From NCBI GenBank assembly GCA_011033025.1, contig WFMF01000183.1, positions 1 to 64,000 on the forward strand: 64,000 nt of DNA, given 5' to 3'. Both the position numbers and the translations under genes were made by a program. The notes below the pieces were generated by a model. It had not been told where the DNA came from. It made no database searches and was given only the letters and a program-made list of their open reading frames with translations. Shown here piece by piece: positions 1 through 64,000 of the stretch (its first letter is position 1; the number at the start of each line of letters is the position of its first letter). This stretch comes from Beroe forskalii (lineage: Eukaryota; Ctenophora; Nuda; Beroida; Beroidae).

Positions 1-420
<420 letters not shown>

Positions 421-1029
421 TAACTAACAAAATAATAAAAACTGGCCTACCGACAAGAGCGCACATAAGAATCTATTCTCACGATCTAACTGACTAACTC
501 ACTCACTCACTCAATGAACCAACTAACTTACTATTTATTCAACTAATTAACTATTTAACAATCAATAATGAAAAATAACAAATTTATACTATACTATGTG
601 AAGGAAAAAGTACCTTCCTAATCTTAAAACTTGCTCCTCATGAACAAAAAACGAGTTGTTTGTTTCTGCCCTAAGGTCAATCTAGAAAGGGCCGGTTTAT
701 TTGGGGCGGGTTAATTAATTGAAATAATGCTGGTTCATTTGAGTCAAATGGGACGTTTATATAGTTTTGAGCTGATGAAAATTTGCTGAGTACAAATTGG
801 TTTCAAGGGTAATTTTTGAGCAAAAAAATCCTTCGTTCGGCAACTGCTTGAAAAAAATGACCAAGGGGCTGGTTGAAATGCGTCAAAAATATTCGTTTCT
901 TGTCCATATGGCCAGTTAAAATCCGGCTAAATAAAGGTCAATAATGTAGGGGGTTTTCCTACTGACTCGCCAACCAAGTTTTTATTCTGTTGGAGTCGAT
1001 ACAATAAAAACCAAAGATTGTGATTTTAT

Positions 1030-1300
1030 GGATAAAGCAAGTATGTGTTTTTTGTACTAAGTTTGAAGAGATGTACTGTATGCTTTTATCCATATCAAAT
1101 TAATATAAACAAAGTGCCTATGTGTTTTTGCATTTAAGAAAGAAGCCAAGTATGTGTTTTATGTACTACGATGGAAACCAAAGTATGTGTTTTTGCCATT
1201 TTTGAAGAAAACAATTATGTGTTCCTTCTGCTAAGTGAAAAACAAGTATGTATCTTTATGTATTTAGGAAAAAAACAAGTATCTGTTTCTTATAATAGGG
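1030..1300. repeat. Degenerate ~45-60 bp repeats with AAGTATGTGTTTTT core
   Basis: The core AAGTATGTGTTTTT or a close variant recurs about seven times, each copy followed by a short A-rich tail (AAGAAA, GGAAAAA). The units are too diverged for clean boundaries. The rest of 421-1896 is AT-rich with no gene I can support. Confidence 0.55.
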
Positions 1301-1896
1301 AAAAGTCATACTAAGTATGGCTAATACTAGGAAAAACAAATTTACTGACAGAGTTACTAAGGCAGAAAAAAGTAACATAAAATGGATATTTATCAGTTAT
1401 CTATCTCAATAAGGAGAAAAATTTGATAATATTAATGCTATTCAAGAAAATAGATACATACTGTTAAAAATTAGGAAAAACAGGTTATTCTAAACGGAGT
1501 TATTTGAATTACTAAATCGAATCACTTTTTTGCATATATCTCGAAACTATACTTTTGTCAGTTACTTGTTTCTTTCTTAGGGCTTTCTTAAACTTACAAA
1601 CTAAAAAATGTCTACAAAAACTTAAAAGCAAAAAAACAAAATATACACACATATAGCAGCTGCTGTTGGACTGTGCATTGAACACACGTCATTGGATGTG
1701 ATAACAACACGTAGTCTTAGACCATGTATAGTTGTAAGCACTGTATATGCCGTAACCTACCTAGGTACCTACACATTGCAGACATTGTGCAATATTAAAA
1801 CATTGTCGCTCCCTCTAAATGAAGTCATAACACAGAGTAAATTTAAATTCTACTCAAGTTTCATATCATGAGATCATGCGGCTAGATAAATAACCT

Positions 1897-3056
1897 GGAG
1901 GTCCTTCGCGAACGGTGATCTTTATTTAGGAAATCTTTAAATTTAGATAAACTTTATTATAGTTTTACAAAACGTGACTGTCACGAAACTGTGTTTTAAA
2001 GTTTCGGACTGAAATCCTTAAGAATGTGGCTTCCACGAACACAGTTTTTAGTGCATCAGTAACGCGGTAATTACACCCCGTGTAGGTGTCATGTGTACGA
2101 TCACTAGCCAATCAGCACGCAGCTATCAGACTAACGACATAACACTGTGCTCTTAGCAAAACAACCTTAGCCAATCAGAAGGCTCAGTTTGCCCATGTGT
2201 ATTTTTTTTATACCGGCACAGAAGATGATGCTCCACATCTATCAAATTGGAAATTGTGATGTTGAATGTGTTATGTGCCCAACTAAATAAGTAATCACTA
2301 TAAAAATAAATGCGGAATCATCATCTTTGAGTTTGATACCGATTGGCGATTACCAGCTAATGTTATCGCAATCTATTGTTACCAACTGGCATTATCATTA
2401 TCATTGTCAAATCACGATTCCCACCCCAAGAAAGTAAGAATGGAGAACAAAACTCTCCTCCATAAACCATACCTACCATCAATGGCTGAAATATTGGTAT
2501 ATGGCTGGCACATTGGATATATCGATTATTTGGAGATTGCCGATTGGGGATTTGAGTACCTATTTGGCTCAAGGATTGGATTCAATTCAATGTGAATTTC
2601 AGCTTTCATAATTTCCAGTAGGCCACTAGACAATGTTTATTTTGTTGCTGTCACAATTCACCTATTTTCTTGCCACGCAATAGGCCTCATTGATTGGCTG
2701 AGTATGGGGAAAATCGAATTAAATCAACTAAGGATTTTACTTAGTCTACCTAAGGACACCTCTCGAGGTGTCCTTAAATTTTTCGTGCTAAAGTCCGGTT
2801 AAAGTTCACTTAAGGATCGAAAAACAGCAAAATCTTTATTAAAGTTTGAGAATTTAAGAATCACGCAATTATATCAAGGTGTCACGCAGGCTAAGGACGG
2901 CGCTAAAGTCTCAGACTAAGTGAAATTCTTTACCCTCCCTAATTAGTCCTTAGCACGTCTATAGTGCTTGTTCGTGGAAGCCACGCTCCTAAAGAACACC
3001 TTAATTGGGTCTAAGGAATTCCTTAAGCCTAAGTTTACCGTTCGCGAAGGACCTCC
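1897..3056. mobile_element. 1.16 kb inverted-repeat DNA element
   Basis: A perfect 20 bp terminal inverted repeat, GGAGGTCCTTCGCGAACGGT, begins at 1897 and its reverse complement ends at 3056. Related inverted sub-terminal motifs sit inside (TTCCACGAACAC near 2031 against GTTCGTGGAAGC near 2968). An internal palindrome, AAGGACACCTCTCGAGGTGTCCTT, lies at about 2752-2775. No transposase ORF is visible; the two overlapping ORFs near 2363-2595 look like chance. No clear target-site duplication was found, so the superfamily is unassigned. Confidence 0.7.
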
Positions 3057-3173
3057 TGCTCCAAAGCTCCTACAACTCTAAAGATTTAACAGCTATCGAA
3101 GTACAAAACTGGGCACTTTTCTCAATAGATCTATAGACCCACCTATATATTAACAAATGAAAATATAGGTATA

Positions 3174-3505
3174 TTCAAAGCAATGATGTTACGTAATGGA
3201 CATTAAACAAGTGCGTATGAATGGAAATGGAATATAGGTACATCATACCTACATCATACATGTACAATGTACATTCATTGTACACAACGCATGGAACAAT
3301 GTCGAAGCTACGAGTGTCAGACAAAATGCACATAAAATATATGAAATAGTACATTCAAAGTAATGAGGTATTGAGGTTATGGAATATTGGAATAGACAAG
3401 TCTGTATGAATGGAAGTGGAATGTACGTTGTACATTCATATTGTGTAGACTGTAGAGCGCATAGAACAATGTCGAGAGATCGTGTCAAACAAAATGCCAC
3501 CTGGC
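3174..3505. repeat. Two-copy tandem repeat (~175 bp)
   Basis: About 3174-3340 and 3353-3505 share an ordered set of motifs: TTCAAAG..AATGA, then GTATGAATGGAA.TGGAAT, then GTACATTCAT, then AACAATGTCGA, then GTGTCA.ACAAAATGC. This looks like an old tandem duplication. No coding signal; the ORFs here are on both strands and low in complexity. Confidence 0.6.
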
Positions 3506-4064
3506 TCAGATATAACCCTGCACAAAGTGTCAAGATATGCTGTCCAGTGTCATTAATCTACCAAGTTAATGCATGATTATGACGTCACTATCACTTACCT
3601 ACTGTTTTATCTACGTGTACGTGCTTTCAAATTTCTAGAACTTATGTAATGTGTAAGGAATTGTTAGTTGCCATGCATATGACATAATTATGCGAAATAT
3701 TATGTTTTGTATGGGTTCATGACGAAAGTTTCAAATATGAATGGATTCTCGGTTGCCAACATAATCAATTATGGTATTAAAAAATTGCCAAGTTGCAATT
3801 TGTGAGTCACTCATAATTTTCGGAAGTTTTCTTCAATTTCCTACGTGAAAGATCTAGAGATAACTTGATTTACAACTAAACACAAAGACAGTTCCAAAAC
3901 ATGAAACAACAACGAGTGACACATATATGTTTTATGTTTTAATGCTTGATGAGAGACAAGGCTGGTTGCCAAGGAAATGGAAATTCCTGGGATTGCGTGA
4001 GGGTCACGACTTATGTAGGTAAACATAATTATATGCAATTGGAACTTGCAACGTTCCACATGTA

Positions 4065-5007
4065 ACGGGTGATGACTAATTATCTGGAACTATTTCAATG
4101 TATTCTTGTGGGCAAATCAAGATCATGTCAGAGCTCAAATATGATTATTCTGGACCTAAAAAGTCTGCTGATTCAGAATAAAATCATGAGAAAATTTGAA
4201 ACCCTGTTTTCCCATGCTACTGGCCGATTAGTTTGAGAAGGTGCAGAAAAAATCTTGCACAAAATCTTAGTGACAATAATTATCTCCAAAAGTGTAAGTA
4301 AAGCCTTACTATGGGATGATTCTGAGCAGGAGGGTCTCAAGAGTGACTGCAGTAAGTAGCATCACTAACTTATCCAGTGGTGACCCTATGGAACCTAAAA
4401 CGTGTTTAAAATCGTCAATTCTAGAATAATTTCACTTACATAAAACTGTGATTTTGGGTGATTGTTAATCCAAAATTCGGCATACCGATGAATGAAAGTG
4501 GTCCAAAGACATGGATTATGTTTTAATGAGGTCCCTGCCATCAAATCTGGAGTGTTCAGACCACCTAGGTCCTGTTCTAAGACTTTCTTTTAGGCCTGGT
4601 GTAGGAAAAACACACACCTTTTTCCAGAAATTTGGCAGGATTTTAGCTCTAAAATCCAAGAATTTTCTTGATATTCAACGAAAAATGCATGTAGAGGTCT
4701 TCATTAGTGTCTCAGCTAACGAAGTTCATGAATAAACCTAGATGGCAACTGATGGGAAAGCTTCTGTATGCAATTTTCCAATCATGTGTCTGGAAGTCAA
4801 TCTTTGAATTTGTGCAAGATTTTTTTGTACCTTCTCGGACTAATCGGCCGGTAGCGTGGGAAAACAGGATTTTCAAAATTTTTCATGATGTTATTCTGAA
4901 TCAGCAGACTTTTTAGGTCCAGATTAAGCACATCTGAGCTCTAACATGATCTCGATTTGCCCACAAGAATACATTGAAATAATTCCAGATAAATAGTCAT
5001 CACCCGT
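4065..5007. mobile_element. Foldback element with ~210 bp arms, TA-flanked
   Basis: The segment from about 4065 to 4270 is repeated in inverted orientation at about 4790-5007, with roughly 85-90% similarity by eye. The ends read ACGGGTGATGAC and GTCATCACCCGT. Both ends are flanked by TA, as expected for Tc1/mariner-type insertion. About 520 bp of unique sequence forms the loop, with no transposase recognisable. Class inferred from the TA flanks and long arms only. Confidence 0.7.
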
Positions 5008-5010
5008 TAT

Positions 5011-6501
5011 GTTCATGAACGTTCCACGGCATGTACGTGCCAGATGTACAGATATTATCATTTATCAGAGAATTTCATGGGTACAAATCGATAAGGACAG
5101 AAATTGTATAAAAGTGAATTTAACTAAAATTTACATGGCTCACAACTTCACAACAAAACAGAATACGGGCACTGATAGATTTAAACAAATCTTAATGTAC
5201 ACAAATATCATAGTTAGCCAATCCCATGCAATATGCATAAATTACACATACAATTATTCATTAAGATATTTTTGTACAACCTATTTATTTACAAAAATTA
5301 GTTTGATAAATTAAAATTGTATTGGTTTTAATAAATTAGGCAGCATTTTCATTCCCCCAAAATTAAAATCATCGGTATTTTGGAAAAAGATGCTACTACG
5401 TTCTGTAACATGCTTAGCTGAGCAAAATTTTTAAACTGAAATGGACAACTTTCCGGATTCTGACTGTAAAAAGTTTTTAAGACAATTAAGACCCCTTTTT
5501 AAACGTCCAAGAGGCATTTTTTGAATTCAAATTCAAGTGTTTATGAAAGTTCCATACCAACTGGGGTCTGATTATACTTTCTGAACCTGAAACAAATTTA
5601 ATTGTGCCAACTTCTGTCCGTTTGCCATACAAGATCAAATAAAATTACGATTAAAAACGTGATGAAAAATCAATCCTATTATTGAAAACATTAAAATACC
5701 TACAACATATTTTCTTAAGATTCCCTACCTCTATGATTCTGAACACTGTATTTCAGTGAGTTGATATCTCAACTGGAGTAATGGGGGAGGCAAGAGAACT
5801 CATATCGCTCAGAGAGCTCATTACTTGTCTACTGTTCCCTGACTCACCTGAAAAAAAGACGCTGGTTTGGTATTCCCGCACAGATCCCTTACTTACAAGC
5901 TCAAAATTCCCTGTTCCAGAGTTTTTCTTCGGTTTCCAAAACTCTTATTCTCCTTTTCCCACAGCCCTCTTAGTTCCTACGACTTAGGATTCCAACTCCC
6001 CCATTCCCATACCACTCACTCATTTCCCACCCACTTACTACTCCCAGTCAATAATTTCCCTATTTGTTCCCCACTTCCCACCCCCACTCCCACCCCACTT
6101 CCCACTCACTCATCTCCCGCTGTCTGCGTCGTTTGGCCAGGTGTTTCTTGTAAAGGATCGTCTCTTCACTCTCGTAACTCACTGCTTCGTTATACTGGTA
6201 TTCGTACAGGAAGTGCTGTCCCATTCCACCTGTCACTAGCGTCTTCCTGGAGGAATGGTCAAATTTTTAGGAATTCTGACGTATGAAGTACAATATTGTG
6301 CTGCGCCATTGCTACGGCCAAGAGATTGAAACCTTCAGTAGGGTATCAAGGAGAGCTTTAGAATTAAGAGAGGAAGTTATCAAAGCATCAAAAGATAAAC
6401 AATCCAATCAGTTTTTTACCTTCTTGCATCAAATCCCCAATCCTAGGACCATGCAAAAGATCACTGATCACCACATCAACAGGAAAAGACACACTTACTG
6501 A
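5011..6501. other. No gene recognised
   Basis: AT-rich sequence to about 5750, then a C/T-rich stretch (about 5890-6120) of CCCAC and TTCCC runs. ORFs of up to 139 residues here are low-complexity products of that pyrimidine bias and have no recognisable domain. The end of this stretch may hold the 3' untranslated region of the minus-strand WD40 gene, which stops at 6502. Confidence 0.5.
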
Positions 6502-9158
6502 TTACCTTCTGTAAGAGGGGATGTTGGGAGACCCAAATTTCCAGATTCTCAGGGATGTGTCCGCACTGACACTGATAATCCGGTCTGATGTACGGACTAT
6601 GTCCGATACCGTGTCTTTGTGACCTTCCAGCTTATGAAGTTTACCGCTGTGGAGGACTGGTGTGAGTTATTGACAACCAACGGGTATAAACAAATCATTG
6701 AGATAATTTTATGGATGATTAGCGTTGAGTTCAATTTCTTGAAGGGGCCAAGACCATCTAAGAAAGAACTTCTAAACTTATAAGGAAGGTCACGTATGAA
6801 TGAATATTGCCTTTGTGGTTGAGAGCAACATCTAATTATGGACTAGACGCTGAACGCATTCTTTTGAAGCACTTTTCTTACTTCTCTAACTCCCAGTAAT
6901 GGATGGCTTTGTCCTTGGAACCAGTAACAACAATTCCAGCATTCTCGGTTCCGCTTTCCAACTTCATTTTAACACACTCCACTCTGCGAAAGAAATTTTA
7001 TGTTATCTGGTTTGGAACAAATGGCAGAAAAAAATCCCGAAAACCCCATTTTTCGGAATTTTGCGTAAAAAGGAACCTGTCTCGGGGTGGCTTTCCAAAT
7101 CGACTTCCGACTTGAAAATATTTGTGGTATTGTTATTGATGAACTAGAGCAAATTGTAAGCGCCATTTTTTGTCCATTTGAAGGAAGATATATTTTCGAA
7201 CCACCCCATACTCACGTTCCTTTGTGGGACTGGAGGGTTTTCACCGTAACTCCCGTGTTGATGTGGAACACTGAGACTTTGTCGTTGTGTGCACACGCTA
7301 CACGGCCCTGAGAGACGGAATTTTATGAAAACCTCATAAAATGCTGCTTATGAATATGAGTCTAATTATAAATGATAGTTCAAAATGTTCTATTCTTTCT
7401 GAGTTGTGCAACCGCCTCGACTTCGTTTCGGAGACATCTGCACCGCTCTCAAAGTGAGGAGGTATTGATTTACAATAATCTGCCTGTAATCTGAGAGACA
7501 GAAAAAATTTACAATGAATTTTGATAACGCAGTAAGGATCCCGGAAAAATCTCGGTAAAAGTTCACGATTTTGACCGGAATTGGGCCGGGATCACAGTCA
7601 ATCATTGCTCTATTTTACCTGAGAGACGGACATGCTCATTATCCAGCCTGGCGAGGTGTGAGTCACCCAGATACTTCGCACGCAATCCCCTGAGATCCTG
7701 TCCCACACTCGCACTGTCTTGTCAGCTGGAATTGGATGAATTTTCTTATTTTTATGACAATTTGTTTACCCATTCAAATTATCGGAGACTTCTTGCATTT
7801 GATATGTTTCTAAATCACAAATTTCCGAAAAATGATGCCAGGTCACCATTAAAATTCATGATATAAATTATCACGATATTCTCAACTGCCTATTATTATT
7901 GCTGTGCAATGACGTGTAACCCAGCTGAGCCTGAAAGCACGAGGTCAGGTCCGGATATGTCCACGCAAAACACGGAACCGTTGTGTCCGGCGTAGGTCTG
8001 TACCTGCTCACACCGCTTAATCTCCCAGCATTTCACCTGAGAGGTATGGTGAATACGTCATAATCCAAACAAAATACATTATAGCGTTGGGACCAATATA
8101 ATTTCGTATTTCCATGAACAAAGTTGTGCATCACTTTATTTCCAAATTTCTGTGGCGGAATCTGAAGATCTGGTATGAAGTTCCAAAATGAAGCCAACAT
8201 TTTTAAAAACAACTTACAAGTTTGTCGTCGCTGCCACTGAATATGACGTCACCGTCGCATTTGATCGTCCAAACTTTACCTTCGTGAGCCTCAATGCTCT
8301 TTTGACACATTCCTGTGATTGGCGATCAAAGAGTGTGGGTCATCGACCATTAACTTTGTCTATAAAAATATTAAGGTGTTTGACTGTATTGATGCTGTAT
8401 AGTGTATACTAACACAAGCACACGCAAATATGTAAGTCTTATTCGAAATTTCAATACTTCAAAGCACTGAAATCACAGAATATGAAATCCCTTTCAGTCA
8501 TGTCAACTGTCACTTGCGAACCTTTTTTGATGTTCCAGATTTTGATGGTACCGTCAGAGCTACAGGAAATAAGGCAGTTAGCCTTGTACCACTCCACCCT
8601 CCAAACTGATTTCTGAGGGACAGCAGGGGTTAATGGGGTGAATTATAATGACGTCACAAAAATCAGTAAACATCTTATTGAGTCCTCAATGAATATCGAT
8701 CAAACTCGCTCAGTCTTCATTGTTCATTGTTAGGAACAACACTTTTGAAGAGAAGGGCTGTAAGTATGAATAGTGATGCAATGAAGATAAGTTCGTCTGA
8801 TAAAACATTTAACCTTCAGGTAATTCAAACTCACAGCATGAGAGAATAGTGTGGAAGTAAGAGCTGCTCCAGACTTGGAAAGAGTCCAAATCCTAATCTC
8901 TCCGGTAGACAACCCTGTTGCTATTTTACCAGTTCTTGCGTCGTAAGCAACACATCGGATCTGCAGATTCCTTTCCACAAAGAAGCCACCAACAAAATAT
9001 GATTGTTTGCCGACACCTGCGAAATAGCGATGCCATTTTTTCCCTCGCATAATTTGTTCATGACCTAAATAACGCATACAAGTGCACACGGATCGATTGA
9101 ATGAGGAATCGATATGGACGCACAAATTCTTAAAGCTCTGAACCATCAAATTGCGCAT
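6502..9158 (-). CDS. WD40-repeat protein, eight exons
   Basis: Minus-strand exons: 9158-8835, 8612-8522, 8312-8218, 8036-7921, 7725-7619, 7307-7216, 6983-6882 and 6646-6502 (stop TAA). Together they give about 357 residues with six to seven WD40 blades, each with a recognisable end such as GEIRIW, GTIKIW, DKLVKCW, DKTVRVWD, DKAIHYWE and TSLRIWKF, and GH or AH dipeptides (SIEAHEGKVW, KLEGHKDTV). Such beta-propellers are scaffolds; no second domain shows which pathway. All junctions keep phase except 7921/7725, which is out by one base, so a one-base error or an unusual donor is likely there. The start codon is uncertain: ATG at 9158 is the first in the open first exon, but the first ~50 residues look non-WD40. 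It lies tail-to-head only 45 bp downstream of the DNAJB gene. Confidence 0.8.
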
Positions 9159-9203
9159 CGTATTATCGATCTATGCGCACACTTATGCGTAATTCTGTCA
9201 GTG

Positions 9204-12200
9204 CTAGGGCGGTGTACTGATGTATTGCGGCAGCTTGAAATTGTTAAAGTCCGTACATGGTTGCAAGTCCATGGAGTCTGCGTAGTCTTTGTAGCGTTTG
9301 TTGCCTGACACACGGTATTGGTACATCAATTGCTCCTCTGAAAAGGAATAGTGTTATCCAAAAGCATATTAAATATGGGGCTTATGACTTCAGACGTTTA
9401 AAGAGTTCTGCGTATGTTGGAGTCGCAACATTACCAAATAAAACCAATTACAAAGAACAATAACAAACGTATTCTAATTATGAGTCCACCTAAAATCAGA
9501 CAAAAGCGAATGCGCGCGCGGAAATTAGCGCGTGCTTGAAATGCCATTTTATGAGGCCTTGGCATAACGATATTTAGCTCGCGCGTTCCATACAGTACGA
9601 AAAAAGTGCACAAATCAGTAGACCTTACGACCCTTGCCACACTGCCACAGAGCCACACTGCCACACTCGAGTGTGGCAAATATGTGTGGCACTGGCAGTG
9701 TGGCAGTTCTGCCACACTATTTTTACGCTTTTTGCCACACTGCCGCACTGCCACACGCGAAATCAGTGTAGCCACACTGCCACACTCCGTTATCCGACCT
9801 TACGAAGAGTGTGGCAGCCACTTATCCAAAAAGATTATCTGATTGATTATTTTATTTCATTACTACGGTTAAGAGTTATCTATTGAGATGAACCAGTGGC
9901 TGAACTTATCATCCAATGACTACCCCTTGCCTGAAGATAATAGCACATGTGTTTCAGTAATCAGTTGCTTTCTGCTGGCCCTGGACTAACATGTAGCCAA
10001 TCTTTGATTGAGAATGCGAGATGATAATAGAGTCAATGTGCATCAAAATTTAAGCTATACAAATTTCATAACAATTTACAATTGCATTTTACAACACCTG
10101 ACAATCACGTGTGAAATGTAATCTAAACAAACACTACAGAATAGAGTTCATTCACATTCCATGATGGCACAGCTTACCAAATATCAAATGATTGATTCGA
10201 TAGAATCTTACATAGTTCATATCATTATTGCGGTATGACAACAAATGTAAGCTGAAGTGCATATTCACGATGTCAAATCCTAATTCAATAAACCCGCCTA
10301 TTGCAAATTTAGTTACTACTCTTCAGATTACAGGAAAACTGAATTACATGCAAATAACAAGTACCACGTTCGTTTGTACGATTAACTTCCTAGTAGGTTC
10401 ATATCTTGTAACTTGTTTAAGGATGAGGACTAAACATTTGACGTCGCCAGTATTAGTGTTATTATTCAAGGTTGGCACTTGGTGGGCTAAAAGGTGCAAC
10501 TTGTAAAGCACTATACGTCAACATACTTGAATAGCCATGGAAACATGAATACCGAGACGCGGTATTGATTAAAACAGATTAATCAATACTTCAATATTGC
10601 TATTCAATCAGTTATTATTTTTAATCATTGATATAATTTGTTTCACCTCGCTTTCCAAATCTAATAAGCAATACAATACAATTACGCTACGTAAAAAGTA
10701 CTAACATGTACGGTTATAAATCTAATCATTATGTGGCAGTCATGACTCGTAAGGTCAACATTGCCACACTATCCCATTAGGCGTGCTGACCTTACAGCGA
10801 GTGGCAGTGCGGCAATAAAAGGTTGCCACACAGTGTGGCAATGCGGCAGTGTGGCAAATGAGTGTGGCAGTGTGGCAAACGAGTGTGGCAGTGTGGCTGC
10901 CACACTGCTCGTAAGGTCTACTCGCACAAATTTGCTTTGCGCGACACATTCTGAAATGCTTGGCATGTGGTCATCCGTCCTTCGAACAAGGAAATTACTA
11001 TTTTATAAATAGTGACCTTGTACGTGCGACAACCAACATTGTCCTCGCTGTACTTACTTCGTCTCTGGTTGTTTATGCACTTTATCTGTAATTCTTGCTT
11101 GTAATCGCGCTCGATGTCGTAGTCCAAATGCAGAGCTTTTTGTTCTGAGTACTTTTCTGTGAAATCTCCCTGAGAATGATTCCTGGGCTTAATTACTAAG
11201 TTTAAATCCTGAGTTTAATTCTTGAGTTTAATTCCTGAGTTTAATAATCCCTGTTATTTATAATCCCTGTTAATAATTAATCCATGGTACAAAAGGGCGA
11301 ATAAAACGATGAAGTTAGAAATTTCATAACGATATGGAATGAGCTGGCAATAAGATCTTACCTTCACATAGTATCTGATGTGATTCCATGCCGTCGCTTT
11401 CTCGATCTTGTAGTGCCTGATTAATCATATATTCAATTTTAACGAACTAGAAGCTCAATATTTGAGCTTCGATGAGATAAGTTTCTATGTATTATTGACA
11501 CTGATGAAAACCTCAAATGGTTCTGTAAAAGTGTAAAGAAAAGTTTCTTCCAACTTACCCATTTCTATGGTAACTCCATGCTGGTTCTTCAGTGAAAATA
11601 GAGTTGAGTACTGACATTAGGACTAGGAGAAGGAGGGGGGACATCTGTATCAGGGATGTGAAGATATTACCATCATTCTGAAGGGTTAGAGGGGTTAAAT
11701 GTAAAGATATTACCATTATTCTGAGGGGTTCAATGGGATTTAAATAAATGGGGATTGAGGATTAGAGAAGCTAGATGACTAGATGAGGGTTAGAGCGGTG
11801 AACTTGGGACTTGGCTCAAATTATCGGGGGGAGTGTGTTCCAACTGCGCAGAATATTCCAGCCAATATGGGATACAAGACAGAAATAGCGCTTCCACTTC
11901 TGTTTTCACAATTTTAAAACCTGGTTAGTGTGGTGTTGCTGGTTTGATGAGTAGGTAGAGTAGAATTGTCTGTGTTCATGACGTCTGTTCGTCGGCTGCA
12001 TCCCTCCGAAGAACATGTTAAACAGGTCTTCCGGGGTTATGTCTGAGGGAAAAGTAAATTGGATTAAATCTAATGGGGTAAGTAGGGGGAGCCTGAGTAA
12101 CCGTACTCAGGCTAAAAACTAGAACTCAATAGTGAGATGCTTATATTGCCAGAGCCTGTAGCATCCTGGACATAAGTTTGCCTCCAATGATAGCCTTAGT

Positions 12201-14498
12201 GTGACTATGATAGAGCCCACACCTAAGAATAACCCCCAAAAATATAACCCCATTTGCCTTTTCGATATGGGGGGATTGGGGGTTTATGGGGGTGCTCCCC
12301 CCAAACTTACCATCTTCTGTGTAGTAATGCCTGTGTCCATGTCCGTGTCTGTGCCGGACTGTGGGTCCGTTATCATCGTCAAACCCGTACTTGTCATACC
12401 TGGTGAATTAGTGGGTGAAGGAAATGAGAAATTAATCTCTCATACACAATTGTATAGAGCGAAAGTGAGGAACGTTTTGTTTTAATTTCATTGCCGAAAA
12501 ATTATAAGATTATAGAATCTCACCTCACTCGCTTTTCCTCATTTGACAGCACCGCGTAAGCGTTTCCCACCGCTTTGAAGGCTTCGTTAGCGCCCTCTGC
12601 TGAGTTTTTGTCGGGATGCAGCGCGAGAGCGAGCTTCCTGTACGAAAGGTTTTTCTTTTTAAGATGGCGCAGACTCAACTTAAGATGCTGGATATTTCTT
12701 TCTCCAACAAAAATTGGAAATGTCTCCAATTTTCGAAGACAAGTCTGAGAATCATGGAGATTGGAGAAATTACAAAATTGCAGGCAAGGATGCCAGCATC
12801 TCAAGCGCCCCCAAAAGATGAACTATACCTGTATGCTTTCTTGAGCTGGGCTTCTGTGGCACCTTTCTCACAACCCAAGATGGCGTAGTAGTCCTTCTTA
12901 CCTTTCACTTTGGGAAGATAGGGGATGTAAAGAGAGATGATAGGGGTGAAGGGGATAATGGGATATCAATGGTTAGGGCAAATGGGGATACAGATTACAG
13001 AGAAATAATATGGGTTAGGGAGATGAAGATAGATATCAGGTTATTGTTAAAAAATCAACTTCTTGTTTCAAACTTTAAACATCATCGCCCCTTCACATGT
13101 TATTGTTAGAAATTCAGCTTCTTGTTTACCGTGTGAAGGAATATATCACATTTTAGTATTTTATTATTTTAATTTGTTTTATTAACTTCTTAAATGGTTT
13201 GATGCATTAATACCTAGTTATTTCACTGATAATGATTTAATATGCCTCAAACAACAACACCTATCGATGCTAACTACAAGTGCATTAATTGACGTGTTGA
13301 GCGCAATTAAAAGTACAATTAAATATACATATTTGCATCAGCCTATACCTCTACTTTACAGCACACCAAATTAGCGTTAAAAGAGTAAGTACAAATAATA
13401 TTACTATACATTGCATAATATATAGGAAATTCAAATAGCGTACGGAGTATTTAAGTAAGCACTGAGTAACATTACGAAGTACTCAAATATTGTATAGTGT
13501 ATTGTATAAAATGGATATAAGAGGATGTACTTAGAAGAAACCAACAGCAGCAACCTCAAGAAAAGTTTCATAAAGATGCCAATAAAGGTGTCAGAGACGA
13601 CTAGAAAGAAATGAACGAACGCCAGTCAGAAGAAAGTCTTGAAATCAACAACACAGCTCACAGACTTGCTAAACTTACTTATTTTGGGCATGCATATACA
13701 AACAGAAAGAGGTGCTGACGCAGGCAATTTCTCAAGAAGAGTGTTATAAAGATGCCAATAAAGGTGCCAGAGACGGCTAGAAAGAAATGATCGAACGGCT
13801 ACTGTACACGAAAACGGACAGGGACACACTTATAGAAACACATAAATACAGACAAATATGTACACAGATATACACAGACCAAGACACAGACCGAGACACA
13901 GACAGATACAAACAAACACAAACAGACGCTCAGACAGACACACTGTCACCAACAAATATCAACTATTATGAGACTGACTTGTTAACGGCCGCGATCATCT
14001 CTGGTGTAACATCTTTAGCGGTGGAGGCTGCACCCCCATTACTCACACCCCCGTTACTAACACCCCCATTGCTTTGGGGGTCAGGGGGTTTCTTGCTGCT
14101 TTTCTTACTACTACTACTGGAGGAGGAGGAGGAGGAGGAGGAGGAGGGGGTGTAGAGGATGAGGACAAGGACGATAACAAATCTGAAGAATTTCAATGAT
14201 TATCTTTTATATTCAGACCAATATAAATCTCGCGTTTCCGTATAAACTGTCAATCTAAATCGACTTTCTCGCTTCGATTTGGCTAAATTTTGGATGGGAT
14301 TGTCGCCCCCACAATCCTCATATTATTCCACTGTAGCAATAACCAACTATAAATAAGATTAATTTATTCACCCCTTGCTTCCTTTGTATCGTGAAGGGCT
14401 ATGGATTTGTTGAGGAACTTCTCTGCTTTGTTTCTGTTCCCCTCACTGATGTGACGTTTGGCTATGTTGATACATCTCACTGCCTCGTCCTTGTTCAT
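9204..14498 (-). CDS. DNAJB12/DNAJB14-like membrane J-protein
   Basis: Minus-strand exons: 14498-14372 (starts [18 protein letters not shown], the typical DNAJB12/14 start), about 14110-13979 (low-complexity linker ending [11 protein letters not shown]), about 12888-12829, 12637-12524, 12399-12311, 12042-11921, 11644-11559, 11416-11362, 11169-11058 and 9337-9204 (stop TAG). The J-domain (KDYYAILG...LHPDKN) is split between two exons and keeps the HPD motif. It is followed by [10 protein letters not shown], a His-rich HRHGHGH stretch, [15 protein letters not shown], a hydrophobic segment [17 protein letters not shown], and a C-terminal domain with [11 protein letters not shown] and EEQLMYQY. 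In known family members the J-domain faces the cytosol from the ER membrane and recruits Hsp70 for quality control. Exons from the second J-domain exon to the stop join in frame. The joins among the first three exons do not fit cleanly, so an exon or base may be missing there. Confidence 0.87.
9616..10923. mobile_element. Non-autonomous hAT-like element with TGCCACAC sub-terminal arrays
   Basis: The element is bounded by a perfect 8 bp direct repeat GCACAAAT (9608-9615 and 10924-10931), the duplication size of hAT transposons. The termini are inverted repeats, (C/G)AGTAGACCTTACGA. Both ends are packed with the octamer TGCCACAC in both orientations (about 9640-9820 and 10760-10910), and degenerate internal copies of the CCTTAC end motif sit near 9797 and 10787. 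The 1.3 kb length and lack of any transposase-like ORF mark it as non-autonomous. It sits in the last intron of the minus-strand DNAJB gene. Confidence 0.82.
11651..11735. repeat. Intronic ~50 bp tandem duplication
   Basis: GTGAAGATATTACCATCATT and GTAAAGATATTACCATTATT recur about 50 bp apart, each followed by CTGA.GGGTT. The repeat lies in an intron of the DNAJB gene. A shorter CCTGAGTTTAAT repeat (four degenerate copies) lies in another of its introns near 11205-11245. Confidence 0.6.
13550..13945. repeat. Direct repeat plus CAGA-rich tract in DNAJB intron
   Basis: A ~65 bp sequence containing AAAGATGCCAATAAAGGTG and AGAAAGAAATGA occurs at about 13555-13620 and again at about 13735-13798. 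It is followed by a degenerate ACACAGAC/ACAGACAGA tract (13810-13945). No coding role is seen. The (GGA)n run at about 14115-14150 abuts the linker exon and may be partly its polypyrimidine tract. Confidence 0.6.
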
Positions 14499-14522
14499 TC
14501 TACTACTCAAATTTGCGGTGTA

Positions 14523-14638
14523 TTAGCTTTCCCGAAGGTCCACAGGACAGTTAACCAATCAGTACGTGAGTTGACCGTTAATTCACGGGCTGATTGGTCA
14601 ACTTTATGACATTTTGGGTGATCCTATGGGTAAGCTAA
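14523..14638. mobile_element. MITE, TTAGCTT...AAGCTAA family
   Basis: A 116 bp element with ends TTAGCTT and TAAGCTAA. Inside are ACCAATCAG and its inverse CTGATTGGT, giving an extended hairpin. Two relatives occur at 49025-49140 and 62383-62498. The flanks GTGTA and TACAC continue the palindrome. It lies just upstream of the DNAJB start codon, so its paired CCAAT boxes could affect that promoter (inference). Confidence 0.65.
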
Positions 14639-15221
14639 TACACAGCCCGTCAGCTCATATTATCATTAAAATTTAACCGATCATTGAAATTTATCATTAA
14701 AATTCAAACTTTCACATGGAATTTGGTTAATATTATGCCTTCATGGACATCTGATCATGGAAATCAACAGTCGAGATATGATTTTTAGAAAAGACTAGAA
14801 ATACAGTCGCTATAATTGGTTATAAATAAATTTCAATAATACAATCACACAAATATTGAAACACTAAAAATATAGTTTTATGCTACAGTTAATAAGTGAA
14901 TATTAATTGGTCCCCAGGCTTTATTTAATATCAATTTTGTGAGCTAAATGAAAGTTTTTGTTACAATTTAATAAACTAGGTCGAGCTGAGGTATCAAATT
15001 CAATCTATCATAAAGCTTAACGAGAGATAGTAATTGAAAGTGAAGAGAGCCAAAACGCATGTTATTCTTGCTGGACAAACAAAAAGCAAAAAAGTAACAG
15101 GGCTTCCTTTATCTCCAATATAGAAACATATCATGTAAGCATATCACTCAGTTTTGTTAAGACTTATTACAATCATTTACATCTAAAATAACAAATTACC
15201 CCCACAAATTTGGTTTACAAT
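14639..15221. other. Intergenic spacer, UBE4B 3' to DNAJB 5'
   Basis: AT-rich spacer of about 580 bp with no ORF or repeat of note. It should contain the UBE4B 3' untranslated region and poly(A) site, and the DNAJB promoter, both on the minus strand. Confidence 0.5.
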
Positions 15222-18200
15222 CTAATTTCCCAGTCTTTCTTTGATCCAAGCTTCAATGCGTTCCTGAAGCTCTGTCTCTGGAATAAGCATGTCAGAAGTA
15301 AGATGTTGTCTGTTGAAAGGATCAGTGGAGCTGTTCAGTAGATGCCGGTCTATGATTGGTTTGTCCATGATAACTCCGCTTGGGAGTCTCACTGGCTGCC
15401 TCATCATGGTGCTCATTAGAGGATCTCTAAATTCCTCAGGAGCATCATCAAACTCAAGATCCATTTCTTGTTTCCTGTCGAACTTTTTCTTCACTTTTTC
15501 TGTAAAAACTCTGAAAGCTTCAATTTCATGAGGGGATTTGATGGCAGCATTAGTGAGTCGTGTGATGGCTAGGGCAAAAAGTTCAGGTTTATATGACCTT
15601 TCATCACCAGCCACAGCATCCAGGAATTCAGGACTATCTAGATTGATGTAAATATCTGTTATCTGCTTCACAAGTTCTTTAGGTTGGAAACCATATTTCA
15701 GGGGATCAAGGACTTTCAAGATCAGCACATTTTGGTCCACATAATTGCAGTAAATTGTAGTTAAGCATAGCTGCAACACGGTCAACTAACTCTGCTCTGA
15801 GGAATGGACTTTGCACATTTTCTGACAGATAATAGAGCATGAGGACAGTTTCATTTGCAAGAGTCAGGTAACTCTTGCATTGCCTCTCATCCTGTCGCAA
15901 CTGGTTGAGTTTCTGAGTTTTTACTTCTTCAGACTCTTGTTCCCACTTGATTTGGTCAGCCATTAACTTTTGGGTATCTCGTATTGACCTTAGAGAATCA
16001 ATACTCTCATCTAAAAGAAATGTAGTATCATTAATCAGCATGTTGATGAATCTGATAAACTGAGAATCACGTAGACACTCAATTATGGTGAGTCTGTGGG
16101 AAGTATTCTTGGCATACCAGAGAGTCTTTGTGATGATTGAGATATGATATCGGATTGAGAACTTGTCATAAAACTCACTTGATGCCCCAGTGCTCTCAAC
16201 ATCCGTGTAGAAATTCAGAAGAGCTGGTATAAGGTGTTGCTCTGAGCTGGATGGGGTTATGATCTTTTCAAAAAGAGGGGAGATACTTCCTTGAACATCT
16301 GGACTATACATGTAAATGACTTCAATCAACTTGCTTACCAGATAGGGATTTCGGAAATGGGTAGGATGACAGACACAAACTTGGATCATCTGGCAGACTG
16401 GACCAATGTTAATGTTCCCAAGGAGGTTGATTTGAAAGCGTGATGATTGGATAAGTATATCTGCAATATCATCAATAATAAATTCTGGCATAGTATCAAA
16501 AAGTTTATTACGAACAAGTTTAGTGAGTCCACCATTTACCCATTGTTTATCAGGATCAATGACAGAGAGTATCCACAGGCAAACCTTCCCATAAAATTCA
16601 GAAAATTTCTGCAGAAGTTCTGTCTCAAAAGTTGTGATCTGTGCAATCTTTTCACCTCTCTTCCATTCCTCAAGCTTTGCTTGTGCTATTTTCATTTGTA
16701 TTTCAGCACGGGATCCAGAAGCAGGTAGACCATTCTTAGTTAAATCTTTGATCATATTAGCTAAATCCTTGATCTTTTGTAATCTTGTGATTTGCTTTCT
16801 CAAAGGTGGAAGTAATGAAAGATGGACTGAATAAATGGCCATTAGGAAGCATTCAGTGCTAAAGTTGGGCTGCTTATTCCCACTCAGAGTTCCAGTAAAT
16901 TCTCAACCTCTTCTGTATTTGCATTCACACGGGTTATATCAGAGAAGTTTAACTTACAGCACTGGCTCTGGAAATAATCTCTATCAACCTTGTCAACAAC
17001 AACTTTAACTGACAGATCTAAGATAACTGAAAGAAAGTTAAGCATGAATCCATCACTGGACAAATATTCCTCTTGAGCTTGGATTCCACTCTTTTTGGCA
17101 TTGAAATTCAAAACATTTGCGAAGTATGACAAGATTGAATTCCTAGTGTCTTTAGGGAGGAGTAAATTATACATTATCTTGAACATTTTATCACGTGATT
17201 GTCGGATGACTGGAGGCAAATCATGTTTCAACTGTTCTAGATCAAGGTTTTTATTATTGGCCATTTTATTGTTATCCTCCAAGTATCCAGATAAACTGAG
17301 GAAAGGGCCAAGAAATGAGTAGTTCTCAATTTGTTTACCATTTTTTATTAATGAAGGGCACCATATATCTAGGTTAACAATCAGTGATACTAAAGGCCTT
17401 GTATTATTAGATTTTATTCCTGTCAGTACTTCCAATGAATGATACACATCATAGACATTTGTATCAAGGATGTTATTGTTTTTAGCTCTACCCATGTGAT
17501 CAAAAACAAGGGCACTGAATATTTGATGATAAGTCTGTGTTTGTTTAGTAGCACATAAAAGTTTTTCTACAAACTGGGTTCTTTCTGGGATAGGCAGTGG
17601 AAAGGATTGGTGATTACGGATGAAAAGACAAGATAGCAGTGAACTCTGGACTGGCCCCATCTCAACATTATCTGTGAGAACTCCAGTTAAAACCAAACCA
17701 ATGTACCTGAAAGATATATTGTGGTTAACCGTTAAACTCAGTGCAATAAGTAATGGCTGACTACATGACTTCATAAAATAAAAACACTTTGGGTAAAAAA
17801 AGATGTTCTGACTTAAAAATTTCAGTACATGGAGTATGGAGGCAACACCTCATGTGCTAAAAGTTTCAAGTTGATATGTGCTTCTTATCTAATACTGCCC
17901 AAGGTAAGTTCAAAAAAATACAGTTGTGTGAGTAGTCTTCCGATACTTATTGTGTTGAGTACAATAATCCTGAATGCAATTCGAATAATAATGAAATTGA
18001 TATGGACATATAAATGTTATGACATTGATACATACTCTGTTGATACATACTCTGTGAGTTTATTTCTGAATTCAAAAAAATTAAGCTTTATTCCATGATT
18101 ACTTACTTCATTAGGAGATCACTAAATTTAGAGCAGAATGTATTCCATTCTGGACCATTCCCTAAATATGTGTTGCCATGTATGCGCTCCCAAACATCTA

Positions 18201-18456
18201 TTAAATATACCAAGACCAATCTGTCACTCTTCTTGGAAGTCATCCTTCTCCTCAGTTCCATATTTTGTGTTTTGTTAGAAGTCTGTAGGATGTCTATTTT
18301 CTGTGAACTTATTTTGAGAAGAGCACAAAAAAGCTCATTTTCAGAATAGTCAAGAAGATCTTGTTCTGTTATGAGGTTTTGAAGAGTGTTATTATCATAA
18401 GGTATTTCGAGTACATTGGTTATAAAGGTTTCCATTTTCCTGTGACTCTCATCCAT
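15222..18456 (-). CDS. UBE4B: Ubiquitin conjugation factor E4 B (U-box ligase), two apparent frameshifts
   Basis: Minus strand: first exon 18456-18107 (starts [11 protein letters not shown]), intron 18106-17707 with GTAAGT/CAG ends, then one long exon 17706-15222. The match to animal UBE4B is clear: [13 protein letters not shown] followed by [73 protein letters not shown], and a C-terminal U-box with [21 protein letters not shown] and [11 protein letters not shown]. In the known family the U-box recruits an E2 and extends ubiquitin chains in quality control. The long exon is read in three frames. A shift near 16888 separates the EEVENLLE block from the block containing NFSTECF, and an extra base at about 15717 separates LCGPKCADL from [10 protein letters not shown]. 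The long N-terminal region of vertebrate UBE4B is not visible, so upstream exons may exist. Confidence 0.88.
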
Positions 18457-18479
18457 GATTCCTAATGCAGTCCACAATC

Positions 18480-19532
18480 CAGATTAATATTACACTGTAC
18501 TCACATCATTCCATTTCCTGCTAATTACTTTTGCTCAAATTTGATTGTGAAGTGAAGACAAAAAATAATAATTTTTTCTGGATCAATCATTGAAAAATCA
18601 TCAAGAGATTATTGATCTATTGGTGAAAAATTTTTGAGTGTATTCAAAGATACAAATATGTCTACAAAGATGACTGTATTTGTTCTACAAAGATACAAAT
18701 ATGTCCTTTCTGAAAAATTTCTTGGCAAAGTGAAATGTTATTAATGAAACAATGTAATTAATGAAACATTGTAATTTATATTTTACAGCAGACTTGACCA
18801 TGCGTTGGCATGAATTTATCAAAACCAATAGAATGATTTATTTTTAAAACTATTACTAAGACTACTACAGTACTACTAGCTACTAGCTAATTCATTTGAT
18901 GTAGCAAATCAAACAAAATACAATATAAAATAACGTGCTGAAAATAATTAAGGTTAAAAACTAGCAAAGGAATACTTTGGTAGCATAGTCACTATAACTA
19001 TGGAAATTTTCTAAAAAAAACATTTAAAATTTTCCAATATATACAAATACAATAAAATAAACTGTAAGTGCCCATACAGATATTACTTAGGTGCCAGCTC
19101 CAACTTATAATTAAGATATTCTTAGCAAAATATCAAACTGCAAAATATCAAACAGCAACTAGTTACAATAGTAACAGTTCAATATCTTCACTGTACCATG
19201 TAAGAACATTGATAATAATAATAATAATATAATTGTTTTGTAATGAATACAACACATTTATGTCACTCTCATTCTTCATCATCATTCTTCATGTCATGCA
19301 CCTCTACAAGGTACTCTTAGTTTTCTTTAAAACTGAGATACATTTTGATGCACCATTCTATGGTGCTCTGATTGAAATAGTAATAATTTAAAAAGAAAGT
19401 CAGTTTTACCTATTTATACAGAAATATAATAATTTAACAGTTATGAATTAAAAATAAATAGCTGTCTATGAATTATGAAAAAATAGTCAATAAAAAAACA
19501 ACATATGACAAAAATAAAGACATTTGTCATTA
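18480..19532. other. Spacer, no gene recognised
   Basis: AT-rich sequence with no ORF of interest, apart from simple (ATA)n near 19215. It probably holds any upstream UBE4B exon or promoter (minus strand) and the 3' tail of the LINE fragment next to it. Confidence 0.4.
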
Positions 19533-20130
19533 TTAATTGTGAGAAAAAGTATTTATTCCTTTCTTTTTAGCAATGAAAGGGTTTTCCAAAAGATACTTAT
19601 TAAACTTTTCTTTGCGTATCAAATAATTTGAATTACCTTCAATTTTATCAATAATAATATTAGAGATTTCCCAGAACTGGTTATCTAAACTAAAACAGTC
19701 TGCTTTGAACTTTTGTAAGTTTGTTTTGAATGAATTTACATCTTGTGATGACTTAACAAATGGTGGTAAGTTGTTCCAATACTTCTTAATTCTATCAGGT
19801 AGGAATGATTGCCTCAATTTTAAGATATTAGCATCAACTTTAACATTAACTTTACTTACAATTTTTCTACCAGATCTACTTAATTTAAAAACATCCTTTG
19901 CATAATCTACTTTACCAGTGACAATCTTGTAAGTTTCTATGAGGTCACCACGGATACGTCTTTCTCCAAGAGTAGTAAGATCCATCATTTCCAGCCGCTT
20001 GCTGTAGGGAAGAAGGCCAATATCATTGGCAAGACGAGTGAACCTGCGCTGAATTGATTCCAACTCCAAGATTATTGACCAATTCCCATGGCAAGCAACC
20101 GGATTCCAAAGTTGGACACAATATTGCCTT
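19533..20130 (-). mobile_element. 5'-truncated non-LTR retrotransposon (RT C-terminal end)
   Basis: The minus-strand frame from about 20130 to the stop at 19533 encodes the familiar tail after the reverse transcriptase domain of jockey/CR1-type LINEs: VQLWNP..., LESIQRRFTRLANDIG, LPYSKRLEMMDLTTLGERR, RGDLIETYKIVTG, FLPDRIKKYWNNLPP and SFKTNLQKF. Only about 190 residues survive and the upstream part is missing, which is typical 5' truncation. The frame is still open, so the insertion may be fairly recent. No catalytic RT motif is included. Confidence 0.85.
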
Positions 20131-20489
20131 TAACTGCTTTATAACAGGAAAATGCATGTTCAAAGATATGGATAAACTTTTTGACATGTGACAACACAAT
20201 TGGATTGAGATTTTAAAGAATTTTGCTGGAAAAGAGCAGGTTGTAAGGAAAAGGCAAAATGGGTATAACTAAGTAGATTATTTGATTGATTGAGTAATTG
20301 GATTCGACCCCTCACCACACTAATTCCTTCATCATAGAAATAAAACAATGAATTAAAATGTAAATACCAAAAAACATAAACATATTTCATTTTCAGAAAC
20401 CTTCTATTTGGTGATAAGTACCAACCTGAGATTGTGAAACAGCCTCAGGGAAAAATTTAAAAATGTGAATCTTGGAAGCTTTACTGAGA

Positions 20490-20638
20490 TGTCGCCACCT
20501 CTGAGATCGGTGTCTGAAATTTCCACAAAATCACAATATGTACGCGTGTGATACTGATTTAACAGTATATTCACCTACGTACATGGCGCCGCGCGATCAG
20601 AAATTTCAGAAGAATTCTCATTTCTCGAGGTGGCGACA
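20490..20638. mobile_element. 149 bp MITE with TGTCGCCACCTC ends
   Basis: The ends TGTCGCCACCTC and GAGGTGGCGACA are inverted repeats, followed inward by TGAAATTTC and GAAATTTCA. The same ends and inner sequence recur at 63177-63815 around a LINE fragment, so this is a dispersed family. No transposase is present. Confidence 0.75.
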
Positions 20639-20673
20639 CCTGCCTAAGTTAGTTTATTGGTTTGAGATCTCGC

Positions 20674-21000
20674 ATCAACCAGCGTTGTACTCTGCGCGCG
20701 CGCGTCGTTGGTCCTCGGCCTCTTCAGGCCGTTGGCCGTCCGGCGCGCGCACGCAAGCATCTGGTTGATCGACGGATGTTCCAATTCCCGGTGTTTGTTT
20801 ATCTCTTTTGATTCGATAGGCGCAAATGTGACTTTCGTTTCCAAACTCCAATTTCCCCTAACCATGGGCCGCGCCGCACACTCCGTGCGCGTAACCAGGG
20901 TCTTGGTTAGGGCCGGCAACTTGTTCCCCTGACCAGGGTTCAGGGATGCCGCGCCACGCAATTTGTGCGCGAAACCAGAGTCCTAGTTAGGGCTGAACTC
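20674..21000. promoter_or_regulatory. GC-rich palindrome and tandem repeat between UBE4B and TNPO3
   Basis: 20674-20769 is an inverted repeat with ends ATCAACCAG/CTGGTTGAT, inner runs of GCGCGCGC and a GGCCTCTTCAGGCC centre. A ~79 bp block containing GCCGCGCC, GTGCGCG and TTAGGGC occurs twice, at about 20868-20912 and 20947-20991. CpG density is far above the neighbourhood. The block lies between two divergent genes, about 0.9 kb upstream of the TNPO3 ATG, so a promoter or CpG-island role is plausible but inferred. The inverted-repeat part could equally be a MITE. Confidence 0.4.
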
Positions 21001-21871
21001 GTTTATTCCTGTAAACACACCCATGAGGGTTTAGGAGCCTCTGGAAAATATATTTTTTGTTATCTAGATATGAATGTTGGCAAGTTCATATGTATCCTTT
21101 TTAGGCATCTAAACCACCTGAGAAATAACTGAAGTGGTTTTAACATTTATCATTCACCAAAGATTGACCACAGAAATCTTGGAAGTTGGAATGTCCATTG
21201 TAGTAGTTTGTGAATGTGAATGCAAATTTGAAAATTTGTTTTATCGAAATTTGTTTTATTGAACTCAGGTGTTTGTATATTTTGAGAGAATTAATTAATT
21301 CAGGTGTTTTGGGAAGTAAAAAGGATGCAGTTGCCTCAAAGAGTATGCCAATTAACTGTAATGATAATTAATTAATTTGGATATTTTCAAGCCATTGCTG
21401 TAAGGGATAGCAATCAGGGTTCTTCAATAGTTTAATGATTGTCAAATTGTTCATTGGGCTCACAATAAGGAGCAGGTTATACTGTGGGTATAACTAAGTA
21501 GATTAATTAATTAATTAATTGTCAAATTTTTCATACAGCAACTTGAGTGCTGAATTTAAAATTTAAATTGCTGTGTGGAAAATATGACAATGATTCAAAA
21601 ACTTTACAATGTTGAATGGGCTATTTCTGGCTAACATTTTTTCATTCATTGATAATTCCTTCTTCTTTCCTTGATATTATATTGGCATTAGATTTGTATT
21701 AGATTAGATTGGTATTAGATTTAAGGTAGAATTAATCTATATTTTAGATAGTTGTAAGTTGTACCATGGGCTTGCAAATAGGAGCATATTAGATGAATTA
21801 ATTTATATTAATTCCTTGATAACTCCTTGATAATTCCTTTATTAATCAATTATAATTAACTAATTGAGAGC

Positions 21872-23121
21872 ATGGCTGGTGTAGAAAAGCCTCAGCTGAA
21901 TGAAGTATTCGCTGCACTCTCAATATTGTATAAGAATCAAAGTAGAGATAAAAGTGCAATAGAAACAGCTTCTTCATACCTCACCAAGGTTCAACAAAGG
22001 TATGTTAAATCAGAATACTTTTATTCTTGAGGACTATCCATTCAAATGAATACATAATATGCCTTATAAACTTTTACCTTAGAAACATGACAAGTAAATT
22101 CCTCCTAAACAAATCAGATGTGATTCAATTTGTTTCAGTATATGGGCTTGGGAATTAGCAGACTCCATCTTATTCCAAAACAAAGGAAAAGAGTATAGCC
22201 ATTTTGGAGCAACAACCTTAAGGAATAAAATACAGAAAGAATTCAGAGAACTCCCAGAAGCCAGCCACATATCCCTTAGAGATTCTCTCCTGAAGCACCT
22301 TGAGTTATTCAAACAGGGTAATTATCATAAAGCAATATGCTATTGTACTGTAACTATATAATATTAGTTGAGATGCAACTTTTTATTTAAATTTCTCCTA
22401 TGTAGTGAGACTATTTTTGTACATGAACTAGAAGAAATTGATTGTTTTTACCCAAATTTATTGAGGGGTATCATTCAATTCAATTCAATTGGTTTTAGGT
22501 TCAGTTGGAAACATAATATAGTGATGTAAAAAAACACTTCATAAAAACCTAAAGCTGATATCACATTTAAGATACATTTAAATTGAGAAAAATCTACCTA
22601 TCACTCTTATGTTTCGAACCTTTCTTTACAATACCTCATTTAAACAGAAATCAGTACAATAACACAACAACATAAGTTATCATAGAATCATTATCAGGAG
22701 AAGCAATCATTGTGACCCAGTTATCTCTGGCTCTTGCTGACCTAGCTCTGCAGATGCCTGCATGGAATACAGTTATCACTGACCTTCTCACTAGGTTTGT
22801 ATGCTTGTTGCACCAAACAATCTTGAACATGCCCTACTTCACAGGATTTTTTATCAATCCTGCCCTACTTCACAGGATTTTTATCAATTTCTAAAGATGA
22901 GGAGAATAAATAGAAAAAACAAATATCAATTCTATAATATATATTTGACTGTCAAACAGTTTGCTGTCAACAGTTGCATGATTCATTAAACTATACCTAT
23001 TGAAGGAAAATATTGAATGAAAAATTTAATCAAAGAACATTTTCAGGTTCTCACCTGACTCCAAATCTTGGGATGTGCTCCTTGAGTGTTTGACTGTTTT
23101 ACCAGAAGAAGTTGGAAGCAG
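21872..23121 (+). CDS. TNPO3: TNPO3 exons 1-4 (N-terminal importin-beta region)
   Basis: Exon 1 is 21872-21999 (ATG; first residues MAGVEKPQLNEVFAALS), exon 2 22139-22317, exon 3 22698-22794 and exon 4 23047-23121. All introns are GT-AG with phases 2, 1, 2, 2. This start is chosen because it aligns with the human TNPO3 N-terminus and has no competing upstream ATG in frame. The region is the Ran-binding N-terminal part of the HEAT solenoid in known importins. Confidence 0.93.
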
Positions 23122-26100
23122 GTTTGTCCTGACTATATTGCAGTTCCTGGTTTCTCATGCCCCTTTTTATCCCCCCCCTTATATTTGCCATTTATAAAGC
23201 CCTGAGCCCAATATATATCGAGATAATCAAGTGTTACAGCCAATTCTTGGAGTGAGAAATTTCTAAAGCACTCATGCATGTCCTATGTAACCCCATTAAC
23301 AAGGCATTTCATAACATCTTACAGTTACAACCTCTCATTAATTGAAGTTTACTTTGAAAAACACTTGATTGGAAATTGTTCTTCAATTTCAAGACGACAT
23401 TTAATTGATATTGAGACTCATTATTCAAAATTCAATAATTGGCATTCAACAGTTTACATTGCACTCAATCATCATTATCAAATCAAAAGGATCTATGTAA
23501 TAATGTACTTTTGCATTGATACATTTATCTGAGGCTTTTCAATAATTAGACTATTTCAGATGGAAATTACTTCTAACACTAATGAACTAACGGAGCTTTC
23601 AAATTTTAACTCGTTTAGGCATAGTTTTGTTTTTTAACTGGATATGGAATCAATTGCATTGGTCAATAACAATAATTAATTTGAATAATTTCGGAGCTTA
23701 TAATTCTTGGCTCAAATCACACTGAAGTTGCTGTTATTACCGTATTATTATTAAGTTGTACACCATGGCTACAATTGCCTTATTGATCTTGGTTCCTAGT
23801 AACAGTTTTACTTCTTTTATCATACCTACTCATCTGTTAACTTCAATGGATATAACAAATAACTTAATTAGATTACAATTAAAAATGAGGATTATAAACA
23901 CATATTCACACAATCAAACATTACCAACTGTCAAGTTGTTGCCATCCAATATATAAGGTCGTAGGAACCTACCATCGACAGAAAATCAGTTTATATCCAT
24001 AGTTCACACCACGTTAGATTTTCACCAATCAGGGCATATGATTTGTATGATAATGCCGTAATGAGTCATTCCATGTCCTGCTGTGGGTTATAAAGTGTTG
24101 CCTATTATAATCATAGTTTTCTCGTGACGTAACATCTATGTGAGGGGCGATTTTCATCAAACAGCACTCACTACACAGTGACGAATCAAGCAAATATATC
24201 CTTCATATCTTTCATAATACGGGAGCCTTTCATCAATAATTTTCCAGAATTCAATTTTTTGTCAGCATCTTTGCAGTCCCAAGAAAAGTTAGCTTGTGTC
24301 CATACTCTGGCACTCCGAGAGATTCTACCTCACATCCTCAGCACTTCTCATCGCCTCTACTCCTCATCACAGCAGCAATGTAGTTGTTCCCATTCACCAT
24401 GTCTCCGGGCTCATTCCGTTGTATCCGAACCTGTTTCGACTTCCCGTTCAAGTTTACCACCGGAATAACTCCGTTGTTGTGGTTGGAGGATGAGCGCTTT
24501 CTGGAGCAGAGAACTGCACTGATTCTGTCGCCCAGGCGCGAGCAGAATGAGGTGTTTTTCTGTCGGTCTGCGATGCTGGCACAGATGAACTCAATGACAA
24601 GGAAGACTATTCCTGCTGCCAGGCCCAATATCAGCACGTAGAAGATACCGATTAGCGTTGCTACGTCGAGGGTTTTGTCATTCCCGATGTTGTCGTTTCC
24701 ACAGTTCCGAGTCCCTGTTCCCATTTCCTTCCAGAGTTCCTTGAAGTACCCAGTTTCACGGTAACCCAGGATGTGTTTGTTGAGGAGTCGGGCGTACGGG
24801 GACTGCATGGGAAGGCCGAATGCAACTGGAACTGCAAGGAGTTTTTCTCCGACAAAGAAGACATCGCAGTTGTTTGAAATGTTGTATTCCAGCCACAGAT
24901 GGTCGTCGAAGAAGGCAAATCCTCCCTCGTTCACTGCTGCCATACTGGAGTCAAAGCTATCCATCTTCGTCGATTTTTCAGCTAATCGCCTAAACTCTTC
25001 ATTCGAGTGACGTGTCAGGAAGTTATTGGTGGAAGACTTGGGTCTGATACCCCATCCATATTGGCTTTGGCCCAGCAGATCTATGGGTGTCTTGATGGGA
25101 ATCCCAACCTTGTCTAGCGTCATGAAAGCAGTGAGATTAGCTGCGTACATGTTGATTATAAGCATGACGAAGAACCACCAAGTTAGAAGTACCACTCTGC
25201 CTGAGGGACTGCGTGGGAGGGGCTCCCCACCCTGGCCCACCAGCCCTCCCCCAACCACCCACAGGGCGTTCAGAATGGTGGTTTTACTCTCCTCACACTC
25301 AGCCTCCGCCTCTTCCACCAAACACACCTCTGCTGTGTCTGCCATGTGGTGGGACTCTAGGGAACACTTAGTGCACACGCACTTGCTCGCAGCAAATCTT
25401 ACCTTTCCGTTGTTGTCGTAGGGGGACAGTTTGCTTATCATGGTTTGGAAGAGGGCAAAGACAACGAAGGAGAAAAGGACAGCAGCCCAGGTTGAGAAGC
25501 CAAAAGGACTGAGGAAGAAGAACATGGTGTTGGTTTTAGATTCCCCCTTGATGATGGCACTTACCCCGGTTTCGAGGAAAGGAATGGTGAAGTCGATGTA
25601 CTCTCGTCGGATAGAACTCACTGATAAGTCCATGGCGATCATGTCGATCTTATTCTCCAGCAGGTCCCCAACCATTCCGGACCACACTTTGGTCGTTTCA
25701 TTGTAATGTCCATACTTGTTGTCCTTAGGCACCACAAACTCATAGGTGAAGTTCAAGGCAAGAGCCAATTTCTCTACAATCGTGGGGGTAATCCCAGACC
25801 AGCACCTAATGTCTTTGCATCCAGTTGGGTTGAGTGCGAATGGCGGTCCATGGACTGCTCCAACCCTCATGTGCCGTCCATTGAGACTGTTAGGCAGCCC
25901 TCTCGGCGGCTCTTTCACCCCTCCCAGAAACAGCACATCACTCGATGTCATCTTCAACCTCTCCTTGGAAGTCCAAGTTCCAATCCCTGTAAACATGCTT
26001 GCTCCCCCATTACCCGGATCCCTGAAATTAACGATCCTGTACTTGGAAGTCATAGTGGTGGTTTTATTTGGCATGAAGCGGTAGGTCCCTGTAGCTCCCT

Positions 26101-29100
26101 CATATTGGTGTCCCACTAGAGAGTTAACGATGTAATCCGATCCCGCCCAGGGTTCCTCTCCACACGCTGTATTTGGAGGCAGAGCCACGTTTTGGGGTGC
26201 CAAATTCTCTTCAATAGCTTGTCCTGCCATGGTCACTGCATCATAGAGCATGGCTACGATCGGTATCAGATCATCCTCCTTCAGCGTTCCTTGGGACGCC
26301 ACCAGGGCTTCCTCCTTAAACGTCCGATAGTTGGTGCTTTCCGTGTCCACATAAAGCGATATCCCCAACAACCCGTCATAGTACTTGGGATAGTACCCGT
26401 TCTTATCCGTTTCATTGTAGTAAATCTTCAGGTTCTGGGGCGAAGATGTGATGCTCTCAGTGACAATCCACACAAAGGTCTCCCCCATGAGGCCTGCTTC
26501 ATGGGCCTTCTTCAGCACATACTTACCGTAGAAATCCTCACAGTGCAACACAAAGACCCGGTCCATTGTGTCCAAAACGTTAGTCGTAATATCACTGATA
26601 TCGATATCTTCTGGGTTATCCTCCGCTTTGAAGAAGTAGACTGAAGTGTCAAACTCCTCCTTAACGCTTACCTCCGCTGTCGTTTCAACTAGAAGTTTCT
26701 GGAAAAAGGTTACTCCGTGAATTCCGTAGTTTGAATCAGACGCGATTATGGACGGTTTCATCCACCCGTACTTGGAGAGAATATCCACAATAACATGGGC
26801 CTGCATTTCATCTAAAGGCGGAAGAAGGAACAGTTCATCCCGTGATCCGGTTATCAGATGAGAGTCCGTGGCTGATGTTCCAATGACAGGCATGTCCACC
26901 TTATTAAAGACATCCGCCTGCACCCCAATGCTGTCTGAGTAGCTTGGGGAAATGATCAGGTCAATTTCTTCTGTTAGCAGGTCACATGCTTCATTCACCA
27001 TTTTGTACAGACTCGTTCCGTCGTAGTGATGGATCTTGGGAGTCAGGGTGACTTGGTCTGTGCCGTTGTTGAATTTGTCAATGGCAAAGTTGATGATTTT
27101 CTCGAAGGCTGTCCCGTAGTTGTCGTTGCTGTTTAGCATGAAACCAAACTCGTATTCCTGTTGGCAGTGCACAAAAGAAAGGAGGGAAATGAGGAGAATA
27201 ATGGGATGAGGCATAGTTTGACTTCAGTTGGAGCTTATCTTAACTTGGCTTGTTTCATATCAACGCTTCTGGGAGAATTTAGGGGTTACTAATAGTTATA
27301 TATTACTTGAACTAGGTTATTAAATAAAGCAGTAATCTCAAATCGATGAGGTGCCTACATTGTTTAGGTGGTGATATTTCGGATGCAAAAAATGGAAGTC
27401 GGAAAACAATAGAAAAATATGAAACCGAAATTTAAAAAAAAACATCAACGTTATCTATTTCACGAAATATCTTCGACATGGAAAGATGAATGCAGTATAG
27501 CGTATTTACTTTGAAAAAAATAACTGATAACAGAAAAACAGTCCAATATCGATGCATAGTTGGGGGTAATTGAGGCAATGAGGCATAGAAATTTCCAGTT
27601 AGGGCAAAGTAAACATACGCTTTTGACTTGCGAGTCTAATGCTAGTCAGCCTAGTCGGGATTATCAAATGGAGCTGAACCAGCGTCACAAAGACGCAGAA
27701 ACAACTGCCTTTGTGTGCAAGGGACCACTAACAAGCAAATCTAACCTTATGTACACCATCATACTTAGCATAATATAACCCTCAAAGTCACCATCCAGAC
27801 CCGTAATGTAATCGTGTAATTGTTTGATCTCTAGAAGAAAATAGTGAGAAGGGGCATGAAATAAAAGTGCTGTTTACGAAACATAGGCGATAAAACGTCA
27901 TCAATTTAACATTATGAACGATGATAATGACGCTTATCTTACTCGCCGGCGTGAATCATTCGTCCGAGACCCAATACATATAACAACGTAATGAGATCCC
28001 ATTCACAGAACGAGATCTCATTCATCTATGAATCACGAAATAAAGAAATTAGCTTGTTCATTTCATCTTCATATCGCCGGGACGGCTATACCATATAAAT
28101 TCAGAGTGCCCCCTAATTGATTTCTATTGTTTTGAAATATTACGTATCTGCTGAGTACAGTGGAGTTGAAATTAATGCTATGCGCAAGCAGGTGACCGCC
28201 ACGGAGTGGTTTGTTTGTGACGTCATTATCTTACTTTACGTATCTAATTGATGACGAAAACCTGTGAGATATATCCGCGTTTTCTATTTCGTCTTTGATC
28301 CCGGTGGTTCATTTGCATAGTAACAGTTCCTCGGAACAGCGTCGGTATAGACCAAGAAAACAATTATGTAATTATTAGACGTAAACTGAAATAAAAGTGG
28401 GACTAGACGTTCAATGAATCTCGTTTTGACGACGAACAACTGTGAAGTTATACCGATCAAAGAGTTACGTTTATGCAGATTTTATAAATGAAATGATTTG
28501 TAAAGGAAATCCATATTCTTTTCACATCTTTTGCATCTATTTAACACTTCATAATACAGTATGAACTTCCTTTGATCTTGTATCTGAATTCCGATCCTGG
28601 ACCAAGGGACCATCATGACGTAATATAGGTATTGATCCCCATCAATTGTACATCGCGTTATATCAGCCTCAAGTAAAGATTTGATTAGTGACCGTCATAG
28701 GTAATCGTAACAGGGGCTATCATTGTCAGTTTTGTCCGGAAATTCAAAAAAAGTTCAAAAAAACGGATACGCAAAACAAAAATTGACAAGATAAAGTATG
28801 GAAGAATTTAAATTTAAAGCGTGTAAGTCAGTCAAGGTTTGAATCTGAAATAACGTACTAAGAATCTAGCTATCGCTGACATTGACAAGTTGGCCTTGGC
28901 GAGTCCAGACACGCAGTACGCACGCACGTCAAATAAGAGTTTGCACGTTTATTGCTTCATTCCGATCAATAAAAACACAAGAATTATGTCTACTATTTTA
29001 TTTACATATTTATTTACATGCTGAATAAATTCTTTTCACATACTTTTGTTTTGGATTTCAATCGAAGCGAAGGGCTTCGGTCATCGTCAATTGAACATCA

Positions 29101-32100
29101 CTATGGCAAGTAGCAACAAACATAATAAATCCGCAGTAAACCATCAACATAGATCATTTAGATAACATGATTGAATTCAAGCAGTCCAATTTTCTCTCTA
29201 TGAACTCATGAAAACCCCAACAGAAAGCGGTTTAAATTAACTGAGCCGAATTCCACTGGCGGATTTATGACGTTTAATCCGGCATGATTGCTCTATTTAT
29301 TAAGAACTTAATTTAGGAGCCATAATAATATTTTGATTTACTGAGCAAGTTAGACATACGGGATTCCTTGGATGCGGATGAGTCAAAAATTTACTGTTCA
29401 TTCATAAAATTCTAAGAGTTTAAATTCCCATAATGAATATGCGCCCTTACAAAGGACGTATTCCGGAAAAGTGAAAAAATATTGAAATTCTTCAGAAGCT
29501 TAGGCTCATCCGGGTTCAAGTTCGAAATCTAACAAAAGCATTGTCGTAACTGACAGAAAACTATACTTCAGGTCCAAAATTCTTGTCTGTCTTAGGCTCT
29601 TAGGGTTGTCATATGCTTCCATATGCCACATACATCTGTTTGGTTTTGTATGAAGTGACAGTATTACTGAACAGTGAAATTATGGTCTGCCAAACTGCCC
29701 ATAAATCTTCGTGCTCTGAGCTTATAAATTGCTTCCATTGATATGATATGCAGTCTTGATTTGAGGCCCTTTGAGCAATGATTAGAAAAAAATTTAGTGC
29801 AATTTATTCCTGTCGTTAGTCTTTAATTCATGATCCAGAATTATCATGATCTAGACGAAGCAAGAAATTTATTCAGATTATTTCTTAATCACATACTTGT
29901 CTAGCATAAGTCCAATTAAAACTTTAAAATAAACTATGCCTCATGAATCGCTGAAGACTTTGGCGTACAAAACTCCTTAGAGCTACCATATTTCTTCAAA
30001 AAATCACAGTCCCTGTCCCCAACATCAATGAGCTGTTAAAGAGCTCTGACTAACTCTAAATAAGTTAATACAGAATAGACTTTTCCCTTTCCCCCTCCTA
30101 ACTGCTAATCTCATTTCCACTCCCTAATTCGCCTCCTGCATGGCGCTTGCTCCTTATTAACTCCTTACCCCGCACCTGCACTCCCGCTCTTACGCTTTCT
30201 ATTTCCCAGAACCAACTCGCCAATTCCTACCACTCCCCAATTCCCTAAATCCTCAATTTTTACCCATCTCCTAACACTCCCTCCCTCTCTCAGGTATTTA
30301 AAGCTAGGAGCAGCCCGTAGAGAGGAAATAACCACTCTCCTGCAGTCCCACTCTGACACTGTATTCTCCTTCCTGGAGTTCGTCATGACGAACAGTGGGG
30401 TCCTTACCAGTCCTGATATGACCTACATTCACGTGTTTAGATGCTGGGGAAGCTGGCTCGTCCTAGGTACGTACATTTAAGGTACTCATCAAAACGTACC
30501 AAAACAAAACGTAATACATTACGTTTTGGTTTATTTTAGTGAGTTTGACTGGGCGTTCTCGAAGTGACATATCTGCGTCGTGCGCGTCTCCTTCCAGCTC
30601 AGCAATGAGTTGTTGTTTTGGCGATGTTTTGAAACTCGGAAAATTGCAAATAAATGAGGCGTTTGAAAACCTACTGAACGGAGTTATTTATTCAAGTGGT
30701 TTTCAAGTGTTACACTAGTGTTATTCCCGGCAAGTTTTCTTTTTGGACAGCAAGTGGGGCATTTGAAAAGATCAACTGAACAGTTATGTTCAAGAGCTAT
30801 TCGAGTCAAGGCACGTTTTATTCGAGAAAAATTGTAGAATTCAATAGAATGGTATGATAATAGTAATGATAAAAACAAAAGTAAATGAACAAATCAGACA
30901 AAAGGTGCGTTGACTGGTACAACTCGAGAATTCGTCTGGCCATCTTATTAACAAAAATAAAGAAAATTAGCTCTGACCAACTTCCTACAAAAATATGTCA
31001 TTTTCAGCAGACTTCCGGCTCACTATTGGTTCATTTGGGATTGAAGCTTCCTTCCTAATGATCCAATAGTAAGCCAATATATCCACCGTTGGACTGGTGA
31101 AATCGTTAACAGATACCTACTAAACCAAATATTTCAACAATGTAATATATTTTATATTTGGGGTAATGCACGTAAGATACTTATTTCCTAGAACAAAGAA
31201 ATCGTTAATCAAGAACAACAATGCCCGCGTTTATGAAAAGAATATTGTATAGTAGGTCGCGTATGACGTAATACATACCACGCATTTGATACTGGCTGGA
31301 AATATCATGGGAAATTTTTGTGGATATTTGTGGCATCATTGGTCCTTGGATTTTAATTATTACCATTGTTAATTTCATATTGCAACTACAATATTGATGT
31401 AGAGCGGCATTGCGCTTAATACCTTAACAAATTCCCCACAAAATCAATTAAATTCAGAAGCGTTATCGTGAACTCTTTCCAGCTATACAACTGAACTTAC
31501 ACCATTCAAACTTGATCCATGATTAATTATAACAGTACATTCGAACATCTGGTGGCATTGTGGAAAACCCCATCCAGCGCATTTCAGACCTCACTTGACT
31601 GATAACATTTAAGCCCTTTATTGTCTTTTTCTTGTAAACTTCTTGAATCACACTCTAATTCCAACCCCGGTCTACTGCCAATTGGGACGTATTTACGGTC
31701 CCCTGAGGGGAGCAGCCCCACCCCAATACACAACTCGAACTCCTCCAGCCCAAGAGGGGCAGCCCCCTCATAACACAACCCTTCCTTCATTTCCAGGAGA
31801 ATTCAACACTAAAGCAGTCGCACAAGGGAAGATCCTCTGTCGAATATTCGACATTGTAATCAACAACCCGTCAACTCACCCGTGCTACGAGGCTGCGTGT
31901 GATGCGATCTGCAGTGCAACGTATGCTATGGAGGACCTTCATGTCAACAGGTGAAAAGTGGGGAGATAACAGTGGAGAAAAGTGGAAAAATGAAGGGTGA
32001 AAAATGGGGGAAAAGTGGGGAGATAGCGGGTGAAAAGTGGGAAGATAACTGGTAAGATGGGGGTGAAAATTGGAACGTAATGGGTTCATAATGGGTAAAA

Positions 32101-35100
32101 GAACGATATACTCGTGAAGAAAGGACTAAAACCACGAAATAGTGAAAAAAGGATGGGGCGAAAATCGAAATCCACAAAATCCCAGGTCCACCCTACTTTT
32201 CTGTTTCTACTTTTGGCTTCATCTTATTACCTTCCAATGGTAAAGAATTAAAGGAGTGCTGGATCGTGAAATAAAGTAGCGATTAATTGGTCAGAAAAGG
32301 TATCTAAATTGTTAATTGAGTTAATAATTGGGTAACTTATTTGATAATCCAGTGACATGGGCAAAATTCGAGAATATTTCTGGGTGCTGTTAAATTTGAA
32401 GATCTTTCCAGTGAATCTCTTGATATTCAGGAATGAAACCAACGATCATAATTTGATACTAGAAAACAGTGCTGACGTCCACGCGAAATACGGTTGAAAT
32501 AACTTGACCTTGTCCACTGGACAGATTGGTGAAATTGTCAAGATTTGATAATTAGCGTCTAAAATTTCCGAGATCGCCCAATGCTTGATCTATTTTGAAT
32601 TATTATTCTCCGTTGATTATTGGTGATTGTGCTAATTTTTGTGCCATGAGAATGCAATAGTCTATGCATAAATCATAGCACAGATGGCGTGAGGTCATCA
32701 ACACATCATTATGAAACGAAATTATGACATAACTTTTAGTCGCGTGCCTAAGAAATCTCTGATCTTATTTCTAAATTCCGTACGTTCTTACCAGTTATTA
32801 TTCTTCCAGGTATAATGATTTAGTAATTTTCAAATTGACGATCTGTATTTCGCACTGAATTCAGAATTATTATTTACTTTAATGAATTCAGGACGTCAGA
32901 AGATAAACAGAAAGAACCTTCCATGAATTCTGAAATTCAGAACAGAGTCTATTACAAAACACAGAACGTATCCAAAAAAGCAAAAAATATCACCAATATA
33001 AAGCATTTTAAGAGGTCAAAATTCAAGTTACGAGGGAGTTGTTCATCAAAAGCTTTCGAAAATCAAGCGATAAAATTGTCGTGAACTGATTATAGTGGAA
33101 ATCGTTTTTTTCACAATCATGAAGAAGTGAAGACACGCTTGTGAATCTTGGACCATTTAACTTCAAAGTTACGTCATCACCACAAGTTCAAGTTAGGAAT
33201 AGTTGACGTAGATTTGCCTGGTTCGTTATAATTACGAATTTCATTGGTATGATGTTCCGGTTGAAGAAAATCTAGTAATTTCCATGAAACTTCGTGCTGC
33301 GAGAATAAAATAAGAAGCGTTATTCCATTATTTCATTATAAAATCACTGCCAGGAAATTTATCATATGACATTGGACGATTCTGGCAATTTCTGATATAA
33401 ATCCACCTGGAAAACCGATAAATTGGATATTCTCTTCCCAGCTATTTAATGGTATTTCATATGATAATGAAATAATGGGTCAATCACTGCGACTAATTAA
33501 TATCGACATAGAATGGTAGTCAAAGAAAATAAAATGACCATTCATCAAAATAATGCAACTTGAACTGTAGATGGCTTCCATTTGCTCTATCTCAGTATCT
33601 TTGATGTCTTAGGTATAAATCGGAATTGTGGATGAAAACATATTTGGAGAAAAAATGTTGACTTAATTGAATGGCCTCCTGACACGTGAAGAAAATTCTA
33701 AAAAATGTGCATAATAGATACGCATAAAAATGAAATAAAAACATAAAAATGAAATTTAATTAAGTTACTAAAGAGTATTCAAAATGAAAAATACTATTTA
33801 AAGTATTCAAGTTTTTCAAAGTCGAACTGGTCACGCAGAGAATTCTCGAACTTCTGTCCACTGACTTTGTCAGTTTGTCCACGATTTTGTCGGCCACATA
33901 CCAATACTATCTCTACAAATAGTATCTACATTTTATTAAATTTATTTTATTATGCTCTCGAGATTGAAGTTTAAACTTTATCTGAGTATTTAGGATGCCT
34001 GAGAAGCCCGGGCAATCCCGATAAAGCCCGGATGGATAAGGGTACGGGGATTAGTTATAGGCCTTCCTCGGACTTCGGAATTCCCTTACAAATTGTAGGA
34101 GATTGTTTTCCAAAAAAAGTATAGGTAGCGAATGAAATCAATAAAATAAACGATGTTTGTAACAACTTTACTCGTCCTATTTCTCATCAAACTACAAAGG
34201 AAATTCCTTTTCTTTACTCCAGAAATGTACTCGTCCTATTTCTCATCAAACTACAAAAGAAATCCCTTTCCTTCACAATTCACAATGAAATCACCGATTG
34301 GGAAGTACTAAGTTAGTAATTGGTGACGTCAGATCATGCTAGTTTCTGAAGGGAGTGAGCTCTTGGAGAAATGAAGAGACAATCTTCCCTTGAAAATTCG
34401 AAACTTAACGTCATTATCATGCTTTATTTATCAAGAAATTGTTGACAGTAAAATTGCCCAGTTCAACAGAACGATTAATCCCCAAATTTTGTACCTTATG
34501 AATTTGTCTCGTAAGGTATTTTATTACAGGGTGCAGCTCGTTTTAATGACTCGTTAATGACTCTAAAGTTGTTAACATCACACTATTTTATTACAGGGAG
34601 TTAGCGCTACAAGTAGTACCCCGGCTATCTTCCCTCCAAGCTCCTCTCCACACTGCAATAAGCGAGGACAACCAAGACGTGGTCAACAGCATTGCCAGAA
34701 TAGTTACAGGTGAGTGACGTCATTATATCAGGAGTTAGAGTGGGGAATTGATGACGTCATTATCAGGGGTCAGGATGGGGATTTGATGAAGTCATTATCA
34801 GGGGGTTAGAGTGGGGAATTGATGGCGTCATTATCAAGGATTAGAATCGGGAGTTAACCGAAACTGAGGCGACATGCAGCGAATATCGTTGGCGTTAATG
34901 CGTAGTTTAAATTTACAACGAAAAGAAAAGAACGTTATATAATCGTATGTTTCAAGCAGGTTATGTCTTGCGAGACCTAAAAAAGTAAAACATTCGAGAG
35001 ATCAAACCAACTAGGTTGAGTAGGTACCTACTTCGTATTACATTGAGGCGTATAATATGTCGCCTCAGTCATCATCTTCGGAGCATTGCGACATTGTATG

Positions 35101-38100
35101 GATGACAATATATAAACTCACATTATGCTTTATTACAACAAGAGGCGTGTATATCGCAACATTATTACCAGAAGGTGTAGAGCGAAGCCTGTACGGGGCC
35201 CTACGGTTTCAGTTCCTTGTTTAACAAACTAACAAGCCGTACAGCAAGGACATCCACCGTATTAAGCCAGGCAAGGCACGTAGCTTCTCCCGATAAAAGG
35301 GAGAAATATGATAAAAGGAAGAAATATGCTCAGTATAAGTTTGATAAGATAGGTAGTTACAAAATATTAAATCCATGATGCAAACAATGTAAAAGTGGGA
35401 AAAGTTTTACAGTTCCTTGGGTCTTTGGTCTCCTTGAACAAAGAGTAAAGAGGCACACCCGTTTGGTGCTCACGTAGTTTGTAAGTTTGTAGAGAACACA
35501 TGAACACAATGTAATATAAACAAATGAATTGCCTATTGAACGAATCTAACTAGATGAATTTAAGAGGGAAGTCACTCATCAGAGCGATTTTGCTTGATTT
35601 CTCTTGCGCAACTCTAAATAATGATGCTAAATGGCATTCCCAGTCCTCTATTACATAATTTGTAAAATAATTGACCGAGTATTAAGCGGGAATTAACGTT
35701 CTAACGAGTAATTCCGTATCAGCTAAATTTTTATTCAAATCCGTCGTGTAATCAGACAAAACGATGTTGTAATTCAAAGGTCAACTAACGTTACGGCAAT
35801 CAGAATTCAAGCTATGTTACACACGCAAACATATCAGAACGTCAGGAAAGACAAATTGCAGTAATTAATCCGTATCAATGGCTTTTCCGTATCGTTTACT
35901 TCATGTCATCAAGTTCATAGGTCAGTAATAAGTCGCGGACCAAATATATATAATAAACTTGTAAAGCGTAATGATTTTGACATCTGGACTTGTCAAGTGG
36001 TAAATGTGTTGATGAATTCTGCGTGTAACTGTTGACGGAGCCGAGTGTAAAAATCATGGTTTAGTGATGAGGTCTATGGTTTATTGCAGCACCAATCGCC
36101 TTTTAGTTTTGAATGAGATAAGGACGGAGCTTGGCAACGCAACTGGCATGTGACAATTAATAGTCAAACTCGTGCTACTGTTCTTCAACAGAATATTGGA
36201 ACTGTTATATGACCAAGGGTGGAGAAAATAGGCAATTCTACAGCTCTGTGCTGCCTCTTCAAGCTATGTTAATAACGTAATCCTAACCGCCTACCTATAT
36301 TGCTATCTAATGAACAATGAATAAGGGCGAACACTGGGCAGGGAAGTGTTTTCCAATTAAGTTTTCTTCTACTGCAAAATATGTGGTATATGTTTCCCAA
36401 CAGATTGTCGTCAGTAAACTGGGGATTAATAACTTCAGTTCTGTTGCTGTATGTTATGTTAGAACACTTTCTACCAGCGATGTTTTTACATGTTCAGACC
36501 AATCAGTGCAATTACGGTGCTATGAGTTTCTGAGAAAAAAATTCAATTTTCAAAGTCGTGGAATTTTTTGAGAATAATTCAAATAATTTCTACTTTTTAA
36601 TGGTTTGCATCGAAATATTGCGTAAACGCAGATATGGGTAAAACCCGGCGCACAAAAATTAGTCGGTTCAAGGTCTAAATTCTAAAACTCATCACTTTGT
36701 GCTATGTCATTTCATGTGCCTATTATCTGATCGAGTAACTAAGGAAAAGGAATGAGTCAGCAAATAACAACTTGATTTATCATCACGTGACGGATTCCCG
36801 ACTGAGTGTAATTGTGAGTGCTTCAAAAAATACAAATTAGAACTTAAGAAGCGTTGCGTCATTATTGTTTCGCATTGAACTAAAACCTCATCTTAAATTC
36901 TCTCTGGTCTTTACAGATCACAGAATTTAGCATGATTCAGATAGTTTAGGGATAAGTGGAAACAAGTAGTGAAGTCAAAAACTTAATGACTCACCTTTTG
37001 AACATCAGAAATGACGCATTACAACTTATAGACTACTCAATACTCATGGACTGAACCATTCCGAAATCTGACAACCCGTACTCACCAAGCACAAACTCCG
37101 CGCTGATCAATAATTACTGACTCAAAATATTCCTTCAAGGTCGCACCTATTAAGACTCGAATTAAAATTCTACTGATAACCAGATCCAATAATCCGTCTA
37201 GTGAAATAAAACAGGACATCTTGACTGCCAATTATGTCACTTGACACAAGCTATGAACTTCCATTGGTTGAATCCTGATTCGGTAGAGGGTACTGGCAAT
37301 ACACCAACATACATTGCTAAATTAGAAAATTAATAGCATAAGTTGATAAAGGATCTCATCGTGAACTGATTATCACCCGTCAGCCTGGAGGTCTGACGGG
37401 AACTGCAAATTCCCTGAGCAAGCTGCAAAACTTCTCAGATTGCAGAGCAATTTTCATGGATTTGGCATCAAATCGAAAAAGATATGGCACAAAAATTCTG
37501 TGAATGTTAGGTTGTTATCAAGGTGTTATCAAATTATCAATCTGCAGTTTGTTCAAATGCCATTATAAAAAGACACGCCTTTCAATAAAGCACCTACAGA
37601 CCCCTGCCCTTTCAAAATGCTCAACTTTACCTGCTACTAGCTCGAAGCAATTGGAGTTATGAATATTAAGAATATTATCATCAGAACAGTTTAACAGGGA
37701 CTGGCAACCAGTCGTTTTGTTTAATGATGTTTGTTAAATTTTTAAGTTTGAAAGAAAGCTTACTATCAATGGATTTAATTGACTGTCAGATAAGGTTACA
37801 TAATATGTTCGTATTATATCTCCCATGGTATCATAGAGGCGGAGACAACTGATAAAAGCTCATCTTTTCAACTTAATGTGCAGGGGTTTTAAAATTCTAA
37901 CTCATATTGCCAAACCCGAATAGGCGCCTGTAGCTCCAAGTTAGCAATATGACCAAATTTCACCTTCCAAAGTTCCAAGTTCCAAAATTATAAAAGTACA
38001 TGTCTTCACTGGCCCCCAAAATCGTAAAATTCGTTGAACATTTGTCGATCATGATAATAATAATTATTACCCATCATAATTTCTTCATGTAAGGTATGAC

Positions 38101-41100
38101 AAATCCCCTGACTGAAACAATATATATCCCCACAGAGGCCGGAGAATCCCTGATTGGACCCCTCACAAAGACACCCGGCAAAGACTTGGGGGAGCTTGGG
38201 ATTGTATCGCTCATCTTATCTGCTATCAAATACCCTGATTACACGGTAATCCCCAAAGCAATCGATATATTCGCCGATTTTATGGGGAATGAATTTTTGA
38301 TCTGAAATATCCCTCTTTTTATCGACCTTTACCTACTTTTACCTACTTTTTACCTACTTTTTACCCTCAGATCCCCAATTTCGTTCCCTGTCTCAGGTGG
38401 CGGAGATATCATTCAACTTCTGGTTCCAACTTGCAGAAAACATCTACCGAGCCCCTGATATGAGCATTGTGGACACTTACAAACCCGTATTCGTGGAACT
38501 ACTCAATGTTATTGTGAGTATTAATTGTTGAACGCAAGGAAATATTTCCTAATTTATACTGATATATCATTGTGGGTATGCTATCACAAGGAATTGAACT
38601 ATTGTATTTGGTTGCAATATTTACTGTAAAACGCAAGAAACTAAGAAAATGTCTCATTGTGGTCGTAATACATGTCAAAATTGGTATGGAATCTGCATGG
38701 AAATCTGAGATGGACGTTAACGCACTAAATCAAGGAATAATATTAATAGATACAGAAGGTATCCAAGCTTGTCAGATACAACTTGAGAACGTGAATAAAT
38801 TCTAATTCCACGCCAACTTTCCTCAATGTCTCTACAAAAGTACAAACGGTCAACCACAACCAGAATTAATGAAAAGATAATAATAAAAGATTAATTCTTA
38901 ACTTGTATATATCTAATTATAGGTAAAACATATTATGTTGCGAAACACAATCACTTTGAACTTCTTCATCACCTATGATGATTCTAGGATAATTGAAGTT
39001 TTGTTTGGGTACTGTATGGAAACATGGCAAATGAATGTTAAGGGGGCCGGGGGGGGGGGGTCTGAGGTCAATTTTTGGGTTTATGTTGATTCTGATAGAG
39101 GAAAACGCCAGCTAGCAGTAGTTTTTTACCCTTCGAAAAATATTGTCTTTGCTGAGGTTAAAAAATTTTCAAATCGCGGGTTAGCTTTGCGCGCGCAAAC
39201 TTTAAACACGATTTGCCGAAAATCAACTTTAAAATCTATATTCTTCTACGAATTGTGGAGAAAACCCTTGAAACTTGGTGGTTATGTTCTAGGGCGTAAA
39301 GCTCAACTTTCTATCGAGCTGATGTTTGATTTTGGCCTTAGAAAGTTAGAAGTGAAATTATCGACTTTTAAATTTGAAAATCACCATTTTTGACGATTTT
39401 ATTGACAAGAGGCTGCTTTGAAAATTTATATTTCACTTCTGATGCCTAATTCAAAAATTGGCTCTATGGCTACTGGTAGCTGGCGTCCTCCTCTACCTGT
39501 ACCTATCAGGAACACAGCAAAAAGCCGGAAATCGACCTCCCCCCCTCCCGAACCCCTCAATAAATTGTACCTACGTAGCAACATACGTAACAACTAAATT
39601 GCTCTATGTTTCACTAGGATAGCGCACCCATAAGCCAAGGGAACAAAGAAATTTTAACTTTTTAATTACCGGAATTATTTCAGATGGTACAAAAGAAGAG
39701 TACTTATGATACATTTCAATTATTAGCCCCAAAATTTACGTTCGTAGGTAAAACAATAACAGTTTGTAAGTTCGTAGGTAAAACAATAACAACGTTACAA
39801 GAGAGGTCACGATTGTGGGGACTATGAGTGACGTCATAATATGGAGAGTGGAGAATTTATGGCCTTGAACCGCCTCCGAAGCAAACAACTATTGATAAAC
39901 CACATCGAATTCCAAGAAATTGAAATGCTGTTGCACAAATTCTTGGAATTCAATGCGATTTCTCATTTAAATACTTAAATAATTATGCACAAAGGGTAGA
40001 ACAAGAATTGCGCCTGCCGGCGCATTTTTCATTGTCTGTTGTTCCCTTTTGCAGGCGCTTAATTTCCTTCTTCTATATGTGCTTGATTTAACGCACGAGA
40101 AATCACCAAAATTCGTACAAAATCCTCCCCCCATTTTTAGAGATTTCTCTCCCAACCGGGCACTTTTCAGAATTAACAGTACGGATAAAGGTACTATACA
40201 CAAATTCTCACACAATTTTCCAAACCACGTCCATTTCTAACCCTCTCATCTGCCTTTTTGTCAAACAAAACGCAATTATTGGAGAGGGAAAAACGGAAGG
40301 CGGTTTGGCTTCATCAGTTACGGTAACCACTAAAAACAATCCCGTGCGAATAAACACCGTGCAAGTGTAAATTTATTACTATTAATGATAAGCTATCACC
40401 AAAAGTAACGTTAGGCTTAAACTATGACATGGTGTGATATTCTCTTGTCAACATTAGTCTTATAATTTATCAAAAAACAACGACCAATACGATATTCCGT
40501 TCTCAATGAAAAATTTAATTATTCATCCAAAGTTATTCCGGATAATACTGATTATCCAGTTCAATTTGTTTTCGTCAAAATCTAGCATTACAGGAAGCAG
40601 GAATTGAAACATAATAAGAAATAAAATGACATATAAAACGTCATTTGAATCATATCACAAATCCTAACTTTATTATTCCTAAAATGTTTAGTTATAGAAC
40701 TTTTCATGATTAGAATAGATAAATAAGTCAAATTAATATCAGCTCAGAGAGGGAAATATTTTAGTCATTTAATTCCCCAGATAAAGTTGTGTGAACTTCC
40801 TGAGGACTTTGAGGAAGCGTCAAGTGACGAGGATGATTTCCTGGAGTTCAGAGAGAAGTGCAACGATTTGCTCAAGGACGTGGTCTACATCGTGGGTTAG
40901 TCGTTGCAAATGGACAAAGTTGTGAAAATTGAAATGCACATAAGATTGGGATAAAATAAACTTTTGATTGAATTTTTTTAAATTAACGTTAGGTCATCAA
41001 AGTGCACGATATTTTTAAGTTTCCATGAAAATCGGACAATTGGAAATGTATAAAATTGGCGTTTATGTTTAGAATGGTGAAGTGATGATATTAAACTCAC

Positions 41101-44100
41101 TGGTTTTGCATGAAGCATACAGTGTGTAATTTGTATTGTGAAGTGACGAGTGGTTATATTGGTTCGTGGTTCAATACGATTGGCAGGAGATTTAATGTTT
41201 TTAAACATCTCGTGAAGTGAGGATGGTGTCATCACTCTCATCTAGGTAGTGGCCAGGTAGCGCAGTGGTTAAGGAATCGAACTTTCAATCGAGAGGTTGG
41301 TAGGTTGGTGGTTCGATTCTCAGCCCTGCCTATCGTGTAAAGGGTGAGAATTCCCACTTAGCAGTCACACGGTTCACTCAGCCGAGTCTACAGGAAACTG
41401 ATCAGGAGGTTTAATAAATGAGGAGCTGTACATAACAGCGAAGTTTCGGACGAATGAATTATAAACTCTAAATAAACTCTCTACAGGAATAAAGGTTGTA
41501 TGTAATATTGGTTCAAACCCATAGCGCTTTGAGCATCAGCCAATCAGGGGGCAGGATTTGTAAAATGCTGTGCGCTGATTGGTTTACATCCTTATCCTCC
41601 TCAGGAATTCGGGGTGTGTTGGAGTTGCTGCTGCAGGAGTTAGAGAAAACAGCGGAATGGCCACGAACTGAGAGTCTGCTGTTTTGTAGTGCATGTGTTA
41701 TCAAGATACTAAGCAGCAATGATACCGATATTGTGTACAGGTATTATAGGGTCGTTATATCAAAAACAGAGCTAGACGGGAGATTTTAATTTTAGGAATT
41801 GTGCAAACTGTACGGTTCCTAAAACTCTAAAATATTCGTTGAAAGGTTGAATAATCGTTGCAATGACACTTTAAACTGGAGGATACTTGCACCATAATAC
41901 GAACAACTCTTGTAGCAAAATAATCGGCATACTTTCCATCATGATCAAAAACTCAATCAATGACGTACTCTGCTAAATTACATACTAACGATCGCACTAG
42001 AAGAGATCGATAACCTTGACTACTATAATATGAATTTAATATACGTGTACAAAGATACATAATAGGTAGGGTAGAGCGGGGTAACTTTGAACGATTTTTC
42101 AGTTTTTCTAACTGCCCTCTGAAAATAGAACACATGCCAAAAAGTCCGTGTGTTCTTATAACCATTAGGGGCGTTGGCCAATAAACCTGGTATGTGAGAT
42201 GTGTCAGTTTGTACTAACAGAGCCGTGATCACGTGATCAAATTTGCAACAAAGTTGTTCAAAGTTACCCGGCTCTGGGGTAACTTTGAACACCCAATTAA
42301 ACCAATTAGAAGCCTCCTGGATAGAGATTTTTATATTTTGGACAAATTCTGGGTCGATGAAAAGTTCATTACCACATAACTCATTTCATCAATTCAGATG
42401 GTGAAACCATGGCCACGCCCATTCAAAAGCGTTGTTCAAAGTTACCCCAAAATTTTTTTGTACTTTTTTGCTTCGAATTATGCTAAATTGGATTTACAAC
42501 ATGCTAATGATACTTCTTATATGCCATTCTTACAAAAACTTCGTTTGGGCAATGAGATTTGACCACTTTTGAAAAGTGTTCAAAGTTACCCCAATTCGCT
42601 AATATTTTTTCCCCGATACAATCTTGCATGAGGTCCTCTAGATTGTAATTTGGCTAGCCAAGGCCAACTTTGAGCATGTATCTATTGAATTATTACAAAA
42701 TAAAGCCCCATCATTGATGCCCGGACAAATTTGAGGTGGATCAAGGCCTTTTAAAATCAAATCCATGAAAGCATAAGTAGGAAATTGCCTGCATGAAAAT
42801 ATCTAAAACAAAACTCAAACCAAATCTAAAATTTTAAACAAAAACACATTCCTGATGCAAGATATAATCTGAGAAAAAATGTATGGACATTTGAATATGA
42901 AAGTAGGCTTACTATTACCAAATCTGAACTTTTAGCCGAAAAAATCGATTTTAAGGACTTTTCCATGAAATTGCTCAGAACAAGCAATAAAGAAACCAAA
43001 TGACTTCTATATGTGCCAGAATTGTTCTAGAAACCCATTTGTTGAATGTAGGGAATAAGGGAAGTGTTATGGAAGCAAATCGAATTGATTTATTTGCTGT
43101 TCAAAGTTACCCCAAGAAAATTCAAAGTTACCCCAAGCTGTTCAAAGTTACCCCGTGTTCAAAGTTACCCCGCTCTACCCTAACAAGTAAAAAAGTAAGG
43201 TCATGCGCCATCGTTAATAGGAAAGGAAGGGACGGGAAAAGGAATTCTTAGATTGTCGCGGGGCATCGTCTATTGGAGAATAAAAGAAGGGAGGGCGTAT
43301 TCGTTGCGTTTAGACAAAAGGTTTTTAGAGGAGACGAAACGATTGAAATATATGGTGAATGGGAAGGTCTGTCATCTGGTACTTGTTTTAAAAGGTTGAA
43401 GGGAGTGAAAGGGTGAGAGAAGTTCATGAAAAAACCGGAAGTGGTTAAGATACTAAGATACATGCTTAATGGAACGGCAGTGTCAGACCTTTGTAAATCC
43501 TGATTTATCTTAGAATAGTTACCTGATGTCTCACCAAAACTACCAAAGCTAGCATGATGGCTACTTACGTTTGATTATCCGCAAAAAGCCATCATGCTAG
43601 CTGAGGTAGTTTTGACATCAGGTAACATATAATTGAAACGGAGGTTCTTAAATCTTGTGAGTCCGAAAATGATTTCATGATTCCATTCCGTCTAGCTGAC
43701 GATCAAAGAACAACCGCTCCATAATTTCGAGTATCTCGGACTCCGTAATCGGTTAATCTTTGTCGTTCTTTGTCGCACATACCGAGCTACAAGCGACAAT
43801 GGTCCAACTAGAATTAGTCGCAGCGATCTAGCTCTTATAAAACGCAATCAGGCTCTTATGTTAATTTCAATTATCATCTCGGAAATTTTGTCATATCATA
43901 TTTTATGCTCTGAAATTATGCTAATATGATGCTAATTGCGGAATACTGTGATGCCAGTTTGTACGGAATTACAAAATTAGTTAATTTTTCCTGTCTCCAT
44001 TTCAAATTTCAATGTCCAATGAAAAAGGTCGTCGGTTTCACTATAACGGTAATTAATTATGCTGCGCCTTCTTCACGTTATGTGCCGAAAATGATGAAGA

Positions 44101-47100
44101 AGTTTAGATTTCAATAATTGGGCACAGAATTACGTCTAGTTACCGAAAAAAGTATGATGAAGGGATGAATGCTTTAATTATTTCAAATTTCACACAAAAG
44201 ACAGAACGCTTTCTTATAACAGACAAACTTCAACATCTTGAGTGTCTTGAACAAATTTCTCGAATATTATTAGAGTATAAGATTATAGACCGTACAATAT
44301 CACACAGAATGCTATGACTATCTTGAATATTATGAACTTTGGTTTCAGTATAATATTGCTGAAAGTATTCATTGATACATTGCGTAATTCACCGGCTCAT
44401 TGGGCACTAGAATGGATTTACATCACTCCAAATAGATCAGCAATAAAACATTTCCTTGTGTTTAACAAAGACCTTCTCCCAGGTACTTAACAGCTGTGCT
44501 CGCCATACAACCGACAGTGAACATGAACCTTAGGATTATCAGTATCAAGTTGATGGGGCATTGTGCGGAGTGGGTGACGGCAAACGAGCAGATTCTCAAC
44601 CACGTGCTACAGAAAATACTATCAGGTAATTATTAAACCTCCAAATACAGAAAATAATATCAGGTAATAGCAAATGATTGGTTCATGAGCGTTACTCAGG
44701 TAACGCGTGAGACGTGAGCGAAGCTAGATGAAAAAGACTTTATTTAACCTCTCTTAAAATCTCTCGCGTTACCTGAATAACGCACACGTGACTCTTCTTT
44801 ATCACGCGATACCCTGGTAACGCCGAACTCCCCTAACCCCTAACATCAGGCGTTACCCTGGTAACGCGTGATTCCCCTTAAATCACGCGTTACCCTGATA
44901 ACTCGTGACTGCCATAGCCCCACGTGTTGTTTCAGAAATGCAGGAGAAACACCTGGCAGGTCACTGCATGACGGCACTGGAACGACTCTGTCAGAGCGGG
45001 AGCCAGGTTTGTTAGGTTTCAAATATTTCCTCCGCTTGGTATAGGTCTCGCCCATGCAGGTGCACCCTATCGGCCTATCCACTCGGCTATAGTAGTCTGT
45101 TTTCAAGTATAAAATCAAATTCTAAAGTCTAAAATATCATCAATGGTTTATATTCTACAGGTGCTGCAAGCCCACACGGAGCTGCTGCTCCAGATTGTGG
45201 AGCAGGCTGTGGATGTGTCAAACAGCGTCCTGACCCAGTTCGTAGAGTGCGTTGTAGGTGGGTGAAACGTTTTCATTGGATACTTAATTGTTTAAATGAG
45301 GCAAGGAAAAATTAACTTATTTTGTAATTCTGCAAAAACTGACATCACAGTGACTATGAGCCTGGATGAGGAATTCATCGATTAAAATTGGAAGAGTGGA
45401 AAAGAAGTAAAGAAGAAAAATTGAACTGGAAATCAATAAAAAGCCCACCGAAAAATTTATCAATTAGAAATAACCTAATAAACGGCTCATTGAATGAATA
45501 AAACTACATCTAGAAATGCAAGATCGGCAGTCTACCAGCATGCTTTATGCGTCAACAAACGAATAAGAGATGAAAATTCCTTTCGCCAATTTCATCATTG
45601 TCGTCGTTTTGGCGTTGCTCAGGGAAAATCCAAAATCCTCCGATGAAAACTTATCACGGCCTATCTATCTATCGACCAGCCAACATATTTATCCCGCCCT
45701 AGTCGGTCAACTAATTGTTGACGACAGATAGAGACTGAGCGTCAATTTAGAATCTTGGGCAATTGCTAATGAAGTAAAAATCATGGTTTGAATGTCAAAT
45801 TGATGACGTTTATCGCATACATATGACTCGTCTACGGAACTTATATTGTAGAAAATGCTTTCATGTTCTTATTGCCGAAAATTTATCGGATGACAATTAT
45901 ATTATTATCTTTTGTTTTACTGCCTCACAAGCTCACACCTGAAAATTGACATGGTCAAATAATTCATTACTTTGATTGGGCTATTACAGAGCTTTAGAGA
46001 GCTCATAATTTAGGAATCAACAAAATAAGGTATTTTCGCACTTCGATGCCTGGGCGTTGTGGTGGCGATAAATAGGCGAATCTGCGTAATCAGTTTTACT
46101 TATCTTAAATCTAGATAATGAAGTCAATCTCAGTTGCATATTTTCAATTGTACTCACTAACGCACCTTAACGTCTAATTTTTATTGAAAAATCAACAATT
46201 GACCCAATTGAATATGCAGAATACTTTATGCAAAAAACTTAAGGTCTGCCCATTTAGGCTGTCTACGCCAATGTTATTCTAGTTTATCTCCATATTAAGC
46301 CGTCCAGTCTAGCAGCCCTCTGTGAGCTTCCTCAATTCCTAACACCTACTACTTTACTATAAAGAAGTTCTGAGTTCTAAGATCATCACCCTATGTTCTA
46401 AGATAGTAAGATCAATAACTTCACAAATAGACATGACTGATGAGGTAGAATAAACGGTGTGGGCTGTGGCTGCAGTTTTGACAGTATGATTTGTTGTCAC
46501 AATGGCGTGGTGTCACCCGATCTGTGTTGTCACATTGACATGTTGTCACCCGATCTGTGTTGTCACATCGACGTGTTGTCACCCGGTATATGTTGTCAAT
46601 ATTCCTACAAATCTCCACTTTCAGGTGTTTGTTGTTATCACCCGCTAGATAAACAGGGTCAGTACCTGACTATGATAGCTAACAGACCTCTCACTAGTCT
46701 GGCTAAAAACCCAGAGGATCCCATCAAAGATGTGAGTCGATCCCCCTAAAGCCCTAATTAAGTAATCAAGCAATTGGGTGATACCAAGTTAATTAATAAT
46801 AAAGTAATTAAGTTGGTTAAGTTGGGCTCCAAATATGTGGGCAAATTCTACCCACCCAGCACATAACGTAAGTGTTTTAGCCCAGCACTTTAAGTGTTAA
46901 TCATCCAATCCTCCGACAGATTGATTGTCTGAGCTCCATATTCCGCGGGTACAAAGGAGACGTGGCCCCCACCGACACTCACCCCCTCCAAGCTGTCTTT
47001 GTGGCTGCCTGGCCCCATCTGTCACGTGCTCTGGTCACGTGTGTTGGGTCTGTCAACAATGTGGAGAGGGTGTGTCGAGCTATCAGATAGATATAGGAAT

Positions 47101-49368
47101 TCTGATTGGTTGTCAGGTGAGATATGTGAATTCTGATTGGTTGTCGAGAATACAAATGAAGATTGAACGTAGCAAGTTGTGATTGGTTGATCCTCTGAAA
47201 AACCGTTCTTATGGTAGTTTCACTCCTGGTATATTTCTGATTGGTTGTTATTCAAATGTCACGCGTTACACGTAACGCATCTTCTTCAGATATGGGTTGC
47301 GGGGTGTGGGGCAACGCACTCCCGAGATTCTGGAGCCTCTGGCGGCTAGTCTGGTACAGCTTTACACTATCAAACCTCACAGCTGTGTGCTTTACCTGTC
47401 TAGGTACATGATCCCAGTGGAATAATATCGGGAATAGGGGAAACTAAATTAAACTCATGAACTGAAATATTTTTTCTGGGCCGCATAATAGAGTGAATAA
47501 TTTTCTGTATTCTCTTCTTGGCTCAGCGAAGTGAAACGAACTTTTTCTGAAATTTAATTAATTTCGTCGAAACTTCAACGTCATCAGAAAGTCAGAAAGC
47601 CTCGAATTTGCTTGTAGAAAAGTATAATGTAGTGTTCCAAGTGTTGTAAATTTTAATAAAAACTGTACAACACTACACAACAATTCTTGACAATTCACTG
47701 CCAACTTCTAGAATAAAAAGCTGAAAAGACTCTAAAATCTGATCGAAATAAGCTTATTTTGACCAGGTTTCACAATGAAGGACTCAAAAGCATGGAATTC
47801 ACTGCTAAAATAGTGAAATTTGCTTTTCTTTCAAATTTTAAATATCCTCTTGTGAACACCTTCAAACTAGTGAAGTTCTCTGTGTTTCTTCAGTGTTATT
47901 GTTGATGAATTCAGTACGGATAAAAGACTCGAAGAGGGATTGCTCGGACTATTTAGTAAGTTCTCTAGATAGTGACGGATCCATCTTATCAAACAATTAT
48001 TCTGAGTCAAAACTTACTCTACAGTCTACACCTAATTCACTATCTCGGCCTAGGCCGAAAATAGATAAACTTTAAGAATTTCGGAAGTTAGCCGAAGCTT
48101 GAGTCTTTTCTCGGTACTCCATAACTTCAGGTGCTCTTGCCCCAAAAACGTTTGAGATTCTGTCTGCTCCTCATGGCTTAGAACGGAACTACGATACCGT
48201 GGACGACTTCTATCGGCTTTGTAGCCGCTACATACAACATCTGGGACCTAGGTGAGTGAGTCTGACATAAGGATAGTTCACATATTACGTAATCAATTTT
48301 TGCCCTTGTTTACAGATTATTAGATTAAAAAATTTCCTTGTGTTCAGATTATCTAACAGCGGCATTCTCCCTCACTTGGTTGACATGGCAACGAGTTGCC
48401 TCGCCCTCCACCAGAAAGACGCCCAATCCTCGGCTATCAAGTTCATAGACTTGGTGCTGCACAGGGCTTCTGTAGAGAAGTGTGTTCCGTGTTTGGAACA
48501 GATGAAGAGGAAGGGACAGGACATGGTCAGTAGGAAACGACCGGTTAACCGAACCGAAATACCGAAAGTGCATGACAATTTGATTTCAGTGGACCCTTGC
48601 GATGCTGCCTCATGGGGAAGAACAGTTGTCAGTTGAATATTTAAAGGTATAATAATATTTCGTTCTTTGGGTAATTTATATGCTCCTAACAGGAGTTTTT
48701 CCTCCCTCCCTCTTACTTCCCCCTTCAACTGTTCCCAGGTCAGTACCATAGTAGCAGGAATAGCAGGGGGTCACCCTTCCTCCCTGCTATCTGACCTTGC
48801 TATCCTGCTACACGACCTTCTGATAGCTTTCCAAGAGGAGGCCAGAGCTTGGTTACGCGCTTCTCTCACCACCATTCCCACAGGTTTGTATTGTGCTATC
48901 ATACCCCGCGCACAAAAAATAGGCGGTTATTTCCAACAATTTAGTAGCGATCACAGTGTAAGTGACGTCATTACGACCGCCTATTTATTTTGAGCGCCCA
49001 TTAATATTAAGTCTTGATGGTGAGTTAGCTTATCCACGGGTTCGTAAGTCCCATTAAAATCAACCAATCAGCGCACGAGTTGACTGTGAGCTCCCACGTT
49101 GATTGGTCATGAAGATTTCGGAATTCTTCGCGTAAGCTAATCACACCACCTCTATTCCCCAATCTTAGAAAGTTAGAATTTTGCTAAAGTTTGGTATACT
49201 TTCTGCTTCGCGATTAACCTCTGTTCACGCCAAATCTTCTCCCAAACCTCAGGACTGTACGTGACTCCAAAGCACATTGAAGAGTTGTACCACAACCTGA
49301 CAGCTGCTTCTACTCAACCCAGGGACACGGCCCGGTTCTGTAAAGAGTTCAACCAGTGCTTCACTTGA
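21872..49368 (+). CDS. TNPO3: Transportin-3, complete 22-exon gene
   Basis: Twenty-two plus-strand exons with matching phases give 2718 coding bases, about 905 residues (human TNPO3 has 923). Landmarks align along the whole human protein: LNEVFAALSILY, WELADSIL, HISLRDSLL, VTQLSLALADLALQMPAW, LTVLPEEVGSR, EISFNFWFQL, SHSCVLYL-like HSCVLYLS, IVDEF, NYDTVDDFYRLCSRYIQ and the C-terminal YVTPKHIEELY. TNPO3 is a HEAT-repeat importin-beta family receptor that carries SR-domain splicing factors into the nucleus and releases them on RanGTP binding; this function is assigned by family. Introns range from 95 bp to 7.2 kb. The weak point is exon 16, whose donor reads AT instead of GT. The last eight exons are duplicated downstream. 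An alternative, importin-13, is less likely given the residue matches. Confidence 0.93.
23122..24337. other. TNPO3 intron 4, part 3' of the nested receptor gene
   Basis: AT-rich intron sequence with no plus-strand exon. The segment adjoining 24338 should include the 3' untranslated region and polyadenylation site of the minus-strand glutamate receptor. Confidence 0.5.
24338..27214 (-). CDS. Ionotropic glutamate receptor subunit, single exon
   Basis: An uninterrupted 958-residue ORF. Order: signal peptide (1-17, ends FVHC), amino-terminal domain (about 20-410), ligand-binding half S1 (about 445-565), membrane segment M1 (about 570-594), pore loop (647-668), M3 (673-700), ligand-binding half S2 (about 703-840), M4 (851-880) and a 75-residue cytoplasmic tail. 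The Arg that binds the ligand alpha-carboxyl group is Arg536 (SSIRREYIDF), SST at 727-729 matches the S2 helix motif, and the residue equal to AMPA Glu705 is Asp771, as in NMDA-type subunits. The Q/R site is Gly660 (GGGLVGQGGE), and the M3 gating motif is MYAANLTAF instead of SYTANLAAF. The M1-pore loop is long and Cys-rich (CVCTKC). Ligand and subfamily are undecided; glycine-type non-bilaterian or Epsilon-class receptors are candidates. It lies antisense inside TNPO3 intron 4. Confidence 0.93.
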   Translation of the reverse strand: MPHPIILLISLLSFVHCQQEYEFGFMLNSNDNYGTAFEKIINFAIDKFNNGTDQVTLTPKIHHYDGTSLYKMVNEACDLLTEEIDLIISPSYSDSIGVQADVFNKVDMPVIGTSATDSHLITGSRDELFLLPPLDEMQAHVIVDILSKYGWMKPSIIASDSNYGIHGVTFFQKLLVETTAEVSVKEEFDTSVYFFKAEDNPEDIDISDITTNVLDTMDRVFVLHCEDFYGKYVLKKAHEAGLMGETFVWIVTESITSSPQNLKIYYNETDKNGYYPKYYDGLLGISLYVDTESTNYRTFKEEALVASQGTLKEDDLIPIVAMLYDAVTMAGQAIEENLAPQNVALPPNTACGEEPWAGSDYIVNSLVGHQYEGATGTYRFMPNKTTTMTSKYRIVNFRDPGNGGASMFTGIGTWTSKERLKMTSSDVLFLGGVKEPPRGLPNSLNGRHMRVGAVHGPPFALNPTGCKDIRCWSGITPTIVEKLALALNFTYEFVVPKDNKYGHYNETTKVWSGMVGDLLENKIDMIAMDLSVSSIRREYIDFTIPFLETGVSAIIKGESKTNTMFFFLSPFGFSTWAAVLFSFVVFALFQTMISKLSPYDNNGKVRFAASKCVCTKCSLESHHMADTAEVCLVEEAEAECEESKTTILNALWVVGGGLVGQGGEPLPRSPSGRVVLLTWWFFVMLIINMYAANLTAFMTLDKVGIPIKTPIDLLGQSQYGWGIRPKSSTNNFLTRHSNEEFRRLAEKSTKMDSFDSSMAAVNEGGFAFFDDHLWLEYNISNNCDVFFVGEKLLAVPVAFGLPMQSPYARLLNKHILGYRETGYFKELWKEMGTGTRNCGNDNIGNDKTLDVATLIGIFYVLILGLAAGIVFLVIEFICASIADRQKNTSFCSRLGDRISAVLCSRKRSSSNHNNGVIPVVNLNGKSKQVRIQRNEPGDMVNGNNYIAAVMRSRGDEKC
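27215..30293. other. TNPO3 intron 4, part upstream of the nested receptor gene
   Basis: About 3 kb without a supported gene. It must contain the minus-strand promoter and 5' untranslated region of the receptor. A short palindrome, ATGAGATC...GATCTCAT, occurs near 27991-28022. The last ~250 bp before exon 5 is pyrimidine-rich, as expected for the acceptor. Confidence 0.5.
30294..45257 (+). CDS. TNPO3: TNPO3 exons 5-14 (central HEAT repeats)
   Basis: Exons: 30294-30466, 31797-31950, 34597-34709, 38136-38245, 38397-38513, 40781-40895, 41605-41740, 44483-44625, 44936-45006 and 45161-45257. All are bounded by GT-AG and join in frame. Protein landmarks include YLKLGAARREEI, MTYIHVFRCWGSWLVLG, CYEAACDAICSATYAME, KTPGKDLGELG, EISFNFWFQLAE, the acidic PEDFEEASSDEDDFLEFR and MGHCAEWVTANEQIL. 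The acidic run matches the acidic EETDDFGEFR segment of human TNPO3. Large introns 6, 7, 9 and 11 carry repeats listed separately. Confidence 0.9.
31951..32095. repeat. Purine-rich GGTGAAAAGTGGGGAGATA repeats
   Basis: Starting right at the donor of exon 6, variants of GGTGAAAAGTGGGGAGATA repeat at roughly 16-22 bp over 140 bp. The strand bias is strongly purine-rich. Because the repeat includes the GTGAAA donor motif, it may offer decoy donor sites (inference). Confidence 0.7.
32100..34150. other. TNPO3 intron 6, no gene recognised
   Basis: AT-rich intron sequence of about 2 kb without a convincing ORF or RNA gene on either strand. Confidence 0.5.
34165..34290. repeat. ~57 bp tandem duplication
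   Basis: ACTCGTCCTATTTCTCATCA followed by AACTACAAA.GAAAT.CC occurs twice in direct orientation (about 34170 and 34228). It lies in intron 6 of TNPO3. Confidence 0.75.
34712..34858. repeat. ~40 bp minisatellite with TGACGTCATTATCA core
   Basis: Four units, each with GATGACGTCATTATCAGG (or one-base variants) and TTAGAGTGGGGAATT, start directly after the exon 7 donor. The first two units hold the CRE-like palindrome TGACGTCA. No function is implied by the sequence alone. Confidence 0.75.
34860..38135. other. TNPO3 intron 7, no gene recognised
   Basis: About 3.2 kb of AT-rich sequence. The single end motif GCGCACAAAAATTAGTCGGT near 36649 resembles one end of the MITE at 48908, but no partner end was seen. 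The ORF near 36317-36571 has no recognisable domain. Confidence 0.5.
38514..40780. other. TNPO3 intron 9, no gene recognised
   Basis: It contains a G-run (about 39046-39060), a hairpin built on GAATTCCAAGAA/TTCTTGGAATTC at about 39908-39953, and a 23 bp direct repeat at about 39765-39792. The 152-residue ORF at 38935-39393 includes the G-run as poly-Gly and shows no domain. Confidence 0.5.
41245..41475 (+). mobile_element. tRNA-derived SINE
   Basis: An internal RNA polymerase III promoter is visible: A box TAGCGCAGTGG at 41258-41268 and B box GGTTCGATTCT at 41310-41320, 41 bp apart, as in a tRNA gene. The tRNA-like head is followed by a ~150 bp unrelated body ending in a TAAACTCTAAATAAACTCT tail. 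A true tRNA is excluded because no full cloverleaf with an acceptor stem closes around the boxes. It lies in TNPO3 intron 10, in the sense direction. Confidence 0.8.
42069..43180. mobile_element. 1.1 kb TA-flanked element with 24-26 bp inverted termini
   Basis: The left end starts GGGTAGAGCGGGGTAACTTT (after TA at 42067-42068). The right end is its exact reverse complement, before TA at 43181-43182; the match spans 26 bp including the TA. The motif TTCAAAGTTACCCC, in either orientation, occurs about nine times, concentrated near both ends and around 42250-42290. TA flanks suggest a Tc1/mariner-type non-autonomous element. No transposase ORF is present. It lies in intron 11 of TNPO3. Confidence 0.85.
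43518..43626. repeat. Near-perfect 45 bp-arm hairpin
   Basis: The left arm begins GTTACCTGATGTC and contains AGCTAGCATGATGGCT. The right arm contains AGCCATCATGCTAGCT and ends GACATCAGGTAAC. A loop of about 20 bp separates them. The size and pairing suit a very short MITE, or a small-RNA hairpin if it is transcribed with TNPO3 intron 11. Confidence 0.75.
44690..44910. repeat. Intronic palindromes built on GCGTTACC/GGTAACGC
   Basis: Between exons 12 and 13 the core GGTAACGCGTGA and its inverse TCACGCGTTACC recur about six times, often as GCGTTACCCTGGTAACGC. A diverged copy, CACGCGTTACACGTAACGC, lies at about 47262-47279. The arrangement allows several alternative hairpins. Confidence 0.7.
45258..46450. 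other. TNPO3 intron 14, no gene recognised
   Basis: AT-rich intron without a gene. Its 3' end, from about 46420, begins the segment that is duplicated at about 50690. Confidence 0.5.
46490..46605. repeat. TGTTGTCAC minisatellite upstream of exon 15
   Basis: Units of about 20-30 bp built on TGTTGTCACCCGATCTG and TTGTCACATCGACG repeat four to five times. The counterpart in the second copy is at 50770-50890. Confidence 0.8.
46625..49368 (+). CDS. TNPO3: TNPO3 exons 15-22, copy 1 (C-terminal region)
   Basis: Exons: 46625-46731, 46920-47086, 47290-47403, 47894-47955, 48131-48251, 48348-48525, 48739-48883 and 49253-49368 (stop TGA). Landmarks: PLDKQGQYLTMIANRPL, GDVAPTDTHPLQAVFVAAWP, HSCVLYL, IVDEFSTDKRLEEGL, DTVDDFYRLCSRYIQHLG, HQKDAQSSAIKFIDLVLH and YHNLTAASTQPRDTARF. 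In known TNPO3 this region binds RS-domain cargo. Every intron is GT-AG except after exon 16, where AT replaces GT at 47087-47088; the next in-frame codon reached by read-through is TAG. Confidence 0.9.
48908..48996. mobile_element. ~90 bp MITE, copy 1 intron 21
   Basis: The ends GCGCACAAAAAATAGGCGGT and ACCGCCTATTTATTTTGAGC form an imperfect inverted repeat around a TGACGTCA-containing centre. The same element sits at the same place in the second copy (about 62258-62348), so it predates the duplication or the allele split. Confidence 0.65.
49025..49140. mobile_element. MITE, TTAGCTTA...TAAGCTAA family, copy 1 intron 21
   Basis: Same family as 14523-14638: ends TTAGCTTA and TAAGCTAA, inner ACCAATCAGCG and TTGATTGGT. 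The orthologous insertion in the second copy is at 62383-62498. Confidence 0.7.
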
Positions 49369-49371
49369 TGT

Positions 49372-49560
49372 TGCCATGGTGACGTGTTGTCATATTGTCA
49401 TAGTGATGACATGTCATGGTGACATGTTCTCACGGTGACATGTTGTCATGGTGACATGTTGTCATATTGTCATAGTGATGACATTTAATAATGATATGTT
49501 GTCATGGTGGCATGTTGTGTTAATGACATGTTGTCATGGTGTCAGTGGCATGTCCTCAAA
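49372..49560. repeat. TGTTGTCATGGTGACA minisatellite after the TNPO3 stop
   Basis: Units of about 18 bp on the theme ATGTTGTCATGGTGAC start four bases after the stop codon and repeat about eight times with variants. They would form the start of the 3' untranslated region. The second copy has a cleaner array at 62720-62850. Confidence 0.85.
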
Positions 49561-49569
49561 GTGCCTGAG

Positions 49570-50470
49570 TTCTCTTTGTTAAAAGATCTAAAGATGATCA
49601 ATGCTCTTCTGTTCTACCGTGAAAATCACGATAGGTATATTATTATCTATTCTGCAAGAATATGGATTTAATCACTGTTCAACGCGATTTTGAGTAACGT
49701 CATGATCGTGATTTGAGTTGGCAAATTGATGACGTGCCAACGTCTCATTAACTTGCTTGAGAAGTTCGAATACATCAGGTTTAATTCATATAGGTTGCAT
49801 GTCCTTCATGAATTAAATGCATTACAGTAATATTTAGTAGAAAAATCGGAATTTACAATACCGGTGGCGTATTATAATATACGCCGCAGGTTATAGTGCG
49901 TTTTGATTTTATGATATAATAAAATATTATATACTACCTATATTTACATTTTACTTAGATTACAAGTACATGATATGGTGCTATTTTTAACTAATCTATA
50001 TCCAGAAAGAATTCAGAAACCACTAAAACCACTCACATATTAAAACAAGGAATTGTTTCTTTTCCGGAAATGAAACTTATACAGTACGAATCTTTTGATA
50101 TTTTTGACTTAAATTAATCTATGGAATGATTGAATATAATACTTATATAGTTATATAAGCGGGAATGATTCAGGGCAGCCATTCAATAATATTGTAGGCG
50201 GTTGAGAGGCATTATTATCACCTTATCGGCTTTTAAAATTAAAGCCTAAAGTTGTCACTTGAAGACAAAACATTTATGTATATGTGTGCGCCCTTCAAGC
50301 CCGCTATGAATACATCAGAATATAAGATAGCTTGTGCTCTGTCATTACATTTTATCATAACATGCAAAATCATGGCGTGGCGGAAAGAATACTAGCTTTT
50401 TTCTTCATCTAGGCATTTGAAATCGCCATTTTTCAAATTTTCAATGGCGATAAGTGTCAAATTTTAATCG
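49570..50470. other. Downstream flank of TNPO3 copy 1
   Basis: To about 49860 this matches 62865-63140, and 49870-49940 matches 63940-64000, so the duplicated segment continues past the gene. 49941-50470 is AT-rich without a gene; any counterpart lies beyond the window. Confidence 0.6.
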
Positions 50471-50697
50471 TAAAATTTCCGCCGAAAATTTTTTTTTTAA
50501 AAAAGGGTAATAAAAAATTTTTGGGTTTTTTTTTAACGAAAAAACCCGTTTCGGTTAATTTTTAAATATAAATCCTTTTTAAAAAAATTTTTTAAAAAAA
50601 CCCCGGAAAATTTTTTTGTTTTTTTTTAAAAATTTTTTTTTTTTTCAAAAAATTTTTTAAAAAAAAAAAATTTTTTGGGGCTTTTTTTATCACGAAT
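50470..50697. other. Abnormal homopolymer-only stretch at the copy junction
   Basis: About 220 bp made almost wholly of runs of A, T, G and C (for example TTTTTGGGTTTTTTTTT and AAAACCCCGG), unlike anything else in the window. It lies exactly between the end of copy 1 sequence and the start of copy 2. It looks like poorly resolved consensus rather than genomic sequence, but real low-complexity DNA cannot be excluded. Confidence 0.65.
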
Positions 50698-50769
50698 AAA
50701 CAAGACTCAAGACTGGTGACATAGCGAGGTAAAATATATAAACGGTGTGGCTGCAGTTTTTGACAGTCT

Positions 50770-50890
50770 GATTTGTTGCCACATTGGCGTGTTGTGCCCC
50801 GGATCTGTGTTGTCACATCGACGTGTTGTCACCAGATATATGTTGTCAAATTGACGTGTTGTCAAGCGATATATATTGTCAATATATTTC
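50770..50890. repeat. TGTTGTCAC minisatellite, copy 2
   Basis: Counterpart of 46490-46605, with units such as GACGTGTTGTCACCAG and TATGTTGTCAAATTGACG. Unit number and sequence differ from copy 1. Confidence 0.75.
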
Positions 50891-50909
50891 TCCAAATCTC
50901 CACTTTCAG

Positions 50910-53900
50910 GTGTTTGTTGTTATCACCCGCTAGATAAACAGGGTCAGTACCTGACTATGATAGCTAACAGACCTCTCACTAGTCTGGCTAAAAACCCAGA
51001 GGATCCCATCAAAGATGTGAGTCGATTCCCCTAATTAATTAATTTAACGATTGGGTAATATAAAGTCTGCAGTTTTGAGTGCGCGGCGTACAGACATGTT
51101 ATTTATTTGTCTTCACGCCGCGCAAACGTATGCCGTGCTCATAAAATTAAAACTGTAGTTCAAACTGACACCGTGAATTTCATATTGTGAAGTGGGAAAA
51201 TAGGGCTCCAAATATGTGGGCAAATTCTACCCACCCAGCACTAAACGTCAGTGTTTTACCCCAGCACTTTATTAAAGTATTAAGTGCTAATCATCCAATC
51301 CTCCGACAGATCGACTGTCTGAGCTCGATATTCCGTGGGTACAAAGGAGACGTGGCCCCTACTGACACCCACCCCCTCCAAGCTGTCTTTGTGGCTGCCT
51401 GGCCCCATCTGTCACGTGCTCTGGTCACGTGTGTCGGGTCTGTTAACAACGTGGAGAGGGTGTGCCGAGCTATCAGGTAGATATTACTATATTATGTGAA
51501 TTCTGATTGGTTGTCAGCTGAGATATATGAATTCTGATTGGTTTTCAGGTGAGATATGTGAATTTTGATAGGTTGTCGAGAATTTATTATGATGAACTTG
51601 CGAGGCAGGTTGTGATTGATTGGAAAACCGTTCGTTATGTATGGTAGTTCTACTCCTGGTATTTCTTATTGATTGTTATTCAAATGTAACGCATCTTCTT
51701 CAGATATGGGTTGCAGGTTGTAACGCATCCTCTTCAGATATGGGTTGCGAGGTGTCGGGCAACGCACCCCCGAGATTCTGGAACCCCTGGCGGCGAGCCT
51801 GGTCCAGCTCTACACCATCAAACCTCACAGCTGCGTGCTCTACCTGTCAAGGTACATGATCCCAGTGGAATAAAATATCGAGAATAGGGGAATAAAATTT
51901 AACTGAAATATCAAATAATGACATAATGGAGGGAATAATTTTCAGTTTTCTCTTTTTCTGAAATTTAATTAATTTTGTCAGTTTCAACGTCATCAGGAAG
52001 CCTCAATTTGCTTACGTATAAAAGGATAAAGTAGTGTTCCCAGTGTTGCAAAGTTTAAAAACTTTACAACACTACACATCAATTCTTGACAATTCACTGC
52101 CAACTTGTAGAATAAAAAGCTGAAAGTGCTAAAATCTGATCGAAATAAGCTTATATTGGCTGGGTTTCACCTGGAATTCACTGCTAAAATAAGCTTTTCT
52201 GTCAAATTTTAAATATCCTCTTGAAGTCTCGAGAACACCTTAAAATAGTTAAGTTCTCTAAATAACCGTGTTTCTTCAGTGTTATTGTTGATGAATTCAG
52301 TACGGATAAAAGACTTGAAGAGGGATTGCTCGGACTATTCAGTAAGTTCTCTCGATTGTGACGGTTCTATCTTATCAAACAATTATTCTGAGAGCAAAGC
52401 TTACTATGTACTCTACAGACTACTTGTCTTCATCTAATTCAGTGTTTTAGCCTAGGCCGAATATTGATAAAACTTTAAGAATTTCGGAAGTTAGCCGAAG
52501 CTTGGGTCGTTTCTCGGAACTCCATAACTCCAGGTGCTCTCGCCCCCAAAACGTTTGAGATTCTGTCAGCTCCTCACGGCTTAGAACGGAACTACGATAC
52601 TGTGGATGATTTCTATCGGCTTTGTAGCCGGTACATACAACATCTGGGACCTAGGTGAGTGGGGATAGGTCATTTTGCAAAAATGAACATTTTGCCTAAC
52701 GCTAAAAACTCACACAATTTTGAATTAATCTCTCTCCCCTGACCCTAGTCAGTTTTAGGCCAAATATGTCCAGTTAGGCCATAAGGCTGAATACCGGTAA
52801 GTGGGTCTTACATAATTATTAATATGTAACATGGGAACATATGCAAGTATGCAACAAAGGGAGAAGCCTATAAAATTATAAACTTATAAACTAATAAACT
52901 AATAATTTTCAGAATGGGCTCACATCTTAAGGAAATTACCAATATTGGCAATGAGTATTATAAATCTCAATACTTTAATTATTAAAGTATTGAGATTTTT
53001 CCGTATATTAAAGTTTAATATACGGAAAACTCTTCAAATATCAATTTAGTTGCAAAGTCATGAAATCATATATCGAAGTTTTATTTCCACAAAGTAGGGG
53101 GGTCACGAAAAATTAAAATTTCATAAATACCCATAAATTTGGTACCAAAATGCTCGTCTCAATGAGTAGAACAGATTAACGTTGAGAAAAATTTGAAAAT
53201 TTTTTTTGGTAAAAAATGTTATGACCGTCCTTACAGTTGAGCCGCGCGCAAAACACGCAACGCAACGAATTATGGACGCCGCGCAACGTTTCATCCACTC
53301 TGATTTCCTCCGCAGACGTTTGAGGAAATGCGCGGGGAAACGAAATGATACGTACCGCGAGTGTCAAGCTGAGCTAGCTGAGAGCTGTCAGCTACTTGAA
53401 ATGTAATTTCTCGAAATGTAATTTTTCCTCGTCCCATCGAGTTTAGTTGAATTTGAATTTGAATATCATAGTGCATTGACTTAAGCTCATACCTATCTAC
53501 TTTATGTTGCCCGTAATATCCTGATTGCTCAAAAACGGCGGAGATATACGTTTTAATTGTATGTGACGAGCGGTTGCATAGTTTATTTTTCAGTATTTTA
53601 TTTTGTTAATATAATATACCAATTCACCCTAGGATTACACACCAACGTGCATAACACCACATATTTCCATAAATAGCAATATGAATGCTGTTGAACTTTT
53701 TGTTATCTGTATCGCGTGTAAATACTTTCAGAGTGTGAGTTTCGGCTAAACATTATACAACTTCCCGTTTTGTCACTTTTTGCGTTACAAAAAGCGTATA
53801 TCCCCGCTGTTTTTGTGAAAACTTAATGCTTTAAGTTAAATGAATGTGAATTATTAAGGATATTACGGGCAACAAGTGGTCAAAATGACCCTAGAGTAGC

Positions 53901-56900
53901 GTAACATTTAACCTTGTTTGACTGTCAGAAACTGGATATGGCCGTGTACCCAGTTTTTTGTTAATAACTCGGGCATTTTTCGATACCACGGTGTTAGACC
54001 CGGTTTGTCACCCGTGCTGGTTTGTCACTCGAATTGTAGTCGATATGCCTCGCGCTCTTACTTCATGCATCCGATCAGGAACCGACTTTTCATCTCAGGA
54101 CTTCAGGACACTTCACCTCGTAATATTTCACCTTGGTTAGGTCCTAGGTTGGGGTTAGGGTCTGGTTTAGAGATAAGGCGTTGGCCGTTGGGTAAGGTTT
54201 GGATTATGGTTAGGGTCAGACCTGGTTGCCGTGAGGTGAAAAGTCGGGCTCCCGCCATTTTACACTCTGATCCCAGTCTGCTCACGACTCTGAACCCAGT
54301 AAAATGTCCATTTACCACTCTGATGCCAATCCATTTAGCACTCTGATCTCAGTTCTCTTACCACTCTCGTCCCAGTTCAATGTCCATTTTCAAGTATGAT
54401 CTAGCCATATTATCCTAGTCCCTCCTTGCTGTCATCCCCCATCCCTAAAAAAGGGGGATGAAATAACCATGGGGGTTGCCCTAATAAATGTCCATTTACT
54501 GAGGGGGAGTGAAAAATTAAGGTCCCTTGCTGAAGAATTTAAAAAATTTGAGATGAAAGGACTCAGTAAATTGTCCATTTCCATGGTCTGTTGCTGTTTG
54601 CTGACCCTTATTCACCTCTGAGTGATATCATGGTCCCTGCTGACTCCTTACTCACCTCTGAGTGATACCATGGTCCCTTGCTGACTCCTTATTCACCTCT
54701 GAGTGATACCATGGTCCCTTGCTGACTCCTTACTCACCTCTGAGTGATATCATGGTCCCTTGCTGACTCCTTATTCACCTCTGAGTGATACCATGGTCCC
54801 TTGCTGACTCCTTATTCACCTCTGAGTGATACCATGGTCCCTTGCTGACTCCTTACTCACCTCTGAGTGATATCATGGTCCCTTGCTGACTCCTTACGCA
54901 CCTCTGAGTGATACCATGGTCCCTTGCTGACTCCTTACTCTGCTACGCACCTCTGAGTGATACCATGGTCCCTTGCTGACTCCTTACGCACCTCTGAGTG
55001 ATACCATGGTCCCTTGCTGACTCCTTATTCACCTCTGAGTGATACCATGGTCCCTTGCTGACTCCTTATTCACCTCTCTGAGTGATACCATGGTCCCTTG
55101 CTGACTCCTTACACCTCTGAGTGATACCATGGTCCCTTGCTGACTCCTTACGCACCTCTGAGTGATACCATGGTCCCTTGCTGACTCCTTATTCACCTCT
55201 GAGTGATACCATGGTCCCTTGCTGACTCCTTATTCACCTCTGAGTGATACCATGGTCCCTTGCTTATTCACCCTCTTGATATCATGGTCCCTTGCTGAGT
55301 GATACCTCTGAGTGATACCATGGTCCCTTGCTGACTCCTTATTCACCTCTGAGTGATACCATGGTCCCTTGCTGACTCCTTTTATTCACCTCTGAGTGAT
55401 ACCATGGTCCACATGGTCCCTTGCTGACTCCTTATTCACCTCTGAGTGATACCATGGTCCCTTGCTGACTCCCTTACTCACCTCTGAGTGATACCATGGT
55501 CCCTTGCTGACTCCTTATTCACCTCTGAGTGATACCATGGTCCCTTGCTGACTCCTTATTCACCTCTGAGTGATACCATGGTCCCTTGCTGATTCTCACC
55601 TCTGAGTGATACCATGGTCCCTTGCTGACTCCTTATTCACCTCTGAGTGATACCATGGTCCCTTGCTGACTCCCTTATTCACCTCTGAGTGATACCATGG
55701 TCCCTTGCTGACTCCTTATTCACCTCTGAGTGATACCATGGTCCCTTGTTGACTCCTTTATTCACCTTGATTCCATGGTCCCTTGCTGAGTGATCACCTC
55801 ATGGATACCATGGTCCCTTGCTGACTCCTTACTCACCTCTGAGTGATACCATGGTCCCTTGCTGACTCCTTACTCACCTCTGAGTGATACCATGGTCCCT
55901 TGCTGACTCCTTACTCACCTCTGAGTGATACCATGGTCCCTTGCTGACTCCTTACTCACCTCTGAGTGATACCATGGTCCCTTGCTGACTTTTATCACCT
56001 CTGAGTGATACCATGGTCCCTTGTTGACTCCTTATTCACCTCTGAGTGATACCATGGTCCCTTTGCTGACTCCTTTATTCACCTCTGAGTGATACCATGG
56101 TCCCTTGCTGACTCCTTATTCACCTCTGAGTGATACCATGGTCCCTTGCTGACTCCTTATTCACCTCTGAGTGATACCATGGTCCCTTGCTGACTCCTTA
56201 TTCACCTCTGAGTGATACCATGGTCCCTTGCTGACTCCTTATTCACCTCTGAGTATACCATGGTCCCTTGCTGACTCCTTATTCACCTCTGAGTGATACC
56301 ATGGTCCCTTGCTGACTCCTTACGCACCTCTGAGTGATACCATGGTCCCTTGCTGACTCCTTATTCACCTCTGAGTGATACCATGGTCCCTTGCTGACTC
56401 CTTACTCACCTCTGAGTGATACCATGGTCCCTTGCTGACTCCTTATTCACCTCTGAGTGATACCATGGTCCCTTGCTGACTCCTTACTCCCCCTGAGTGA
56501 TACCATGGTCCCTTGCTGACTCCTTATTCACCTCTGAGTGATACCATGGTCCCTTGCTGACTCCTTATTCACCTCTGAGTGACTTCATGGTCCCTTGCTG
56601 ACTCCTTATTCACCTCTGAGTGATACCATGGTCCCTTGCTGACTCCTTATTCACCTCTGAGTGATACCATGGTCCCTTGCTGACTCCTTATTCACCTCTG
56701 AGTGATACCATGGTCCCTTGCTGACTCCTTATTCACCTCTGAGTGATACCATGGTCCCTTGCTGACTCCTTATTCACCTCTGAGTGATACCATGGTCCTT
56801 GCTGACTCCTTACTCACCTCTTTCTGAGTGATACCATGGTCCCTTGCTGACTCCTTATTCACCTCTGAGTGATACCATGGTCCCTTTGCTGACGACTCTT

Positions 56901-59900
56901 ATTCACCTCTGAGTGATACCATGGTCCCTTGCTGACTCCTTACTGTCTCTGAGTGATACCATGGTCCCTTGCTGACTCCTTATTCACCTCTGAGTACCAT
57001 GGTCCCTTGCTGACTCCTTACTCACCTCTGAGTGATACCATGGTCCCTTGCTGACTCCTTATTCACCTCTGAGTGATACCATGGTCCCTTGCTGACTCCT
57101 TATTCACCTCTGAGTGATACCATGGTCCCTTGCTGACTCCTTATTCACCTCTGAGTGACTTCATGGTCCCTTGCTGACTCCTTACTCACCTCTGAGTGAT
57201 ACCATGGTCCCTTGCTGACTCCTTATTCACCTCTGAGTGATATCATGGTCCCTTGCTGACTGGACTCCTTATTCACCTCTGAGTGATACCATGGTCCCTT
57301 GCTGACTCCTTATTCACCTCTGAGTGATACCATGGTCCCTTGCTGACTCCTTATTCACCTCTGAGTGATACCATGGTCCCTTGCTGACTCCTTATTCACC
57401 TCTGAGTGATACCATGGTCCCTTGCTGACTCCCTTATTCACCTCTGAGTGATACCATGGTCCCTTGCTGACTTTATTCACCTCTGAGTGATACCATGGTC
57501 CCTTGCTGACTCCTTAATCTCCTCTGAGTGATACCATGGTCCCTTGCTGACATGAAATATTCCCACTCGCCTCTGAGTGATATCATGGTCCCTTGCTGAC
57601 TCCTTATTCACCTCTGAGTGATACCATGGTCCCTTGCTGACTCCTTACTCACCTCTGAGTGATACCATGGTCCCTTGCTGACTCCTTACGCACCTCTGAG
57701 TGATACCATGGTCCCTTGCTGACTCCTTATTCACCTCTGAGTGATATCATGGTCGGCATTGACTTTAGTTTCCTCACCTCTGACTTTGACACCATGGTCC
57801 CTTGCTGACATGAAATATTCACACAGGAGCTATGTTCCATTTATGTTCAAGTGACAATCATGATGGATACTTCACCGACACGTAACTCTTCAAAACAGGT
57901 TATAAACTTTATTTTGGTTGTATTATAGGAAGCCGGGGCAAAAATTCGGATCAAATCCATACTTTAAAATACAATATGCTACAAATAGAGGATCAACATA
58001 TACTTCTGTACAAGATAAACCCTTAAATTCCTTGTGCTCATGGCCATTATTCATTTTTCAGTGTCGTCTGAAATACTTGACACCACTCTGCTACTCAACC
58101 GAATGTTAGCTGCTGATGTACCTACAGTTACCGGTATCTCCACAGTGGCTGATGTACCTGACACTTCTGCTGCTGTTGGTGAACCTCACCGTCCCCTGTT
58201 GAGCTCAACTGGTACCGCAGTTGACTGATTATCATGGTGTACCCACGACTTCTACTTTGATGACCGAGTGGAGTCCCTGACACCAGTGTACATGCCCGAT
58301 TGATGCCTGTGTGGAGTCCCTGACACCAGTGTACACGCCCGATTGATGCCTGTGTGGAGTCCCTGACACCAGTGTACTCGCTAAATTGACGCCAAGCTTA
58401 TCTACCTGACAACACTGCGTAGTATTGGGGAATGTTAAAGGTAATTGTTATGTTATATACTTATAAAGTTATATGTTATCTCCAAACAAAATGGCATCTT
58501 TTTTCGCAGAAATTGGCTGGATCATTGAAACAATGATAAAACTTGAAGTTGATATGGACGTATTATTTCTGAATTCCTGAGGCATTAGGTATACTGAAAC
58601 GTCCCAAATCTTGATTCAGGTGATGACCGTGCTGTATGTTTCAGGTCTGAGTGCCGTGTGGAGTCCCTGACACCAGTGAACTCGCCCAATTGATGACCGA
58701 GTGGAGTCCCTGACACCAGTGTACACGCCCGATTGATGCCTGTGTGGAGGCCCTGACACCAGTGAACTCGCCCAATTGATGACCGAGTGGAGTCCCTGAC
58801 ACCAGTGTACACCTGTACACGCCCGATTGATGCCTATGTGGAGTCCCTGACACCAGCGAACTCGTCCGATTGATGCCTGTGTGGAGTCCCTGACACCAGT
58901 GTACACGCCCGATTGATGACTGTGTGGAGTCCCTGACACCAGTGTACACGCCCGATTGATGACTGTGTGGAGTCCCTGACACCAGTGTACACGCCCGATT
59001 GATGCCTATGTGGAGTCCCTGACACCAGTGTACACGCCCAATTGATGACCGAGTGGAGTCCCTGACACCAGTGTACACGCCCAATTGATGACCGAGTGGA
59101 GTCCCTGACACCAGTGTACATGCCCGATTGATGCCTGTGTGGAGTCCCTGACACCAGTGTACACTCCCAATTGATGACCGAGTGGAGTCCCTGACACCAG
59201 TGTACATGCCCGATTGATGCCTGTGTGGAGTCCCTGACACCAGTGTACACGCCCGATTGATGCCTATGTGGAGTCCCTGACACCAGTGTACACGCCCGAT
59301 TGATGCCTGTGTGGAGGCCCTGACACCAGTGAACTCGCCCAATTGATGACCGAGTGGAGTCCCTGACACCAGTGAACTCGCCCGATTGATGACCGAGTGG
59401 AGTCCCTGACAACAGTGTACACGCCCGATTGATGCCTGTGTGGAGTCCCTGACACCAGTGTACACGCCCGATTGATGCCTATGTGGAGTCCCTGACACCA
59501 GTGAACTCACCCGATTGATGCCTGTGTGGAGGCCCTGACACCAGTGTACATCTGTACACGCCCGATTGATGCCTATGTGGAGTCCCTGACACCAGCGAAC
59601 TCGTCCGATTGATGCCTGTGTGGAGTCCCTGACACCAGTGTACACTCCCAATTGATGACCGAGTGGAGTCCCTGACACCAGTGTACACGCCCGATTGATG
59701 ACCGAGTGGAGTCCCTGACACCAGTGTACACGCCCGATTGATGCCTATGTGGAGTCCCTGACACCAGTGTACACGCCCGATTGATGCCTATGTGGAGTCC
59801 CTGACACCAGTGTACACGCCCGATTGATGCCTGTGTGGAGTCCCTGACACCAGTGAACTCGCCCAATTGATGACCGAGTGGAGTCCCTGACACCAGTCTA

Positions 59901-62719
59901 CACTCCCAATTGATGACCGAGTGGAGTCCCTGACACCTGTGTACACGCCCGATTGATGCCTGTGTGGAGTCCCTGACACTAGTGAACTCCGATTGATGCC
60001 TATGTGGAGTCCCTTACACCAGTGTACACGCCCGATTGATGCCTGTGTGGAGTCCCTGACACCAGTGAACTCGCCCAATTAATGACCGAGTGGAGTCCCT
60101 GACACCAGTGAACTCGCCCGATTGATGACCGAGTGGAGTCCCTGACAACAGTGTACACGCCCGATTGATGCCTGTGTGCAGTCCCTGACACCAGTGTACA
60201 CGCCCGATTGATGCCTATGTGCAGTCCCTGACACCAGTGAACTCACCCGATTGATGACCGAGTGGAGTCCCTGACACCAGTGTACAACTGTACACGCCCG
60301 ATTGATGCCTATGTGGAGTCCCTGACACCAGCGAACTCGTCCGATTGATGCCTGTGTGGAGTCCCTGACACCAGTGTACACTCCCAATTGATGACCGAGT
60401 GGAGTCCCTGACACCAGTCTACACTCCCAATTGATGACCGAGTGGAGTCCCTGACACCTGTGTACACGCCCGATTGATGCCTGTGTGGAGTCCCTGACAC
60501 TAGTGAACTCACCCGATTGATGCCTATGTGGAGTCCCTTACACCAGTGTACACGCCCGATTGATGCCTGTGTGGAGTCCCTGACACCAGTGAACTCGCCC
60601 AATTAATGACCGAGTGGAGTCCCTGACACCAGTGAACTCGCCCGATTGATGACCGAGTGGAGTCCCTGACAACAGTGTACACGCCCGATTGATGCCTGTG
60701 TGCAGTCCCTGACACCAGTGTACACGCCCGATTGATGCCTATGTGCAGTCCCTGACACCAGTGAACTCGCCCAATTGATGACTTCGTGGAGTACCTGTAC
60801 AGGACGCTCCCTCTCTGTGAGCAGAGCTCTGCTCCAGTGCTCCATCTGCTGCGAGATGCACTCCCTCGCTCCTCTCCTCGACCGCATCCATACAAAGAAG
60901 GGAGGTGGCATGAAGATGGTGCTATTTCCCTCTACGTCATTCCTGACCTACCCCTTCCTCTTCACCATTCTGCAGCTGACCATTCAAAATCTAGCGATGC
61001 TCAATTCCGTACCTCTAATTCGATTTGAAATGCAGGCCGCTTGGCCCTCCTAAGATTTTGTGTCGAATGACTTTATGTTACAGTTCTGTATGTAAGGCGC
61101 TGAATAAAATGTATGTGCAGATAAAATAATTTCACAAATGTAAAATTCTTCATCACAAGAGTTCTTAACAGCAATCTTGTAGAATTTAGTATCACCAATA
61201 CTTTTGCATTGTACTATCTCAATTTCTCGATCGGATTGCACTTTGCAGTAAACGTTAGCGCGCATTAAATTTGGCGCCAAATCTAATGCGCGTACTGATC
61301 TTTGTGCTGACATTCTCGTACAATGGAAAAGAAGTTTTTGTCAAAATTTTATCTCGACAACCACTTATCGGATCTGGCTGAAACTTTCAGAATATGTAAA
61401 AAACATAATATACAGACATCCGGATTAAAATAACCATGAAAATCGGTCCATGAGACGAGATATGAGCATTTGTGTTTCGGTTTTGTCCATAACTTCCGTT
61501 TGGATCAAAATTTTTGGAAAAAATTAATCCGGATAGTGCTTCTATGTGTTCTACGGCATATATCCAAATTTCAGACTAAACCCATTCATGCTTTTTGAGT
61601 TATGTCACTTTTAGTGCGAAAAGTTGTGTTACACTTTTTGTCGTAATTTCGTGCTAGTACTTTGTGCGCAAAGAGCTATCACGCGCGTGTTGTGACCCCC
61701 CTACACAAAGGAAACATTTCAATTAAAATTTCTGATCAAATCAGAATGGAAACATTTCCAATTATTAGATTAAAACATTTCCTTGTGTTCAGATTATCTA
61801 ACAGCGGCATTCTCCCTCACTTGGTTGACATGGCAACGAGTTGCCTCGCCCTCCACCAGAAAGACGCGCAGTCCTCGGCTATCAAGTTCATAGACTTAGT
61901 GCTGCACCGGGCTTCTGTAGAGAAGTGTGTTCCGTGTTTGGAGCAAATGAAGAGGAAGGGACAGGACATGGTCAGTAGGAAACGATCGGTTAACCGAACC
62001 GAAATACCGGTTAACTGGGTTATTTATATGCTTCCAACAGGAGTTGTTACTCCCTCTTACTCCCTCTTCAACCTTTCCCAGGTCAGTACCATAGTAGCAG
62101 GAATAGCAGGGGGTCACCCTTCCTCCTTGCTATCTGACCTTGCTATCCTGCTACATGACCTTCTGATAGCTTTCCAAGAGGAGGCAAGGGCCTGGTTACG
62201 CGCTTCTCTCACCACCATTCCAACAGGTAAATATCGCGCTAATATACCCCGCGGCCCGCGCACAAAAAATAGGCGGTTATTTCCAACAATTTAGTAGCAC
62301 GCACAGTGTAAAGGACGTCATTACGACCGCCTATTTATTTTGAGCGCCTATTTAGTCTTGAATCAAGACTCTTGATGGTGATTTAGCTTACCCACAGATT
62401 CGTAAGTCCCATTGAAATCAACCAATCAGCGAACGAGTTGACTGTGAATTCCCACGCTGATTGGTCATCGAAGATTTCGAATCCTGCGTGTAAGCTAATT
62501 ACACTAAATCTATTCTCCAATCTTATAATTCGCAGAAAGGTTGGGATGCTTTTTGCTTCGCGATTAACTTCTGTTCACGCCAAATCTTCTTCCCAAACCT
62601 CAGGACTGTACGTGACTCCCAAGCATATTGAAGAGTTGTACCACAACCTGACTGCTGCTTCCACTCAACCCAGGGATACGGCCCGGTTCTGTAAGGAGTT
62701 CAACCAGTGCTTCACTTGA
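50910..62719 (+). CDS. TNPO3: Duplicated TNPO3 exons 15-22, copy 2
   Basis: Exons: 50910-51016, 51310-51476, 51738-51851, 52280-52341, 52534-52654, 61793-61970, 62082-62226 and 62604-62719 (stop TGA). Each exon is exactly as long as its copy 1 partner and every phase is kept. By eye the encoded residues are the same as copy 1, while silent differences are frequent. All donors are GT, including exon 16 (GTAGAT at 51477). There is no counterpart of exons 1-14 in the window, so the copy cannot make a full protein on its own. It could serve as an alternative 3' end spliced from exon 14, be a recent partial duplication, or be the second haplotype misplaced in the assembly. The exon 19-20 intron is 9.1 kb, against 96 bp in copy 1. 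Confidence 0.85.
51066..51165. mobile_element. MITE present only in copy 2
   Basis: Imperfect inverted repeat: TGCAGTTTTGAG...GCGCGGCGT on the left and ACGCCGCGC...TTAAAACTGTAG on the right. The aligned copy 1 intron (46740-46830) lacks it, so it inserted after the copies separated. Confidence 0.6.
52963..53029. repeat. Two abutting perfect palindromes
   Basis: 52963-52997 pairs AATCTCAATACTTTAA with TTAAAGTATTGAGATT around a 3-base centre. 52997-53029 pairs TTTTCCGTATATTAAA with TTTAATATACGGAAAA around one base. They share the T at the join. Confidence 0.9.
53505..53874. mobile_element. 370 bp foldback element
   Basis: Ends TGTTGCCCGTAATATCC and GGATATTACGGGCAACA are inverted repeats, and pairing continues inward (CTCAAAAACGGCGGAGATATACG against CGTATATCCCCGCTGTTTTTGTG). 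No ORF; a MITE is the likely class. Confidence 0.75.
54580..57808. repeat. 41 bp minisatellite, about 78 units
   Basis: The unit is 41 bp, contains CACCTCTGAGTGATACCATG then GTCCCTTGCTGACTCCTTAT, and includes the palindrome ACCATGGT. Spacing was checked directly (57361 to 57402). Units vary mainly at TATT/TACT/TACG before CACC and at GATACC/GATATC. Several units are truncated or have small insertions (about 54932, 55265, 55780, 56885). The flank at 54250-54380 holds degenerate CACTCTGATCCCAGT repeats. Confidence 0.97.
58256..58390. repeat. 43 bp minisatellite, outlying three units
   Basis: Three units of the 43 bp family stand apart from the main array, separated by about 260 bp of unique sequence (58391-58651). 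They begin with TTTGATGACCGAGTGGAGTC. Confidence 0.9.
58652..60790. repeat. 43 bp minisatellite with ~738 bp higher-order period, about 50 units
   Basis: The unit is 43 bp: GATTGATGCCTGTG, then TGGAGTCCCTGACACCAG, then TGTACACGCCC. Three unit types alternate (GATGACCGAG, GATGCCTGTG, GATGCCTATG). A marker variant with a doubled GTACAC (GTGTACA.CTGTACACG) occurs at 58804, 59544 and 60280, giving a 736-740 bp higher-order repeat of about 17 units. The minus strand has almost no stops in any frame, so long repetitive ORFs of up to 345 residues appear. I regard these as by-products of the repeat, not genes. Confidence 0.95.
60791..61780. other. Unique sequence after the arrays
   Basis: About 1 kb. 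Its first 280 bp has relatively high GC and two overlapping open frames (60775-61053) that could be an exon remnant, with no domain recognised. A minus-strand 87-residue ORF (61313-61050) is likewise unassigned. The last ~40 bp resume the copy 1 intron sequence. Confidence 0.4.
62258..62348. mobile_element. MITE, copy 2 counterpart of 48908-48996
   Basis: Same GCGCACAAAAAATAGGCGGT and ACCGCCTATTTATTTTGAGC ends, at the same intron position as in copy 1. Confidence 0.65.
62383..62498. mobile_element. MITE, copy 2 counterpart of 49025-49140
   Basis: Ends TTAGCTTA and TAAGCTAA with inner ACCAATCAGCG and CTGATTGGT, at the same intron position as in copy 1. Confidence 0.7.
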
Positions 62720-62850
62720 TGTTGTCATGGTGACATGTTGTCATAGTGACTTTTTGTCATGTTGTCATGGTGACATGTTGTCATGGTGACATGTTGTCAT
62801 GGTGACATGTTGTCATGGTGACATGTTGTCATGGTGACAGTGACATGTCC
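62720..62850. repeat. TGTTGTCATGGTGACA minisatellite, copy 2
   Basis: About seven near-perfect 18 bp units directly after the copy 2 stop codon. This is more homogeneous than the copy 1 array, which suggests recent expansion or conversion. Confidence 0.85.
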
Positions 62851-63176
62851 TCAAAGTGACCTGAGTTCTCTTTGTTAAAAGATGATCAATCCTCTTCTGA
62901 TCTACCGTGAAAAACACGATAGGTATATTATGATCTATCCTGCAAAAATATGGATTTAATTACTGTTCAACGCGATTTTGAGTAACGTCATTATCGTCAT
63001 TTGAGTTGGCAATTGATGACGTTTAAACGCCTCATCAACTTGCTTGAGAAGTTTGAATACATCAATATAGGTTGCATGTCCTTCATGAATTAAATGCATT
63101 ACAGTAATATTTAGTAGAAAAATCGGAATTTGCAAAACCGGCGGCGTATAATTAAGTTGTAAGCTTACAACAGAGA

Positions 63177-63815
63177 TGTCGCCACCTCTGAGATCGGTGT
63201 CTGAAATTTCCACAAAACCGGCGCCATTTAGCATATTAAACCATACCTTAAAAAGCTTCATTTCCTACCTGTTGAATTCAGAATAAAATTCAAAATAGCT
63301 CTCCTAGTTTTCAAATGTTTAAACAACCTTGCTCCACAATACCTCAAGGAAATGATTTCTGTAAGAGAAATTAAAAACATCAGTCTCAGACTCGACAATG
63401 ACTTTTATTTCTTGAAAGTTCCTCAACCACCATGCCTTGCGAAAACTGAAGCAGCATTTTCATATTCTGCCCCTAAGATATGGAACAACTTGCCATACAA
63501 CATTAGATGTAGCTCCGAACTTGCTACATTTAAGAAACTTTTGAAAACTTACTATTTTGAGACTGCATTTAATGGAATATAACATTGTTATGGCTTGTAA
63601 ATAGGAATGTTTTATGAATGTCTTGATCTGACACTTTTTGATATCAAACTTTGGCCACGCTTTAATGGCAAAATATTTCCGAAGGTTATATTAGAGATTG
63701 TCTAAGCGTGTTAGAAATTCTTTAAATTTATTTATTTTATAGTATATCCACGTACGTATATGGGCCCGCGTGATCGGAAATTTCAGAATTAATCTCATTC
63801 CTCGAAGTGGCGACA
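63177..63815. mobile_element. TGTCGCCACCTC-ended element containing a LINE tail
   Basis: The ends match the MITE at 20490-20638 (TGTCGCCACCTCTGAGATCG on the left; TCGAAGTGGCGACA on the right), but the middle is ~490 bp longer and holds a LINE fragment. The direct repeat TTGTAAGC (63157-63164 and 63819-63826) lies just outside. The whole insertion is absent from the matching place after copy 1 (about 49870). Confidence 0.7.
63235..63582 (+). pseudogene. LINE reverse-transcriptase C-terminal fragment
   Basis: The plus-strand frame encodes PYLKKLHFLPVEFRIKFKIA, LLVFKCLNNLAPQYLKEMIS, AFSYSAPKIWNNLPYNIR and FKKLLKTYYFE, ending at TAA 63580-63582. This is the conserved tail found after the RT domain in CR1/RTE-like and jockey-like elements. 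About 115 residues remain, with no RT catalytic motif. It differs from the copy at 19533-20130, so at least two LINE lineages are present. Confidence 0.85.
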
Positions 63816-64000
63816 CCTTTGTAAGCGTATATCCGTACAACCTTGATATTCACCAATCACAATAATGTTTGCGGAAGTAAGAAGGTTCTGTCGCACGCCG
63901 ATTGGTCATATCACTAGCAGATGGACCTGTGAGTAAACTGGTATACGCCGCTGGTTGAAGTGCGTTTTGATTTAATCATGATATCAAATATTATATATAC

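Follow-up and report, generated by a model that had tools for sequence, protein, structure and literature searches.

The closest described counterpart of the locus reported here is the heterotype false duplication, an assembly artefact for which adjacent copies, false exon gain and a gap between the copies are on record (PMC9516828, in the part cited here). The same part of that report lists as features of false duplications a sequence break, half read depth over both copies, linked reads and 1-copy k-mers. How far two sequences from one species can diverge is illustrated by two further systems. For the ctenophore Hormiphora, variation of 2% (single-nucleotide) and 3.2% (combined) is given in the cited part of PMC8527503, while the barnacle Balanus improvisus reaches a nucleotide diversity of ~5% in coding sequence and ~20% at fourfold sites, which makes its assembly difficult (PMC8270832, as far as cited here).

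Here, we analysed a window of 64,000 bases from Beroe forskalii, comprising bases 1–64000 of contig C229 (341,409 bases) in an assembly of 216 Mb and 1134 contigs. In this window, the 3' part of the transportin-3 gene (TNPO3) is present twice. We conclude, with a probability of about 0.9, that two haplotypes of the same locus were joined into a chimeric window and that the second copy is an assembler artefact, a heterotype false duplication. Similar to the cases in the cited part of PMC9516828, the copies are adjacent on the same scaffold, only part of the gene is affected, a break lies between the copies and divergent haplotypes would be the cause. The published cases differ in that they stem from platypus and birds, show another level of divergence and contain a gap, whereas here the break is homopolymer junk. 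The break is therefore one in a wider sense only, consisting of 204 bases of junk that hold no N. The differences between the copies are of the kind expected between haplotypes: silent and noncoding changes, indels, and insertions in one copy only.

The TNPO3 gene and its two 3' ends

The identity of the gene, which a sequence-only reading had given as TNPO3, is confirmed by protein comparison. The 335-residue 3' part of the gene matches transportin-3 at chain positions 606–906 with an E value of 4e-38 (phmmer). Three of the four upstream open stretches tested also match, with E values from 8e-5 to 6e-4 across the three: 30109–30477 (+) at positions 149–213, 31613–31951 (+) at positions 214–262 and 38301–38528 (+) at positions 337–376. 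The fourth piece, 41493–41786, gave no match to transportin-3. Exon numbering (1–22) follows the sequence-only reading throughout.

30109..38528, + strand: upstream TNPO3 coding stretches, three pieces matched (protein matches); without a second copy for 37600–39000
46625–46731, 46920–47086, 47290–47403 and 47894–47955, + strand: copy 1, exons 15–18 (splice sites, translation)
48131–48251, 48348–48525, 48739–48883 and 49253–49368, + strand: copy 1, exons 19–22 (splice sites, translation)
50910–51016, 51310–51476, 51738–51851 and 52280–52341, + strand: copy 2, exons 15–18 (splice sites, translation)
52534–52654, 61793–61970, 62082–62226 and 62604–62719, + strand: copy 2, exons 19–22 (splice sites, translation)

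Exons 15–22 do occur twice as had been claimed, at 46625–49368 and 50910–62719, with all eight exon lengths, the reading frame and the stop codon equal. For exon 17 of copy 2, there are two candidate acceptors with signals at 51699 and 51733, and the equality in length requires the second. At the donor of exon 16, copy 1 has AT (47087–47088) and copy 2 has GT; the AT is possibly a consensus error or the mark of a damaged allele. A whole-genome search scored 40 of 1328 candidates, and none of the 57 matches listed represents a third copy of the exons. The companion claim that exons 1–14 occur only once holds for 37600–39000, which has one match in the genome search. For the wider query 30000–46430, the matches listed are dominated by the repeat at 42067–43182 and do not include the query's own place. 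This repeat resembles a transposon, has perfect terminal inverted repeats of 26 bp and is seen at at least 39 further places of ~0.8–1.15 kb with 88–99% identity (39 of 3617 candidates scored).

The homology between the copies is wider than the exon spans given before and extends over two blocks, at ~46421–50485 and ~50690–64507, which are separated by nothing but bases 50486–50689.

46421..50485, + strand: copy 1 block, with exons 15–22, the last part of the intron preceding them and 3' flank (BLAST, pairwise alignment; outer limits approximate)
50486..50689, no strand: seam, 204 bases of stretched-homopolymer junk (run-length statistics)
~50690 to C229:64507, + strand: copy 2 block, running past the end of the window (BLAST, pairwise alignment)
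52662..61754, no strand: repeat insertion of ~9 kb in intron 19, copy 2 only (alignment); parts recur elsewhere on the contig
63150..63941, no strand: insertion of ~0.8 kb in the 3' flank, copy 2 only (alignment)

We infer that the copy 1 block represents one haplotype, A, and the copy 2 block the other, B. The homology between them ends at ~46421 and ~64507, and bases 64508–71500 show no match of at least 200 bases when compared within 294 kb of the same contig. Copy 2 is by far the longer because of its intron 19, where the insertion contains two satellite arrays, one with a 41-bp unit (54598–57754) and one with a 43-bp unit (58654–60797). Two stretches of the smaller insertion recur at 20472–20530 and 20557–20641, and this insertion is probably a transposon.

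Two further features lie towards the start of the window. An ionotropic glutamate receptor is encoded at 24341–27223 (−) in a single open frame of 961 codons, with one genome match at the DNA level. Compared with solved structures, its ligand-binding part is closest to ML032222a (E 2e-60) and 4zdm (1e-51), followed by 1e-21 for the next; ML032222a is a Mnemiopsis receptor and 4zdm a Pleurobrachia receptor, and this ranking points to a probable ctenophore source. With the whole receptor protein, kainate receptors outrank ML032222a. The best match of ML032222a in this genome is at 48%, which makes Mnemiopsis itself an improbable source. The contig itself starts with a tandem array of a ~4-base, CTAA-like unit (1–575).

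Divergence between the copies

The protein encoded by exons 15–22 is unchanged between the copies, as had been judged by eye. In 1010 nt per copy (336 codons including the stop), we find 52 differences, all of them synonymous, and no nonsynonymous difference; on translation, the copies agree at 335 of 335 residues. Coding divergence is 5.1%. At fourfold sites, 30 of 164 positions differ (18%), and synonymous divergence amounts to 0.216 per site uncorrected and 0.25 corrected. The many silent and intron differences noted earlier are likewise real: outside the exons, a MAFFT alignment that covers intron 19 by ~39 bases only contains 48 gap events and shows differences in 362 of 2668 aligned columns (13.6%). 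BLAST reports a lower value of ~7% mismatches between the blocks, exons included, because it discards the worst parts.

If one branch had been free of constraint, the probability that all of its ~26 changes stay silent would be ~7e-17. The substitution pattern thus indicates that both copies are under purifying selection and are kept functional. With 0 nonsynonymous changes among 52, both copies appear to have stayed working, as alleles do, while a stranded 3' fragment should decay.

For alleles, the synonymous divergence of 0.22 is extreme. It is far above the 2% and 3.2% of Hormiphora, which counts against reading the copies as alleles. The averages reported for Balanus improvisus, at ~5% coding and ~20% fourfold diversity, resemble the 5.1% and 18% found here, and such divergence within a species is therefore possible. 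Balanus improvisus is a barnacle whose values are averages over genes, in contrast to a single ctenophore locus at which the two copies are putative alleles.

Duplicated stretches are also seen elsewhere in the assembly. A chaperonin gene (Cpn60/TCP1) is present twice in inverted orientation, ~32 kb apart, at C558:174546–180283 and 212610–217435. This pair differs by 26 synonymous and 0 nonsynonymous changes in 398 codons (pS 0.098), where the 398 codons are those of six Pfam-matched stretches and include a stop where the reading ran beyond the end of an exon; restricted to stretches of equal length, there are 9 synonymous and 0 nonsynonymous changes in 186 codons. On the contig analysed here, window bases 1589–8964 have an inverted homologous counterpart at C229:119290–124440 with ~85–94% identity. 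One member only of this pair carries a 0.95-kb element (4063–5009) with ~204-bp terminal inverted repeats (90%), which is found nearly full-length at at least 39 further places (40 of 369 candidates scored). Both the chaperonin pair and the inverted pair on C229 may have arisen either as copies from two haplotypes or by a genuine inverted duplication, and neither serves here as a yardstick for allele divergence.

The seam at 50486–50689

The 204 bases between the blocks stand out within the 294 kb of the contig that were compared. In the seam, 76% of bases lie in homopolymer runs of at least 4, compared to a contig mean of 8.6% (SD 0.064, 294 kb), and the mean run length is 4.0 versus 1.39 for the contig. 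The seam is the maximum of the 294 kb; the next separate place, a C-rich repeat, reaches 0.46. Runs of N do not occur in the window (0). Used as a query against the genome, the seam finds low-complexity matches in at least 28 other contigs (40 of 49 candidates scored). Clusters of stretched-homopolymer matches lie at C485:157692–161710, C489:45144–50318, C1040:8709–12496 and C392:152623–155036, among others.

Three of the junk places, on C171, C547 and C883, were read and have mean run lengths of 2.4, 4.8 and 4.5. One of these pieces consists partly, and two consist wholly, of the same unnatural text as the seam. Because this text is found at three places in other contigs, we take the seam to be assembly junk, a consensus from very poor reads. 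The three pieces are 500-base stretches taken from beside junk islands, and since they too are wholly or partly junk, the islands are longer than expected. Milder junk may be present at contig ends: a homopolymer fraction of at least 0.30, a threshold set after inspection of the data, is seen at 5 of 21 readable ends versus 24 of 1578 interior windows (Fisher p 2e-5; Mann–Whitney p 0.03 with 22 ends). By eye, three of the five high ends (C381, C803 and C192) resemble mild junk, and the homopolymer-rich interior windows include natural-looking repeats.

We also considered whether copy 1 continues, in degraded form, into the seam, for which the comparison is suggestive only. Aligned with the continuation of copy 2 over 215 bases, the seam scores 92, a value that no shuffle (0 of 1000 for either side) and no random place (0 of 500) reaches, but that 2 other tiles of 5863 equal. 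Its first 110 bases alone score 56, which 4 and 14 of 1000 shuffles reach and at least 8 other tiles exceed. With runs collapsed, the comparison carries no signal, as 2298 of 5000 random places score as high.

Origin of the duplication

The main evidence for a join made by the assembler is the position of the junk, which sits exactly where copy 1 ends and copy 2 begins. In the proposed course of events, the contig would follow haplotype A through TNPO3 to 50485, ~1.1 kb beyond the stop codon, where the sequence of haplotype A would enter the low-quality stretch 50486–50689. The contig would then restart on haplotype B ~220 bases upstream of exon 15 and continue along haplotype B. We infer an allelic relation between the copies and attribute the join to a read that was poor or came to its end. 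The overlap of 4 kb would have stayed unmerged because the haplotypes differ by ~14% in aligned noncoding sequence, by many indels and by the 9-kb and 0.8-kb insertions. With one copy removed, a single ordinary gene would remain. The haplotype alternative raised by the sequence-only reading is thereby supported: the blocks meet at junk, the tested flanks are single and both copies are fully constrained. That the glutamate receptor and 37600–39000 are single also counts against it, since a separate second haplotype is not found there; purging of that haplotype would explain this.

The level of divergence bears on whose haplotypes these are. Copies from two pooled animals, from cryptic species or from a hybrid, brought together by the same assembler join, would account for a pS of 0.22 and a noncoding difference of 13.6%, both high for the alleles of one animal, and the seam fits this origin equally well. 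From the data at hand, it is indistinguishable from alleles of a hyperdiverse species. We regard it as a minority possibility, which in part falls within the preferred reading of two joined haplotypes. The damaged exon 16 donor of copy 1 would agree with a genuine partial tandem duplication without function, in which one copy is a decaying pseudogene fragment. Many nonsynonymous changes would be expected in a fragment released from constraint, and there are 0 among the 52 differences. Unless its loss of function was very recent, the substitution pattern contradicts this origin, and we consider it extremely improbable.

A real tandem duplication could also have been retained in use. Exon 14 would then be joined to one 3' cassette or the other, both being under selection and each having a separate terminator and 3' UTR. 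The equal exon structure and the 335 of 335 identical residues are compatible with such an arrangement, and the chaperonin gene on C558 is another duplicated stretch with differences that are silent only. Trans-spliced leaders, present on many ctenophore mRNAs according to the cited part of PMC8527503, could in principle rescue a cassette that lacks a promoter. Against this, both cassettes yield the same protein, and thus no protein variant is gained. Splice sites are not intact in both, as the AT donor in copy 1 would spoil the nearer cassette, barring a consensus error. Reaching copy 2 would presumably require the skipping of eight exons and a stop codon, and the copies are linked through assembly junk, which would have to coincide with the breakpoint by chance. 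The alternative cassettes that the sequence-only reading had offered as its second explanation are therefore disfavoured, and we hold them to be improbable. A real tandem arrangement in a place that is hard to sequence, with the cassettes kept for different 3' UTRs or reached by trans-splicing, would be the most unusual reading; we judge it very doubtful.

We conclude that the duplicated 3' end of TNPO3 is in all probability not a real feature of the Beroe forskalii genome. Given that the assembly carries stretched-homopolymer junk, any tandem duplication, gene count or intron size taken from it needs to be checked against reads. Should both copies be alleles from a single animal, this locus would be very diverged compared to the Hormiphora value and close to the figures for the barnacle, a hint of very high allelic diversity.
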